DNA from: Candidatus Magasanikiibacteriota bacterium
GTDB lineage: Bacteria > Patescibacteriota > Patescibacteriia > Magasanikbacterales > UBA922
Assembly (NCBI GenBank): GCA_018650645.1
Contig: JABIFP010000024.1
Coordinates: 1 to 44,631, forward strand
Direction of reading: 5' to 3'
DNA: 44,631 nucleotides
In this document: positions 1-44,631 of the stretch, one piece after another
How positions within the stretch are numbered: position 1 is the first letter of the stretch
Layout of the letters: each line of letters begins with the position of its first letter
The notes under the pieces: model-generated
Databases searched by the model: none
The model's input: the letters and a program-made list of their open reading frames with translations, nothing else
Told to the model about the DNA's origin: nothing
Translations under genes and position numbers: made by a program

Positions 1-1584
1 AACGGTGGTGTCACCTGCAACGTGCAGGCGGGCGCTCCGGAGGACGAGCAGTGCAACGACATCGACGACGACTGCAACGGCATCATCGACAACATCGAAC
101 CGCTGCAGGGCTGCTACGACGGCCCGGACGGTACGATGGACATCGGCGCGTGCCATGCTGGTCAGCAGAGCTGCCGCAACGGCGAATGGGGTGCCTGCGA
201 AAATCAGGTCATCCCGGGCGTCGAGATCTGCGACAGCGTCGACAACGACTGCGACGACGAAGTCGACGAGCAGGGCCCGCACGCTGACATGTGCGAGGAA
301 TCCTGCATGTTCGGCGCAACCCGCGCCTGCTACACCGGACCGGAAGGAACCCAAAACACGGGCTCCTGCGGCCCCGGACAGCAGGCTTGCGATGACGTCT
401 CCATGCGCTGGGGGCCGTGCGAGGGTGAAACCTTGCCGGGTCCTCTGCAGTGTGGCGGCGTCGACAACAACTGCGACGGCCAGGTCGACAACGTTCCGGG
501 TGGGTGCGGTATCTGCAACCCCACACCGGAGGTCTGCGACCAGGTCGACAACAACTGTGACGGCGTGATCGACAACGGTCTGCCGCTCAACAACTGCGGG
601 GTCTGTGGCCCCGCACCTGAGGAGGTCTGCAACGGAGAAGACGACGACTGCGACGGTGAAGTCGACAATGGCGTCGCCAACGCGTGCGGCTTCTGCGGGG
701 AACTCCCCCAAGAGGTCTGCAACGGTTTCGACGACGACTGTGATGGTGAGGTCGACAACACCGGTTTGGAGGAGATCTGCAACGGCGTTGACGACGACTG
801 CGACGGCGAGATCGACAACGGTTTGGAGAACTGCTGCGCCGGGGAAGAGATCTCTCCGGAATTGGCATGTGCTCCTTCAGGGGAATTCATGATGGGTCCC
901 CCAGACCGGCTGCACCAGCAGGTGCTGTTCACCTACGCCTTCGTCGCATTCAAGGCGGAAACAACCCAAAACCTCTGGAACCAGCACATGGACCAGAACC
1001 CGAGTGTCCACGTGGGTGGTGCGCTGCCGGTTCACAACCTGCTGATTTCCGAGGCCGCCGAGTTCGCCAACACCCTCTCCCTGTCGCAAGACCTGGAGAC
1101 CTGCTACACCTTCACGGATAACGGCAGGGTGCAGTTCAGCGGCGGGCTGGATTGTCGAGGATGGCGCATTCCCACCGAAGCGGAGTGGGAGTACGCAGCG
1201 AGCGCTGGCGGAAACCAAGCAGGGACCTATGGCAATCTCCAAGAGATCGCGGTGAGTTCCATTCCTCCCTCCAACAACCCATCCCCCTTGGCTGTGTGTG
1301 GAGGCCGCCCAACGAACGCGTGGGGGATGTGTGACAGCTTGGGGAACATCTCCGAGCTGGTGTGGGACGGACGGTACGACTACATCCGCAACGTCCTCCA
1401 GATCGACCCGTCAGGAGCTCCTGAGCTCCCAGACGCAACCGGGGAGATCGGCGCCCGCGGGGGTTCGTGGTACAACGAGAACCCGGACCAGTTCAGAACC
1501 TTCCAGCGAGGGTTCGACCAAATCGACGTGCGAAGCCTGAAAGGCATTCGACTCGTCCGTACCTTCAGCCACCCCGCCTGGTAG
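1..1584 (+). CDS. MopE-type metal-binding repeat protein with C-terminal FGE-sulfatase (SUMF1-like) domain, 5' partial
   Basis: The frame is open to position 1, so the N-terminus lies outside the window; a GTG at 22 is only an internal codon. The first ~270 residues hold seven copies of a Cys/Asp motif of the form CNGxDDDCDGxxDN, the MopE-type putative metal-binding motif (PF11617). From about residue 285 the protein resembles the formylglycine-generating-enzyme fold: GEFMMG near the start, WRIPTEAEWEYAA in the middle, NAWGMCDSLGNISELVWD, then RGGSWYNE. The paired catalytic cysteines of true FGE are not evident, so it is probably a binding or adhesive C-type-lectin-like fold rather than an active enzyme. 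It is presumably secreted. GC-rich codon use is unlike everything from 1813 to 43992. Such repeat proteins are common in Myxococcota/Bradymonadota; the taxon is inference. Confidence 0.85.
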   Translation, partial: NGGVTCNVQAGAPEDEQCNDIDDDCNGIIDNIEPLQGCYDGPDGTMDIGACHAGQQSCRNGEWGACENQVIPGVEICDSVDNDCDDEVDEQGPHADMCEESCMFGATRACYTGPEGTQNTGSCGPGQQACDDVSMRWGPCEGETLPGPLQCGGVDNNCDGQVDNVPGGCGICNPTPEVCDQVDNNCDGVIDNGLPLNNCGVCGPAPEEVCNGEDDDCDGEVDNGVANACGFCGELPQEVCNGFDDDCDGEVDNTGLEEICNGVDDDCDGEIDNGLENCCAGEEISPELACAPSGEFMMGPPDRLHQQVLFTYAFVAFKAETTQNLWNQHMDQNPSVHVGGALPVHNLLISEAAEFANTLSLSQDLETCYTFTDNGRVQFSGGLDCRGWRIPTEAEWEYAASAGGNQAGTYGNLQEIAVSSIPPSNNPSPLAVCGGRPTNAWGMCDSLGNISELVWDGRYDYIRNVLQIDPSGAPELPDATGEIGARGGSWYNENPDQFRTFQRGFDQIDVRSLKGIRLVRTFSHPAW

Positions 1585-1728
1585 AAGGTCATGAGCTCAA
1601 GGCTCCCACCCGCTCTGCTATGAGGATGTACGCATACGCGTGCAACCTCTGCAGGGCAGGTGGTCACCGGATGTCGTCCGACATCTGGTTCTCGCCTCAC
1701 CACTCAATCGAGTGTGTGGGGCCAATTC
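1585..1728. other. Hairpin-rich GC-rich intergenic DNA ending at the left composition junction
   Basis: No gene is seen. The segment is GC-rich to about 1720 and then turns abruptly AT-rich. It contains compact inverted repeats: 1667-1688 (GATGTCG, 2-nt loop, CGACATC, extended by three more pairs) and 1701-1714 (CACTC/GAGTG with a 4-nt loop). A weaker one lies at about 1627-1644. Either these act as terminators for the gene ending at 1584 or they are part of a structured RNA. The junction between the two DNA types lies at about 1720-1729, immediately before an AT-rich terminator. Confidence 0.6.
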
Positions 1729-1760
1729 AAAAGCTCCTTTACATAAGGGAGTTTTTGTTT
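1729..1760 (+). terminator. Rho-independent terminator of a missing upstream gene
   Basis: AAAAGCTCCTTT (1729-1740) pairs with AAGGGAGTTTTT (1745-1756) around the loop ACAT, with two G-T wobbles, and runs into TTTTTGTTTT. The style matches the AT-rich block. It points rightward, yet no AT-rich gene lies to its left, so the gene it served is absent. This helps place the junction just upstream. Confidence 0.7.
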
Positions 1761-1784
1761 TGGCTATATTATTCGCTAGCTATT

Positions 1785-1793
1785 TGATACAAT
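1785..1793 (+). promoter_or_regulatory. Extended -10 promoter for the region A operon
   Basis: TGATACAAT fits an extended -10 element (TGnTAnnnT). No good -35 hexamer lies 17 nt upstream. The predicted start near 1800 leaves a leader of only about 13 nt before the ATG at 1813, and no Shine-Dalgarno motif is seen. Confidence 0.45.
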
Positions 1794-1812
1794 AGCTGCA
1801 TATATCATCATT

Positions 1813-3045
1813 ATGAAAAGACTACAAAAACAAATAGAATCTTACGCAGGCACAAATATTGCCTATCTTGCAAATGGTGGTACATGGCTTACCCTTGCAA
1901 AAATACTTGGTTTTATTACCGCATTTGCTTCTTCAGTAGTATTTGCAAATGTACTGCCTGAAGAAGTTTATGGGAATTACCGTTTTTTCCTAACTCTTAT
2001 TGCCCTGTTTTCACTCACGACTCTGCCTGGCTTAAATACTGCAACAACTCGCGCCACAGCGCTAGGAGATGGCGGTATATTTTGGCATGCAAAAAAAATG
2101 AAAATTCGTTGGGGAATCATTGGTTCCTTGCTCAGTATCGCAACAGGACTATACTATTCATTTATCATAGGTAATCCAACGCTACTTATTCCATCCATTA
2201 TTATTGCACTCTTTATTCCCTTTCTTGAACCTTTTAATCTTTATCATTATTTCTTAAACGGCAAAAAAGATTTCCGCAGCATTACTATTTACACGTCAAC
2301 CATTCGATTTTTTACTACTGTTTTCCTCATCGGTATTGCGCTGCTCGCTCCTGATGCTATTTGGCTTATTGTTGGATATCTTGTCATTACACTTTTGGGC
2401 AGAAGTATTGCCTCTTCAATGACAAAACCCGGAGGACGTCCCCTTTCCGAAAAGAAAACTGCAGATCATATTCAATATGGGAAACGTCTTTCTGTGCTCT
2501 TTCTGGCAACAGAAATATCTGTATACTTAGATAAAATCTTAGTCTATACCCTCTTGAGTCCTGCTATGCTTGCGGCATACTACTTAAGTTTTATTCCATA
2601 CAAACAAACAAAAAATTTCCTTTCCAGTATCAACACACTAGCCATGCCGAAGTTTTCTGCTAATTCTGCAAAAACGATCCGAGCTACTCTACCAAAGAAA
2701 ATGATGAAGTTATACCTAATTATTATTCCGCTCATCATCCTTTTTTGGCTCGTTGCCAAACCCATATTTAGCTTTATCTATCCAAAATATCCTGAGTCTA
2801 TTTTCTTTGCGCAACTTCTTATGTTGCAGCTTGCTTTTTATCCATTTACGCTTTTCACGACATCCTTTTCTGCCCTAAAACAGACAAAACGATTATACGT
2901 GACAACTATAAGTGGAGCCCTACTCCGGATAATAGGTATACTTATCTGCATACCTATTTGGGGGCCCGTGGGAGCCATTGTTGCCATCCTCATAGCGCGC
3001 ACAATGCAGGCAATCATTGAAACCATTTTTTTCTTTTATGAATAA
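1813..3045 (+). CDS. Wzx-like oligosaccharide/polysaccharide flippase
   Basis: This 410-residue polytopic membrane protein has about 10-12 hydrophobic segments, starting near residue 25 (LANGGTWLTLAKILGFITAF). It resembles the oligosaccharide flippase/MATE-like MOP superfamily, which moves undecaprenyl-diphosphate-linked oligosaccharides across the inner membrane. The N-terminal pattern VLPEEVYGNYRFFLTLIAL is typical of the family. It is somewhat shorter than many Wzx proteins (about 430-500 residues). The gene is first in a long + strand series of glycan genes, behind a terminator and an extended -10 promoter, and its stop overlaps the next start by 8 nt. The fold is reasonably sure; the exact substrate cannot be read from the sequence. 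Confidence 0.8.
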   Translation: MKRLQKQIESYAGTNIAYLANGGTWLTLAKILGFITAFASSVVFANVLPEEVYGNYRFFLTLIALFSLTTLPGLNTATTRATALGDGGIFWHAKKMKIRWGIIGSLLSIATGLYYSFIIGNPTLLIPSIIIALFIPFLEPFNLYHYFLNGKKDFRSITIYTSTIRFFTTVFLIGIALLAPDAIWLIVGYLVITLLGRSIASSMTKPGGRPLSEKKTADHIQYGKRLSVLFLATEISVYLDKILVYTLLSPAMLAAYYLSFIPYKQTKNFLSSINTLAMPKFSANSAKTIRATLPKKMMKLYLIIIPLIILFWLVAKPIFSFIYPKYPESIFFAQLLMLQLAFYPFTLFTTSFSALKQTKRLYVTTISGALLRIIGILICIPIWGPVGAIVAILIARTMQAIIETIFFFYE

Positions 3046-4156
3046 GCAATTTTTTTCTACACACAAATGGCGCCTTATGCTTCTCCTTATTGGGAGCCTA
3101 GCTATTGCCGCTTGCAGTGTATTATTTTTCCCACGTTTTTCTATTGACGTTGGTGACTCCGCAAAATATCATGCAATTGCCACTTCCCTTGTTACAGAAC
3201 ACGCATATCCAATCATTGAAGAAGAGTTATATGCTCCGGGCTATCCCCTGTTTCTATCTGCTATCTATAGTACATTAGGGACATCACAAGGCAGCATTAT
3301 CGTTCTTCAAGGCATTCTCCTTGGAGGAATCGCTCTTGCTGTATTTTGTTTCGGTATCAAATTTTTTTTGTTAAAACCAAAAACAGCACTTCTTGCAAGT
3401 GGTATGGTATTGTTTTGGCCCTATTTTATACTATACGCAAACTTAGTCATGTCAGAGATACTCTTTATTTTTGTTCTTTTTATCGCACTTCTTACGCTTT
3501 GGCATAGCTGGAATGTAAATTCAATCAAACATACTATCACTGCTGGAATATTATTTGCTATAGCTACATTAATTAGACCTGTGGCTTTGCTCTTACCTGT
3601 GTGGCTCATATTGGGATCATTCATCATTGCTCGCCTCACCTCATTACAAGCCCCCTCAGCACGACGCATCCTCATATTTTTTGCTGCGGTATTCCTTACC
3701 CTATCACCCTGGATTATCTATTCTTCTATTCGCACCGAATCGATTACTCCTGTGGCTACAAACCTGGCTGATGTGATAACAAAATTTGATGAACCAGAAC
3801 ATACAGCTCTAGACACGCTGAAACAAAAATCAATGAATCTTGCGCTCTTTTGGAACCCTGGTGCAGGAGGGTACCAAGCGGATGCCGTTGTGGAAAAGTT
3901 TGGAGCCGCAAAGTACTTTATCACTCTCTATAAAATCGTTTTTTTTATACTCCTCTTGTTTGCAGGACTCGCAGCCCTGCGCAAAACACCTATAGCACTG
4001 TATTCTTGGCTTTGTATCGGCTATTTTTGGGCAGTCCACACAGTACTATTCCCCTACCCACGTTATGCACTACCAGCCATCCCTTTTGTCATCCTTCTCT
4101 CTATCTATTATCTACAACATATGATAGGATCCAAAAAAGTATTGAACCAAAAATAA
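3038..4156 (+). CDS. GT-C family glycosyltransferase (ArnT/PMT-like, GT39/GT83 type)
   Basis: This 372-residue protein has many transmembrane segments and a short periplasmic motif after TM1, DVGDSAKYHAIATSLV, with the acidic residue expected of GT-C enzymes that use polyprenyl-phosphate sugars. It is followed by YAPGYPLFLSAIYSTLG, a pattern typical of the PMT/ArnT superfamily. The ATG at 3038 is preferred over 3017 because it gives the ATGAATAA overlap with the flippase stop and removes seven residues that read through the flippase end. The next gene makes polyprenol-phosphate sugars, the usual donor for GT-C enzymes, and starts 1 nt after this stop. The likely role is transfer of a sugar to a glycan or protein on the outer face of the membrane; the acceptor is unknown. 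Confidence 0.75.
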   Translation: MNKQFFSTHKWRLMLLLIGSLAIAACSVLFFPRFSIDVGDSAKYHAIATSLVTEHAYPIIEEELYAPGYPLFLSAIYSTLGTSQGSIIVLQGILLGGIALAVFCFGIKFFLLKPKTALLASGMVLFWPYFILYANLVMSEILFIFVLFIALLTLWHSWNVNSIKHTITAGILFAIATLIRPVALLLPVWLILGSFIIARLTSLQAPSARRILIFFAAVFLTLSPWIIYSSIRTESITPVATNLADVITKFDEPEHTALDTLKQKSMNLALFWNPGAGGYQADAVVEKFGAAKYFITLYKIVFFILLLFAGLAALRKTPIALYSWLCIGYFWAVHTVLFPYPRYALPAIPFVILLSIYYLQHMIGSKKVLNQK

Positions 4157-4157
4157 T

Positions 4158-5117
4158 ATGAACTCTACACATTGTTTACTTTTTATCCCTGCAAAGGATG
4201 AAGAAAAAACTATTGCCGCTGTCATAGCAGCATGCGTCTTACAATTGCAAAAAGCCTTTTCTTCATACTCTGTTTTAGTTGTGAATGATGGTTCTTCTGA
4301 TAACACTGAATCAGTTGCAAAAGCAGCAGGAGCAACAGTTATTACGCATAAAACAAATCGAGGGTTGGGCAGAGCATTTCAACGGGCTGTTTCATATGCC
4401 ATCGATCAAAAAGTTGATTACATGCTTACTATAGATGCAGATGGTCAATTTTCGCCGGAAGAAATTCCAAAGTTTTTTAACAAACAAAAAGAAGAAGAGG
4501 CTGACATGGTTACAGGATCACGTTTTTTACAAGATTCAAAACTATCTGGAATTCCTAAGATCAAACGATACGGAAACCATAGTATGACGGCATTAGTAAA
4601 CTCCCTGCTTCGTTCTTCATTTACTGATGTTTCTTGCGGGTACCGCCTCTACACAAGAGAAGCGCTTCTCCACTTAACGCTCTCTGGTGATTTTACCTAC
4701 ACACAAGAAGTGTTTTTAAATTTAGGATACAAACAAAAGCGCATATGCGAAGTCCCTATTTCTGTGCAATATTTTGCTACAAGAAAGTCACGCATTGCTC
4801 ACAATTTATGGCAATACGCGAAACGGACATCCGCAATCATATTCAAATCTGTCTTTAAATATAAACCCTTTCAGTTACTAGGCAGTATTAGTGCACTTTT
4901 CTTTCTGCTCGGCATGGTTATTACACTACCACTTTCGTATCGTTTTTTTGTTTTCCATGTTATATCTCCATATAAATCACTTGCCATCATTGGCCTGTTC
5001 TTTCTCATGTTGAGTTTCTTTTCTATCATCTTAGGTGTAATCCTTCACACCATGAGTCAATCCCTTCTTCAAATTGAGCACATTCTGTACTATGAAAAAA
5101 AATCACAAACAACATAA
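4158..5117 (+). CDS. GT2 polyprenol-phosphate glycosyltransferase (DPM1/GtrB-like)
   Basis: The N-terminal GT-A domain (about 1-215) has NDGSSDN at 43-49, the metal-binding DADGQ at 93-97 and a GSRF motif near 133. This set is characteristic of dolichol/undecaprenyl-phosphate mannosyl- or glucosyltransferases. Two C-terminal hydrophobic segments (about 235-260 and 270-300) anchor it in the membrane, as in GtrB-type enzymes. It should make Und-P-hexose for the GT-C enzyme just upstream. A GtrA protein follows two genes later, completing the GtrA/GtrB pair. The ATG lies 1 nt after the previous stop, so translation is probably coupled. Confidence 0.88.
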   Translation: MNSTHCLLFIPAKDEEKTIAAVIAACVLQLQKAFSSYSVLVVNDGSSDNTESVAKAAGATVITHKTNRGLGRAFQRAVSYAIDQKVDYMLTIDADGQFSPEEIPKFFNKQKEEEADMVTGSRFLQDSKLSGIPKIKRYGNHSMTALVNSLLRSSFTDVSCGYRLYTREALLHLTLSGDFTYTQEVFLNLGYKQKRICEVPISVQYFATRKSRIAHNLWQYAKRTSAIIFKSVFKYKPFQLLGSISALFFLLGMVITLPLSYRFFVFHVISPYKSLAIIGLFFLMLSFFSIILGVILHTMSQSLLQIEHILYYEKKSQTT

Positions 5118-5697
5118 CGGTGAATTCACCGATAAATATACAGAAGCTTCTGGCATTGCCAAAAAACTTATCAATTCTTTTTTTGCTGCAGTTACGAATC
5201 TCATCCCGCCAGACACCCAATCAATTAAAGAAGTAGGATGCGGTGCAGGTTTTTCGATGGAACATATAAAAAGGGCCGTTCCTGATGCAAAACTCTGTGG
5301 ATCAGATATCGATCCAGTGCTGGTAGAGATGGCAAGAAAAAAAAATCCAGGAGTTTCATTTGAGACAGAATCTATTTATGAACTCCCTGATGCTGATAAC
5401 AGCTATGATGTTGTTATTTGTCTCGAGGTACTTGAGCACCTGGAAAACCCCAAGGCGGCGCTCAAAGAGCTTTGCCGCATCAGCAAATCGAAAGTTATTA
5501 TCAGCACCCCACGAGAACCTATCTGGTGTGCGCTCAACATGGCTCGGGGGAAATATTGGACATCTTTAGGAAACACTCCCGGACATATCAACCACTGGAG
5601 CAGCCGAGGACTCCGAACGTTTGTTTCATCAGAACTAACGGTACAGGATGTACGCACCCCTCTTCCATGGACCATTGTGCTAGCAACAAAAATATGA
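5092..5697 (+). CDS. Class I SAM-dependent methyltransferase
   Basis: This protein has 201 residues from the ATG at 5092. An earlier ATG at 5074 is possible but lies deeper in the preceding gene. The SAM-binding motif VGCGAG is at 48-53, with an acidic strand-2 end (SDIDPVLVEMA) and the post-motif DVVICLEVLEHLENPKAAL typical of the Methyltransf_11/UbiE-like group. The C-terminal half contains PREPIWCALNMARGKYWTSLG and GHINHWSSRGL, a pattern found in methyltransferases of polysaccharide clusters. It overlaps the GT2 gene by 26 nt and the GtrA gene by 4 nt (ATGA), so it is part of the operon. It probably methylates a sugar or the lipid-linked glycan; the target is not known. Confidence 0.8.
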   Translation: MKKNHKQHNGEFTDKYTEASGIAKKLINSFFAAVTNLIPPDTQSIKEVGCGAGFSMEHIKRAVPDAKLCGSDIDPVLVEMARKKNPGVSFETESIYELPDADNSYDVVICLEVLEHLENPKAALKELCRISKSKVIISTPREPIWCALNMARGKYWTSLGNTPGHINHWSSRGLRTFVSSELTVQDVRTPLPWTIVLATKI

Positions 5698-6083
5698 TCA
5701 AAAATCTCCTTTCAAAACACAAACGATTCCTGCGATATGGATTGGTGACTCTCGGCAGCCAGATGATTCTCTTTTTGCTTACCATACTCGCTGTTGAATG
5801 GCTGAACATGCCGGCAACATACAGCTATGCCGTGGTATTGGCGCTCGTGTATATTGGTGTGTTTGTGGCAAATACGCATTATGTGTTTGAAACAGCCTAT
5901 GCAAAAAAAAATGTGTACGCATACCTACTATTCATTACAGGATTTTGGATCTTCAACAATAGTATCTTTTCTTGGCTTGTACACTACTACAACATTCATT
6001 ATGTAGCAGCTCTCTTGATTAATATTGTTATACTTGGTTTAGTACGCTATTATCTGCAAAAAAACTATATTTTTAAGCGATAG
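5694..6083 (+). CDS. GtrA-like membrane protein
   Basis: This 129-residue protein has four predicted membrane segments and the GtrA pattern RYGLVTLGSQMILFLL near the start, followed by FVANTHYVFE in the middle and YYLQKNYIFKR at the end. GtrA-family proteins (PF04138) are thought to help flip polyprenyl-phosphate sugars, which suits the GtrB-like GT2 and GT-C genes just upstream. The frame runs open back to 5472, but the ATG at 5694 overlaps the methyltransferase stop as ATGA and begins exactly where GtrA homology begins, so it is chosen. Confidence 0.85.
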   Translation: MIKNLLSKHKRFLRYGLVTLGSQMILFLLTILAVEWLNMPATYSYAVVLALVYIGVFVANTHYVFETAYAKKNVYAYLLFITGFWIFNNSIFSWLVHYYNIHYVAALLINIVILGLVRYYLQKNYIFKR

Positions 6084-6116
6084 TATGAACTGCTGTCCTA
6101 TTCGTTTTATTGCTCT

Positions 6117-7313
6117 ATGACATTATCCTTCGGAAAAATTCTAAAATCGCTATGTAACTGGGTGAGCTTCTATCTCAGCCATTGTATGCCAAGAAATAAA
6201 AATATTTGGATACATACCGGCTGGAGAAGGACTCCAGAACGCGAAACTTTTGGTGATAATGCCAAATACTTTTTTTTATATATTCAACAACATAAACCAA
6301 ATATTCGATCCATCTGGATTGCTCAAGACAAAAAGATGAGAGATCTTCTTAGGACGCATGGATATTCTTCATATACCCTTGATTCTTTTATGGGAATATA
6401 TCTTTCACTCAGAGCCGGAGTCACAATTGTGGATTCGAATCTACGAATTGCAAACTGGCGGCTATCTGGAAGAAGTCGATATATTCAACTCTGGCATGGT
6501 AAATCATTTAAAAAAATGGGAAAAATCAGTCCATATGGATCAACGTATAATAAATTTGTATCGCCGAATTTATTTGTTACATATGCATACATCGTTGCAG
6601 CGTCTCATCTACTTGGTAAATATCTTCTTCAAGGATTTGAACACAAAAAAAAGCACTTACTTATCTCAAGTTTACCTCGGTATGATGTATTCTTTAGCGA
6701 TATTCCCGGCTCAGATATTGATGAAGATACACAACTATCACAAAAAATCGATCAAGATAAGAAGGCTGGCTATGAATCCGTAGCGTTTTATGCCCCAACA
6801 TATCGTCCTGATGGAAGCAACCCACTAGAACATTTAGATCTTACCATGCTCAGCGATGCGCTATCGGTGTCGAATACAAAATGTTATATATCACTCCATC
6901 CAAAATGCTATAACAAAGATTGGAAAAAACCTGACGGATATCAGCATATTGAATTTATCCAAACCGTATTAGATATTTATCCTATATTCAAGAAATTTTC
7001 TGTTATTATTACAGATTATTCCTCTATGGCAATCGATGCTCTTCTTTGCAATGTTCCATCCGTTATATATGCATACGATGAAAGTACCTATCGTGTCAGT
7101 ATGGGAATTCATGACGAGCTTTGGGATGCCTTTCCAGCGCACAAAACGCATACGATGCCTAAACTCTGTAAGATTTTGAAAGAAAAAGACTATGCTTGGA
7201 ATGCCTCTTTTCAGCAAACAAAAGAGAAATTCTTTACTTTTTCTTCGCTTCATGGTTATAATGAGCAGGCCTCATCAAGGCGAATATACGAAGCTATTGA
7301 AAAAATACTCTGA
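6117..7313 (+). CDS. CDP-glycerol glycerophosphotransferase family protein (TagB/TagF-like)
   Basis: This 398-residue protein matches the Glyphos_transf family (PF04464). IQLWHGKSFKKMG is at about 123-135, YAPTYR at 225-230, a His-Pro pair at 261-262, and ITDYSSMAIDALL at 298-310. These contain the conserved His, Arg and Asp-Tyr-Ser-Ser positions of TagB/TagF enzymes, which transfer alcohol phosphates from CDP-glycerol or CDP-ribitol to glycan or wall teichoic acid acceptors. It begins 33 nt after gtrA and ends 4 nt before a hydroxyacid dehydrogenase. A cytidylyltransferase-like gene follows two genes later, so a CDP-linked donor may be made locally. The donor need not be CDP-glycerol. Confidence 0.85.
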   Translation: MTLSFGKILKSLCNWVSFYLSHCMPRNKNIWIHTGWRRTPERETFGDNAKYFFLYIQQHKPNIRSIWIAQDKKMRDLLRTHGYSSYTLDSFMGIYLSLRAGVTIVDSNLRIANWRLSGRSRYIQLWHGKSFKKMGKISPYGSTYNKFVSPNLFVTYAYIVAASHLLGKYLLQGFEHKKKHLLISSLPRYDVFFSDIPGSDIDEDTQLSQKIDQDKKAGYESVAFYAPTYRPDGSNPLEHLDLTMLSDALSVSNTKCYISLHPKCYNKDWKKPDGYQHIEFIQTVLDIYPIFKKFSVIITDYSSMAIDALLCNVPSVIYAYDESTYRVSMGIHDELWDAFPAHKTHTMPKLCKILKEKDYAWNASFQQTKEKFFTFSSLHGYNEQASSRRIYEAIEKIL

Positions 7314-7317
7314 TTTT

Positions 7318-8298
7318 ATGATCATGAAAGCGTTAATTACGGATCCAATTGATAGTTCTGGCCCAGAGCTTCTTGCGAGTAAGGGGATTGAAATCACTAC
7401 AAAAATTGGCCTATCTGCTGCAGAAATTGAAAAAATAGTTTCTGATTTTGATATTCTTATTTGCCGAACAAGCACAAAAGTAACCAAGCCTATTATCGCA
7501 GCAGCAAAAAAACTGCAGTGTATTGGTCTTGTATCAACAGGATGGGATCACATAGATATTCCAGAAGCAAATGTACATGGTATTGCTGTGCTTGGACTAC
7601 CGCCAAACAAAGACATAGATGTGACAAAAAAAGGAAGCTTTGTCCCCACATCAGAGCACGTGATTCTCTCTATGCTTGCAGCAGCTGGAAATTATTGCCA
7701 GGTGGTTGATGAGTTAAAACAAGGGAACTGGAATAAATTTGCCTTCCAAGGTACTGAACTCTTTCAAAAAACACTTGGGATCATTGGCTTTGGTCGCATT
7801 GGCCAGCTTGTATATGAACGAGCTACCGCCTTTGGTATGCGCATCCTAGTAAGTGATACAAGTAAACAAAAAAGTAATCAATTTCCTAATATTGAATTTG
7901 TCTCACAAGAAAATCTTGTTCAGGAAAGCGATTTCATCTCAATCCATGTTCATAAGAATGCTTCAACCATTGACCTTATCAATAAAGAAACATTTGCCAC
8001 AATGAAAAAAGGTGTTATTCTCATTAACACCTCAAGAGGAGGGATCATCAATGAATCAGATCTTTTAGAGGCATTAAACCTCGGTCTTGTCAGAGCTGCA
8101 GCAATTGATGTATACGACAATAGTAAGGGCAAATTACCAATGGACCTTATCACTCATCCACGTGTACTTGCCACCCCACATATTGCAGGCGTAAGTCTTG
8201 AAGGACAAAAACGCCAATCAATCGATACGGCCCAAAATATTCTTCAATATCTGTTTGATGGGGATACATCAAATATAATAAATTCTCCAAATACCTAA
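7318..8298 (+). CDS. D-isomer-specific 2-hydroxyacid dehydrogenase (phosphoglycerate dehydrogenase-like)
   Basis: This 326-residue protein has the usual two-domain layout. The N-terminal substrate half includes TGWDHIDIPEA at about 74-84. The Rossmann motif GFGRIG is at 157-162, with Asp180 ending strand 2 and thus NAD preference. The catalytic Arg240 lies in INTSRGG and His288 in TPHIAG. The third catalytic position, Glu in the DVFxxEP motif of SerA, aligns with Ser269 (DVYDNSK), so activity may be altered or an acid nearby may substitute. A charged insertion (NKDIDVTKKGSF, about 97-108) precedes the domain hinge. The start at 7318 is chosen, with 7324 as an alternative; the frame opens earlier at 7192 inside the TagF-like gene. 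A second, rearranged copy of this fold sits in the protein at 10219. Confidence 0.85.
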   Translation: MIMKALITDPIDSSGPELLASKGIEITTKIGLSAAEIEKIVSDFDILICRTSTKVTKPIIAAAKKLQCIGLVSTGWDHIDIPEANVHGIAVLGLPPNKDIDVTKKGSFVPTSEHVILSMLAAAGNYCQVVDELKQGNWNKFAFQGTELFQKTLGIIGFGRIGQLVYERATAFGMRILVSDTSKQKSNQFPNIEFVSQENLVQESDFISIHVHKNASTIDLINKETFATMKKGVILINTSRGGIINESDLLEALNLGLVRAAAIDVYDNSKGKLPMDLITHPRVLATPHIAGVSLEGQKRQSIDTAQNILQYLFDGDTSNIINSPNT

Positions 8299-8308
8299 AA
8301 CAACCACT

Positions 8309-9025
8309 ATGAAAGCTGTTATTATTGCCGGAGGACAAGGAAGACGACTTCTTCCTCACACAAAGGACAAGCCAAAGTGCCTTATGACGGTTCATGAGAA
8401 ACCCATTCTTGAATACCAGTTCGAGGCGCTTCGTCATGTTGGTATTACTGATATAGCTATTGTTAGTGGACACTGCCACGATCTTCTTAAAACATACACC
8501 GCTCAATATAACCATCCCGTTACCTTTATTGAGAATACAGATTTTGCTGACACAAATAATGCATACGGAATTTGGCTAGCCAAAGAATTTGTAGCAGATG
8601 ATCCAGAAGGGTTTCTCCTTATTAATTCTGACCTTGTGTTTCCTCCAGAGATGCTTGCCTTTCTTATTGATTCAAAAGAAAAGGATTGTATTATTATTGA
8701 AAAAAACACCGACCCAGAAAGTGACATGGTGAAGATAGAAATGAAGGGTAACGATATCATTGCAATGAGTAAAGATATTCCACCACAAAAAACAAGCGCT
8801 GAAGCCGTAGGGCCAGTGAAATTCTCTCAAGAAGGAGGAGCCTTGTTTATGGAATACCTTGAATCATTTGTAAAAAAGAATGAGCGTAATCACTGGTTCT
8901 TCTACAAACTTGGAGACTTTGCTAGAGATCATTTCTTTGCAGGTATCTACAACCCTGGTTTCGTTTGGGCAGAAATTGACACGTATGAAGACCTGCAACT
9001 GGCTCACGAACTGATTAACGTGTAA
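8309..9025 (+). CDS. Nucleotidyltransferase, LicC/PntC-like (CTP:phosphocholine or aminoalkylphosphonate cytidylyltransferase type)
   Basis: This 238-residue protein starts with the NTP_transferase signature AGGQGRRL (7-14) and KPKCLM (21-26). DTNNAYGIWLA (81-91) and NSDLV (106-110) follow, and the C-terminal WAEIDTYEDLQLA is near 220. The TNN-Y-WLA motif and the short length fit the LicC/PntC branch, which makes CDP-choline or CDP-2-aminoethylphosphonate, better than glucose-1-phosphate thymidylyltransferases, which are longer. Its placement after a TagF-like enzyme and before a class V aminotransferase supports activation of an amino-alcohol phosphate or phosphonate. That substrate is inference; a sugar-1-phosphate cannot be excluded. 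Confidence 0.75.
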   Translation: MKAVIIAGGQGRRLLPHTKDKPKCLMTVHEKPILEYQFEALRHVGITDIAIVSGHCHDLLKTYTAQYNHPVTFIENTDFADTNNAYGIWLAKEFVADDPEGFLLINSDLVFPPEMLAFLIDSKEKDCIIIEKNTDPESDMVKIEMKGNDIIAMSKDIPPQKTSAEAVGPVKFSQEGGALFMEYLESFVKKNERNHWFFYKLGDFARDHFFAGIYNPGFVWAEIDTYEDLQLAHELINV

Positions 9026-9030
9026 ATACT

Positions 9031-10203
9031 ATGATGAAACCGCTCGAATCTCCTCCTCTTGATAGGATTCTTGATGCACCTGTATCACAGTTATTTGAGC
9101 AGCATAAAGATATAGCAAGTCCTCTTGTTAATAGGCACATTCAAGAGGTGAAAAAAAAACGTGTTTCTCCAGAAGCTGTGAAGCTGCTCGGTGACGCAAA
9201 TCATGCCTACCTACAAGAAATAGAACAGGATCTTCATCTTCGCTATCATCATATTGATTTAACAACGCTATCAGATCTCGAAGCATACATTAATACCATC
9301 TTTTCAGAGGTTACTAAACATACTTCTTTTTTTGGAACATATCTTAAAGAAGAAGCTGCAATAAAGATACTTCAAACATGCCCACCACAAGATATCATGA
9401 ATTTTTTTCAAGTAAAGTGTGTCGATGATATTTTTCACCGTCTCAGTCCACTGAAAATAATTTCTCTATCCAGATATACGGAGCGACAATCATGGCAAAA
9501 AACATATATTTCCCTGCTTGAATCTTTACCAAAAGATGCATTTGAACAGAGGCAGATAACCCACTTTTGTTTTACGCATGACACATATAAAGAGCTTCTA
9601 CGTAATTCAAATCAGCCACAAAAATTATGGAACATGTCACATAATAAAGTAACCGGACAAATTTTGATCTATCACCAGACAGACCTTTCACATTTACGTA
9701 CACCGTACCTTCTCTATGCTCTGGTATTCATGCATTATATATATGAAACAAGTTGCGCCGGGGCATTTTATACGTATATGCAGGACAAAACCAACTATCT
9801 TGGTCAAGTTATGGTACAATCATTTACCAACTCAAAGGGACGTATTGAAGGGTTAGGCGCGAATGTGTATTCCGAAACAATCTTTTGGGCAAAAGGTGTC
9901 AATCTCTTTTTTTTATTAAACCCATCCAAGCATAGTGAAATGATTATATCGCACGCAGCATGTGGATATGCAAAAAAAGAATCTTCAAAACACATATCAA
10001 TGAATATAATCGATCATCTCTGGAATTTGAATGGAGTACCTGGGGCTCCACACCGGTATCATTTTCAAGAACAATTATGGACTACCATCTCTAAACAACT
10101 TTGCGAATCCTTGCAACACACATCCACGTTTGAAGAGCGTATACTCAAAAATCTTCATATGACAGATATGCAAATAGTTCCAATTATTTTTCCTCACCAA
10201 TAG
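9031..10203 (+). CDS. Protein of unknown function in the head-group cassette
   Basis: I do not recognise this 390-residue protein. It appears soluble: no signal peptide and no clear membrane segment. The N-terminal 120 residues are charged and helical. A better-ordered C-terminal half contains WNMSHNKVTGQILIYHQ (about 206-222), a Tyr/His-rich stretch (LLYALVFMHYIYETSCAGAFYTY), then IEGLGANVYSETIFWAKG and PGAPHRYHF near 340-347. The many conserved-looking His, Tyr and Trp residues hint at an enzyme. It starts 5 nt after the cytidylyltransferase stop, with tandem ATGs at 9031 and 9034, and ends 15 nt before the giant fusion enzyme, so it is expected to work in the same pathway. No family is proposed. 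Confidence 0.7.
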   Translation: MMKPLESPPLDRILDAPVSQLFEQHKDIASPLVNRHIQEVKKKRVSPEAVKLLGDANHAYLQEIEQDLHLRYHHIDLTTLSDLEAYINTIFSEVTKHTSFFGTYLKEEAAIKILQTCPPQDIMNFFQVKCVDDIFHRLSPLKIISLSRYTERQSWQKTYISLLESLPKDAFEQRQITHFCFTHDTYKELLRNSNQPQKLWNMSHNKVTGQILIYHQTDLSHLRTPYLLYALVFMHYIYETSCAGAFYTYMQDKTNYLGQVMVQSFTNSKGRIEGLGANVYSETIFWAKGVNLFFLLNPSKHSEMIISHAACGYAKKESSKHISMNIIDHLWNLNGVPGAPHRYHFQEQLWTTISKQLCESLQHTSTFEERILKNLHMTDMQIVPIIFPHQ

Positions 10204-10218
10204 ACTCATTGTACCAAT

Positions 10219-13200
10219 ATGTTTTTGTTAAGCGATCTCATTTCTCCACTCTCTGCTCATGTAATTCAGGGAATCAAGCAGGAATACGGACATCACCGTA
10301 CAGAGTGGTTTACAAAATTTCTTCAAAATATCAACCATTTTTTTACCGTTCACTGCCAGTCAGTTGTTGACCCAATTTTTCTTACTTCGAATAAAAATGG
10401 TGCATTTGAAGGACTTATTAGTGCGGCCGTTGGTCATAATGATCAAGTATTATCGGCACAAGAAGATGATTTTTCTAGATTTCTTTCAAATACATCTTGC
10501 CACATTGATAGATACACAGACCTAGAATCAATGAATAAACTTCTTCTTCATAAGAAATATACCATTGTTTTTTTATCAAAAGATATCTGTAATCAAGCAG
10601 TAGAAGACATTGCAGAAATTATTGACCAGATTAAACAAAGCTCTCCATCAACAATTGTGTTATGTGACTTGAGCTATGGATTTGCAAGTTCCTATTATGA
10701 TTTGTCTTTATTGAGTAAAGCGGATGCCTATATTATTTCACCAGAATATGCACTAGGATCAATTTCCGGGACTGTTCTATTGTTTATCAATAATCCCGAA
10801 AACTTTCCATGCACAGAAAATTATCCATCATTTACCTATGACATAGCCTTAGCTCTTAAAGCGTGGACCAATAAAAAAACAACCCCCTATTCACCAAATA
10901 TTTTTTCCGTAATTTCCCTGTCTTACGCAATTGATGTATTAAAAAATCTTCCTGGCGGAATTACGTCGCATGTGCAGCACCAACAAGCAACTGCAACGTT
11001 CGTCAGAAACTGCTTATATCATATATTTCCAGACAAATACATCTTTGAACACGGAAATTCACACTCTTTTGTAACTTGTGACACCGAGGAAGATGCTATT
11101 GCTATACAAGCATATCTTCGCGAACATGCAATGTATGCAAGTATCATTCATAGTGCATCTGATTGGAAAATTCGTATTGGTCATTTTGGATATGTTCCAA
11201 AAGAACATCTTAAGATTGTACAAAATGTGCTTCTTGCATATGCAAACACCGATCTAAAGCAACTTCATCAACGTACTGATAGTATTTTTTCAGCCGATGA
11301 TTATGTTGTGACGAAAGATGAAAGTTTGTTTTCTTCGCTGTTTACTATCGATGTGGAAGAATTTCATACAGCCTCAGTGTCAAAATTTGCCAAAATTTCG
11401 GATAAACAATTAAAAAACAAACTTACGAGCGGTGTACAACGTATATTCAAGTTTGATCAAACACAAATTTCACAATATTTACATAAACGGCATATTGGAT
11501 TTATTGGTGCTGGAAATACTGTTCGCGAAACAATTTCTATTTTACAAAAAATGGGTATCCACGATATTACCATATATTCACCAACATTACTCAATACAAA
11601 AGAGACAGCTAAACCCAATCAAAAACCACATAAGTATCCAGATTTTTGGACAGAAAAAAATATAAAAATTGCATCATCCGCAGAAGAAGTCTTTATGAAC
11701 TGCGAAACCGTTGTTCTACTACCTACATATTATACAAAACCGTCATCAGAGATAATGAAAAAAGATCCTGAATATATCAATGATCATCTAGTCAATAAAC
11801 AATTACTTGCCAACGTGCGTCACCATGGAAAAATGGATACACTTATTAATGCTTCAGCAAGATATAATTTAATTGATAGACAGGCACTTAAAGAAGCAGT
11901 TGATGATGGATGGCTACGTTTTTTTTCAGACGAATTACCGAGCGAAATACAAGAATATACGGATCCACTACAGTATCATGAGAACGTTACTTTTACAGGC
12001 CATATTGGTGGATCATGTAGGAGTACCAAAAAGAAAATTGCTCATAACACAAACAAAATTATTAAACACGTCTTATCAAAAGTATACAGCAATGTAGAAT
12101 TGCAAAATGATCTTCATTACGTACCAAATTGTGTCAATAAGCATGTCGCACCAGATGTGTGGAAATACGAAAAAACTTTTCATTCACCGCCACAGACACT
12201 TCGTGTACTACTTACTGATAAATTTGAAATAAATATATTAGATATTGAAGGACTGGCACAGGATTTTGATATTAAAATTGAGGTCAAAGATATCAGTCTG
12301 GATTCAATGTCAGAAAAACATCTCATCGACACATGTACAAATTTTGACCCCCACATCATACTTTTTCGTACCAGAACAGTTATTTCAGATACTGTTGCAA
12401 ATGCATTTCAATCCCTATCTCTCTTATTCTTAATTCGTCCAGGGGTTGGTATAGATAATATTTATCCTGGAATGGCCGAAATTTCACGCCAAGGAATTCA
12501 AATATACAATGAACCAACCGGTAATTCTCTTGCAGTCGGAGAAATGACGACATATTTTATCGTGAACTCTGAACCATCCCTCCTACTCGCACCAGGCCCA
12601 ACGAACTATTGCCCCGAAATTTTTTCATCTATTGATCAATATACTGATCCTAGAGATCCATCATATGTTGACACATATGCAAGTGTCAAAGCGCAACTAT
12701 CCTCATGGACGTCGCAAGACCTTCCAGCAATTATTAAATCCGCACCGAGTACAGCTTTTTTGGAATCTACCGTAACAAATGCTGTGTCGAATGAAGAAAT
12801 CGGACTTGTCATTTCGAATGGAAAATTTGGCAATAGATTTCATGAAATTTGCACACTTCACAAGAAACAACACTATTTTATTGATATTGATAATGAAGAT
12901 TGGGGTCAGCCGCACACTGTTGAAAAAATCTGCAAATATATTCATGAAAAGAATGCAATATCAAAGCAACCAATCTCATTTATGTGTTTACAGCAAAATG
13001 AGACCAGTACTGCCATTTCATATAAACCATATCATCTTAAACAAATTATTGAAGCATTGCGATCGTATGAACCACATTGTATTGTCATTATTGATGCAGT
13101 GAGTGGCTTTTTTGCCCATGATGTTCCGCAAAAAGAGCTTGATATCGATGCACTCATTATAGGATCCCAAAAAGCATTGGGGCTCTCTTCTGGCATTTCC

Positions 13201-13794
13201 TTTTTATCTCTTAGTGAACGATACGTGGAGAAATTACTCAGCCTCACGAAAAGTAATATATCTCTACAAGATTTTCTTAGATTAGAACCGCAAAAGGTCA
13301 AGGAAATTTATCATATTCTGGGGAAGCGACAAAAAGTTTTTTACACGAACATCTTAAAAGACTTTTACGAATCGTATCACAACCTACAACCAGATAGCGG
13401 AGGAGTATTTCATACCTTGTCTGCAAAAAAGTCATTAAATATTCTTGCAAAGAAAAATAAGACCGAACACCACGAATCTCGAAAGCAATACGCAAGCGCT
13501 GTCCGAAAAAAGTTACAAGAATTAGGATTCACAAAGATAGTTCCAGAAGCATATGCATCATATTCAGTTACTGCGGCTCATGTTCCTCCTGGTTTATCAG
13601 CGCCGAAACTTATTTCAACACTACGAAACAGATTTGGCATTAGTATTGCAGGCTCACAAATTCCATTATTTAGAGAAACAATGATTCGTATTGGACATTT
13701 TGGACATATTTCTCAATATGACATCGGCTACTTACTCCGATCACTAGATCGAGCAGTAGCCATTGAAAAGCGCACAAGATCACCTGAAAGTTAA
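10219..13794 (+). CDS. Giant fusion enzyme: degenerate class V aminotransferase, rearranged D-2-hydroxyacid dehydrogenase, intact class V aminotransferase
   Basis: This 1191-residue soluble protein has four recognisable parts. Residues 1-355 are a class V aminotransferase fold (HHRTEWF near 26; IRIGHFGYV near 325), but the PLP-lysine position reads Tyr177 (SPEYALG) and PGPT is lost, so it should be inactive. Residues 421-630 are the NAD-binding and catalytic half of a D-2-hydroxyacid dehydrogenase (GFIGAGNTVRE at 427-437, INASARYNLID, GHIGGS with His595). Residues 661-785 resemble that enzyme's N-terminal substrate half (LRVLLTD, RPGVGIDNI), placed after instead of before the Rossmann half. 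Residues 788-1185 are an intact aminotransferase of the serine-glyoxylate/AEP-transaminase group (APGPTNYC, QNETSTA, DAVSGFF, SQKALG with Lys985, IRIGHFGHI). It lies at the end of the cassette that starts at 6117. Substrates are unknown. Confidence 0.8.
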   Translation: MFLLSDLISPLSAHVIQGIKQEYGHHRTEWFTKFLQNINHFFTVHCQSVVDPIFLTSNKNGAFEGLISAAVGHNDQVLSAQEDDFSRFLSNTSCHIDRYTDLESMNKLLLHKKYTIVFLSKDICNQAVEDIAEIIDQIKQSSPSTIVLCDLSYGFASSYYDLSLLSKADAYIISPEYALGSISGTVLLFINNPENFPCTENYPSFTYDIALALKAWTNKKTTPYSPNIFSVISLSYAIDVLKNLPGGITSHVQHQQATATFVRNCLYHIFPDKYIFEHGNSHSFVTCDTEEDAIAIQAYLREHAMYASIIHSASDWKIRIGHFGYVPKEHLKIVQNVLLAYANTDLKQLHQRTDSIFSADDYVVTKDESLFSSLFTIDVEEFHTASVSKFAKISDKQLKNKLTSGVQRIFKFDQTQISQYLHKRHIGFIGAGNTVRETISILQKMGIHDITIYSPTLLNTKETAKPNQKPHKYPDFWTEKNIKIASSAEEVFMNCETVVLLPTYYTKPSSEIMKKDPEYINDHLVNKQLLANVRHHGKMDTLINASARYNLIDRQALKEAVDDGWLRFFSDELPSEIQEYTDPLQYHENVTFTGHIGGSCRSTKKKIAHNTNKIIKHVLSKVYSNVELQNDLHYVPNCVNKHVAPDVWKYEKTFHSPPQTLRVLLTDKFEINILDIEGLAQDFDIKIEVKDISLDSMSEKHLIDTCTNFDPHIILFRTRTVISDTVANAFQSLSLLFLIRPGVGIDNIYPGMAEISRQGIQIYNEPTGNSLAVGEMTTYFIVNSEPSLLLAPGPTNYCPEIFSSIDQYTDPRDPSYVDTYASVKAQLSSWTSQDLPAIIKSAPSTAFLESTVTNAVSNEEIGLVISNGKFGNRFHEICTLHKKQHYFIDIDNEDWGQPHTVEKICKYIHEKNAISKQPISFMCLQQNETSTAISYKPYHLKQIIEALRSYEPHCIVIIDAVSGFFAHDVPQKELDIDALIIGSQKALGLSSGISFLSLSERYVEKLLSLTKSNISLQDFLRLEPQKVKEIYHILGKRQKVFYTNILKDFYESYHNLQPDSGGVFHTLSAKKSLNILAKKNKTEHHESRKQYASAVRKKLQELGFTKIVPEAYASYSVTAAHVPPGLSAPKLISTLRNRFGISIAGSQIPLFRETMIRIGHFGHISQYDIGYLLRSLDRAVAIEKRTRSPES

Positions 13795-13953
13795 TATTAA
13801 AGATTCATACATCAAATGAACCAAATAAATTGAGAAACCCTTCAAAAATCTCTTACAACTACCCATTCAACTGAAAACACAAAAGCTAAAGTATCACCAA
13901 ACTGATGGGTTTTCACATCAACACATAATTCAATCACTTTTTTATAAAATTAT

Positions 13954-14697
13954 ATGAAACACACTATATCAAGAATTATTCGAATTCTTTTTAAGACGAT
14001 CCCATATAGAGTTTATATGTATTTTTTATGGCGTAAACACAAGAATTCTTCTTATGCTGCATATTATGCTGCAGCGATGAAAAGAAGAACTAAGCTTGAC
14101 CCTAAAACAGCCATCGGTGGAAAATGGGAATTTATGGGAAAGCATCAAGTTGATCTCCAAAAATTGAACGGCTTACTTCCTAATCATACATTACTCGATC
14201 TTGGATGTGGATCACTACGTGGTGGCTTACACTTTATTCCGTACCTACACTCAGGAAATTATACTGGCATTGATATAAGCAAAGAAATTTTGGACGCCGG
14301 GAATATTTTTCTGAAGGAAAAACAATTGGAAGGAAAAAAACCGACGCTTCTTTTAGTGAAGAATTTACAATTTAATGAATTGCCTGGAAAGACCTTTGAT
14401 CGAATGAATGCTCAAAGTGTTCTTTCTCACATGCCGGTTGAAGATATTGAAGAACTCTTTGCAAATTTACACAAAGTACTAAAACCGACAGGTGTCTTTA
14501 TTGCAACATTTTTTGAAGATGATACATACCATCCCAGTGCTCAAATGTTAAATTTCCATTATCCTTTACAGATGCTTGTCGATTTAGGAGAAAAATATGG
14601 ACTGAACATTATCAAGATTCAAGATAAAGGCTACAAGAATAGAAAACAAAAGGTCATGAAAATCACTTGGAAAGATCAAACCGTCACTACTTCATAG
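13954..14697 (+). CDS. Class I SAM-dependent methyltransferase
   Basis: This 247-residue protein has the SAM-binding motif LLDLGCGSLRGG (80-91), an acidic end to strand 2 (YTGIDIS) and a motif near 145 (FDRMNAQSVLSHMPVEDIEEL). The first 40 residues are basic and partly hydrophobic. The GCGSLRGG variant, with Arg-Gly-Gly after the glycine loop, is seen in methyltransferases of surface-polysaccharide loci. It is separated from the fusion enzyme by 159 nt with no clear promoter or terminator; a TATAAA at 13943-13948 lacks a -35. Its last 11 nt overlap, on the opposite strand, the end of the asparagine synthase gene. Probable role: glycan methylation. Confidence 0.75.
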   Translation: MKHTISRIIRILFKTIPYRVYMYFLWRKHKNSSYAAYYAAAMKRRTKLDPKTAIGGKWEFMGKHQVDLQKLNGLLPNHTLLDLGCGSLRGGLHFIPYLHSGNYTGIDISKEILDAGNIFLKEKQLEGKKPTLLLVKNLQFNELPGKTFDRMNAQSVLSHMPVEDIEELFANLHKVLKPTGVFIATFFEDDTYHPSAQMLNFHYPLQMLVDLGEKYGLNIIKIQDKGYKNRKQKVMKITWKDQTVTTS

Positions 14698-16507
14698 TTT
14701 GCCACATCTTCCAATTCGACACCAATGCAAAACAAAAACGTGGATACTTCTGTAATAAAAGTTCCGCGTTTTTTTTATGTATAAATCGCTTCATTTTTTT
14801 ATCTATTCCATATTGTGCAGCATGCTCATAGTGATATTCCATTGCAGCTGTCGTATCGAGTAAGAATTGCTTTGCATTATATGCCCGAAGTGAAAATCCA
14901 AAGCCTGATTTAGGTCTAAATACCAATTCTTTGGGGAGGTAGGTTGCAAGGACATCCTTTAATAAGCGTTTTTTAGCATAGGCCTTTGACAATTGATACT
15001 CCGGGAGTACATGCGTATCAACCCAAGCACTCACCTTGGCGTCCACAAATGGTACCCGAGCCTCAATTGTAGCGGCCATAGAGCTATTATCGTTCTTGTA
15101 TAGCAAATCCTGCGGAAGATACACGTTTCTATCAAAATAGAGATTTGGTTGAATATTTCCAGCATTAGCTGACATGTTCTCTAAATCTTTTCTGATTTTT
15201 TTTGCGGCAATAGGAATCCCCGCAATTCTCATGTGCTTTTCATAGGCACTTATCATACCGCCATATTTTTTTCCAAGGACATTTTGTACTCTTGAAATAA
15301 GCGGGTTCCAATATCTCAATGCCACGGCACTCACGCCGTATAGAGACTGCAACCAATGTAATGGTACTGTATCTGTAAAAGAAGTAATACCAGAAAACAC
15401 CTGATGTCGCTCATATCCACCAAATAATTCATCTCCACCCTCCCCGCTCAGCACCACCTTAGCCTTTCCTGCTATTTTGGAATAAATGAGCGTTGTTGGA
15501 ATAATTGAAACATCTGCAGTAGGCTCATCAATAGTGTTCCATATTTTTTCATACTGATCTGCCAAGTCGCTTTCCTTCATCTCCACATACTGCACATTCA
15601 AATGTAATGCTTCAGCTATTTTTTTTGCATACGCTGTATCAATACTCCCCTTCACATCCAAGGTGTAACAGGTAAATTCTTTCCCAAGATCTTTAGCCAT
15701 TGCGGCAATCAAAGAAGAATCAGTTCCTCCGGAAAGAAGCATCGAAACGGGTACATCTGAAATGAAATGTGCTTGAACGCTTTCTTTCAATGTTTTTTTC
15801 AATTTCTCAATTGTCTCCTCATAGGTATGTACTACCTTTTTTTCTTCACTCACCACAATTTGGGTTGATGAAACACGTTCCTTCTTCTCCATATCCCAAA
15901 CCAAAATTTCTCCTGGTGGCAATTTTTTGATCTCTTTAATATATGTATTGTCAAAAAGAAAAAAACCAAATGAAAAATATTGATAATAGGCATCGGTATT
16001 TGGGGAAATGGTGTTTAAAACGGATGTAAGTGCGCGAATTTCTGATGCTATGTGCAATACTCCAGATTCAATCGCATAATATAATGGCTTAATCCCAAAT
16101 TGATCTCTACTGAGTACCAGTTGCTTACGCACTTTATCATGAATAGCAAATGCCCACATGCCTCGTAACTTGGTAAAAAAAGCTTCTCCATGCCTACTAT
16201 ATCCCTCTAAAATGACCTCAGTATCGCTTTGTGTAGCAAAGCTTGTACCTTCTGCTACAAGCTCCTCTCGTAATTCTTGATAATTATATATTTCTCCATT
16301 AAAGGTAATCACAGAATTACCATCATGCGATGTCATAGGTTGGTTTGACCGCGCTTCACAATCGATAATCGATAATCTGGCATGCCCTAAAGAAACGCCA
16401 TCAAGAACAAGCGCCCCTTCCCCATCCGTTCCTCTATGCACCAGCTGCGCATGCATCATCTTGAGCTTAGCCGGGTCCTCAATTGTTAGGCCCAAAATAC
16501 CGCACAT
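14687..16507 (-). CDS. asnB: Asparagine synthase (glutamine-hydrolysing), AsnB family
   Basis: This 606-residue protein has the N-terminal Ntn glutaminase with nucleophile Cys2 (MCGILG), RHRG-type LVHRGTDGEG (22-31) and FNGEIYNYQEL. The C-terminal synthetase domain has the pyrophosphate loop SGGTDSS (259-265) and GEGGDELFGGY near 360. Length and motifs are full and intact. In polysaccharide clusters, AsnB paralogues often amidate uronic acids or amino-acid substituents rather than make free asparagine. Here it is the last gene of a ten-gene - strand operon that starts with a UDP-glucuronate-using enzyme, so uronamide formation is a reasonable inference. It starts 4 nt after the upstream methyltransferase stop. 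Confidence 0.92.
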   Translation of the reverse strand: MCGILGLTIEDPAKLKMMHAQLVHRGTDGEGALVLDGVSLGHARLSIIDCEARSNQPMTSHDGNSVITFNGEIYNYQELREELVAEGTSFATQSDTEVILEGYSRHGEAFFTKLRGMWAFAIHDKVRKQLVLSRDQFGIKPLYYAIESGVLHIASEIRALTSVLNTISPNTDAYYQYFSFGFFLFDNTYIKEIKKLPPGEILVWDMEKKERVSSTQIVVSEEKKVVHTYEETIEKLKKTLKESVQAHFISDVPVSMLLSGGTDSSLIAAMAKDLGKEFTCYTLDVKGSIDTAYAKKIAEALHLNVQYVEMKESDLADQYEKIWNTIDEPTADVSIIPTTLIYSKIAGKAKVVLSGEGGDELFGGYERHQVFSGITSFTDTVPLHWLQSLYGVSAVALRYWNPLISRVQNVLGKKYGGMISAYEKHMRIAGIPIAAKKIRKDLENMSANAGNIQPNLYFDRNVYLPQDLLYKNDNSSMAATIEARVPFVDAKVSAWVDTHVLPEYQLSKAYAKKRLLKDVLATYLPKELVFRPKSGFGFSLRAYNAKQFLLDTTAAMEYHYEHAAQYGIDKKMKRFIHKKNAELLLQKYPRFCFALVSNWKMWQTMK

Positions 16508-16511
16508 ATGT

Positions 16512-17327
16512 TTACTTTCTCAGAAGTAGCTGATTATTACCTATATAATTTGTTGTTTTCACATTTTCGATTTTCATTCCTTTTTTAGTGCAGAAGTAAT
16601 CAAACATTTGTTCAAGCGAAGCATACTCATATGGAAACCCACCAAGCCAATCAATAAAATCATGCTTCCAACTCATACCTCTTTTTTTATAAAAAGATTT
16701 CATGACGGTAAACGGATTTTTGAATCGAATAAGTAAACGAGAAAAATGATATGACACATATCCCCATTCCATGATTTTTTTCACAGGTTTCGCAGATCGC
16801 ACATAAAACTTTTTGATTTTATGCCAATGAGCCGACCCAAATAGTCCATCTACTTTATTGTAAATTGCTATATAGAGCTGCCCTTCTGGCGCTACAGCAT
16901 CTACTAAATGATCAAACGCTTTGTACATCTCCCCAGTATGATGTGCCACTCCCCAGCAGTACACCATATCAAATGTTCCAATAGCCGCCATTTCTTCTTT
17001 AGAAAGCAAGGAAACTTTTTTTACCTGCCATGTATCTGTAAACGGCGACTTTCCTCGCAGGTGCTCGCTGCAATCAACTGAGTCTGTATCAATGTCCACG
17101 CTCAAAACAGATGCTGCGCCCAATTCTAACATTGCGAGTGAATGAATGCCGCTTCCACAACCAACATCTACGACGGTTTTTCCCTTTAGCCCATCCTCAC
17201 CGACAAACCGAGTAATTGCTTTTTTTGCCGCGGCAAGTGCAATGTCATTAAACTGGGTATCCAAATAATCCTTCCAATTTTTTCCAAACGCAAATCGATC
17301 TTCTGATTTTTCTTGCTTATGTGACAT
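16512..17327 (-). CDS. Class I SAM-dependent methyltransferase
   Basis: This 271-residue protein has VVDVGCGSGIHSLAML at about 52-67, VDIDTDSV at the end of strand 2, and MVYCWGVAHHTGEMYKA near 130, a pattern of the Methyltransf_23/25 type. The C-terminal 100 residues carry a basic, aromatic-rich region (KKRGMSWKHDFIDWLGGFPYEY) found in methyltransferases of glycan loci. The start at 17327 (MSHKQ) overlaps the upstream stop by 11 nt; 17348 is also possible and would add seven residues. It is part of the - strand operon and immediately precedes asnB, so both may decorate the same glycan. Confidence 0.78.
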   Translation of the reverse strand: MSHKQEKSEDRFAFGKNWKDYLDTQFNDIALAAAKKAITRFVGEDGLKGKTVVDVGCGSGIHSLAMLELGAASVLSVDIDTDSVDCSEHLRGKSPFTDTWQVKKVSLLSKEEMAAIGTFDMVYCWGVAHHTGEMYKAFDHLVDAVAPEGQLYIAIYNKVDGLFGSAHWHKIKKFYVRSAKPVKKIMEWGYVSYHFSRLLIRFKNPFTVMKSFYKKRGMSWKHDFIDWLGGFPYEYASLEQMFDYFCTKKGMKIENVKTTNYIGNNQLLLRK

Positions 17328-18438
17328 AATCAAATAATAGTGATTCAAGTGTAGTTATATGAGTCGCAAATAAAAAATGTTGTGTAATTTGTTTTTGTGC
17401 AGCAACTCCAAATTGTTCTCTTAGTGATGGATCTTCTGCCAACGTAATCATGCACTTTGCAAATCCTTCCACATCGCCCTGCTGAGTGATATATCCTGAA
17501 ACACCTTCAGTTATCATGCTCGAAACACCTGATACTCGAGTTGTAACCACTGGAAGCCGCTCAGCCATGGCTTCTAGCACAACATTAGGGCAGCCTTCAT
17601 ATAATGAACTGAGCATAAATATATCACTTTGCTGATATGACTGCAAAACTTCCGCGTATGGAATATTTCCCATCAACATAACATTTTTTTCTAATCCCTT
17701 ACTCTGTATATACTCATGAAGAACTTCTCTTTGTCCACCATCTCCAATAATATGCAATACACTTTTCTCTTTGATTTGTTTACTCGCCATTTCAAAGGCA
17801 TCAATCATGAATATATGATTTTTTTGCTCACCAAGACTTCCTACGGTTACAAATATTATTTCCCCTGCAGGTCGTTCTCGTTTACCAGGCCACAACTCTT
17901 CCTTGCGAATTCCATTATGAAGAACAGCTATTTTGCTATTCAAGTAAGGCATATAGCGCCGCAATGACTGCTTTACTTCTTCAGTTACTGCAATTATCCG
18001 ATTTGTCCATGGAAGTAATACTATATCGAGCAGTTTAAACTTCCAACTCTTTCTCGTAGCCATATTAGCCTCTCGGATACATACATATACTGTTGGCAAT
18101 AATACTTTCGTCATTCGGGCAATAACATTTGCATCATTAAGTGTTGCATAAAGCACCTGAATATTGTTTTTTTTGCAATATGCCCGCATGCGCCAATAGC
18201 CCGCGATATCAAATATGCTAGAAAATCCAAAGTCTACCCGTTTACAAGCATCTACGTTCTGTCCAAACGACTGTTTCTCTTCATTCTTACCGTATAAAAA
18301 ACCAATATGCACATCATATTGTTTTTTTGCCAATGCTGAAGCTTGCTGAAAAAACACTTTCTCAGCTCCTCCAAAGGCAACTTTATTCAGTAATAATAAT
18401 ACTGATTTTTGCTTATTTTTTGTAGGTATCTTTTCCAT
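17317..18438 (-). CDS. GT4 family glycosyltransferase
   Basis: This 373-residue GT-B enzyme has the N-domain glycine motif AFGGAEKVFFQQ at 21-32, HNGI near 174, the C-domain start VTVGSLGEQKNH near 198-207, and the donor-binding EX7E motif Glu281 to Glu289 (EGCPNVVLE). All are hallmarks of retaining GT4 enzymes. The closest general type is the WbpX/PimA-like capsule or O-antigen transferases that use nucleotide sugars at the cytoplasmic membrane face. It overlaps the upstream GT4 gene by 26 nt and the downstream methyltransferase by 11 nt, so translation is probably coupled. Donor and acceptor cannot be assigned. Confidence 0.87.
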   Translation of the reverse strand: MEKIPTKNKQKSVLLLLNKVAFGGAEKVFFQQASALAKKQYDVHIGFLYGKNEEKQSFGQNVDACKRVDFGFSSIFDIAGYWRMRAYCKKNNIQVLYATLNDANVIARMTKVLLPTVYVCIREANMATRKSWKFKLLDIVLLPWTNRIIAVTEEVKQSLRRYMPYLNSKIAVLHNGIRKEELWPGKRERPAGEIIFVTVGSLGEQKNHIFMIDAFEMASKQIKEKSVLHIIGDGGQREVLHEYIQSKGLEKNVMLMGNIPYAEVLQSYQQSDIFMLSSLYEGCPNVVLEAMAERLPVVTTRVSGVSSMITEGVSGYITQQGDVEGFAKCMITLAEDPSLREQFGVAAQKQITQHFLFATHITTLESLLFDYVT

Positions 18439-19486
18439 GTAATACTTCTGATAATCGTTTTGCTAATTGCAAAATATTATGTTCTTTTTCAATTATCTTT
18501 CTTAATACTGCACCGTACGCATCTCTCTCAGCCTTTTCCATGTCCATTACCTGTTCAAGCGCCCGCACAAGCGAATCTATGTCAGTATTGTTAAACATGA
18601 CGGTATCTCTATACGCCTCCGGTAGAATCTGTTTAAATGCCGCATTTGCAACAACAATTGGCACCTCCGAAGCCATAGCCTCTAATGTTGTCTTATCAAA
18701 AAAACCAATTTTAGTAAGTGATACAAATATATCATGAGCTCTATAAATTGCAGGAGTTTCTACATTTGGAATTTTCCCGGTAAATGTTACCGCATCAGAA
18801 AGATTATGTTCCTTAACAAAGGCCCGCTGCTCCTCATAATATGTTGCATCGTGATCACCTGGTGCACCCACTATAGTTGCAGTTACATCTCTACCCGCAT
18901 CACGCAATTTTTTCACTGCTTGAAGCAATAAATCAATATGCTTCATAGGAGAGATTCTTCCTAAAGAAAGTAATTTCACACTTTTTTCTGTATGCTTTCC
19001 TCCTGGAATAAATCGTAACGTATCTATTCCCTGTCCAATAACGTGCGTCTTGTTATTCACGTATGGATATGCCGATTTCACTGATGTCACAGCCCCTGAA
19101 AGGAGGAAATGAGCAAGAAAGAAGCGAATATTGCGCGCTGGATGCGCATACCACATGTACGATGGTTTTTTCCATACCTTCCATAGCAATCCACCTAAGA
19201 TGACATATTCTGGATTCATGTGCACAAACACCACATCATATTTTTTTCTCAGCGAAATAATACTACAAAAAAATCTCCAAATATAGGTAAGCCGTCCCCT
19301 TCCTTGATCTTTTCCAAGAGAATGTACGCGTACGTGTTTCGGAAGATCATGCTCCCCCTCTACTAAACACACAACTTCAATCGACGAAAAATGCTCAGAT
19401 AAAAAACGAACCCACTCATGATAAATGCCGAGCAAATCATCACTGCGATCCATCTTCTGGGTAAATAGTAATAGTTTCTTCTTCAT
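18413..19486 (-). CDS. GT4-like glycosyltransferase with altered EX7E motif
   Basis: This 357-residue GT-B protein has the C-domain start LLSLGRISPMKHIDLLLQA near 170 and a KIPNVETPAIYRAHDIFVS stretch before the donor site. The usual EGxxxxxxE motif reads IGFFDKTTLEAMAS: the second Glu is kept but the first is replaced by Gly, with an Asp three residues on. Some GT4 subgroups naturally show this FDKTxLEAM form, so activity is still likely. The N-domain includes VFVHMNPEYVILGG and WYAHPARN. It overlaps the P-loop gene by 4 nt (ATGA) and the next GT4 gene by 26 nt, and belongs to the ten-gene operon. Confidence 0.8.
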   Translation of the reverse strand: MKKKLLLFTQKMDRSDDLLGIYHEWVRFLSEHFSSIEVVCLVEGEHDLPKHVRVHSLGKDQGRGRLTYIWRFFCSIISLRKKYDVVFVHMNPEYVILGGLLWKVWKKPSYMWYAHPARNIRFFLAHFLLSGAVTSVKSAYPYVNNKTHVIGQGIDTLRFIPGGKHTEKSVKLLSLGRISPMKHIDLLLQAVKKLRDAGRDVTATIVGAPGDHDATYYEEQRAFVKEHNLSDAVTFTGKIPNVETPAIYRAHDIFVSLTKIGFFDKTTLEAMASEVPIVVANAAFKQILPEAYRDTVMFNNTDIDSLVRALEQVMDMEKAERDAYGAVLRKIIEKEHNILQLAKRLSEVLHGKDTYKK

Positions 19487-20109
19487 ACATCTTTCAGTTT
19501 AGAAGCAAGTGCTGCTATATCGGTATCTGCCTCAATAAGAATAATGGGCCATGAACCCGTGTTCATCTCTTTAAGTATCTGTAAACATTGAGTGGTTACG
19601 GTCTGTTTCCACTCTTCAAATCCAGATTCATTGTTAACACGTCTTGGATGTGATGCAGAATAACGCTTGAACAACTCCCGCTTGTACTGTGTCACAAATA
19701 ATCGATTCGGTTGTGGAACACAACTCCACACCGTTATCTTTGTTATGAGTGGTGAAGAAGGTTTTGTTGCCACAGATAATAATCGCTGTGTAAACCCTTC
19801 TTCAAGAAGAATAATTCCTTTCCGAGAAACCGCATACCCCATATCTGAACATGTTTTTGCCAACATACTGAGTGAATACCAAAATACTCGCTGACGCATA
19901 AGCGGAAGTGCGCGCACACAAATCAACACTGCCCAAGCAACCATTCTTAGTGGATACCGCAAGAAACATAATACAATGTATCCTATGCGCCTTTTTTCTG
20001 GTGGTGTCTGCAAGCTTGGCATCTGCACTTGCAGCGCACGTGCCAGGGTTGACTTACCAGAACCAGGAAGCCCAAAAAGCTCAATGATTTGTGACTTTTT
20101 TAAATTCAT
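19483..20109 (-). CDS. P-loop NTPase of unknown substrate
   Basis: This 208-residue protein starts with IIELFGLPGSGKSTLARAL, where the Walker A motif GLPGSGKST lies at 13-21. The rest has a hydrophobic stretch (RYPLRMVAWAVLICV) and GIILLEEGFTQRLLS, a possible Walker B-like segment. This resembles small nucleoside/adenylate-kinase-like proteins found in capsule and O-antigen loci, which may phosphorylate a sugar or lipid intermediate. The start at 20109 is favoured over 20130 because TGGAAAG lies about 8 nt upstream of it. The gene overlaps the upstream tandem methyltransferase by 29 nt and the downstream GT4 by 4 nt. No specific function is claimed. Confidence 0.65.
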   Translation of the reverse strand: MNLKKSQIIELFGLPGSGKSTLARALQVQMPSLQTPPEKRRIGYIVLCFLRYPLRMVAWAVLICVRALPLMRQRVFWYSLSMLAKTCSDMGYAVSRKGIILLEEGFTQRLLSVATKPSSPLITKITVWSCVPQPNRLFVTQYKRELFKRYSASHPRRVNNESGFEEWKQTVTTQCLQILKEMNTGSWPIILIEADTDIAALASKLKDV

Positions 20110-21475
20110 ACGTATAACTTTCCACCGCATATTGCGTTACAAATGGCAGATCAATTTTTCCTTTGCTCTTTACCATAATCCACTGCAAAGCGCCAAATAG
20201 CACTCGGCTTACTGCAAAAGAAGATTTCCACCTAAATGTAGCCGGGTATACTGCAGTAACCGCAAATCCAGCCATTTCTAACATACCAATCATCTGTGAA
20301 CGAGTCACCTGCATTGAATGCATAGCACTATCCTTTTTTGGCTGCCGTGATGTATATGATCGATTTTTTGTAACAATCACTCCTTGTCCCTCTTTTTTTA
20401 GTAATTGATACATTTGTGCTAATCCTTCTTGTTTATTTGTGAAATACTCAAAACATCGTGAAGAAAATATTGCGTCAAATCTCTTCTCTGTTTTATATTC
20501 AGCAAAGTTTGTCAGCACAAACTGCACATGTGTAATATCCTTTAATTGTTTTTTGGCCCGTTCAATCATATGTTCTGACTGATCCAAAAGGAGCAGATGA
20601 GTAGCTTTCTTTTCAACACACCGAGTCCACACACCATCACCCGGACCAATCTCTAGCATGGCATCCACTTTTTCTGGATATGATTTCACCGCCTGAGTTA
20701 TTGCTCGCTTGGTTTGATTGTAGTCAAATAGACGCTCCTTTGTTGCAAACCATCTAGCATGTACATAATCTTCCTTTTCTTGTCCCAAGTATGTATCGTA
20801 ATATGATTTAGCAAACTTGTTTTCTAACTGATGCTTCAATTTTTCTAATACAAAAAATGTTCTATACGCATCAAAGGTCGCCGTAAACTGACGATTAATT
20901 ACAAAGAATTGCTCAATAACTGAACGAACCAGTGATTTTGGCGTTTTCCCATTATCCATTTCCCAATAATGCTGTTTTGATACGGCAAAACCTGGAAATC
21001 GAATTGCTTTTGTCAGATTCAAACGCAAAAAATCTTTTTTTAGTAGCGTTCTAATCCACGGAAATTTGATAATGATGTCAAAGCCGGTATTTCTGTATGG
21101 CAATGACACAAGTGCACGACTACTAGAAACGCGCTGCATTTCCTTTAGCGCTGTAGAAAAATCACTAAATGGAATATGTTCTAACACTTCAAACGCTATC
21201 ACCAAATCAAACTGTCCATCTTCAAATGGTAAAGCACGAACATCTCCAATGACATCAGCTCCAAGGCTATCATCAATATCTACCGTCGTAATTTGAATGG
21301 TAGTATTCTTCTTTATATAATCTGAAATGAGCCCATCTCCAACGCCAATAAATAGCACGCGTTTAGGATTCATTTTTCTGATTTCATCTATTTGATGAAA
21401 ATAGGTAATAAACCGCTCAAGCGATGCATATTTCTTTGTGAGATAATACCCCTCTACAACCTGTTTTTTTGTCAT
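20081..21475 (-). CDS. Tandem (double) SAM-dependent methyltransferase
   Basis: This 464-residue protein carries two complete class I methyltransferase modules. The first has VLFIGVGDG at 40-48, acidic VDIDDS at 65-70, and FDLVIAFEVLEHI at 89-101. The second has MLEIGPGDGVW at 273-283, LLLDQSEHMIERA, and FDAIFSSRCFEYF. Both carry the expected SAM-binding glycine loops, so both may be active. The N-terminal module looks like glycan-cluster methyltransferases. Two-domain proteins of this kind can place two methyl groups or combine transfer with chain-length capping, as known for WbdD-type terminators; a link to WbdD is only an analogy. It is third from last among the GT-rich half of the operon, 2 nt after the upstream GT4 stop. 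Confidence 0.8.
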   Translation of the reverse strand: MTKKQVVEGYYLTKKYASLERFITYFHQIDEIRKMNPKRVLFIGVGDGLISDYIKKNTTIQITTVDIDDSLGADVIGDVRALPFEDGQFDLVIAFEVLEHIPFSDFSTALKEMQRVSSSRALVSLPYRNTGFDIIIKFPWIRTLLKKDFLRLNLTKAIRFPGFAVSKQHYWEMDNGKTPKSLVRSVIEQFFVINRQFTATFDAYRTFFVLEKLKHQLENKFAKSYYDTYLGQEKEDYVHARWFATKERLFDYNQTKRAITQAVKSYPEKVDAMLEIGPGDGVWTRCVEKKATHLLLLDQSEHMIERAKKQLKDITHVQFVLTNFAEYKTEKRFDAIFSSRCFEYFTNKQEGLAQMYQLLKKEGQGVIVTKNRSYTSRQPKKDSAMHSMQVTRSQMIGMLEMAGFAVTAVYPATFRWKSSFAVSRVLFGALQWIMVKSKGKIDLPFVTQYAVESYTYEFKKVTNH

Positions 21476-21477
21476 AT

Positions 21478-22596
21478 CTATAAATGTGTTACCTGTTTGA
21501 TGTTATCAGTGCATGTTTGAATATACGTTTGCACATGCTGTGATTTCTTTATTTCTAACGATTTGTTTTGAGCACCCATTTTCCACTGCTCACATACTTC
21601 TTCGTCCATCCCAAGCTTTATAACTTCCTTTAAAGCCTGAAGATCATCTACGGGAACAATCATACCATTTTCTGAGTTTTTTACCACATCTTCTGCACAC
21701 CCAACGTTTGTAGTAATGATTGGCGTTGCCATTGCTGCGGCCTCCACAAGCGTCCTTCCATACCCTTCATACAACGACGTAAGAACAAATATATCAGCAA
21801 CACGCATATATGCCGTAATATTTTTTTGCCAAGGCAATAGAGTTACATGTGCGGTCATGTGCAATTGAGCAACGTGCTCCTTATAGTTCTCTTCCAGAGG
21901 ACCTTCTCCAATAATTACAAGATGTCCAGCCGCTTTTTCCTTCCAAATTGCCGCAAACGCATCAATCGCCATATCAATATGTTTTTCTTTGGTAAACCGA
22001 GAAGCCATAAGGAATAATCTATCAGAGGCACTACAAAACTGCTCCTTTTGTATCTTGGTGTGATCTTCCTGAATGTGACTCACCAAAGGAATTACTGCAA
22101 TTTTTTCTACTGCAATCTCCCGCTGCTGCAAAAAGGCAGCAATACTGTTTGAAACAACACGAATACTATCAGCACGTTGAAGTACTTTCATCCCAACGAT
22201 TTTACGTATTTTCTGAAATAACGATGTTGCAAAATACGGACTACCAATATCAGCATGCACTTGCACATGTAATGGAATCTGCCATTTTTTGGCAGCATAG
22301 GCGGCAACAATTCCTGTTTCAAATGGATCTTGCGCCGTAATAACATCAATATGCTGCTGCTTTTCAATTTGCGCAACTAACCTTCTTGCCTTTCCAAAAA
22401 AGCTGATTTTATGATTTGTATTTGTTGGATAGAGATGCAGTGAACCAATTGATTGTTTTGATTGCCCTGCATGCGCTGGTGCATGCACAATCACATGTAC
22501 ATCGCCCAATACTTTTGTGTACGCTAAAAAACGTTCATGAACCTGCGATTCTGAATCAAAAATTTTTATATCTGTTGAAATAAATACTACTCGCAT
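21478..22596 (-). CDS. GT4 family glycosyltransferase
   Basis: This 372-residue GT-B protein has FLMASRFTKEKHIDMAIDAF near 190-210, a GEGPLEENYKEH donor-loop motif near 225 and the EX7E motif YEGYGRTLVEAAAM near 280. TPIITTNVG follows, as in retaining GT4 enzymes. The N-terminal half shows VITAQDPFETGIVAAYAAKK, the family's conserved Asp-Pro-Phe segment at the acceptor-side cleft. It overlaps the previous gene in the operon by 10 nt. The enzyme probably adds one sugar of the repeat unit at the cytoplasmic membrane face; the linkage cannot be predicted. Confidence 0.87.
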   Translation of the reverse strand: MRVVFISTDIKIFDSESQVHERFLAYTKVLGDVHVIVHAPAHAGQSKQSIGSLHLYPTNTNHKISFFGKARRLVAQIEKQQHIDVITAQDPFETGIVAAYAAKKWQIPLHVQVHADIGSPYFATSLFQKIRKIVGMKVLQRADSIRVVSNSIAAFLQQREIAVEKIAVIPLVSHIQEDHTKIQKEQFCSASDRLFLMASRFTKEKHIDMAIDAFAAIWKEKAAGHLVIIGEGPLEENYKEHVAQLHMTAHVTLLPWQKNITAYMRVADIFVLTSLYEGYGRTLVEAAAMATPIITTNVGCAEDVVKNSENGMIVPVDDLQALKEVIKLGMDEEVCEQWKMGAQNKSLEIKKSQHVQTYIQTCTDNIKQVTHL

Positions 22597-23693
22597 ACAC
22601 GCTGTAATAGTGCATAAACAGAAGTTACCGTTTGGTCAATAGAAAACAACGCTGATTTTTTACTTGCCTGCTCTGTAATTAATTTCCTGAATGCAGCATC
22701 TTCCTCTATTCGCAATATACCTTCTACAAATGCAGTGATGTCATTTACATCGCACAGAACCCCCTCTTTTTCATGGGTAATAATCTCTGGCAAATTTCCT
22801 ATATTAGTAGTAATAATTGGAGTTCCTAATGCCATGACTTCTACCAATTGAAAAGAAAAACTTTCAAACGCGGTATTGAGTGCAAATATTTTTGCTCCTA
22901 ACACATGCTCAAAAAGTTCCTTTCTTGTACAACGACCAAATAATCGTACTCGCTCAGATAATCCTTTTTCTTGAATTTGTGTTTCAATATGAGCTTGTTC
23001 AGGCCCCTCTCCAATAATGTGGAGCTGCCAGTGTATCGGTAATCGTTCAATCACTTCTACTAATTCACTAAATCCTTTCCAGGGAACTAATCGCCCTGCG
23101 CTGACAATAACATGTGATTCATTTTTCACAGAAACATCTTTTGCCATATCATGAATCGCATTGATATCAATACCATTATAGATATGTGTCACCTTTGCAG
23201 GATTTTTTACCCAACCTTTCACCAAATGTGCAAAATACTTACTTGGCGCAATGACCGCATCTGCAGCATTCACCACCATGTTTTGCAAAGAGCGAAATAA
23301 TTCTACTTTCCATCCATATGTTTTTTTCTGAAATTCATCAATCGATTCTTGTACGCCAAATCGCTGGACACACTGCTCCCACACACAGTCTCCTGGAGTA
23401 CGTACAATAAATTTTTTGCGTAATAATTTTGCTGCTAGCATTGCTGGCACACCTGCACTTGTGGTGTCTTGTGCAAAAATAGCTTCAGCCCCAATTGCTT
23501 TCCTCACACAACTAAGAAAAAACAGGACATGCTTTATTCCTTTTGGAATTCGATGAGAAATACCCGCTTTTCCATATGTGACAATATCAACAGCAACACC
23601 TTTTTTAGGCAATTCATCTTGTAATAATTTTGCGTACGTCGCAGGCCCTCCAATATCTGGTGGAAAAATCCCTGTCGCAATCACTATGCGCAT
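22587..23693 (-). CDS. GT4 family glycosyltransferase
   Basis: This 368-residue protein has the N-domain glycine motif FPPDIGGPATYAKLL at about 10-24, a typical GT4 start. The C-domain begins with VSAGRLVPWKGFSELVEVI, followed by GEGPEQAHIE and the EX7E motif FESFSFQLVEVMALG, where Ser takes the place of the usual Gly after the first Glu. IYNGID occurs near 170. Both catalytic glutamates are present, so the enzyme should be active. It overlaps its upstream and downstream neighbours by 10 nt each, which implies coupled translation. Confidence 0.87.
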   Translation of the reverse strand: MRIVIATGIFPPDIGGPATYAKLLQDELPKKGVAVDIVTYGKAGISHRIPKGIKHVLFFLSCVRKAIGAEAIFAQDTTSAGVPAMLAAKLLRKKFIVRTPGDCVWEQCVQRFGVQESIDEFQKKTYGWKVELFRSLQNMVVNAADAVIAPSKYFAHLVKGWVKNPAKVTHIYNGIDINAIHDMAKDVSVKNESHVIVSAGRLVPWKGFSELVEVIERLPIHWQLHIIGEGPEQAHIETQIQEKGLSERVRLFGRCTRKELFEHVLGAKIFALNTAFESFSFQLVEVMALGTPIITTNIGNLPEIITHEKEGVLCDVNDITAFVEGILRIEEDAAFRKLITEQASKKSALFSIDQTVTSVYALLQRVCE

Positions 23694-24826
23694 ATTTCTT
23701 TAAAAAAGTGATTCATTCGTTTTACAATATAGGTCCAATTGTATCTATCGTTGATAACCGCCATAGCATTTCTTTGGATAGTTTTTTTCTCTAATTCTGA
23801 AAGATCCATAACTCGCATAATCGTATCTGCGATGCTTTTTGGATTTTGTACTTCACATGCGAATCCCGTAACACCATCTTCCAAAAAATCAGGAATTCCA
23901 CCAACCATAGTTCCAATCGTAGGAAGCCCCGCAGCCATTGATTCTAGAAATGAACATCCTAACCCTTCAGTAATTGATGGGCGGATAGAACAATCTGAAG
24001 CTTGCATTATTTTTGGCAATTCTTCATGCGATTTATTTCCAAGAAAATTCACTCGCTGTTCTAATCCTAATTCCTCTACAACGCCCTCTAAATGACTAAG
24101 CAGCTCTCCAGATCCGCAGACAGCAAAACAAACATGTTCCGGAAGAAATGGTAGAGCACGAATAACATCCTCAACGGCATTCTTCACTACTAACCTACTC
24201 GCTGTCATAACGACAAATGCTCCAGGTGCAAAACCAAATGAATCACGAATAGCTCTAATTTCATCTGCAGGATGAATTTTTGTAAACCGCGCAACATCCG
24301 CACCGTTTGGTACAATCTCCTTTAGCGTTCCCTTGAATCCCATATCTAATCCCCAATTCAACAGATATGTACTAAGTGCCGTCAGCGCTGTAGCTTCTGT
24401 GAAAATTTTATTAAACCAGCTGCGTACAAATCGTACTTTATGCAAAATATATTCAATTGGATCCCCTTCTTGCAACGTAAGCAAATGTGGAATGCCTGTT
24501 TTTTTAGCAAACGTTTGTGCTGCAAATCCATTATAGCTGGCCATGAGTGACCACACAGCAGAAAATTGCAATTTCTTATGAAGCTGCAATCCTTTTTTAT
24601 GCCCACGAAGTGCGAGCATCAACTTATCTGCCATTGGGTGCCCAATCCCAACTCTATAAACCATGACATTCCCCACCTTCTCTTTTCGCGGAAGTGTCCT
24701 ATCCATAAGTGCCGTCACCATATGAAACTCATATGATTCAACGCGATCGGTAATTTCTTTCATAGCAACCTCAGCTCCCCCAACAAATGGAAAATACGCC
24801 GTTGAATAGATCAGTATCTTTTTCAT
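23684..24826 (-). CDS. GT4 family glycosyltransferase
   Basis: This protein has 380 residues from the ATG at 24826, which lies 1 nt beyond the upstream stop. The frame stays open further upstream to 24925, but that part reads through the fusion gene. The N-domain has AYFPFVGGAEVAMKEI near 8-23 and the C-domain VVMTASRLVVKNAVEDVIRAL. The EX7E motif TEGLGCSFLESMAAG is near 290, followed by GGIPDFLEDGVTGFAC. The first ~165 residues align by eye with the C-terminal part of the adjacent fusion protein (shared AY-P-GxAE, YEF, DK, LHK, MAS, EG and IF positions), so the two arose by duplication. Donor and acceptor are unknown. Confidence 0.87.
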   Translation of the reverse strand: MKKILIYSTAYFPFVGGAEVAMKEITDRVESYEFHMVTALMDRTLPRKEKVGNVMVYRVGIGHPMADKLMLALRGHKKGLQLHKKLQFSAVWSLMASYNGFAAQTFAKKTGIPHLLTLQEGDPIEYILHKVRFVRSWFNKIFTEATALTALSTYLLNWGLDMGFKGTLKEIVPNGADVARFTKIHPADEIRAIRDSFGFAPGAFVVMTASRLVVKNAVEDVIRALPFLPEHVCFAVCGSGELLSHLEGVVEELGLEQRVNFLGNKSHEELPKIMQASDCSIRPSITEGLGCSFLESMAAGLPTIGTMVGGIPDFLEDGVTGFACEVQNPKSIADTIMRVMDLSELEKKTIQRNAMAVINDRYNWTYIVKRMNHFFKEICA

Positions 24827-24827
24827 A

Positions 24828-26375
24828 TTACATGCGTGAAGATAAAATTTCAGCCTCTTGGAACAGTTCTCTTGTTCTTTTTGTAAGCATGGCAAGGTCA
24901 GCATCGTCTTGCACCACCTGCACATGTCGTTCTTCTTCTAGCCACGCTTGCTGCTGCTGACTCATGTTTCCAATTACCTGCCATCTGTGTGAACGTCTGA
25001 AAATGAGTTTATACAGTGGTGAAAGCAATTTTCCACGTTTTAGTTTGTCTTCAGAAATCTTTCCTTCATATACACTCAAAACAACCGGCATATGGCGCTT
25101 CATCCAAGAAAAGATGATTGCCGCAAGTGCACCATGACTCGCCATAATAGCCCATGCAACTCTATGCCCATGCATTTTGTGCAATTTACGCGCGAGTAGC
25201 GCTGCTCGTATTGGATAAAACACCTTATCAAATCGATTTCCTTTTCCAATTCGATGAATATGAATGGTTCCATCATCTTCATCTGCTTTAGTCGATCCAA
25301 TTTTTGTTGTAATAACATCAAACTCGTATCCAGAAAGTTGGCGCATAACCTGCTGCGCTTTTTTTTCTGCGGGCCCTTTTTCTGGCAAATATGCTGGCGT
25401 AAACACGAGCATTCTTGGTTTATTTTTCAGCCGCTCTTTAAAATCGTCAATAGAAGATTGCAATCCTACTTCAAATGTTACCGTTGGCTCCCATCCAAGC
25501 AATGATTTTGCGCGTGAAATATCTGCGCATCGTTGTTTTGGATCACCTTCCCGTTCTGGAACTTGCGACATTGGAATATGCGCAACCGTACTTTTAGAAT
25601 CTGTCATTTTTTTCACCATCTGTGCCGCGTTTTTAATTGTCCGCTCATCGGGATTCCCCAGATTTACGGGTTTCCAATCATCGCTTTGTACCTCCATACG
25701 CTTCATAAGCCCCGCAACCAAATCAGAAACATACATAAAGCTCCTGGTCTGCTTTCCGTCTCCGTGCACCGTAATATCTTGCCCAAGCAAAGCCTGAAGC
25801 ATAAAGTTAGAAAGCACTCGCCCATCATTAAACATCATCCGCGGGCCATAGGTATTAAAAATTCGCACAAGTCGCACATCCACGCCGTACTGTTCATGAT
25901 AATCTTTACACAATGTTTCTGCAGCACGCTTCCCTTCGTCATAGCAGGCACGCTTCCCGAGCGTATCCACATTTCCCCAATAGGTTTCCTTTTGTGGATG
26001 TTCAAGTGGGTCTCCATACGCTTCAGAAGTAGACGTATAAAGCATCCGTGCGCCAGTCCGCCGCGCCAGTTTCAGCATGTTCTGCGTACCAATAACACTC
26101 GTTTCAAGTGTCAGCACCGGATCAAATTGATATTGTGTTGGAGACGCTGGGCAAGCCAGATGATATATTCTATCAAGCGAATCGATTCCTTTCAGCGGCT
26201 CACGTACATCGTGCTTGATTAATCGAAATTTTGCATTGTCTTTATGATGCGCAACGTTGTCTGGCTTTCCACTAAAAAAACTATCTACACAAATAACCTC
26301 GTGTCCTTCAAGCAAAAGTGCGTCTACTAAATGCGATCCAACAAATCCCGCTCCTCCTGTCACTAAAATACGCAT
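24828..26375 (-). CDS. UDP-glucuronate decarboxylase (UXS-like SDR) fused to an orphan GT-B N-terminal domain
   Basis: Residues 1-318 are a complete extended SDR with TGGAGFVGS at 6-14, TSTSEAYG at 114-121, catalytic Tyr145 and Lys149 in [11 protein letters not shown], and [10 protein letters not shown]. This motif set fits UDP-glucuronate decarboxylase, which makes UDP-xylose. Residues 319-515 start afresh with [20 protein letters not shown] and match the N-terminal half of the next gene's GT4 protein. No donor-binding C-domain follows, so this half cannot be a full transferase by itself. The fusion is in one frame with no internal stop. It is first in the ten-gene operon, behind a strong promoter. 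Possibly the orphan domain binds an acceptor or docks the decarboxylase to a glycosyltransferase. Confidence 0.85.
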
Positions 26376-26389
26376 ATATTAGCAAAATA

Positions 26390-26418
26390 TTGATTATTTT
26401 TGATAGAGCAATTATACT
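26390..26418 (+). promoter_or_regulatory. Promoter for the GT4 gene at 26428
   Basis: TTGATT (26390-26395), a 17-nt spacer, and TATACT (26413-26418) form a sigma-70-like promoter. The expected start near 26425 leaves about 3 nt before the ATG at 26428, so the mRNA should be essentially leaderless. Confidence 0.65.
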
Positions 26419-26439
26419 GATTCTACTATGACTAGTCAA
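26411..26439 (-). promoter_or_regulatory. Promoter of the ten-gene - strand operon
   Basis: Reading the - strand, TTGACT (26439-26434), a 17-nt spacer and a perfect TATAAT (26416-26411) are found. The start is predicted near 26404, giving a leader of about 29 nt before the ATG at 26375. The -10 boxes of this promoter and of the + strand promoter overlap by four bases, and the -35 lies inside the first codons of the divergent gene. Confidence 0.7.
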
Positions 26440-27609
26440 GCAGACAAAAACATCAAAATTGGCTCAAATAAGCCAAAATTGCTCTTTGTTATCACCCAAG
26501 GAGTGTGGGGTGGAGCACAGAAGTACGTTTTTAGCCACGCAAAGGCCCTCTGCGGCGAGTTTGATGTGCATGTAGCAATTGGTGAGCCTTCTGGGAAAAA
26601 GGACCTACAAAAGGCAATTTTGCGCTTTAATGAAACATCACCAGGAACTATTTCACTTATCTCTTTGATGCATTTACGGCGATCAATTTCCCCTATTCAT
26701 GATATGGCAGCCATTGTAGAGCTGCGCTCACTTATGAAGGCACTGTGTCCTGATGTAGTGCATTTGAATAGTTCAAAAGCGGGAGTTATTGGATCACTAG
26801 CACTTCCAAAAAAACAACGAGCTATGTATACGGTACATGGCTGGGTATTTAACGAACCAAGAAATCCGCATATTAATTCCTTATTCCGATTCTTAGAAAA
26901 GAAAGCTGCAAAGCGTAGAGCAAAGCGTGGTGGTACAACTATTTTGCTTTCTGACCAAGATAAAAAAATGGGAAACGCTATTCTTGGAAATACGCCAGCT
27001 GCCATTATTCCTATTGGCATTGATCCAATCGATTTTCATTCTCGCGAAGATGCGCGGCGAGTACTCTTTGAAACCTTGCCAAAAGAACTAGCACCTACCA
27101 AGCTTATTGGTTGTGTAGCAAATTTTTATAATACAAAAGGACTCGATACACTTATTGCCGCAGCGGCAATGGTCCCAGATGCAACGTTTGTAGTAATTGG
27201 TGAAGGACCAGAGCGAAAAACATTAGAATCACTTATTAGCGCCAATTCCCTTTCGAATCGATTTTTTCTTACTGGAGCCATTCCTGATGCGGCAACACTC
27301 ATGAAAGCCTTTGATATAGCAGTTATTCCTAGTAGAAAAGAAGGACTACCCTTTACCCTACTGGAGTGGATGAGCGCTGAGGTACCTGTCATTGCTACTG
27401 ATGTTGGAGGTATTGCCTCTGTTATTGGAAACGGTGTTACCGGAGTGCTTATTGCACCAGAAGACGCTTCCGTACTGGCAAGTGCAATAAACGCACATAA
27501 ACAAACAACCTCCGTGACAGATCGCGCCAAGGATGTTGCAACGTCATATACTTCTGAAAAGACTATTGCAAAATTTCGACGGTTGGTTGATTCGCTGCGG
27601 CAGCTCTAA
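26428..27609 (+). CDS. GT4 family glycosyltransferase
   Basis: This 393-residue GT-B enzyme has GVWGGAQKYVFSHAKAL near 26-42 (the acceptor-side glycine motif), YTVHGWVFNEPRN near 135, and CVANFYNTKGLDTLI starting the C-domain. GEGPERKTLE and the EX7E motif KEGLPFTLLEWMSAE follow near residue 305. VIPIGID matches the GT4 hinge. It is the lone + strand gene between two - strand blocks, expressed from a promoter that overlaps the operon promoter at 26411. Its mRNA is probably leaderless. The 3' end overlaps the convergent ligase gene by 47 nt. It may act on the same glycan as the operon it opposes. Confidence 0.87.
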   Translation: MTSQADKNIKIGSNKPKLLFVITQGVWGGAQKYVFSHAKALCGEFDVHVAIGEPSGKKDLQKAILRFNETSPGTISLISLMHLRRSISPIHDMAAIVELRSLMKALCPDVVHLNSSKAGVIGSLALPKKQRAMYTVHGWVFNEPRNPHINSLFRFLEKKAAKRRAKRGGTTILLSDQDKKMGNAILGNTPAAIIPIGIDPIDFHSREDARRVLFETLPKELAPTKLIGCVANFYNTKGLDTLIAAAAMVPDATFVVIGEGPERKTLESLISANSLSNRFFLTGAIPDAATLMKAFDIAVIPSRKEGLPFTLLEWMSAEVPVIATDVGGIASVIGNGVTGVLIAPEDASVLASAINAHKQTTSVTDRAKDVATSYTSEKTIAKFRRLVDSLRQL

Positions 27610-29599
27610 TTTGCTGTACGGCCAGGGCCCCATCTCCCTTAAAGTGAATACCTAATTTTTCTGCTCGATCAATTTCCTCATTAGCAAGCTCCAACTCTCC
27701 GAGCTGCAATAGCATTACGGCCTTCCTCCAATACCCCTCCTGAACTGTTGGCGCTTTTGCAATAGCCGCATCAATAACCTGTACCGCTTCCTCAGATCGA
27801 TTCGTAGTCACCAATATTGATGCCCATAAAAACTCCAGTTGCTGCCGATCTGGAGATATTTCTAACGCGCGTCTTGCCTTCCCCTCGGCATATGTCATTC
27901 TAGCAATATCTCTTTCCATCTCTGCTAGGACAATAGATATTTCTGCCTGAAGAATTAGCGAACGAGGATCTTTCGGCAGTAGCATCACATTTTTTTCTAA
28001 CTCTTGAAGTACAAAGTCACCTAGCGTAATAGCCTTTTCTCTCAATCCCGCATCATTGAGTTGTATTATCCGACTTTTTGCGGCACGCCCATAATCATAA
28101 CGAATATCGTCAACATGCGGGGTCCGTATTTTTGTAGCGTCCTCATATTCCGTAATGACGTTTGCTTGCGCATTCGACATATTTCTCATCACTTCCAGAA
28201 TCGCCATATTTGCCTTTGCAGGTTGAATATTGGTTAGGTTTATTATGATGAAACAAACACCAGCGACAATACCTACAGTTCCCAAAGAAAGAGTTTTTCC
28301 TGCATCTACTGTGCGAATGGGCTCTGTTCTTGCAGCAGTGCTTACCATCGCTAAGAAAAACATGAAATAAATATAGCTCGTGATATTTTCAAATACGAAT
28401 AAATTATGTACAAAATGAGCGGTAAGGAACATCAACCCTACGGCCACAAAATGCACCGAAATTTTTCCATTCTTGTACCCTCGAATTAGCTGATATGCAG
28501 CAGCAACGAATAACCCAACATATGATAATACTCCCACAATTCCCTGAGTCGTTAGTGTGTTTATGACAACATTATGTGCACTATCAAACCAGGTTTCAGC
28601 CCATGAATGTAATAGGAAATCAGGATTATAATACTCATTAAATGCATAAAAATAATTGTTTGGGCCCCACCCAAAAATCATATGATCTCTCCACGCTTCA
28701 ATTCCAACCTGCCAAGCCATAATTCTGGTGTTTGTTCCAAGATTGGCAAAGTCAATCATGGTAAGACGCTTCAATAATGGAATAGCGTTCACCACTGATG
28801 AGTCTCGGAAAACAAACAACCCAATTGCTCCAAGTAATCCAGCAATCAGTACGCCACTGATTGCAAAACGCACCTTTTTATTTCCCCAGTGCTTTATCAA
28901 ATACACGATCGCAAGAACTCCCAAACCCAGACATAACCCTATAAAAGACCCTCTGGTTCCACTAATGATGAGCCCAATGAGTCCTAGTGCTGTACCGGCG
29001 AGCGCATAGTATTTCCAATTTTTTGATTTCTCATGAAAAAAAGTGATCAATCCTAGACACACCAGAAATACCCCATACCCTCCAACATAAATTGCATTCC
29101 CCAATGTTGAGGCTACACGCAAAGCACCCCTATTTATTAATAAATCTGGCTGTAACCGCTGAAGAATACCCACCATCATTACCGCAGAAGCGGCAAGGAT
29201 AAACCATCTTGCATAGACCACCCAATCTTTCCATTCAGAAAACATTTGTCGACAGACATAATAATAGGCCACAAAATGAAATAACGTGAATAATCCAAGC
29301 ATTCTCTCATGATTATCCCAAAAACTCCTATGCCACCCCTCGCCCACAAAAGTAGATATAGTTAGCGAAGAAAAAAACACAAGAACAGCAATGGAAACGG
29401 CATCAAGAGCGATTCGTTTTGTCTTTCCATAGTAAAAGAGGAGCAAGTAACCACATGTAGCAATAACTAGCAGCGACCGAAACACCAATGCCTTAGGCAC
29501 AATAAATGGAAAAATAAATGTTGACGGCATCACCAAAAGAGGCACAAAAAGTGTCAGACCTAAAGATATTTTTATCAGTATTTCAATATTCTTTTTCAT
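27563..29599 (-). CDS. O-antigen ligase/polymerase (Wzy_C family) with C-terminal TPR region
   Basis: This 678-residue protein has about 12 membrane segments up to residue ~450. Its large periplasmic loop carries FGWGPNNYFYAFN followed by WFDSAHNVVINTLTTQG, the His-Asn and Gly pattern of the Wzy_C/O-antigen ligase family (PF04932). An upstream Arg-rich SGTRGSFIGL site is also typical. Residues ~470-678 are helical repeats (LWASILVTTNRSEEAVQVI, GYWRKAVMLLQLGELELANEE) that read as TPRs facing outward. Such ligases transfer lipid-linked glycan to another acceptor: lipid, peptide or S-layer protein. It lies directly downstream of the S-layer-like gene, with its own promoter at 29625-29653. Confidence 0.85.
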   Translation of the reverse strand: MKKNIEILIKISLGLTLFVPLLVMPSTFIFPFIVPKALVFRSLLVIATCGYLLLFYYGKTKRIALDAVSIAVLVFFSSLTISTFVGEGWHRSFWDNHERMLGLFTLFHFVAYYYVCRQMFSEWKDWVVYARWFILAASAVMMVGILQRLQPDLLINRGALRVASTLGNAIYVGGYGVFLVCLGLITFFHEKSKNWKYYALAGTALGLIGLIISGTRGSFIGLCLGLGVLAIVYLIKHWGNKKVRFAISGVLIAGLLGAIGLFVFRDSSVVNAIPLLKRLTMIDFANLGTNTRIMAWQVGIEAWRDHMIFGWGPNNYFYAFNEYYNPDFLLHSWAETWFDSAHNVVINTLTTQGIVGVLSYVGLFVAAAYQLIRGYKNGKISVHFVAVGLMFLTAHFVHNLFVFENITSYIYFMFFLAMVSTAARTEPIRTVDAGKTLSLGTVGIVAGVCFIIINLTNIQPAKANMAILEVMRNMSNAQANVITEYEDATKIRTPHVDDIRYDYGRAAKSRIIQLNDAGLREKAITLGDFVLQELEKNVMLLPKDPRSLILQAEISIVLAEMERDIARMTYAEGKARRALEISPDRQQLEFLWASILVTTNRSEEAVQVIDAAIAKAPTVQEGYWRKAVMLLQLGELELANEEIDRAEKLGIHFKGDGALAVQQIRAAAANQPTVEILQ

Positions 29600-29624
29600 A
29601 GCGGCAATAATAGTAACCCGATGG

Positions 29625-29653
29625 ATTATACGTGAATTAAACTCCTATTGCAA
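29625..29653 (-). promoter_or_regulatory. Promoter of the ligase/TPR gene
   Basis: On the - strand TTGCAA (29653-29648), 17 nt and a perfect TATAAT (29630-29625) are seen. The predicted start near 29618 gives a leader of about 19 nt to the ATG at 29599. The same TTGCAA box is used upstream of the sigma factor gene. Confidence 0.6.
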
Positions 29654-29665
29654 CCGAGAAACAAA

Positions 29666-29691
29666 ACAACCCCACATAAATGCGGGGTTGT
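29666..29691 (-). terminator. Rho-independent terminator of the S-layer-like gene
   Basis: Eleven base pairs (ACAACCCCACA with TGCGGGGTTGT, one wobble) close a TAAA loop. On the - strand the stem is followed by TTTGTTT. It lies 40 nt after the stop at 29732 and just upstream of the ligase promoter. Confidence 0.85.
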
Positions 29692-29731
29692 CTGTTCCTA
29701 CAAGAGGAAAACTCTATTCTACCAAAATCGA

Positions 29732-32700
29732 TTATGATGATGGTGGAACGTGAGTTTGAGTGTAGTCATCCAATCCAGGAACTAAACGACCTACGAACCA
29801 ATGTGCATCAGTTGTAGAATCTACAGTTCCAGAGTTATCAGTCCACACGAATGAACCAAGATCTGAAGAATCAGATGCATCAGCATCGTCTTCTGCATTT
29901 GTGTTTGTTTGAGCACTTACAGTTGTAGTTGTTTCATCATCGATAGTTACCTTCAATGAATCACCAGCTGCAAAGCTTGCGAGTGTCGCACGTACACGAT
30001 ATGACTTCGAAGCACCCTCAGAAATATTTTCTACACTTGAAAGAGCAATCACAAGTCTATTTTGAGTTGTGTTACTTGTAAATGTAGCAGTAATTTCTGT
30101 GTTACTTGAGTCGTAGAGCTTTAGGTTTGGTGTTTGACCTACACATTCAAAGATAGTTGCTCCAGCTGCACAGCTTCCGCTGATATCAAGAGCAATTTGA
30201 CTCCATGCAAGGTCCCCAGCAGCATTAGCTGCAACGCTAAACTCAAAGATGTTTGATGCACCATTGATCAATGTCGCAGACGCATCTTTTCCATTATTAG
30301 TAACAGTTCCGATTCCTGCCATAGAAAGGGTAGGAATAGTTCTGTATGCAGAGAGAGTGTTCGCTTCAAGAGCAGAAGCTGGGTCAGTGTAAGTTCCACT
30401 CACAGTAATTGTCTGTGAGTTTGGAAGTGTTGATGTAACACCATCTGAATCACCAGCATTCATGATTGACATTGTATTTCCATTTCCAGCTGAAAGCGCT
30501 GTCAATGAGTACAATGATGGTCGTGAAATAACCTGTGTTTCAGCTACTTGACTGATACTGTTGTATCGAGCGTATAGGCTTGCTTTCACAGTACCATCTT
30601 CAGGAACCTCGATTGGAGTTCCTTCGATGTCGAAGTGAAGTTCACCATCAGACATTACTCGGCCCATTACCTTTGATCCTCCAACGTAGAGGTCCCAACC
30701 AGCTACACGTGCATCTGATGCAGATGAGCTAGCAGTTCCTGCTGCGTTTAAGTTTGCAAAGTATAGGTCAGTAACTTGGATGTCATCGTCTTCTGCGATG
30801 AATCTCCATCGTCCAACCTCTACGCCAGTGTCATCACTTGCGTCAGCAACAACGAGTGCAGTGTTTGGAGTATCTCCATCAACACCAACACGCAAGATTC
30901 CTCCAGTTACAAAGTCAATTGATTGACCTGTCACATCGTAAGTAGTTCCTGAAGTAAATCCAGAAACATCTTCACCTTCAGCATCATCGATGTCTGAATC
31001 TGAGGCATCCATTGTTACTACTACAGAAGTAGTTGCTCCTAGTGATGACTGCAAGTCACAGTACAACCCAAGTTCAGCTTGCGCTGAAGAAGCAATGTCA
31101 AGACGCATGTTGTTGAATGTAAGAGCACCAGAATTGTTTAGGTCATCTGTGTCTCCGATACCTGTAGCACCGTCATCATCAGATACGAAACAGTTAGTGA
31201 TCTTTGTGTAGTTTGAAGAGAGATATGATGAAGAACCTCCATCAGTCAACATGTCGAAATTCAATGTGTTCACACGAATATCTGATGCTGATCCTGCTTC
31301 TACTACGAATTGCAAGAGCAATTGATCTGAAGCACCAGCTACGAAGTTCTCACCTGATGAGTATCCATCATTTCTAGTAAGAGCTACTGATGCAGCGTTG
31401 ATTTCGATCAATCGTGATGTAGCTGTACCTGTTCGGTTAGCAGCTGCAACGTTGTCTCCACTTGAAACGTATTCTGGGTCTTGGAAATGATTTGAGTCAG
31501 ATCCACTAATCCAGAATTTGTATTGACTTGTAGCATCAGCTGCTTCTTCAAGATCAATAACAAGTGTTAATAGGTCATCGTCAACAAGTTCGAATGAACT
31601 GTTGAAGTTGTAGTACCATTCGTAGTCTCCAATGTCTCCAGCTGGAGCTGTTGAAGAAGCAGTAACAGTAGTAAGTGATGAACCAATACGATCATCATTG
31701 ATGTACAATTCAGCACGTTCAATGTCACCATTGATTTCCGCAAGAGAATTCACAGTACTTGTTGAGTCTCCGTGAAGCCATAATTGCAATCCATCAACTT
31801 GGATCTTTTGTCCAACGTCCACTCGCGCTACCATAGCAACGATATCATGTGTTGCAGGTGCGTAAGTTTCATTTGACGGTGAACTTACGTCAAGAGAAAC
31901 AGTAAACTGCCCAGCATCCAAAGTATACGTTTGGAGTTGGTTAGTAGCAGTACCGTTCAAGCTGTTTGTAACAGAAGCTCCAAATCCGCTCAATTCACGT
32001 ACGTGAAGGTCACGGTTGTTTTCAAGCTCCCAAATTACAGTTTCAGCGTCGTCTCCATCAGAGATGTCAGCTCGAATTTCGTATGTTCGGTCTTTTCCGT
32101 CTTCAATAAGACGAGCATCTTCCATGAACATGAAAGTTACGTAGTCTCCCCACATAGAAATACCACTGGTAACTTCTTCACCATCGTAGTAAAGACCAAG
32201 GTTTTCCATGTTAGCAGTGTTCAATGTACCTTCATTCTTCAATCGAACGTAAACAATTTCACCGTCTTTTTCGTTTGATGAACTGAAGTCCAAGTTGAAC
32301 TCACCAGTAACGATTCCTTCGTCACCAACTTCAATGTCAGATGATGCACCTTTTTCGTCAATAGTGATTGCTGCTGGAGTATAGTTTGAGTAACTCATCA
32401 AGTTACCACGCACTGGGAAAGATCCCATTACGTTAGCTCCGTTTGCGTCAACAAGGTCAGCTCTAGCAATTTGGAAACCATCTTGCATTGAGTTGTCTGC
32501 ACCAGTTGAAACAAGGTTTGCTACCAAGTCAAATTCAACAGTATTATTCGCACCAACAGTGTATTGTGGGCGAAGTGTTACTGAATCGTCACTACTTACA
32601 CTTTGTTCGTTTGATACTGGGAATCCATCAACTTCTAACCAAACTTTATCAAAGTTTGAGTCATCACCTTGACCAATTCTTTCGAATTGAATTTCGTCAA

Positions 32701-33610
32701 GAGTAGCTGATTCAGATCCAGCGCGAACGCGGAATGAAAGGTAGTTAACGTGTGTTGCTTTGTCAGGAGTAAGAGCAGATGCTGGAGTTCCAGCGCTAAG
32801 GCTCAAAGTAAGGTCACCTGCTGGAGTTTCCTCAGCTGGTTCTTCACCTTCTTCTACTTCCTCTTCTACTTCTTCTTCTGATCCTTGTGCAGGATCAGCA
32901 ACTACAGTAGCTGCAGTTACAGAATCACCTGAGTCTGCAACAGTTTCGAGTACTTCAGCTGAAACAACGCGAACGTCGCCAGCAGCTGGAGCTGGAAGGT
33001 CACCTGAAATTTCGTGACGCATTCCGTCCCAAACGTACCATAGAGTATCGTCACCTTCTACACGAACGATTTGACCGTTGTGTGGAGTTGCTTCAGTGAT
33101 GTCAGAACCTTCACCATAGTTAGCCCAGTGGAATGGAGAAACGTCTCTTACGAGAGTAGCCCATGCTGGTCCGTATAGTGCGATTGCGATAGCTTCTGAA
33201 GCGATCCAGTGACGCATGTTATCTGGTCCTACTGCGTATACTTTTGAATCAGTTGTGATCTTCACAAGGCGTGATCCATGTCGGAAAGTAACACCTGGTT
33301 GATCAAGATCAAGTGGGAAAGCCCCAGCTTGAGACAGTGACAAGTGGTTTAAACCAGCAAAGTCAGCCTGCCATGATCGATGAGTTTCCCCATTTGGGAA
33401 GTATCGTGATTTCATTCCTTCTGTTACCAAGAAAACAGCTTTGTCTCCTGATTCAGGAACGTCAAAGATGTCACCTGGCTCTAGTTCAACAGTTCCTTCA
33501 GCTTGAGCGATAGCAGGCAAGAAAGCCGCTACACCCATGCTCCAAGCAATTGTCATGAGAACTACAGACCATGTGAATCCTTTTTTTGTAAGAGTCATTA
33601 CATTAGTCAT
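29732..33610 (-). CDS. Large secreted S-layer-like surface protein
   Basis: This 1292-residue protein has a signal peptide (basic MTNVMTLTKKGF, hydrophobic core, AIAQAEG cleavage near residue 37). Residues 40-230 hold short motifs around FPNGETHRSW, VYAVGPDNMRHWIASEA and LWYVWDGMRHEI, similar to N-terminal domains of large surface proteins of Patescibacteria. An acidic linker of Glu/Pro follows at about 243-262. The remaining ~1000 residues are Asp/Ser/Thr-rich beta-type repeats with very few Cys and no catalytic motif. Codon use is uniform, with favoured codons repeated, as in highly expressed genes. A hairpin-rich leader precedes it and a strong terminator follows. It is probably the main S-layer-like coat protein and may be the glycan acceptor. 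Function is inferred from composition and context. Confidence 0.8.
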   Translation of the reverse strand: MTNVMTLTKKGFTWSVVLMTIAWSMGVAAFLPAIAQAEGTVELEPGDIFDVPESGDKAVFLVTEGMKSRYFPNGETHRSWQADFAGLNHLSLSQAGAFPLDLDQPGVTFRHGSRLVKITTDSKVYAVGPDNMRHWIASEAIAIALYGPAWATLVRDVSPFHWANYGEGSDITEATPHNGQIVRVEGDDTLWYVWDGMRHEISGDLPAPAAGDVRVVSAEVLETVADSGDSVTAATVVADPAQGSEEEVEEEVEEGEEPAEETPAGDLTLSLSAGTPASALTPDKATHVNYLSFRVRAGSESATLDEIQFERIGQGDDSNFDKVWLEVDGFPVSNEQSVSSDDSVTLRPQYTVGANNTVEFDLVANLVSTGADNSMQDGFQIARADLVDANGANVMGSFPVRGNLMSYSNYTPAAITIDEKGASSDIEVGDEGIVTGEFNLDFSSSNEKDGEIVYVRLKNEGTLNTANMENLGLYYDGEEVTSGISMWGDYVTFMFMEDARLIEDGKDRTYEIRADISDGDDAETVIWELENNRDLHVRELSGFGASVTNSLNGTATNQLQTYTLDAGQFTVSLDVSSPSNETYAPATHDIVAMVARVDVGQKIQVDGLQLWLHGDSTSTVNSLAEINGDIERAELYINDDRIGSSLTTVTASSTAPAGDIGDYEWYYNFNSSFELVDDDLLTLVIDLEEAADATSQYKFWISGSDSNHFQDPEYVSSGDNVAAANRTGTATSRLIEINAASVALTRNDGYSSGENFVAGASDQLLLQFVVEAGSASDIRVNTLNFDMLTDGGSSSYLSSNYTKITNCFVSDDDGATGIGDTDDLNNSGALTFNNMRLDIASSAQAELGLYCDLQSSLGATTSVVVTMDASDSDIDDAEGEDVSGFTSGTTYDVTGQSIDFVTGGILRVGVDGDTPNTALVVADASDDTGVEVGRWRFIAEDDDIQVTDLYFANLNAAGTASSSASDARVAGWDLYVGGSKVMGRVMSDGELHFDIEGTPIEVPEDGTVKASLYARYNSISQVAETQVISRPSLYSLTALSAGNGNTMSIMNAGDSDGVTSTLPNSQTITVSGTYTDPASALEANTLSAYRTIPTLSMAGIGTVTNNGKDASATLINGASNIFEFSVAANAAGDLAWSQIALDISGSCAAGATIFECVGQTPNLKLYDSSNTEITATFTSNTTQNRLVIALSSVENISEGASKSYRVRATLASFAAGDSLKVTIDDETTTTVSAQTNTNAEDDADASDSSDLGSFVWTDNSGTVDSTTDAHWFVGRLVPGLDDYTQTHVPPSS

Positions 33611-33873
33611 AAATTGATTTCTGCTGTATACCGAGCGCCGATTCCTAACGGAATGGTCCCAGACATACAGAACGGTTAATAGACCCTATGCCACCAAATG
33701 GTGCCGACCTTTTTTACATAGAGCACCTACGGATAAACACCGCAGGAATTTTGCCCCTGCATGCTGCAAAAATGCTCGCATACAGCTACTGTATGGCATT
33801 GGACAACTCTTATTGAGAGAGTTGCCCTGTGCCATACACTAGGCAAAAATGAATAAACGCTTAATTAGTATAG
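33611..33873 (-). promoter_or_regulatory. Hairpin-rich leader of the S-layer-like gene
   Basis: The 263 nt between two - strand genes contain five perfect small inverted repeats: 33641-33654 (ATTCC/GGAAT), 33692-33703 (CACC/GGTG), 33742-33760 (GCAGG/CCTGC), 33780-33794 (ATACAG/CTGTAT) and the large 33791-33837 stem (GTATGGCA/TGCCATAC enclosing CAACTCT/AGAGTTG). The last two share bases and could be alternatives. No T-run follows the big stem, so it is not a standard terminator. No convincing -35/-10 pair was found; TATACT at 33872-33867 lacks a -35. A structured, stabilising 5' leader is the best explanation. Confidence 0.55.
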
Positions 33874-35157
33874 TTATTCTGAAACGGTTTCTTCTATTTC
33901 AGCTATAGCTTCAGGGGCCTCCGTCTGCACAGGTTCTTCTTCAACGACTGGTTCTTCCGTTGGCTCTTGTGGTGATTCTTCTTCAACTGGTGGTTGTTCA
34001 GGTTCAATGTTCAACTGTTCCTTTAATTCACCAATTGCTTCTTGAGTTTCTTCTTTTATATCTCCAAGCTGCTTGAGTTTCTCTACCGCTTCTTGCAGTT
34101 GCTGATCTTCTGAGAGAATTAACGTCTCTTTTGCCCCCTCATCAATTTGCAGCGTCTGATCTTTTGCAATTTTTGACGTTTCTTCAAGCTTCTCTATCAC
34201 TCCTTCTTCCATTTCTCCTGCAGGAGTTGTTGTGCTTACTACTTCTGGCACAGTAGATGTTGCAAGAACCTCTTCTACTACAATTGATTCCTCAGTGGCG
34301 GTCTCTTCTCCCTCTTCAGATGCCGTTTTCTTTTCTTCTAAGCTTTTTTCTAGCTGTTCTAGTTCGAGTTTTGCTTCTTCATTTTCACCCAGTAAACTCT
34401 CTGTCTTCTTAGCGATAAGCTCCTTTGCTTCTTCAGGGTTTCCTTCTACTACCACCCCAATCGCTTCAATTTCAGCATCTTCTACTGTTTTTGACGCTTC
34501 TACAATTTCTTTTGTTGCTTCTTCATTTCCTTCTTCTGTTTTTTCTACTTCTTTGGCAGCATCTCTTAAATTTCCTGAAATAACGGCTGTTGTTTCTGTC
34601 ATTTCTTTTGCAAGTGCTGCAGCCTTTGTCACATCTGTTTGCCGCATATCTGCTACATCTTCTGCAGCATCACTCAAATTCTTTTCTAAACTTTCTTTTA
34701 CCTTTTGTACCTCTTTTGGTTGTTTTTTTGCAATTTGCTTAATTTCTGAAGCGCGATTCGATGCACTCTTTAATGAAATTTGTACTGCTGATTCTTTATT
34801 TCCTGTCACTTTTGCTACCGTAAGCTGTGTTTTTTCTGATGCCAGCTTTACTCCATAGAGTAAATCACCCGGAAGCGAGTTTGTTGAGGCACTTACCGAA
34901 GTGAGCCAACCACCTACTGCTAGTCCTATAACAAGTGCCACAACAGCAAGTGATCTCACAGGAGCGAGCATTGATTGTGGAAATAAATACGAAAAAGACA
35001 CAGACCAAGATGGCTGTGCAGTATGTGCAGTTTTTTTGTTTTGTGAGATGTCAGACAAAAGTGCCGCACGAGTTTCTTTAACCCATGCTGCTTTTGGAGC
35101 GCCATACCGTGTATCACGCTTTAGTGCTTCAAATTGTGCCTTCATTTCATTACTCAT
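33874..35157 (-). CDS. DUF5667-type membrane protein, putative partner (anti-sigma-like) of the ECF sigma factor
   Basis: This 427-residue protein has a short basic N-terminal cytoplasmic segment, one membrane segment at about 67-88, then LPGDLLYGVK at 95-104. That motif marks DUF5667 proteins common in Patescibacteria and Actinobacteria. The external part is highly charged, Glu/Lys-rich coiled coil ending in a Glu/Pro/Val-rich acidic tail (about 375-427). The gene starts 6 nt after the sigma gene stop, so both are co-transcribed, as for sigma/anti-sigma pairs. No zinc-type anti-sigma motif is visible, so the regulatory role is inferred. It could instead be a surface-anchoring or wall-spanning protein. 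The S-layer-like gene lies next downstream. Confidence 0.75.
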   Translation of the reverse strand: MSNEMKAQFEALKRDTRYGAPKAAWVKETRAALLSDISQNKKTAHTAQPSWSVSFSYLFPQSMLAPVRSLAVVALVIGLAVGGWLTSVSASTNSLPGDLLYGVKLASEKTQLTVAKVTGNKESAVQISLKSASNRASEIKQIAKKQPKEVQKVKESLEKNLSDAAEDVADMRQTDVTKAAALAKEMTETTAVISGNLRDAAKEVEKTEEGNEEATKEIVEASKTVEDAEIEAIGVVVEGNPEEAKELIAKKTESLLGENEEAKLELEQLEKSLEEKKTASEEGEETATEESIVVEEVLATSTVPEVVSTTTPAGEMEEGVIEKLEETSKIAKDQTLQIDEGAKETLILSEDQQLQEAVEKLKQLGDIKEETQEAIGELKEQLNIEPEQPPVEEESPQEPTEEPVVEEEPVQTEAPEAIAEIEETVSE

Positions 35158-35163
35158 ATGTGC

Positions 35164-35718
35164 CTATTGGCCCATTAAATCTTGAAGTTTTTTTGTTGCT
35201 CTATGTAAGAGCACTCTGACATTTGTTGTTGTTTTCCCTAATACGTTCGCAATTTCCGCTGTAGAGAGCTCATCCAAGTATTTTAGATGAAGTACTTCTT
35301 GATACTCTTGCTTCAGCTGTTTCATATGCTGCAGTAGTCTATCCGTATCTTGCTGCGTGGAAATTTTTTCTGTTATTTCTTCTGGTGTAAAGGGATCAGC
35401 CTCTTCAATTGAGGTATATGTGGTCTTTGCACGTTCTCTATAAAGATCCACGACAAGTCGCCGGGCAATTGTATAGATGAGGCCGCTAACACTTTCTATG
35501 TTCTTTTTCTTTGTATCTGTAAGATATTTCCAAAGATTGAGAAACACTGTACTGGTCAAATCCTCAGCTTCTGTACTATTTCCAACTTTGAAATAGATGA
35601 AGCGATAGATCTGATCGATATAGCTATCATAGATTGTGGCAAAGGCATCTGCATCCTTTTTTACTGCAATTTTCTGAAGCAACCATCGCTCTTGCAGTTT
35701 TTTTGAGATATTACTCAT
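35164..35718 (-). CDS. ECF-type RNA polymerase sigma factor
   Basis: This protein has 184 residues from the ATG at 35718. A TTG at 35730 is also in frame but less likely. Region 2 is FATIYDSYIDQIYRFIYFKV with EAEDLTSTVFLNLWKYL, the core-binding and -10 recognising helices. Region 4 near the C-terminus is EYQEVLHLKYLDELSTAEIA followed by TTTNVRVLLHRATKKLQ, a helix-turn-helix for -35 binding. No region 1 or 3 is present, as expected for the ECF group. A good promoter lies at 35798-35826, giving a 73-nt leader. Downstream are DUF5667 and the S-layer-like gene, so it may control envelope proteins. Confidence 0.9.
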   Translation of the reverse strand: MSNISKKLQERWLLQKIAVKKDADAFATIYDSYIDQIYRFIYFKVGNSTEAEDLTSTVFLNLWKYLTDTKKKNIESVSGLIYTIARRLVVDLYRERAKTTYTSIEEADPFTPEEITEKISTQQDTDRLLQHMKQLKQEYQEVLHLKYLDELSTAEIANVLGKTTTNVRVLLHRATKKLQDLMGQ

Positions 35719-35797
35719 ATTGCCGTACAAAGTAGTAGTCGAAGTAATGATAAAATCGTTACACTTTTTCTTAAATTTCGCTCAGTAAACAGAAAAA

Positions 35798-35826
35798 ACT
35801 ATAGCATATAGAGGGGGGTATTGCAA
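35798..35826 (-). promoter_or_regulatory. Promoter of the sigma factor/DUF5667 operon
   Basis: On the - strand TTGCAA (35826-35821), a 17-nt spacer and TATAGT (35803-35798), with an upstream TG extension, make a full sigma-70-like promoter. The start is predicted near 35791, giving a leader of about 73 nt. Confidence 0.65.
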
Positions 35827-35916
35827 GAGAAATAACACCAAATCACCCTCAAAACAGCCTTTTTTGCCCATTTTTACCCAAAAAACGCTACTTGTGTATA
35901 ACTTTTCCCTCTTTTT

Positions 35917-35945
35917 TTGACCAAAATCGAAAAAAAAGGTACAAT
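35917..35945 (+). promoter_or_regulatory. Promoter of the small HTH gene
   Basis: TTGACC (35917-35922), 17 nt, and TACAAT (35940-35945) form a near-consensus promoter. The start falls near 35952, inside the inverted repeat at 35947-35968, so a bound regulator would block it. Confidence 0.65.
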
Positions 35946-35946
35946 T

Positions 35947-35968
35947 TTGTATACACTACCCTATACAA
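35947..35968. promoter_or_regulatory. Inverted-repeat operator candidate
   Basis: TTGTATA (35947-35953), an 8-nt spacer, and TATACAA (35962-35968) form a perfect 7-bp inverted repeat. It directly follows the -10 box and ends 10 nt before the HTH gene start. The natural candidate to bind it is the HTH protein itself. Confidence 0.5.
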
Positions 35969-35978
35969 TAAAAAATAT

Positions 35979-36290
35979 ATGGAGCACCCACCTGTCACCA
36001 AGGAAATCATTCGCCTTTCTATCTCAGAGGCTGCCCGCCTTTTTGGCGTCTCTCAGCAGACCATTAGAAGAGCAATAAAGGCCCAAGAAATCACCTATAT
36101 TGTGGTTGGTGGGCGCTATAAACTCAATTTTGAGAGCCTTGTGACCTGGTCACAGCAAAAAACAACGGTAAAAAACAAGATGAATAGCAAAGGAATTGGG
36201 CAATATGTGGATCAATGGAAAATTAGAAACACTCTCTATTCTCCAAGCAAAAAAACATTTAACCGAAAAAATCCTACTTCTGAGCAGTAA
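35979..36290 (+). CDS. Small helix-turn-helix (excisionase/MerR-like) DNA-binding protein
   Basis: This protein has 103 residues from the ATG at 35979. The open frame begins at 35892, but the promoter and operator lie inside that part. The core is IRLSISEAARLFGVSQQTIRRAI followed by ITYIVVGGRYKLNFESLVTW, the helix-turn-helix plus wing and Tyr-rich strand of the HTH_17/excisionase fold. The C-terminal 35 residues are basic. It sits alone in front of the DUF11-like gene, 14 nt upstream, and could regulate it and itself. Small regulators like this also occur as Xis proteins of mobile elements, but no integrase is nearby. Confidence 0.8.
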   Translation: MEHPPVTKEIIRLSISEAARLFGVSQQTIRRAIKAQEITYIVVGGRYKLNFESLVTWSQQKTTVKNKMNSKGIGQYVDQWKIRNTLYSPSKKTFNRKNPTSEQ

Positions 36291-36304
36291 TCTGGGTACT
36301 TTAT

Positions 36305-38101
36305 ATGCACTTTGTCTCTACCCATCTCAATAAAGACCATTTTTTCAAAAAACCACATCGATGGGTTATTGCGGTACTCGCATCCCCTATCCACGCAGCA
36401 GAACTCCATTATAAAAAACGATACCATTTAAAGTTTGCCCATGCGCGCAAGCTTTTTATTATGGATATGAGTATGCTGCTCAGCGTGCTGCTATTAAGCC
36501 TGGCTTCCCTCTTTTGGTATACCTATGACCCTACTATTACTGATTTAGTGTCACTTTCTCTTGCTACTGATAGCGAACGAGTGGTTAGCGGTGAAGAACT
36601 TACATATACCACAACCGTGACCAATTATGCCGATGTAACACTTACGGAAGCGACTATTGTACTACGCACACCACCTGGATTTATTATAGAAAAACGCACT
36701 CCAGAAAGTGCATATAACGCGCAAACAGATACATTTACTATTCCTAATCTTGCTCCCGGCGCAATGACAGAAATTTCTTTTCATGGAACCTTTTTTGCTG
36801 TACCCGAGGAGCCTACTCCACTAGAAGCAGTGCTCAGTTATATTCAAGAAGGTGGTGAAACAAGAGAGCGCATTGCCCGAACATCATTTGCATCGCTTAG
36901 AGGATCACTTCTTACGCTGAGTGGAACATTGCCGGAAAGAATTCCTGCAAAGGCCTCATTCCCCGTAACTTTAACTCTTGCCAATGATGGAGAAAAACCG
37001 CTTGCAGATATCCGTATTCCACTGACTTCTAACGGTGTAACGCTTTCGGCAAATGTGCAGCCCAATGTTACTATTTCTGAAACTCATCTTGAAATCGATT
37101 CGATTGCTGCTCATACCAATCTGAATCTTTCTGTGCAAGCAACTATAGAAGCCGCACGTCCACCATCACATGCAATTACTATAACTCCAGAAATTCTTGT
37201 TGCCGGCAGATATATTCAGCAGCTAGGCATCACGCATACATTTGCCATTGTTACTCCTGCGCTGTTTGCTGAAGCGTCTTGGAATGATGCTGGTGGCCCC
37301 CTTCTTCCTGGCCAAACTGTTTCGGCTAATGTACAAATCAGAAATAGCGGAGACACTGCGCTGATTAATGTTCGTGTGCAGCCTGTTACTCAAAAAAATA
37401 TCGCCTCAACTCCTACCACGCTCAGCAGTGCGCAATATCCTACGCTCGCGCGCATTGAAGCGGGAGCATCTATTACCATTCCCGTATCTTTCACAGTAAA
37501 CGCATTCCCTTCTGGAAGAGACCTCCTGTTTACTCCGTCTGTGCAAGTATTTGGAAACATGCCTGAATTGCCAGAAGTACACACCAGTTTCACAGCCACA
37601 CTTATAGAACGACCTATAGGTACTCGCATGCGGATGAGTACGGATGTCCGCTATTTCACAGCTGAAGGCGATCAGCTTGGCCGAGGACCACTTCCACCAC
37701 GCGTTGGAGAACAAACCAAGTACTGGGCCATTTTCACCCTTACAAATGGGACAAGCGCCGTACGCGATGTCCAATTCTCTGCGCAGCTCGCCCCACTTGC
37801 TAAGTGGACAGGAAGAACTGCTGTCAGTGTAGGAAATGACCTTTCATACGCTTCAACAAATCGATCTATTAGTTGGCAATACGGCTCTCTTGCCCCGGGA
37901 GCACAAGTACAACTCGGTATGGAAATTGGGTTTACTCCAACGGCTTCACACCTTGGATCTTCTCCAATTCTAATGACTGCTATTGGCGCTTCTGGTGTTG
38001 ATACGTATATCAATGCGGGAGTAACCGCTCCGTATGGGGCCATTGATGCAAGTTTACGAAATGACCGTATTGCGAAAGAGATTGGTGTGTCTGTAAAATA
38101 A
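36305..38101 (+). CDS. DUF11/Ig-like repeat surface protein with membrane anchor
   Basis: In this 598-residue protein residues 1-53 are basic and cytoplasmic, and residues 54-73 form one membrane segment (MSMLLSVLLLSLASLFWY). The rest is beta-sandwich repeats: ERVVSGEELTYTTTVTNYADVTLT (about 92-115) is a typical DUF11/CARDB start. Similar units begin near 210, 335 and 465, each with a 'xTVSANVQIRNSGDTALINV'-like core. It is therefore anchored inside-out, with Ig-like repeats outside the cell. No catalytic residues are evident. It is co-oriented with the HTH gene 14 nt upstream and ends at a strong bidirectional terminator. Confidence 0.8.
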   Translation: MHFVSTHLNKDHFFKKPHRWVIAVLASPIHAAELHYKKRYHLKFAHARKLFIMDMSMLLSVLLLSLASLFWYTYDPTITDLVSLSLATDSERVVSGEELTYTTTVTNYADVTLTEATIVLRTPPGFIIEKRTPESAYNAQTDTFTIPNLAPGAMTEISFHGTFFAVPEEPTPLEAVLSYIQEGGETRERIARTSFASLRGSLLTLSGTLPERIPAKASFPVTLTLANDGEKPLADIRIPLTSNGVTLSANVQPNVTISETHLEIDSIAAHTNLNLSVQATIEAARPPSHAITITPEILVAGRYIQQLGITHTFAIVTPALFAEASWNDAGGPLLPGQTVSANVQIRNSGDTALINVRVQPVTQKNIASTPTTLSSAQYPTLARIEAGASITIPVSFTVNAFPSGRDLLFTPSVQVFGNMPELPEVHTSFTATLIERPIGTRMRMSTDVRYFTAEGDQLGRGPLPPRVGEQTKYWAIFTLTNGTSAVRDVQFSAQLAPLAKWTGRTAVSVGNDLSYASTNRSISWQYGSLAPGAQVQLGMEIGFTPTASHLGSSPILMTAIGASGVDTYINAGVTAPYGAIDASLRNDRIAKEIGVSVK

Positions 38102-38109
38102 TAATCAAC

Positions 38110-38140
38110 AAAAAAGAACGGCTACAAACCGTTCTTTTTT
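38110..38140. terminator. Bidirectional rho-independent terminator
   Basis: AAAAAAGAACGG pairs perfectly with CCGTTCTTTTTT around the loop CTACAAA. The A-run and T-run let it stop both the DUF11-like gene (+) and the convergent GT4 gene whose stop is at 38142 (-). Confidence 0.9.
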
Positions 38141-38141
38141 A

Positions 38142-39308
38142 TTACGCTACTACAGATTCTGCAATAGGCAGTTGCTCTACGCTAGACGTATAGACTTCCT
38201 CAATGCGTTCAATGACGCGATCCCAGCTGTAATCTCTGGCAATCAATGCGGCATTTTTTGTACCAATTGAGGTCTGCTCCTCTTCTGAAAGAGTTAAGAG
38301 CATGTTCATTTTTTCTGTAAGATCTTTTACCTGTCCTTGTCTGAACCAGAATGATGAATTTGGCATAACCATTCTATGCTCATCAATGTCAGAAAGCAGT
38401 ACCGGAAGTCCATGACTCATCCCTTCGAGCACTACGATTGGCATACCCTCATTATCTGATGGGTGGACCTGCGCATATGCATGAGAAAGAAGTTCATGAA
38501 TTTTGTCTCCGGTAATCATGCCGGTAAAGATAATATCATTGTCGTTAAACGTCATTGCGTGCAAGGTGTTTTCATACTCTTCTGTGTGATGACCACCACC
38601 CGCAATTACTAATTTCTTTCCAGCAACTGTTTCTGGCGCAATCTGTTTGAGCATTTGCCATGCACGGATAAGGTAATGTGCACCTTTATGTGGAATAAGT
38701 CGTGACACCATGAGTACATACTCTTTTGAGTCGAGTCTGTATTCTTTCAGGAGATCACATCCATCACCGTGAATTGGTGGAAATTCTACTGCATTTGGAA
38801 TGTAGGTAAGATTTCCGCCGTATGATTTTGACGCGTATTGTTTAATAGTTGTAGAAACAGCAATTGTTTCATGTGCGAATGCACACGCTGCCCATTCACC
38901 AAAACGAAGAATGGTTCTTGCCATCCAGTTCCACTTTTTATGCATTCTATCGATTGAATGGAATGTGGTAACAACGCGAGTGTCTTTGGCAAACAATCTT
39001 GGAATCCAAGAAAGGAGTGCCGGACCAACACCATGATAATGAATCACATCAACGCCTTTTTCAATCGCATCAATAGTGCTCACAAATACATGAGAAATCG
39101 TATCAAGATGTTTTGTTTCAATTGAAGGCTTGTAGACTACTTGGGCGCCATCAACAACCGCCTCTTTTGAAGGGCTGTACCATGGGCGGGCATACACAAT
39201 CACATCGTGATTACGCATAGCCAAACGACGAGACAGATCATGTACATGTCGCTCAACACCCCCACCTGCGGCAGGAATACCTTTTTGTCCAATCATTGCA
39301 ATAGTCAT
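38142..39308 (-). CDS. GT4 family glycosyltransferase with DUF1972-type N-domain
   Basis: In this 388-residue GT-B enzyme the first ~180 residues show IGQKGIPAAGGGVERHVHDL, a conserved KHLDTISHVFVSTIDAI segment and IHYHGVGPALLSW. This fits the DUF1972 family of rhamnosyltransferase-like proteins, such as WchF-type enzymes. The C-domain contains VSRLIPHKGAHYLIRAW and the EX7E motif NEGMPIVVLEGMSHG. All catalytic positions look intact. It is transcribed from its own strong promoter (TTGACA-17-TATTAT) and ends at the bidirectional terminator at 38110. In other bacteria such enzymes add the second sugar of a capsule or O-antigen unit; that role is assumed here. Confidence 0.88.
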   Translation of the reverse strand: MTIAMIGQKGIPAAGGGVERHVHDLSRRLAMRNHDVIVYARPWYSPSKEAVVDGAQVVYKPSIETKHLDTISHVFVSTIDAIEKGVDVIHYHGVGPALLSWIPRLFAKDTRVVTTFHSIDRMHKKWNWMARTILRFGEWAACAFAHETIAVSTTIKQYASKSYGGNLTYIPNAVEFPPIHGDGCDLLKEYRLDSKEYVLMVSRLIPHKGAHYLIRAWQMLKQIAPETVAGKKLVIAGGGHHTEEYENTLHAMTFNDNDIIFTGMITGDKIHELLSHAYAQVHPSDNEGMPIVVLEGMSHGLPVLLSDIDEHRMVMPNSSFWFRQGQVKDLTEKMNMLLTLSEEEQTSIGTKNAALIARDYSWDRVIERIEEVYTSSVEQLPIAESVVA

Positions 39309-39350
39309 ACTTGCGTGTTCGCCTGTGCTAGAAGGCTAGATTAACAGATA

Positions 39351-39379
39351 ATAATAGCAGAAATAATCGATTTTGTCAA
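39351..39379 (-). promoter_or_regulatory. Strong promoter of the DUF1972-type GT4 gene
   Basis: On the - strand TTGACA (39379-39374) is perfect, the spacer is 17 nt, and TATTAT (39356-39351) has a TG extension. This is the closest match to consensus in the window. The predicted start is near 39344, giving a leader of about 36 nt. Confidence 0.8.
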
Positions 39380-39405
39380 GAGTGGATAGAAGTTCTTGGT
39401 ATAAC

Positions 39406-39434
39406 AAAAAATTGGCTTATTTAAGCCAATTTTT
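39406..39434 (-). terminator. Rho-independent terminator of the glycoside-hydrolase-like gene
   Basis: AATTGGCTTA and TAAGCCAATT pair perfectly with a 2-nt TT centre, flanked by A-runs and T-runs that extend the stem to about 13 bp. On the - strand it ends in TTTTTTGTT. It is 10 nt past the stop at 39445 and upstream of the next promoter. Confidence 0.88.
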
Positions 39435-39444
39435 CACTCTTTTT

Positions 39445-41445
39445 TTATAATCCACTACTCATCCCCACAATATCTCCCTGCCCATCGAAGTCTACATCGG
39501 TGATTCTAACGTCTATACCCGGGTAATCAATGGCCTGATAGGCGGTAAATTGCTCCCCTATTTGGGTGCCAAAACCGTCAAAACTGCGAATATAGGGCTT
39601 TCCACCAGGTCCGGGGCTCACAACCACTTCTTCCCTACTATCCCCGTCTAAGGAGCCTGTAGCGACGTTCACGCCACCTTTAAAAGCGGCTTCATACACC
39701 ATCCATTCATGCTGCAATACAAGGTTATGAGAGTACACTGATACCTTTGGCGATCTGCCTTTTCCAGCTCCAATAATAATCTCTCCAAACGGATCATAAT
39801 CTACATTTCCCATTGCCACGCTATACCCACCGGTATAGTCTTTTCCAAACGGATACCACTCCTCTACAATCTTTAACCCATCTAATGTGTATACTTTTAT
39901 AGGATGTGCCCCGTCACCAAATCCTGGCGCAACAACGAGTTCTAATCGTCTGCCGGCATTGATGTTTCCAATAGCCACCCGCAAGGTTCCTTGGTACTGT
40001 GCAGTGTACGGCCACAGGGTAAAAAATGGTTGCCCATTGTGTTTCCAGCCGCGCATTTTATTTCCTTTGACTTCAATCAGGTCGTCTCTTCCATCTCCGT
40101 CTAAATCCATACGCGCAATTTGCTGCCCACCTTTATACGCATCTTCAAATGCAAAATAGCCGTTTCTTACGCGTTCACCATCGGGTCTAAAAAATCTGAC
40201 AAACGATCCGTTGGTAAAAATAGTCCCGCGCAGATTTTCGAATGTTTTTAACAGGAGTTGTCCGTCATGCGCGTCAACATCGAGTGTGCTAATAATGCGT
40301 CCATTATTTACCGAACTATCTTGATCACCGCGGAGCGCTTCGTATTCGCCGCCAAGTGAAATTCGTTTTGCTGCGCCAGTACTATTTACCACCGCAATCC
40401 CATTTTCAAATTCGCGGGTCCACACATCGCCCTTATATGATGTGTTTCCATTACTCCCTTTTGCTTCTGCAATTGGTGCGCCTAAATCTGAATCGTATTC
40501 GTCATACCACCACAACTGCCCGTGATCTTGATCACCAAAGGTAAACGAATAATAGCCGTCTTCCATAAGCGCGCTACTGAGCGTAAAACGCATGTGTTTG
40601 TAATTGGTATTGTTTCCGGTGTTCCCCGTATTTGCATTAATAACATTCACATCTGGTTGAATCGACTCTTCATCATTATATGCATAGGTATTCATGGTTG
40701 GCTCCCAAGCCGGCTGCACAAAATTTTCTATCATCTGCCCATTTACATCTTTTGTAAACTCACGGGACGTTCCATTTACCACCACAATTGTATCTGCGGG
40801 TGCTTTTTCTCTGGTCTTTTTATACAGTGTCTTGAGCCCTTCTCTCCACGCAGTATTTGGGCTTGTATCGATGCGTCCATCTTTATTTAAGTCGATATCA
40901 TTACCGGTTGCCCACGTTACATCTGCCCATGCGTTATCAAAAAACACACCATCCCAATGCCCACTTGATAATAGTTCATCTACGACAAAATCGCTGAGCA
41001 TGTCATGATACGACTCGCCAGAAACTGTAGGCCCAACAGAAGACACGTTCAATAATGTAGTTCCTGGCCACCAGCCAAGCTTGTTTCCGCGGCTATCTGT
41101 TACATACCACTGTGACTCAATTTTTTCAGCTAATGTTTTCCGCAGCTTAGAACTCGAATGTGCTGCATCGTTACTAATTTCTTGCGCAGTAATATATGCC
41201 AGCATAATGACATCAGGATTTGCCTGCCGAATTTTTCTGAGCTGCGCGGCGCTAGTATGCTGCGTTTCCATATCTAAAATCAGCAAATCCCATTTTGCTA
41301 ATTCCGTTGCAGCAGTGTTACTAATGTCCCAATCCAAATAATAATTCGCTTTACGCGGAAAGGGATGCTCTGTGATTGCTTGCGTTTGCGCAGGAATACT
41401 GCACAAAAGTAACGCAATCATAATTGTGAGAAATTGTTTCTTCAT
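39445..41445 (-). CDS. Secreted glycoside-hydrolase-like protein with C-terminal FG-GAP/VCBS-type repeats
   Basis: In this 666-residue protein a signal peptide (MKKQFLTIMIALLLCSIPAQTQA) is followed by a TIM-barrel-like domain (about 27-330). Motifs there include YYLDWDISNT, LLILDMETQ, WDGVFFDNAWADV and DTIVVVNGT, a layout of uncharacterised putative glycoside hydrolases (GHL15-like). The FFDNAW acid could be catalytic. Residues ~420-660 hold repeats with DLDGDGRDDLIEV, IGNINAGRRLELVV and VDYDPFGEIIIGAG, typical of FG-GAP propeller blades that bind calcium or carbohydrate. It lies 21 nt after a GT4 gene and may trim or remodel the surface glycan. GGGGGAG upstream of the ATG is a fair ribosome binding site. 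Confidence 0.75.
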   Translation of the reverse strand: MKKQFLTIMIALLLCSIPAQTQAITEHPFPRKANYYLDWDISNTAATELAKWDLLILDMETQHTSAAQLRKIRQANPDVIMLAYITAQEISNDAAHSSSKLRKTLAEKIESQWYVTDSRGNKLGWWPGTTLLNVSSVGPTVSGESYHDMLSDFVVDELLSSGHWDGVFFDNAWADVTWATGNDIDLNKDGRIDTSPNTAWREGLKTLYKKTREKAPADTIVVVNGTSREFTKDVNGQMIENFVQPAWEPTMNTYAYNDEESIQPDVNVINANTGNTGNNTNYKHMRFTLSSALMEDGYYSFTFGDQDHGQLWWYDEYDSDLGAPIAEAKGSNGNTSYKGDVWTREFENGIAVVNSTGAAKRISLGGEYEALRGDQDSSVNNGRIISTLDVDAHDGQLLLKTFENLRGTIFTNGSFVRFFRPDGERVRNGYFAFEDAYKGGQQIARMDLDGDGRDDLIEVKGNKMRGWKHNGQPFFTLWPYTAQYQGTLRVAIGNINAGRRLELVVAPGFGDGAHPIKVYTLDGLKIVEEWYPFGKDYTGGYSVAMGNVDYDPFGEIIIGAGKGRSPKVSVYSHNLVLQHEWMVYEAAFKGGVNVATGSLDGDSREEVVVSPGPGGKPYIRSFDGFGTQIGEQFTAYQAIDYPGIDVRITDVDFDGQGDIVGMSSGL

Positions 41446-41466
41446 AATTGCTGGACACTCCCCCGC

Positions 41467-42552
41467 TTAACTGAGCTGCTCGTATATGGCTTCTATCTTT
41501 GCGACATGCGCCTCTGCCGAAAAATGTTCTTTTGCATACACTCTTCCAGCGGCTGCAATTCTTTTCATGCGTCTTTTCTTATTATGGACATCTGAAATTG
41601 CTGCAGCGAGTGCTGCGCTATCTTTCTCTGGTACAACAATACCAGTTTCCCCATTTTTTACAAGATTTACAGCCGCCGGCTGCGATGCAATGACCAATCG
41701 CCCGGTTCCCATGGCTTCCATCATAACAAGACTCATGCCTTCCCAAAGTGACGGTTGCACTACCACATCGATTGTTTTATATGCGTTTGCCAGCTGATCT
41801 GAAACACCATGCCACGTAATTTTTTTTGCAATGCCAAGCGATTCTGCTTCTTTTTGAAGTGGCTCGGCTAAAGAACCATCACCATACACATCCAGTGTCC
41901 AGTTCACTTCTTTTGGTAGTGTTCCTAGCGCTTTCAGTAAATACGTATGCCCCTTTTGCTCTTCTAATCTTCCGATTGTTGCGAGCCTTACGGTGCTTTC
42001 TGAAAGAACCGATTTGTCAGAAAGTTTGAGCCATGGCGCTAAATCCACTCCGTTTGGAATCGTTTGTACTGTGCCTGCATCAAATCCGTAATCGGCATAC
42101 AAAAATGAAGTGACTTCTTTTGCCACGCCAATAATGTTATTTACCTGTGTAAAAATCACACCCCATATTTTTCTTCTAAGCCATGACTCTTGCTTACGCA
42201 CATTATGCACTGTAGACACCCACTTTACGTGCGGCATCTTCTTTTTTAATGTTAACGCCAACAAATCTCCGCCAAATAAATGCGAGTGAATAATATCTGG
42301 CTCAAACTCTTCCGCAATTTCTAACAGTTTATGATATGCCTTACGCCTTCCCCCAAGCGAATGTCTGTCTACCACATGCGCATCAATATTTGCCTGTTGA
42401 AACTGTGCAAACAATTCCCCACCACCGTTTGTACTGGCTACGCGTACCTTATACTTCTTTTTATCTAGTTTCTTTGCATACAAAAGTACTAGCCGCTCTG
42501 CGCCGCCTGTGGTATATCTTGGCATGATGTGAAGAATCTTTTTTTTACGCAT
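41467..42552 (-). CDS. GT4 family glycosyltransferase
   Basis: In this 361-residue GT-B enzyme RYTTGGAERLVLLYAKKL at about 12-29 is the N-domain glycine motif. IHSHLFGGDLLAL marks the acceptor side, and IPNGVDLAPW marks the linker. ATIGRLEEQKGHTYLLKAL starts the C-domain and EX7E is WEGMSLVMMEAMGTG near 275. The second half ends with EKDSAALAAAISDV, another family feature. It sits between a ligase/polymerase gene (6 nt upstream) and a secreted hydrolase-like gene (21 nt downstream) in one - strand operon. The product probably acts on lipid-linked glycan at the inner face of the membrane. Confidence 0.88.
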   Translation of the reverse strand: MRKKKILHIMPRYTTGGAERLVLLYAKKLDKKKYKVRVASTNGGGELFAQFQQANIDAHVVDRHSLGGRRKAYHKLLEIAEEFEPDIIHSHLFGGDLLALTLKKKMPHVKWVSTVHNVRKQESWLRRKIWGVIFTQVNNIIGVAKEVTSFLYADYGFDAGTVQTIPNGVDLAPWLKLSDKSVLSESTVRLATIGRLEEQKGHTYLLKALGTLPKEVNWTLDVYGDGSLAEPLQKEAESLGIAKKITWHGVSDQLANAYKTIDVVVQPSLWEGMSLVMMEAMGTGRLVIASQPAAVNLVKNGETGIVVPEKDSAALAAAISDVHNKKRRMKRIAAAGRVYAKEHFSAEAHVAKIEAIYEQLS

Positions 42553-42558
42553 ACAGCA

Positions 42559-43992
42559 TTACGAATCAGGTTCGTATCGTTTATACGCTTTTGCATGCAT
42601 TCCCAAAGCAAAGGCTACCGCTAATGGTGCCCATACTTTAGAACTGTACATGTGCGTGTTAAATAGTTGGAAGGTCATTGGTGCCACTATCAGCATTACC
42701 GCAAGTAGTAACTTGTCATGATGCGCATGTTTTTTTGCTTTTGCGTATCTAAGAACTATTGGCGCAAGAATAGCAACAATGAGCAATCCAAATGTTAACA
42801 AGCCAAACAGTCCTTGCTCTGCTAATAATTTTTGCATGACCCCATGTGCATCTTGCTGCCCACCAATTTCCATCTGGAACACCAGCATTTCTGACGCGCG
42901 TGTTGGGAACATTCCTGCGCCTTGCCCCAGCATTGGGTGTACAAAAAATAATATGAGTGACATTTCTGTAAGCATCCACCGAGCAGCTGTCGATGTGTAC
43001 ACATCTGTTGTGGTAAGCATGAACGCAACAAACGTAAGCACCAGCATGAACGCTGCAACAATAATCCACAGGTGTTCTTTAATAAAGTGCCACAAATGAA
43101 ACTTTCTTTGCATGGCCAAAAAGAGCGACCCTAAAATAATAAACGTAATCCAACCAGCTCGTGAAAAAGTAAATAACCCAATCAGTGAAATAAAGATAAT
43201 TCCTGCCATGAGCCACTGCTTTGTTTTTTTCTTTATTTCTGTATGCCACAAATAAAACCACACCGGAATGGTTGTGGTAATTGCTTCTGCTAAAAAGACA
43301 TGCTGATCGCCAAAAGGCATCCAACCAAAGAGTGAAATTGGCACCGCACGCGGTAATACGCCACCTGTCCACTGCAGCGTAATCAGTCCAAGGAACCCTT
43401 GCACCGCAGCGAGTAATCCTACTGCAGCAAGAATCTTTAATGACACTTCTAGCACTCGTGATTTTTTCATGGCGTTTACTCCAACAATGAAATATCCTAA
43501 ATAAAAGAGGAGTAAAAATCGAGCTATAAAATGAACTGCTGTTGGTACCTCTGTAATCGATTCGATGTTTACTAAAGAGAGTACCGCTGAGAGCATAAAG
43601 AGCGCGTACCACCCAAGCATCGGGAGCATGATAGGTTTGTCTTTGCCTGCCAAATACCTCCGTAAACCGTATCCAAGAAGTGCAATAAAAGAAAACACGG
43701 CCCAAAAATCTACCACGGGCGCTTCTATAGAAAGCAGCTGCGGATAGCCAGAAAATAGATACCAAAAATTCTCTAATCGAATAACCCAATGCGGTGTAAG
43801 AGAAAGTGCTAAGAGCCCGTACCACGCGTATTCAATATGATGCGAGAAGATAACAAGCACGACAGCCAAGAGTGCGGCAACAACAATAATTGGCCCGAGC
43901 CACGCAATGAGTAACCCTGCAAAAAGCATGGCTGCCAAATACGCACACACTTTTGCGAGCGTTGAAATGTTTGAACTGCGTTTTCTAAACAT
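42559..43992 (-). CDS. O-antigen ligase/polymerase (Wzy_C family)
   Basis: This protein has 477 residues from the ATG at 43992. The frame extends to 44085, but the promoter lies there. About 12 membrane segments are visible. The family core FTFSRAGWITFIILGSLFLA is near 265, and the periplasmic loop has GQGAGMFPTR then GGQQDAHGVMQKLLAEQGLFG, giving the conserved His-Gly and Glu-x-Gly pattern of O-antigen ligases/polymerases. It has no TPR tail, unlike the ligase at 27563. Its own extended -10 promoter lies at 44003-44011, so the mRNA would start about 4 nt before the ATG. It is the first gene of the last - strand operon, at the right edge of the AT-rich block. Confidence 0.82.
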   Translation of the reverse strand: MFRKRSSNISTLAKVCAYLAAMLFAGLLIAWLGPIIVVAALLAVVLVIFSHHIEYAWYGLLALSLTPHWVIRLENFWYLFSGYPQLLSIEAPVVDFWAVFSFIALLGYGLRRYLAGKDKPIMLPMLGWYALFMLSAVLSLVNIESITEVPTAVHFIARFLLLFYLGYFIVGVNAMKKSRVLEVSLKILAAVGLLAAVQGFLGLITLQWTGGVLPRAVPISLFGWMPFGDQHVFLAEAITTTIPVWFYLWHTEIKKKTKQWLMAGIIFISLIGLFTFSRAGWITFIILGSLFLAMQRKFHLWHFIKEHLWIIVAAFMLVLTFVAFMLTTTDVYTSTAARWMLTEMSLILFFVHPMLGQGAGMFPTRASEMLVFQMEIGGQQDAHGVMQKLLAEQGLFGLLTFGLLIVAILAPIVLRYAKAKKHAHHDKLLLAVMLIVAPMTFQLFNTHMYSSKVWAPLAVAFALGMHAKAYKRYEPDS

Positions 43993-44002
43993 AGATGCGC
44001 AC

Positions 44003-44011
44003 AGTATAGCA
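44003..44011 (-). promoter_or_regulatory. Extended -10 promoter of the ligase/polymerase operon
   Basis: On the - strand TGCTATACT (44011-44003) is an extended -10 box. Its -35 region is only T-rich. The start falls near 43996, about 4 nt before the ATG at 43992, a nearly leaderless mRNA. Confidence 0.5.
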
Positions 44012-44069
44012 TTTTTGCGCAAACAAAAAAACACCATTTCTGATATTTTTTTGTCTGTGCTTTTGCACC

Positions 44070-44116
44070 TTGTCATGCTCACCATGGAGAGAGTCTATGG
44101 TGGTCATAATTAGATG
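44070..44116. other. Right composition junction
   Basis: AT-rich, promoter-like DNA gives way to GC-rich DNA here. A short inverted repeat (CACCAT/ATGGTG) is enclosed by two copies of GTCAT. No gene, integrase site or tRNA is seen. The exact join cannot be fixed to better than about 40 nt. Confidence 0.5.
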
Positions 44117-44331
44117 GACCTGCCGCGCGAACGCGACAGGTCTGTGATGCCACCCGCCGGGGACTCATGCACATGCCGAAGCTTGTGCGAGTCACCCGGG
44201 TGGGTGGCGAAGTTACTCTTTCGAGTGAGAAGGTAGATTACTGACTCAGCGTCAGCTTCTACCATGTGTAGCCCGTGGATCCCTCAACCTAGTGCGATAG
44301 GTGCTGAGGAGGGTGGGCCGCGCGAATGCGC
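44117..44331 (-). ncRNA. Candidate structured non-coding RNA, GC-rich, family not recognised
   Basis: A 215-nt run of tightly packed hairpins: 44117-44142 (GACCTG/CAGGTC plus CGCG/CGCG), 44149-44208 (a 10-bp stem with nested GACTC/GAGTC and GCACA/TGTGC), 44214-44227 (ACTC/GAGT), 44232-44263 (GGTAGA/TCTACC with CTGAC/GTCAG) and 44281-44313 (CCTCA/TGAGG with ACCTA/TAGGT). Read on the - strand, the loops are UUCG (twice, once as canonical C-UUCG-G) and C-GAAA-G, which argues for transcription right to left. A small stem at 44320-44331 touches the stop of the upstream gene. It may be a real RNA or a set of terminators. Confidence 0.35.
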
Positions 44332-44631
44332 TAGAGGATCTCGCAGACGTCGCCGACGCCGTTGGCGTCCGCGTCGGTCTGGGCGGGGTTGGCCACGTTC
44401 GGGCAGTTATCCTGACCATCCGCGATGCCATCGCCGTCCGTATCCACGGGGGGCTGGCAGATCAGGAGATCCCGACCCGTACCATCCGCGTTGGCCACGA
44501 TCTGCGCGTCGTCCCGAGGGACGCCATCGCAGAGGAAGCCGTCGACCGTGAAGCCGACGAACGGGTTACAGGCCTCCCCGCGCGCCACGTCTCCGTTGCA
44601 GCGCGGGAGCCAGTTGCCGTTGGCCTCCCGG
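44331..44631 (-). CDS. Thrombospondin type 3 repeat protein, 5' partial
   Basis: The - strand frame stays open to the window end, so the N-terminus is missing; the GTG at 44588 is only an internal codon. The visible ~100 residues contain NGNWLPRCNGDVARGEACNP and end with DTDGDGIADGQDNCP, then DADANGVGDVCE. This is a thrombospondin type 3 calcium-binding repeat, common on secreted proteins of Myxococcota/Bradymonadota-like bacteria. The GC-rich codon use and Cys/Asp style match the other flank gene (1-1584), to which it is convergent. This suggests that both flanks belong to one genome. Confidence 0.8.
   Translation of the reverse strand, partial: REANGNWLPRCNGDVARGEACNPFVGFTVDGFLCDGVPRDDAQIVANADGTGRDLLICQPPVDTDGDGIADGQDNCPNVANPAQTDADANGVGDVCEIL

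Follow-up and report, generated by a model that had tools for sequence, protein, structure and literature searches.

A conserved five-gene cassette in Patescibacteria surface-glycan loci that may make and transfer a CDP-activated glycerate-type C3 phosphate

The window, that is, the whole 44,631-nucleotide stretch analysed from a Candidatus Magasanikiibacteriota genome (GCA_018650645.1, contig JABIFP010000024.1), contains a cassette of five genes (Table 1) separated by gaps of 10, 10, 5 and 15 nt. The initial annotation had listed them as closely spaced consecutive genes for a TagB/TagF-like transferase, a D-2-hydroxyacid dehydrogenase (DH), a LicC/PntC-like cytidylyltransferase (CT), an unknown protein and a dehydrogenase/aminotransferase fusion, and the open reading frames, the Pfam and PDB matches and the synteny with a second locus, L043, agree with it. 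L043 lies in Candidatus Komeilibacteria RIFOXYD1_FULL_37_29, which belongs to the same class as the window genome and to a different family; this is where a search for the gene order in other Patescibacteria, suggested by the same annotation, found it again. It holds five orthologues in the same order and on the same strand, with gaps of 8, 1, 5 and 2 nt, and the identities between the two cassettes are 46, 51, 60, 34 and 35% for genes 1 to 5. Because the same genes, order and strand occur in L043, the order in the window is not due to chance, and the five genes are order-conserved across two families of one class. Glycosyltransferases and a flippase are present at both loci, the Komeilibacteria cassette being situated in another surface-glycan locus. 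With the window counted in each figure, 2 of the 333 genomes of the class carry the fusion gene and 1 of the 86 of the order carries the CT; the GTDB scan for the CT used two exact peptide patterns, and these rarity figures apply within the class and the order only. The best explanation is that the cassette is a rare accessory part of a surface-glycan locus, in which CT and TagF-like transferase occur together. A phage or plasmid origin finds no support, the matches listed for the fusion being weak and the gene 4 protein having given none that was confirmed.

Table 1. Genes of the cassette and parts of the fusion protein, in positions of the window
Feature	Position	Strand	Basis
Gene 1, TagF-like transferase	6117-7313	+	ORF, 398 aa
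Gene 2, 2-hydroxyacid dehydrogenase (DH)	about 7324-8298	+	ORF, 324 aa
Gene 3, LicC/PntC/CpgD-type cytidylyltransferase (CT)	8309-9025	+	ORF, 238 aa
Gene 4, uncharacterised protein	9031-10203	+	ORF, 390 aa
Gene 5, aminotransferase/dehydrogenase fusion	10219-13794	+	ORF
Gene 5, class V aminotransferase-like domain AT1, about residues 1-345	10219-11253	+	alignment with AT2 and L043
Gene 5, NAD-binding part of PGDH-like dehydrogenase, about residues 346-655	11254-12183	+	profiles
Gene 5, substrate-domain (N-terminal) part of PGDH-like dehydrogenase, after the NAD part	12184-12567	+	profile, alignment
Gene 5, C-terminal class V aminotransferase AT2, PLP lysine K985	12568-13794	+	profiles, PDB, alignment

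The TagF-like protein matches Pfam Glyphos_transf (1.2e-39) at residues 41-395, a match that covers positions 22-366 of the 367 in the PF04464 profile, and its PDB profile matches include TarL (8va1, 3e-20) and TagF (3l7i, 2.1e-12). It is presumed to be a TagF/TarF-like CDP-alditol phosphotransferase that transfers the CDP-activated group. The frame of the DH is open from 7192, and the start methionine at 7324 was picked by homology. The protein matches Pfam 2-Hacid_dh_C (5.1e-53), its closest PDB structures are PGDHs, and its best profile is TIGR01327 (7.7e-80), yet at 269 bits against a cut-off of 454 bits. It lacks the Arg of the PGDH motif RAGxGxDN, reading STGWDHID, and in the alignment it carries an insertion relative to PGDH and lacks the Glu that is the usual catalytic-triad residue of such dehydrogenases. 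It is assigned as a predicted PGDH-like D-2-hydroxyacid dehydrogenase that falls short of the PGDH family cut-off.

The fusion protein matches the Pfam families 2-Hacid_dh_C, 2-Hacid_dh and Aminotran_5. Both the dehydrogenase and the aminotransferase of the initial annotation are present, but its simple two-part arrangement gives way to a degenerate aminotransferase, a permuted dehydrogenase and a second aminotransferase. The NAD-binding part is matched by PF02826 at residues 521-597 and by positions 218-316 of the NF008759 profile at residues 521-617, and the substrate part is matched by positions 1-108 of TIGR01327 at residues 662-782; the dehydrogenase inside the fusion is predicted from its sequence to be circularly permuted. 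A literature search combining circular permutation with phosphoglycerate dehydrogenase returned nothing related by title or abstract. The PLP-lysine position in AT1 is Tyr in the window and Arg in L043, the lysine being present in AT2, and AT1 is presumed to be an inactive partner domain. AT2 matches the PyrdoxPyrvTramin (2.5e-28) and PhnW-AepZ (6.8e-27) profiles, each far below its cut-off, and its PDB matches begin with the aminotransferase 3f0h, followed by serine-glyoxylate and serine-pyruvate types; the phosphoserine transaminase model gave only a 0.0019 match to the fusion. The L043 orthologue lacks the dehydrogenase insert. The fusion matched 53 plasmid records and a single phage record; the rows listed (15 of the 53, and the phage record) are weak aminotransferase matches of 23-27% identity.

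The gene 4 protein has no Pfam or NCBIfam match, and over 26 rows of its family no single Pfam family matched more than two. The family occurs in 34 of 379 phylum genomes, including the window and nine partial ones, and its members mostly adjoin a PfkB kinase in a pentose-phosphate/glycolysis cluster of Patescibacteria, neighbours that point to sugar-phosphate metabolism. The gene 4 protein has an HYxxE motif, and the same letters stand in this column in 22 of the 26 rows, against HExxE/D in L117 and L118 and neither in L039 and L119; the zinc motif HExxH of gluzincins is absent from the gene 4 protein. Two predicted models of the family gave no Foldseek match at E<=0.001. In the VIA fold comparison the best Z scores were 4.9 and 6.3, which are middling; many rows were metallopeptidases, which from their entry names we take to be gluzincins, while the second model scored best against two lipoproteins of unknown function. 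There may be a weak resemblance to gluzincin metallopeptidases, an idea that comes from the Z scores, since Foldseek matched neither model. The protein matched no plasmid record, and viral contigs yielded no relative that could be confirmed.

The CT matches Pfam NTP_transf_3 (2e-15) and the PDB structures LicC (1jyk, 9e-17) and PntC-AEPT (6pd1, 8.6e-15), keeps the LicC/PntC-type (COG1213) residues R13, K23, D108, E222 and D224, and is classified by sequence as a cytidylyltransferase of that type. CT-like matches occur in 13 of 379 phylum genomes (window included), and the neighbourhoods were examined in 8 of the 12 others, the four weakest matches being left out; matches in the GTDB scan reach 51% identity, over 51 residues. 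Viral contigs gave three matches of 52 residues, and phages gave 21 weak records, one annotated as a phosphoglutamine cytidylyltransferase. Among the 10 listed of 251 plasmid records, three are annotated as fusions of a CT with a class I/II aminotransferase.

The position of the amine-contact Glu104 of Tde-PntC is Asn106 in both cassette CTs, and this Asn corresponds, by residue number, to Asn110 of CpgD, which binds glycerate. CpgD is described in PMC12275187 as the COG1213-type CTP:phosphoglycerate cytidylyltransferase of Caulobacter; a preprint (PMC13228409), which names PDB 10WI for CpgD, gives Asn90 and Asn110 as its glycerate contacts, along with Lys161 and Trp201. Their counterparts N84, N106, K155 and W196, matched by number and spacing and not by direct alignment, are kept in both cassette CTs; the place of Ser170 is Ala (A166) in the window CT, and Met147 can be placed only to within one column. 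At position 106 the three PepM-linked CTs (L101, L103 and L106) have Glu or His and none has Asn; Asn replaces the amine-contact acid in Roseomonas and Pseudomonas lipid-locus enzymes and at L100, and is found at 106 in two of five sugar-type rows (L063 and L067). The best E-value among the 10 plasmid records listed belongs to a lipid-locus CT of Roseomonas (30%, 3e-32), which, with two similar enzymes, has the same four CpgD-equivalent residues. The lipid-locus type is hardly closer overall, the window CT being 28-31% identical to it versus 28% to PntC and 24% to LicC. The nearest row in the tree, a Prevotella CT, has Asp at 106 and three of six pocket residues. LicC is off by one column at D105 in automatic alignments, which makes its score of one of six unreliable, and PntC Glu196, aligned differently in two alignments, was excluded.

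We propose, at a probability of roughly 45%, that CT and the TagF-like enzyme make and transfer a CDP-activated C3 phosphate of the glycerate type, with the DH and the aminotransferase interconverting C3 acids. The CT would form a CDP ester from CTP and 2- or 3-phosphoglycerate or some closely related compound, by analogy with the synthesis of CDP-glycerate by CpgD, and the TagF-like enzyme would transfer the phospho-C3 group to a glycan or polymerise it. The DH and AT2 are both expected to be C3-acid enzymes because their PDB neighbours are PGDHs and serine-type enzymes; they would interconvert serine, hydroxypyruvate and glycerate, either as such or in phosphorylated form, and so feed or vary the group. 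The two aminotransferase copies of the fusion, one of them dead, would form an internal pseudo-dimer with a single active site, and in the window only the permuted dehydrogenase would lie between them. Several points weigh against the proposal, among them the missing triad Glu of the DH and the limits of the pocket comparison given above; moreover, no kinase was recognised, and plain CDP-glycerate would need neither DH nor aminotransferase, since phosphoglycerate comes from glycolysis anyway. More tentative is the wider proposition of a new Patescibacteria polymer chemistry, in which a glycerate- or serine-derived phospho-C3 group is supplied by the pseudo-dimer with help from the gene 4 family, CDP-activated and joined by the TagF-like enzyme.

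The initial annotation had proposed a pathway to an amino-alcohol phosphate or phosphonate; its conserved cassette stands, as does the pairing of CT and TagF-like transferase in surface-glycan loci, but its product is not borne out. A related route, which we consider unlikely, would have 3-phosphoglycerate oxidised by the DH and transaminated to phosphoserine or an amino alcohol phosphate, converted to a CDP ester such as CDP-serine for transfer by the TagF-like enzyme. Judged by family, phosphoserine synthesis begins with these two steps, a PGDH-like DH and a serine-type aminotransferase, and no further 2-hydroxyacid dehydrogenase of the window genome passes the Pfam cut-off; the motif Arg of the DH and the amine-contact Glu of the CT are nevertheless lost, no decarboxylase was recognised in the cassette, one of whose proteins (gene 4) is uncharacterised, and a literature search combining "CDP-serine" with "cytidylyltransferase" gave nothing in the collection searched. 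It is likewise doubtful that the cassette directs plain CDP-glycerol or CDP-polyol teichoic-like synthesis, with DH, aminotransferase and gene 4 serving serine or sugar metabolism and co-travelling by chance. L100, a second Patescibacteria locus, pairs a CT-HAD fusion with a glycerol-3-phosphate dehydrogenase and a Glyphos_transf gene, and its CT has five of six pocket residues, so that the pocket signature does not single out glycerate; the five genes are, however, kept together a few bases apart in both genomes, and the cassette contains no glycerol-3-phosphate dehydrogenase.

An ordinary sugar nucleotide pathway, with CT acting on a sugar-1-phosphate, is very improbable and was rejected. 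CT does match general nucleotidyltransferases (Arch_glmU at 9.7e-21, far under its cut-off), but in the tree it groups with LicC/PntC at 100/100, apart from all five rows with a sugar nucleotidyltransferase as best NCBIfam match (chosen from 36 loci of the GTDB scan), and the C-terminal W/E/D letters make the same separation; clustering with sugar-1-phosphate enzymes, together with a gene order not conserved elsewhere, was the outcome that the initial annotation regarded as damaging. That annotation had also noted the absence of PepM and LicD, and searches of the window and Komeilibacteria genomes found neither (PepM search positive in G172 and in 11 of 14 control genomes; LicD search positive in 2 of 14); no PepM was present among three neighbours scanned at L105. 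Decoration with 2-AEP or phosphocholine by the known Pnt/Lic routes, for which the CT family likeness, the PhnW-AepZ match and the clusters of PepM, TPP-enzyme and CT in relatives (L101, L103, L106) speak, is the least probable reading and was rejected on these searches and on the loss of the acidic amine contact at CT position 106.

To our knowledge, little is known of Patescibacteria surface polymers, and the few, expressible enzymes of the cassette open one of them to in vitro testing. If true, the glycerate-type proposal would extend recent CDP-glycerate chemistry from lipid to glycan, show a dehydrogenase in permuted order within an aminotransferase pair and lead to an unnamed family that, in several Patescibacteria, adjoins PfkB within the central carbon cluster. 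A literature search combining four of the subjects PGDH, cytidylyltransferase, aminotransferase, teichoic acid and Patescibacteria gave nothing related by title or abstract.

Four known systems are comparable. (i) With CpgD the window CT shares, by numbering and spacing, the places of the four residues, whereas CpgD serves a sphingolipid and has Ser170; in the cassette the CT is accompanied by the TagF-like transferase, the DH and the aminotransferase fusion. (ii) PntC/PntC-AEPT (PMC6697681) has the same CT group with a class V aminotransferase alongside, but the cassette lacks PepM and the TPP enzyme, has Asn for the amine-contact Glu and includes a TagF-like transferase. (iii) The CDP-glycerol pathway of teichoic acid (TagF/TarF) has in common a Glyphos_transf transferase, presumably fed with a CDP ester; the cassette differs in its additional DH and aminotransferase genes and in a CT of LicC/PntC type in place of TagD, which is COG0615 (PMC12275187). 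(iv) SerA with an aminotransferase, and the serine-hydroxypyruvate-glycerate enzymes, likewise combine a PGDH-like dehydrogenase with a serine-type aminotransferase, from which the cassette is distinguished by a dehydrogenase predicted to lie permuted inside a tandem aminotransferase and by its setting in a glycan locus.

The cassette consists of five genes separated by gaps of 10, 10, 5 and 15 nt, and the safest statement is that it is a conserved unit for making a CDP-activated small phosphate; the cytidylyltransferase would convert the phosphate to its activated form, and the TagF-like enzyme would attach the activated group to a surface glycan. It is flanked by genes for a polysaccharide flippase, glycosyltransferases, methyltransferases and an asparagine-synthase-like protein. 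The window begins at base 1 of its contig (C22) in an assembly of 1.04 Mb and 32 contigs, with a listed completeness of 100% and contamination of 0.02%. Its G+C-rich start points either to a gene of foreign origin or to a join between contigs.

Features of the window, of the fusion protein and of comparison loci in other genomes
Feature	Location	Strand	Content
Cassette	window 6117-13794	+	five genes
Gene 1		+	Glyphos_transf family (TagF-like)
Gene 2		+	2-hydroxyacid dehydrogenase family
Gene 3		+	nucleotidyltransferase family (cytidylyltransferase)
Gene 4		+	none matched in family search
Gene 5		+	fusion of 2-hydroxyacid dehydrogenase and class V aminotransferase parts
Fusion part 1			aminotransferase-like domain; Tyr at PLP lysine position (Arg in G506)
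Fusion part 2	profile match at residues 521-617		NAD part of dehydrogenase (NF008759 positions 218-316)
Fusion part 3	profile match at residues 662-782		N-terminal part of phosphoglycerate dehydrogenase (TIGR01327 positions 1-108)
Fusion part 4			aminotransferase, PLP lysine intact
G+C-rich start	window 1-1750		G+C 0.57-0.67, vs 0.34-0.42 at 1751-3000
ORF	window 22-1584		MopE copper-binding motifs, FGE-sulfatase domain
1292-aa protein	window 29732-33610		zero Pfam matches at E 1e-4
427-aa protein	window 33874-35157		zero Pfam matches at E 1e-4
L100	2772-6547		cytidylyltransferase-HAD phosphatase fusion, then glycerol-3-phosphate dehydrogenase, Glyphos_transf gene
L099	4836-9930		cytidylyltransferase adjoining MOFRL/DUF4147 gene, SDR, 3-dehydroquinate-synthase-like gene, GAPDH
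L104	6293-9175		octopine-dehydrogenase-like gene adjoining cytidylyltransferase-class I/II aminotransferase fusion

The initial annotation held that its pathway idea would be weakened if the cytidylyltransferase clustered with sugar-1-phosphate enzymes and the gene order were not conserved elsewhere; the idea withstood this test. The five-gene order is kept in Candidatus Komeilibacteria RIFOXYD1_FULL_37_29 (G506; MHKS01000005.1), with all genes in identical order and strand and gaps of 8, 1, 5 and 2 nt. Identities between the two copies are 46% (TagF-like), 51% (dehydrogenase), 60% (cytidylyltransferase), 34% (fourth protein) and 35% (fusion). Genes near the G506 copy include those for glycosyltransferases, methyltransferases, a flippase, an epimerase and a sugar transferase. 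This is a real cassette with a rare and patchy distribution: with the fusion as query (E 1e-20), only the window's own genome and G506 matched among 333 genomes of the class. Searches with the cytidylyltransferase, at the thresholds used, matched one genome among 86 in the order to which the window belongs and one among 21 in the family of G506, in each case the cassette genome itself. A GTDB scan for this enzyme, based on two exact peptide patterns, confirmed 36 related loci, of which the Komeilibacteria one (61%) is the sole close relative; none of the others passes 36% identity in a match of at least 100 residues.

The dehydrogenase is nearest to phosphoglycerate dehydrogenases, yet far under the family cut-off; it has STGWDHID, whereas three phosphoglycerate dehydrogenase alignments have RAGVGxDN, and carries an insertion. 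The usual Glu after DVF is absent from the window enzyme and present in that of G506. The two PF02826 matches in the cassette are the sole ones in the window's genome that exceed the Pfam cut-off; G506 has others. The dehydrogenase in the fusion is rearranged, the NAD part preceding the N-terminal part, as the two phosphoglycerate dehydrogenase profiles in the table show. The G506 counterpart (698 aa) has two aminotransferase domains only and, as query against 379 genomes of the phylum (E 1e-15), matched the window and one single-domain relative (2/379). Among solved relatives of the active domain, an unnamed aminotransferase comes first, followed by serine-type enzymes. Since class V aminotransferases are dimeric, the two domains of the fusion may form a pseudo-dimer.

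A profile of the fourth protein (E 1e-5) matched 34 of the 379 genomes including the window, nine partially, and 22 of 26 members have HYxxE at the motif site. In various Patescibacteria (L021-L040, L116-L120) this family, which lacks a Pfam model, follows PfkB in a GAPDH-RpiB-Rpe-transketolase-FBA cluster. PfkB is present in 18 of 20 loci inspected (directly upstream in 16), with Rpe in 18, RpiB in 17, FBA in 15, TktN and TktC in 14 each and GAPDH in 13; it is directly upstream in four of four further full-length cases. At the same gene position, L120 encodes a 505-aa protein in which a PfkB domain is joined to the N-terminal part of the family, and three members (L024, L025, L029) carry a fused Lysine_decarbox (LOG-like) domain. 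Gene neighbourhood suggests a link of the fourth protein to sugar-phosphate metabolism. Two predicted structures (pLDDT 73.8 and 83.9) gave zero Foldseek matches; their VIA rows include many metallopeptidases (Z at most 4.9 and 4.3, respectively), and the top two for the second model (Z 6.3) are lipoproteins of unknown function.

The best PDB matches of the cassette cytidylyltransferase are LicC and PntC-AEPT; identity to the window enzyme is 24% for LicC and 28% for PntC. Clustering with sugar-1-phosphate enzymes was not seen: trees with 17 and 21 rows place the cassette enzymes with LicC, PntC and relatives (support 100/100), though without a settled position inside that group, and five sugar-type rows, so called because their best NCBIfam matches, all under cut-off, are sugar nucleotidyltransferases, fall outside. 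The nearest row, from Prevotella, is 29% identical with three of six pocket residues. Among other cytidylyltransferase loci, L100 resembles a compact cassette of the CDP-glycerol type, and L099, whose MOFRL/DUF4147 gene is glycerate-kinase-like, suggests another unusual CDP pathway.

For the group itself, a glycerate-type C3 compound is our preferred reading, at slightly under even odds (about 0.45). The pocket residues at the PntC and CpgD places favour a small C3 substrate with no bound amine. They do not speak for glycerate alone, because the L100 enzyme, in its glycerol setting, also has five of the six. A plain polyol phosphate, with the dehydrogenase, aminotransferase and fourth genes as passengers, is improbable. 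An amino variant such as phosphoserine is similarly unlikely, and the amino-alcohol chemistry first proposed is not supported. PepM and LicD were found in neither cassette genome (0/2 each), the same PepM search being positive in another genome (G172); PepM and a TPP enzyme adjoin the cytidylyltransferases of L101, L103 and L106.

Among the 10 matches listed of 251 in the plasmid collection, a Roseomonas cytidylyltransferase has the best E-value. This enzyme, a second from Roseomonas and one from Pseudomonas share 28-31% identity with that of the window; they have Asn, Asn, Lys, Ser and Trp at CpgD-equated places and are putative CpgD orthologues. Their loci carry either genes for a fatty acyl-AMP ligase and an epimerase/SDR or genes for a CDP-alcohol phosphatidyltransferase and an acylglycerol kinase. 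In the phosphoglycerate enzyme CpgD, according to a preprint (PMC13228409), Asn90 and Asn110 bind the glycerate, Met147 and Lys161 sit above it, and Trp201 moves on CTP binding; by number and spacing these five are equated with N84, N106, M140, K155 and W196 of the window enzyme, and CpgD Ser170 with Ala166. In Tde-PntC, Glu104 and Glu196 touch the amine of 2-AEP (PMC6697681). Both cassette enzymes align Asn106 with Glu104, a position occupied by Asn also in L099, L100, L102 and two sugar-type rows, by Glu in L103 and L104, by His in L101 and L106 and by Tyr in L105.

Follow-up and report, generated by a model that had tools for sequence, protein, structure and literature searches.

Aminotransferase copies flanking a permuted D-2-hydroxyacid dehydrogenase in a single polypeptide of a Candidatus Magasanikiibacteriota bacterium

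The window analysed here, a 44,631-nucleotide stretch from a Candidatus Magasanikiibacteriota bacterium, contains at positions 10219–13794 of the forward strand a single intact open frame of 1191 amino acids, in which a dead class V aminotransferase domain (AT1) is followed by the NAD-binding half of a D-2-hydroxyacid dehydrogenase, then by the substrate-binding half, and finally by a live class V aminotransferase domain (AT2; Table 1). This architecture, the permutation of the dehydrogenase, the complementary decay of residues in the two aminotransferases and the conservation of the surrounding operon are all apparent at the sequence level. We infer from them, with somewhat better than even confidence, a single-chain enzyme with two functions, in which an aminotransferase pseudo-dimer with a composite active site encloses the permuted dehydrogenase and feeds a surface-glycan operon.

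Both GC content and codon fit are even over all segments of the frame, which therefore gives no sign of a frameshift or chimaeric insert, and an assembly or frameshift artefact is unlikely for a gene in one frame with even codon fit. A Pfam search of the protein recovers 2-Hacid_dh_C (PF02826, E 2.6e-10, best stretch 521–597), 2-Hacid_dh (PF00389, E 5.8e-6, above the cut-off, in a stretch from residue 684) and Aminotran_5 (PF00266, E 5.7e-10, residues 939–1009).

Table 1. Features of the five-gene operon and of the protein encoded by its last gene.
Feature	Position	Strand	Residues and basis
Operon gene 1, CDP-glycerol glycerophosphotransferase-like (TagB/TagF-like) transferase	6117..7313	+	PF04464, E 1.2e-39
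Operon gene 2, free-standing, unpermuted PGDH-like dehydrogenase	7318..8298	+	PF02826, E 7.5e-53
Operon gene 3, LicC/PntC-like nucleotidyltransferase	8309..9025	+	PF12804; best PDB matches 1jyk LicC and 6pd1 PntC-AEPT
Operon gene 4, U390, unannotated family	9031..10203	+	35% homologue in Komeilibacteria L047
AT1, degenerate class V aminotransferase domain	10219..11268	+	1–350; full-length alignment with class V aminotransferases and Komeilibacteria AT1
His26-Arg27 of AT1	10294..10299	+	pair lent to partner subunit in related dimers
Tyr177, catalytic Lys column of AT1	10747..10749	+	alignment; Arg in Komeilibacteria homologue
Thr222-Pro-Tyr-Ser-Pro226 of AT1	10882..10896	+	loop lent to partner's PLP phosphate site
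Linker	11269..11433	+	351–405; no family match; codon fit as in neighbours
NAD-binding half and C-terminal tail of D-2-hydroxyacid dehydrogenase	11434..12168	+	406–650; PF02826, panel profile, structure search
Degenerate dinucleotide motif Gly430-Ala-Gly432-Asn-Thr-Val435	11506..11523	+	third Gly lost
Arg548, catalytic Arg of dehydrogenase	11860..11862	+	site audit
Glu576, catalytic Glu of dehydrogenase	11944..11946	+	site audit
His595, catalytic His of dehydrogenase	12001..12003	+	site audit
Substrate-binding (N-terminal) half, after NAD half	12199..12573	+	661–785; PF00389, TIGR01327, PDB phosphoglycerate dehydrogenases
AT2, live class V aminotransferase domain	12574..13794	+	786–1191 and stop; PF00266, TIGR03301, 3f0h, 6pk1
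Lys985, PLP lysine of AT2	13171..13173	+	alignment at catalytic lysine column
Pro1058-Asp-Ser-Gly1061 of AT2	13390..13401	+	decayed counterpart of lent T-P-[FY]-T-P loop

A five-gene operon in the same order is present in a genome of the same class, Candidatus Komeilibacteria RIFOXYD1_FULL_37_29 (L047), where it includes one free dehydrogenase and ends in a 698-aa AT1-AT2 protein without a dehydrogenase (L047 8927–11023, the same as L059). This protein resembles that of the window in its operon position and neighbours, in having a dead AT1 and then a live AT2 (35% identity), and in its pattern of residue loss, but its two copies have no intervening dehydrogenase and its AT1 is shorter, with about 90–100 residues of its own active-site half gone and the GHHR and TPFSP motifs retained. 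The full AT1-dehydrogenase-AT2 architecture was found in one genome only. No orthologues with this architecture were seen in approximately 1,985 genome searches of the phylum (overlapping draws) or in peptide-pattern scans of genome and viral contig collections, noting that these scans may omit genomes very near the window's own and that a pattern overlooks remote homologues. From plasmids and phages came ordinary transaminases only.

The initial annotation had proposed one dead and one live class V aminotransferase, and the alignments bear this out, with Tyr177 and Lys985 both at the catalytic lysine column. AT1 is too divergent to be recovered by the Pfam search; it can be aligned over its whole length to class V aminotransferases and to its Komeilibacteria homologue, and lacks the catalytic PLP lysine of the family (PF00266). 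AT2 scores 39.1 bits against PF00266 (cut-off 21.5), with Lys985 and Asp959 in place. In the tree the AT1s group together and the AT2s group together, each at 100/99 support, and thus a single duplication is common to both lineages; the AT1 branch is long (2.72), and most of its own-site residues are gone.

The residues retained by the two copies are complementary. In related dimers a pair of residues is lent to the partner subunit (Tyr35′-Arg36′ of Arabidopsis AGT1, His41′-Arg42′ of E. coli PSAT; PMC6797613), as is a loop that reaches the partner's PLP phosphate site (Thr250′-Pro251′ of Arabidopsis AGT1; PMC6797613, PMC10125267). With the lent and own-site positions taken from published structures (PMC6797613), the lent residues of the two genomes are kept at 8/8 positions in the dead copies versus 3/8 in the live copies, and the own-site residues at 18/22 in the live copies versus 7/22 in the dead ones. 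AT2 retains Arg and Ser at two of its four lent positions, the placement of the Arg being alignment-dependent. Such a division, with lent residues kept in the dead copy and own-site residues in the live one, is the one expected of a single-chain aminotransferase pseudo-dimer, and AT1 and AT2 are best read as such, probably with one composite active site. Both would be copies of one ancestral class V aminotransferase of the AGT/SerC type, folded together within the chain, AT2 contributing the PLP lysine and own-site residues and AT1 those that a partner subunit lends in ordinary dimers, and each chain would thus have one composite site. Support of a live half by a lysine-less half is familiar from pseudo-dimeric PLP enzymes such as the glycine decarboxylase P-protein and the LCB1/LCB2 pair of serine palmitoyltransferase, although these belong to other PLP families and have no dehydrogenase, and LCB1 and LCB2 are separate chains. 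Compared with AGT and serine-glyoxylate aminotransferases (e.g. Arabidopsis AGT1, PDB 6pk1), the class V fold is recognisable by sequence, and AT2 retains most of the phosphate cup, PLP lysine, Asp and Arg; however, the family members known so far form homodimers in which both sites are live, whereas here a dead and a live copy share one chain.

By sequence, the dehydrogenase between them is circularly permuted, as the initial annotation had suggested from its reversed halves. A profile built from a panel of 27 dehydrogenases (model length 308) matches the protein twice, with model positions 137–303 at residues 421–621 (23.5 bits) and positions 12–110 at residues 674–783 (29.1 bits); the top score among 2000 shuffles was 6.0 bits. 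The matches do not overlap, jointly cover the parent model and are reversed in order, from which we conclude that the permutation lies at the interdomain hinge, the usual succession of substrate half, NAD half and C-terminal tail being swapped. Both Pfam domains pass their cut-offs (PF02826, 40.4 versus 25.1 bits; PF00389, 26.5 versus 24.6 bits). The permutation claim depended on a D-2-hydroxyacid dehydrogenase being found in residues 661–785, and it is recovered there both by PF00389 and by NCBIfam and PDB searches, in which phosphoglycerate dehydrogenases match residues 662–782 as well as 521–617. For the NAD half, a structure search also matched D-2-hydroxyacid dehydrogenases. Structure prediction for the dehydrogenase region gave a model of moderate quality (pLDDT 67.8, pTM 0.67), and in an earlier model the NAD half alone was good; of 488 trial row combinations, the alignment behind the second model was the one chosen because it placed the halves correctly, after the first model and blind to the resulting one, and several other alignments misplaced one half. 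The open literature searched yielded no D-2-hydroxyacid dehydrogenase that is circularly permuted in nature.

The two halves have diverged to different extents. The substrate half keeps 7/9 near-invariant sites and is placed with SerA in its tree (90% SH-aLRT), whereas the NAD half keeps 11/27, has a very long end branch (7.14 versus 3.1), and is too divergent for its source to be fixed. The Arg/Glu/His triad is complete, while the GxGxxG cofactor motif is eroded to GAGNTV, and further losses in the NAD half include Leu at the conserved His position 501, RY for RG and GH for PH. Because of the eroded motif, the lost sites and the long branch, the embedded dehydrogenase may be inactive. We considered whether the module is a copy of the operon's own dehydrogenase and rejected this, as it lacks the insert of the operon dehydrogenases and groups separately in the tree. 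It shares with SerA and other D-2-hydroxyacid dehydrogenases both recognisable domains, the triad and the substrate-loop motif, but differs from them in its reversed halves, its eroded dinucleotide motif and its location between aminotransferases.

As to chemistry, the phosphorylated-serine pathway put forward initially finds partial support. Once the Komeilibacteria homologue is set aside, the same AT-SerA operons supply the best single-copy relatives of both AT2 and the substrate half, and the His-Arg pair kept by AT1 is that which a subunit of E. coli phosphoserine aminotransferase receives from its partner; neither the SerA equivalog cut-off (TIGR01327, 56.5 versus 454 bits) nor that of SerC (PRK03080, 17.2 versus 477 bits) is reached. 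The substrate assignment is one of remote similarity, and the likely reaction would convert a three-carbon 2-oxo acid, phosphorylated or with some other acidic group, to an amino acid. Fusions of PGDH and PSAT in oomycetes, brown algae and Thecamonas likewise carry a dehydrogenase and a phosphoserine-type transaminase on one chain, but are eukaryotic, with an N-terminal dehydrogenase, a C-terminal SerC-type transaminase and no dead copy reported (PMC5715807). The nucleotidyltransferase and TagF-like transferase of the operon suggest a CDP-activated surface group, and the amino acid would probably feed these two enzymes, which would attach such a group to a surface glycan. For U390, Pfam, NCBIfam and PHROG gave no match and the PDB no credible one.

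Of the alternatives, it is quite possible, though short of probable, that the aminotransferases form the pseudo-dimer and the permuted module is redox-dead and serves for spacing, substrate binding or assembly, with the free-standing operon dehydrogenase performing the redox step. The losses in the NAD half described above argue for this, including Val435 in place of the third Gly, as does the Komeilibacteria operon, which has one free enzyme and no such module. However, Arg548, Glu576 and His595 are all retained, and the window's free-standing dehydrogenase has Ser for its own catalytic Glu in the site audit, and so may not be the better enzyme. Conversely, that an active permuted PGDH-type enzyme sits inside the composite-site pseudo-dimer, with a single chain carrying out both oxidation to the 2-oxo acid and transamination and so supplying a precursor of a new CDP-activated surface group of Patescibacteria, is a tentative proposal that we regard as somewhat unlikely. 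It is quite improbable that the copies do not cooperate at all, with AT2 homodimerising between chains and AT1 a functionless, decaying duplicate; the long AT1 branch and its loss of own-site residues fit such decay, but AT1 keeps every lent position across two lineages while AT2 has lost 5/8, and the dead copy persists in the two genomes in an unchanged position.

A phosphonate substrate, also raised initially, is unsupported because PEP mutase was not found in either operon-bearing genome, with positive controls in genomes G114 and G504. An aminoethylphosphonate enzyme is accordingly very improbable indeed, even though AT2 matches TIGR03301 at 94.8 bits (far under the AEP transaminase equivalog cut-off of 360.8), the nucleotidyltransferase resembles PntC, and PEP mutase operons occur in other genomes of the class. 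The PntC-AEPT protein of Treponema denticola (PDB 6pd1, PMC6697681) similarly ties a LicC/PntC-type nucleotidyltransferase to a class V aminotransferase in surface decoration, but there the two are fused, in a phosphonate pathway with PEP mutase and without a dehydrogenase. The origin of the architecture is a separate matter. A partial duplication of an aminotransferase-dehydrogenase unit, raised initially beside the permutation, is one possible route; the nearest homologue carries the aminotransferase pair and no dehydrogenase. Alternatively, and compatibly with the pseudo-dimer, an aminotransferase could have inserted into a dehydrogenase hinge, followed by tandem duplication and loss of the outer halves, the Komeilibacteria form then losing the middle dehydrogenase. 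This nested origin needs both aminotransferase/dehydrogenase junctions to fall at the hinge, and they do, but identical junctions are expected if a hinge-permuted enzyme was simply spliced into the linker of AT1-AT2, and the order substrate half-AT-NAD half was not noticed in the genome searches or collection scans. We consider the nested origin unlikely.

The protein would represent a natural case of a homodimer whose subunits share their active sites becoming a one-site, one-chain pseudo-dimer, with the roles of the subunits readable from the residues that each copy has retained, and the dehydrogenase-free AT1-AT2 form providing a ready comparison. It comes with an apparently natural hinge permutation of a D-2-hydroxyacid dehydrogenase, two enzymes being joined in one chain by a rare wiring in a bacterium with a tiny genome. 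In these bacteria of one-megabase genomes, the operon points to a CDP-linked surface modification that appears to be undescribed and that comes with an unannotated partner protein.

Pfam, NCBIfam and PDB sequence searches place the domains of the 1191-residue protein as listed in the table, and the dehydrogenase is recovered in the segment between the NAD-binding domain and AT2, the live C-terminal class V aminotransferase; the dead copy, AT1, is N-terminal. The initial annotation had proposed that the dehydrogenase halves are in reverse order, and this stands: a profile built from 27 dehydrogenases gives exactly two matches to the protein, with model positions 137–303 at residues 421–621 and 12–110 at 674–783, scoring 23.5 and 29.1 bits (against 6.0 bits for the best of shuffled sequences) and jointly spanning the dehydrogenase save for the hinge helix and extreme ends. 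A frameshift or assembly artefact is unlikely, because GC and codon fit are uniform over the whole frame.

Features of the window and of two further loci
Feature	Position (nt)	Residues	Observation
MopE-like protein	22–1584		Cu-binding MopE-like motifs and FGE-sulfatase domain; edge of polysaccharide cluster
Free-standing operon dehydrogenase	7318–8298		Cofactor motif intact; Ser in place of catalytic Glu; insert KDIDVTKKGSF near hinge, common to the Komeilibacteria gene
U390 (operon gene 4)	9031–10203		Unannotated protein family; also L048–L054
AT1–dehydrogenase–AT2 protein (P0001)	10219–13794	1191	Single unbroken frame
NAD-binding domain		~421–621	D-2-hydroxyacid dehydrogenase
Substrate-binding domain		~661–785	Dehydrogenase
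AT2		~785–1180	Class V aminotransferase
Large protein	29732–33610	1292	No Pfam match at 1e-4; near O-antigen ligase-like gene
L013 frame	3795–8498	1568	FAD-binding-4 match near 226–302; aminotransferase-like stretch near 1084–1235
G1175:C9	1725–2453	688	One frame with the C-terminal part of an aminotransferase and a dehydrogenase substrate half, stop within one match; possibly an AT–SerA fusion or overlapping genes

Both natural termini of D-2-hydroxyacid dehydrogenases lie within the substrate domain, so that joining them through the linker of about 30 residues between the two halves is feasible; the hinge supplies the new ends, to which AT1 and AT2 connect. The catalytic triad (Arg548, Glu576 and His595) is present and the substrate half keeps 7 of 9 near-invariant sites, with only 11 of 27 kept in the NAD half, where the dinucleotide motif has Val435 for its third glycine. 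AlphaFold2 models of residues 400–790 show the NAD half confidently and, with alignment rows for both halves, give a moderate whole (pLDDT 67.8, pTM 0.67). Foldseek matches this model to D-2-hydroxyacid dehydrogenases and close relatives (such as formate dehydrogenase and CtBP) with low whole-query TM-scores of ~0.30–0.35, as expected where a permuted chain is compared sequentially. The embedded dehydrogenase is a candidate enzyme, whose halves may close into one unit.

Class V aminotransferase dimers take part of each active site from the opposite subunit: Tyr35′, Arg36′ and Thr250′ in Arabidopsis AGT1, where a Leu change at the adjoining Pro251 inactivates the enzyme; the counterparts of Tyr35′ and Arg36′ in E. 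coli phosphoserine aminotransferase are His41′ and Arg42′ (PMC6797613). In mosquito enzymes the neighbouring subunit's Tyr256 and Thr259 serve the PLP phosphate (PMC10125267). We compared both aminotransferase copies of the window and of a Komeilibacteria homologue with 78 single-copy aminotransferases, taking lent and own-site positions from published structures, allowing Ser/Thr exchange and accepting Lys for the substrate Arg; the comparison was conceived after the alignment was seen. The dead copies keep 8/8 lent positions, in the motifs GHHR and TP[YF]SP, and 7/22 own-site positions; the live copies keep 18/22 own-site and 3/8 lent positions (Fisher tests, p 0.002 for the dead and 0.03 for the live copies, descriptive values as the cells are non-independent). 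The Komeilibacteria AT1 lacks ~90–100 residues of its own active-site half and retains both lent motifs. This complementary decay and shortening are best explained if AT1 and AT2 form an intramolecular pseudo-dimer with one composite active site.

The host genome is ~1.04 Mb and Patescibacteria-like, and no orthologue was found among 86 genomes searched in its order. A class-wide search gave one homologue, in Candidatus Komeilibacteria bacterium RIFOXYD1_FULL_37_29 (G581), whose locus has the same five operon genes in identical order: TagF-like transferase, dehydrogenase, nucleotidyltransferase, U390 and a 698-residue AT1–AT2 protein without a dehydrogenase between the copies. In the maximum-likelihood tree the AT1s pair together and the AT2s pair together (each 100/99 support), with the window's AT1 on a long branch. 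From this grouping the aminotransferase duplication predates the split of the two lineages, and the simplest reading is that the lysine missing from both AT1s was lost before it as well. The dehydrogenase may have been gained in the window's lineage or lost in that of Komeilibacteria. Across the class, seven further genomes encode distant homologues of U390, all adjoining a D-2-hydroxyacid dehydrogenase; by appearance, these operons also contain split transketolase genes, RpiB, Rpe, and phosphatase-like and glycerate-kinase-like genes.

Two origins fit the architecture. The dehydrogenase may have been permuted by duplication and truncation and then inserted into the AT1–AT2 linker, or an aminotransferase nested in the dehydrogenase hinge may have been duplicated with loss of the outer halves; both agree with the hinge junctions, and no intermediate of either was noticed across the genome and collection searches.

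The full architecture is seen in one genome, and the pairing of a dead with a live copy in two. PLP enzyme pairs of one live and one dead member are known from other families; we found no report, in the open literature searched, of a permuted D-2-hydroxyacid dehydrogenase or a single-chain AGT-type pseudo-dimer. PGDH–PSAT fusions of oomycetes and others likewise join dehydrogenase and transaminase in one chain (PMC5715807), and nucleotidyltransferase–AEPT fusions are also known (PMC6697681). At L018, L019, L020 and L058 a class V aminotransferase gene lies beside a large dehydrogenase gene, which at L019 encodes a HAD-SerA-ACT (SerB–SerA) fusion by Pfam.

The host genome encodes two PF02826 proteins above cut-off, both in this operon. 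The Komeilibacteria homologue apart, AT2 has its best relatives in Clostridia (L060, L061 and L067), each directly upstream of a SerA gene, and the substrate half in turn counts these SerA genes among its own best relatives. These loci bear out in part the serine-pathway chemistry initially suggested. AT1 has a His-Arg pair matching the one that phosphoserine aminotransferase uses for acidic substrates, although 78/78 reference aminotransferases conserve this pair, so it is not specific to phosphoserine. The phosphonate substrates also suggested find no such backing: PEP mutase was not found in either operon-bearing genome by a search positive in two others (G114 and G504), which argues against AEP. 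Together with the SerA-adjacent relatives, the operon nucleotidyltransferase, closest to LicC and PntC, and the TagB/TagF-like product of gene 1 lead us to favour, tentatively and with considerable doubt, a phosphorylated three-carbon 2-oxo acid as substrate, possibly 3-phosphohydroxypyruvate, which would be converted to phosphoserine for a CDP-activated surface group.

Follow-up and report, generated by a model that had tools for sequence, protein, structure and literature searches.

We describe a protein of 1191 residues, encoded on a 44,631-nucleotide contig of a Candidatus Magasanikiibacteriota bacterium (the window; JABIFP010000024.1), in which a degenerate class V aminotransferase domain (AT1) and an intact one (AT2) flank a SerA-like dehydrogenase whose two halves stand in reversed order. 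At the level of sequence, this architecture, the permutation of the dehydrogenase, a complementary degeneration of the two aminotransferase domains and a conserved gene cassette around the fusion are all established. The usual class V aminotransferase is a symmetric homodimer whose two sites are each built from both chains. We propose that AT1 and AT2 probably pair within the chain as a covalent pseudo-heterodimer that has a single composite site, joined here to a permuted SerA-type dehydrogenase.

Two aminotransferase domains in one chain

The open reading frame (10219-13794, plus strand) starts with ATG, contains zero internal stops and encodes, in order, AT1, the NAD/catalytic half of the dehydrogenase, its substrate half and AT2 (Table 1). 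An HMM built from 81 class V aminotransferases, the majority of them serA-linked, recovered both a dead and a live class V domain in the chain, as a sequence-only reading of this DNA had claimed. AT2 matches the HMM over residues 786-1010 (9.6e-38) and 1036-1179 (2.9e-17), exceeds the PF00266 cut-off, and has NCBIfam and PDB matches (3f0h, 6pk1, 2dr1) spanning residues 784-1181. By HMM and alignment, it possesses the features of the class: a fold type I domain, the SxK lysine (Lys985), Asp959 at N1 and the RIGH arginine (Arg1157).

AT1 residues 10-334 correspond to HMM positions 15-352 (i-E 1.1e-8), and the limits of the dead domain were refined to a start at residue 1 and an end near 345, with residues 346-394 as linker. 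The class V fold is complete in the predicted AT1 structure (AF2 model of residues 1-352; pLDDT 77, pTM 0.77), for which the 50 Foldseek matches listed are class V aminotransferases only, at full length and with TM scores of 0.72-0.80. The catalytic lysine is missing from AT1 and is replaced by Tyr177 here and by Arg in the homologue introduced below; MAFFT alignments place the family lysine opposite Tyr177 in some row subsets only, and no alternative gives AT1 a lysine at that position.

Table 1 Features of the fusion protein and its cassette in the window.
Feature	Coordinates	Residues	Strand	Evidence or remark
TagF-like CDP-polyol phosphotransferase, cassette gene 1	6117..7313		+	PF04464 1.2e-39; 45% to G581 gene
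Separate intact D-2-hydroxyacid dehydrogenase, gene 2	7192..8298, probable start 7324		+	PF02826 7.5e-53; 50% to G581 gene
LicC-like nucleotidyltransferase, gene 3	8309..9025		+	PF12804/PF00483; 61% to G581 gene
Protein of unknown family, gene 4	9031..10203		+	34% to G581 gene
AT1, degenerate class V aminotransferase domain	10219..11253	1-345	+	class V HMM, AF2, Foldseek
AT1 partner-contributed residues	10294..10299	His26-Arg27	+	alignment; PMC6797613
Tyr177 replacing PLP lysine	10747..10749	SPEY177ALG	+	HMM alignment, multiple alignment
AT1 loop	10882..10896	Thr222-Pro-Tyr-Ser225-Pro226	+	alignment; PMC6797613, PMC10125267
AT1-dehydrogenase linker	11254..11400	346-394	+	no family match
Dehydrogenase NAD/catalytic half, SerA-like	11401..12081	395-621	+	PF02826, SerA HMM, AF2, VIA
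Dehydrogenase N-terminal substrate-binding half, after NAD half	12199..12564	661-782	+	TIGR01327, SerA HMM
AT2, intact class V aminotransferase	12574..13791	786-1191	+	class V HMM, PDB matches
AT2, partner-donating His lost	12649..12654	Pro811-Arg812	+	alignment; Tyr-Asn for His-Arg in G581
AT2 PLP lysine	13171..13173	Lys985 (GSQK985ALG)	+	HMM, alignment
AT2-specific insertion	13246..13323	about 1010-1035	+	also in G581; not in rest of family
AT2 altered partner-donating TPFTP loop	13387..13401	Gln1057-Pro-Asp-Ser-Gly1061	+	HMM, alignment

In a genome of another order of the same class (G581), we found a homologue in which AT1 is fused directly to AT2 without a dehydrogenase (35% identity to the 1191-residue protein). 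The AT1 domains of the two proteins form one clade and the AT2 domains another. The dehydrogenase-free fusion marks the AT1-AT2 tandem as the conserved core, with the dehydrogenase placed in its linker, and, taken with the separate clades, indicates that the aminotransferase pair is independent of, and probably older than, the dehydrogenase insertion. Both observations speak against the earlier suggestion that the chain arose by partial duplication of an aminotransferase-dehydrogenase unit, which we reject on account of the dehydrogenase-free homologue.

A permuted dehydrogenase in the linker

Searches for dehydrogenase families returned PF02826 at residues 521-597 (profile positions 105-178) and the phosphoglycerate dehydrogenase model TIGR01327 at residues 662-782 (profile positions 1-108), while the SerA HMM matched residues 523-621 at positions 212-306 and then residues 661-781 at positions 3-111 (3.8e-11). 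A D-2-hydroxyacid dehydrogenase signal had been predicted for residues 661-785 and was thus recovered with both TIGR01327 and the SerA HMM. As had also been claimed, the NAD-binding C-half precedes the N-half, and the canonical substrate-NAD-substrate order is absent. The NAD part upstream, at 395-520, can be aligned end to end. Judged by the order of the profile matches, the reversal is a circular permutation.

Both halves are SerA-like, in keeping with the sequence-only reading. Against serine-operon SerA proteins the best E-values are 1e-10 for the N-half and 3e-7 for the C-half, compared with 0.17 and 0.019, respectively, against the stand-alone hydroxyacid dehydrogenase encoded in the operon of the fusion; on this similarity we reject a derivation of the insert from its neighbour. 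The halves are strongly diverged from each of the SerAs compared (~12-37% identity).

We consider it possible, if somewhat doubtful, that the insert is a degenerate, permuted SerA domain serving as a sensor or spacer (e.g., regulating the aminotransferase pair by binding NAD or a 2-hydroxyacid) rather than a working enzyme. The GxGxxG motif is altered to GAGNTV at residues 430-435 and Ser454 stands where an acidic residue would follow beta-2, changes that may have modified or inactivated the cofactor site; one residue is inserted ahead of Arg548, and the cassette of G581 lacks the insert, yet has an intact hydroxyacid dehydrogenase. The AF2 model is weak (pLDDT 65, pTM 0.52), with a confident NAD half and a moderate N-half; it aligns to the NAD domains of 2-hydroxyacid dehydrogenases with Z about 15 (VIA), and its VIA-align matches are mainly sequential and mainly to the NAD half, a listing in which a lack of matches to the other half carries no weight. 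Against a mere sensor or spacer, the PF00389 and PF02826 parts are both present, the Arg548/Glu576/His595 triad is kept and the substrate-side motifs RTR, RPGVGIDN and NEPTGNS are retained. In the preferred reading, a catalytic dehydrogenase, the two halves would fold together with the old termini joined and the new ends at the inter-domain hinge that links the NAD and substrate parts. Both junctions would then lie near one point, and the dehydrogenase could sit as a module on the aminotransferase pair.

Complementary degeneration of the two domains

In published structures of class V enzymes, residues contributed by the partner chain include Tyr35'/Arg36' of AtAGT1 and His41'/Arg42' of E. coli PSAT, and Thr250'/Pro251 of AtAGT1 form a loop that reaches the partner's PLP phosphate (PMC6797613); Tyr256' and Thr259' are contributed in the same way in AeHKT (PMC10125267). 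We scored both domains at 12 own-site and 5 partner-lent positions. AT1 keeps 2/12 own-site and 4/5 partner-lent positions, against 10/12 and 1/5 for AT2 (Fisher p 0.028 each). Pooling with the G581 protein gives p values of 3e-4 and 9e-4, for comparisons that are non-independent given the common ancestry of both proteins.

The pattern is the same in both proteins: AT1 has lost its pocket and kept the lent residues (His-Arg and Thr-Pro-[Tyr/Phe]-Ser-Pro), and AT2 has kept its own PLP pocket and lost the majority of the residues it would lend. In G581, AT1 lacks ~80 residues of the PLP domain, reads APER at the site of the lost lysine and KIGH in place of RIGH, yet retains GHHR and STPFSP; its AT2 retains the pocket, with GHR changed to YYN and TPFTP to MIDMP. 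The partner His-Arg pair of PSAT/SerC-type enzymes is likewise present in AT1 of the 1191-residue protein and absent from AT2. The loss in AT2 is incomplete: in the 1191-residue protein Arg812 remains and a Ser occupies the Thr position, and in G581 the Pro is kept.

These residues give specific support to AT1-AT2 as a predicted dimer of a dead and a live domain. The two would pack as the subunits of a typical class V dimer do, with the AT2 pocket (Lys985, Asp959, Gln984, Thr929 and Arg1157) as the working site; AT1 would complete it by placing His26-Arg27 over the substrate side chain and, at the PLP phosphate, its Thr222-Pro226 loop. A single active site per chain would follow, because the opposite site lacks the AT1 lysine and the residues that AT2 would lend to it are damaged.

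Alternatively, AT1 could be the remnant of a duplicate in decay, with only a structural or regulatory role in stabilising the chain, and AT2 would homodimerise normally with the AT2 of another chain. AT1 keeps just 20/77 family-conserved positions, the G581 copy has lost part of its PLP domain, and homodimerisation is frequent among tandem-domain enzymes. We nevertheless regard this account as unlikely, since the residues that one AT2 would lend to another are mostly gone (Pro811, Gln1057 and Gly1061 here; YYN and MIDMP in G581) and are found in AT1, which moreover persists in two proteins of such low identity.

A conserved cassette and its possible pathway

This genome and G581 share a five-gene cassette that encodes a TagF-like protein, a hydroxyacid dehydrogenase, a LicC-like protein, a protein of unknown family and the aminotransferase fusion. 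The fourth gene (390 aa) has no Pfam match, and sequence and family searches gave it no function; its family adjoins a hydroxyacid dehydrogenase gene in 7/7 further loci. Chemistry of the serine-pathway type, as first suggested, agrees with the position of a class V aminotransferase gene directly 5' of serA in 67 of the 80 loci retrieved.

The probable role of the gene set is to decorate surface sugars with a phosphorylated amino compound. In the proposed pathway, the likely substrate of the dehydrogenase is a phosphorylated D-2-hydroxyacid such as 3-phosphoglycerate, which it would oxidise to the 2-oxo-acid, and the composite site would aminate this to a phosphoserine-like product; the LicC-like nucleotidyltransferase would activate the branch product and the TagF-like transferase would attach it to a surface glycan. 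More tentatively, and rather improbably as a complete scheme, the fusion may carry out two consecutive steps in one chain: the dehydrogenase would be seated on the aminotransferase dimer and channel the phosphorylated 2-oxo-acid to the composite site, and the cassette would use the output to place a nucleotide-activated phospho-amino compound on surface glycans.

An aminoalkylphosphonate product, from PntC/AEP-like tailoring, would fit the score of AT2 with the AEP transaminase model (TIGR03301, 6.8e-27) and a nucleotidyltransferase of LicC/PntC type. We judge it improbable: PEP mutase (PF13714) was not found in this genome, which is rated 100% complete, whereas 11/14 control genomes were positive, and AT1 keeps the serine-type His-Arg pair. 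The phosphonate substrates listed in the sequence-only reading are therefore unlikely here.

The form containing the dehydrogenase is known from one genome only. Single-protein scans of genome-contig and viral-contig collections and alignment-based scans of viral contigs returned no relatives of the 1191-residue protein, and plasmid and phage collections yielded ordinary aminotransferases and dehydrogenases only. Its presence in a single assembly would be compatible with an assembly chimaera that joined an AT-AT gene to one for SerA, but this is very improbable given 1191 stop-free codons, junctions in linkers, an even G+C content (0.32-0.41) throughout the gene, the distance of the halves from all SerAs compared and the failure to find another SerA-like dehydrogenase in the genome as a source.

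Comparison with known systems

If the proposed arrangement is true, a pocket in one copy and lent residues in the other amount to a natural separation of two roles, and the contribution of each protomer becomes directly testable by mutation within one chain. A 2-hydroxyacid dehydrogenase permuted in nature and lodged in the linker would likewise add an example of circular permutation allowing domain insertion, and the conserved cassette points to a route of surface modification in small-genome bacteria that has yet to be described. We found no report of such a permuted dehydrogenase, or of a tandem of the AT1-AT2 type, in the open-access papers searched.

The glycine decarboxylase P-protein and serine palmitoyltransferase LCB1/LCB2 offer a parallel among fold type I PLP enzymes: their only active site belongs to a live protomer and is completed by a dead one, either on the same chain or as a separate subunit. 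These belong to PLP subfamilies other than the class V aminotransferases and have no dehydrogenase insert. SerA (TIGR01327; PF00389 plus PF02826) resembles the insert in both halves and in the Arg/Glu/His triad; here the halves are reversed, GxGxxG is altered and the ASB/ACT regulatory domains are not in evidence.

The serA-linked class V (group IV) serine-type aminotransferases (Staphylococcus, Bacillus and Brevibacillus operons; AtAGT1, PSAT) have the fold and the PLP and partner motifs in common with the fusion, and their genes are neighbours of serA. They are symmetric two-site homodimers encoded by genes separate from serA, whereas the two diverged protomers here share one chain that presumably has a single site and carries a dehydrogenase between them. 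A class V aminotransferase is also fused to another enzyme in PntC-AEPT of Treponema denticola (6PD1), which joins an aminotransferase and a nucleotidyltransferase for surface tailoring, and in the Mycoplasma penetrans MpMetRS fusion (9OS7) (PMC6697681, PMC13215547). Both of these contain a single aminotransferase domain that dimerises between chains, with neither a dead partner nor a dehydrogenase.

Domain architecture of P0001 and its permuted dehydrogenase

The sequence-only reading had described P0001 as a degenerate class V aminotransferase domain with Lys replaced by Tyr177, two dehydrogenase halves in reverse order and an intact aminotransferase; the two aminotransferase domains are here called AT1 (residues 1-345) and AT2 (residues 786-1191). 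Matches to Pfam, NCBIfam and hidden Markov models (HMMs) show that order, and through the class V match the Lys-to-Tyr177 change, to be right. PF02826 (Pfam) covers residues 521-597 (profile positions 105-178), PGDH TIGR01327 (NCBIfam) residues 662-782 (profile positions 1-108), and class V aminotransferase models span residues 784-1181. An HMM of 81 class V aminotransferases, the majority from serine operons, matched residues 10-334 (i-E 1.1e-8), 786-1010 (9.6e-38) and 1036-1179 (2.9e-17), and a SerA HMM matched residues 523-621 (positions 212-306), then 661-781 (positions 3-111). AlphaFold2 predicts the whole class V fold for residues 1-352 (pLDDT 77, pTM 0.77); all 50 PDB matches listed are class V aminotransferases (TM 0.72-0.80).

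By HMM and alignment, residues 395-621 match the NAD and C-terminal region of SerA, whereas its N-terminal substrate region corresponds to residues 661-782. Judged from its sequence, the dehydrogenase is permuted, and the order of its halves is exactly what results when the natural termini are linked and new ends are created at the interdomain hinge. Both halves resemble SerA more than they do the operon's own intact hydroxyacid dehydrogenase. Arg548, Glu576 and His595 align with the family's Arg/Glu/His catalytic triad; GAGNTV stands where GxGxxG is expected and Ser454 where the NAD-selecting acidic residue is expected, which makes cofactor use uncertain. In a predicted model of residues 395-786, the NAD half is confident and the whole weak (pLDDT 65, pTM 0.52). 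The permuted dehydrogenase probably folds as one unit, and we lean slightly toward its being catalytically active.

Genes of the cassette and a further open frame in the window
Feature	Window position	Strand	Remarks	Identity with G581
TagF-like transferase				45%
Hydroxyacid dehydrogenase				50%
LicC-like nucleotidyltransferase				61%
390-aa protein	9031-10203		no Pfam family	34%
AT fusion (P0001)	10219-13794	+	open frame, 1191 codons	35%
1292-aa ORF	29732-33610		amid glycosyltransferase cluster; no Pfam match	

The aminotransferase tandem and its complementary degeneration

A sample of 381 genomes of the class contained one other protein that matched both aminotransferase domains (G581:C5:338926-341019, 698 aa; from another order). 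In it AT2 directly follows AT1 with no dehydrogenase, and the gene sits in the same five-gene cassette. The two AT1s form one well-supported group and the two AT2s another, P0001 AT1 being a long branch; the AT1/AT2 split is thus older than the parting of the two proteins. The tandem is the core of P0001; one lineage carries the dehydrogenase in the linker of the tandem, or the other has lost it. The cassette is absent from nearly all sampled relatives of both genomes, a distribution that suggests transfer between lineages.

The site of fold type I aminotransferases lies at the interface, hence a dimer is needed (PMC9309667). In AtAGT1, Tyr35', Arg36' and Thr250' come from the partner subunit, and replacement of Pro251, which accompanies Thr250', inactivates the enzyme; in E. 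coli PSAT, His41'/Arg42' take the places of Tyr35'/Arg36' (PMC6797613). AeHKT likewise receives Tyr256' and Thr259', directed to the PLP phosphate, from its partner (PMC10125267). Alignment gives His31, Arg32, Thr240, Thr243 and Pro244, nearly invariant, as the serine-operon family equivalents. At these partner-lent positions AT1 of P0001 has His26, Arg27, Thr222, Ser225 and Pro226, and AT2 has Pro811, Arg812, Gln1057, Ser1060 and Gly1061, whereas own-pocket residues are kept at 2 of 12 positions in AT1 and 10 of 12 in AT2. The complementary pattern is sharper in the G581 protein: its AT1 has lost ~80 residues of the PLP domain and retains GHHR and STPFSP, and its AT2 retains the pocket but carries YYN and MIDMP at the lent-residue sites. 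A Fisher test pooled over both proteins, non-independent through common ancestry, gave p 3e-4 and 9e-4. Most simply, each chain would have a single composite site, the AT2 pocket completed by residues that AT1 lends; on these residue patterns P0001 is likely a pseudo-heterodimer with one site.

Predicted pathway and genomic context

Because class V aminotransferase genes adjoin serA in serine operons (67 of 80 loci) and P0001 keeps the His-Arg pair of serine/phosphoserine-type enzymes, we infer that a phosphorylated 2-hydroxyacid would be oxidised, then aminated. That the two activities act in sequence is a tentative proposal, and a phosphoserine-like product is somewhat more doubtful. The genome has no 2-hydroxyacid dehydrogenase above cut-off outside the cassette and no PEP mutase; its three other class V matches may be cysteine desulfurases. 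Glycosyltransferases abound in the window, which also encodes a flippase and an O-antigen-ligase-like protein, and the LicC-like and TagF-like enzymes suggest that a phospho-amino compound would be activated and moved to a surface glycan.

Members of the 390-aa protein's family have ~400-450 residues, and their gene directly adjoins a hydroxyacid dehydrogenase gene in all seven further class genomes (L132-L138). At one of these loci (L135) it stands with genes for ribulose-phosphate epimerase, a split transketolase, an inositol-monophosphatase-like protein and glycerate 2-kinase, neighbours that suggest a role in hydroxypyruvate/glycerate metabolism.

The 163-kb record OR844993.1 (L013, 'Staphylococcus phage SA 1306 Kay') was deposited as a phage but looks like a bacterial chromosome contig: it has a gene for a ribosomal protein, followed by serA and a class V aminotransferase gene arranged as in a serine operon. 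NZ_CP084075.1 (L012, Fusobacterium vincentii, 2.1 Mb), filed as a plasmid, is chromosome-sized with housekeeping genes; its row of LicD-like gene, class V aminotransferase and LicC-like nucleotidyltransferase follows a logic similar to the window cassette. A small genome from the same phylum encodes a protein of 983 aa or more (L006, 7-2958; open frame 1584 aa) with a class V aminotransferase-like domain mid-chain and no domain assignment on either side.

Comparison with known systems

The open-access literature searched yielded no report of a class V pair in which a dead and a live domain are covalently joined and divide the roles between them, nor of a naturally permuted 2-hydroxyacid dehydrogenase in the linker of such a pair. 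Dead partner protomers are familiar in other fold type I enzymes, namely the glycine decarboxylase P-protein and LCB1/LCB2, and class V aminotransferase fusions are already known in PntC-AEPT and MpMetRS.
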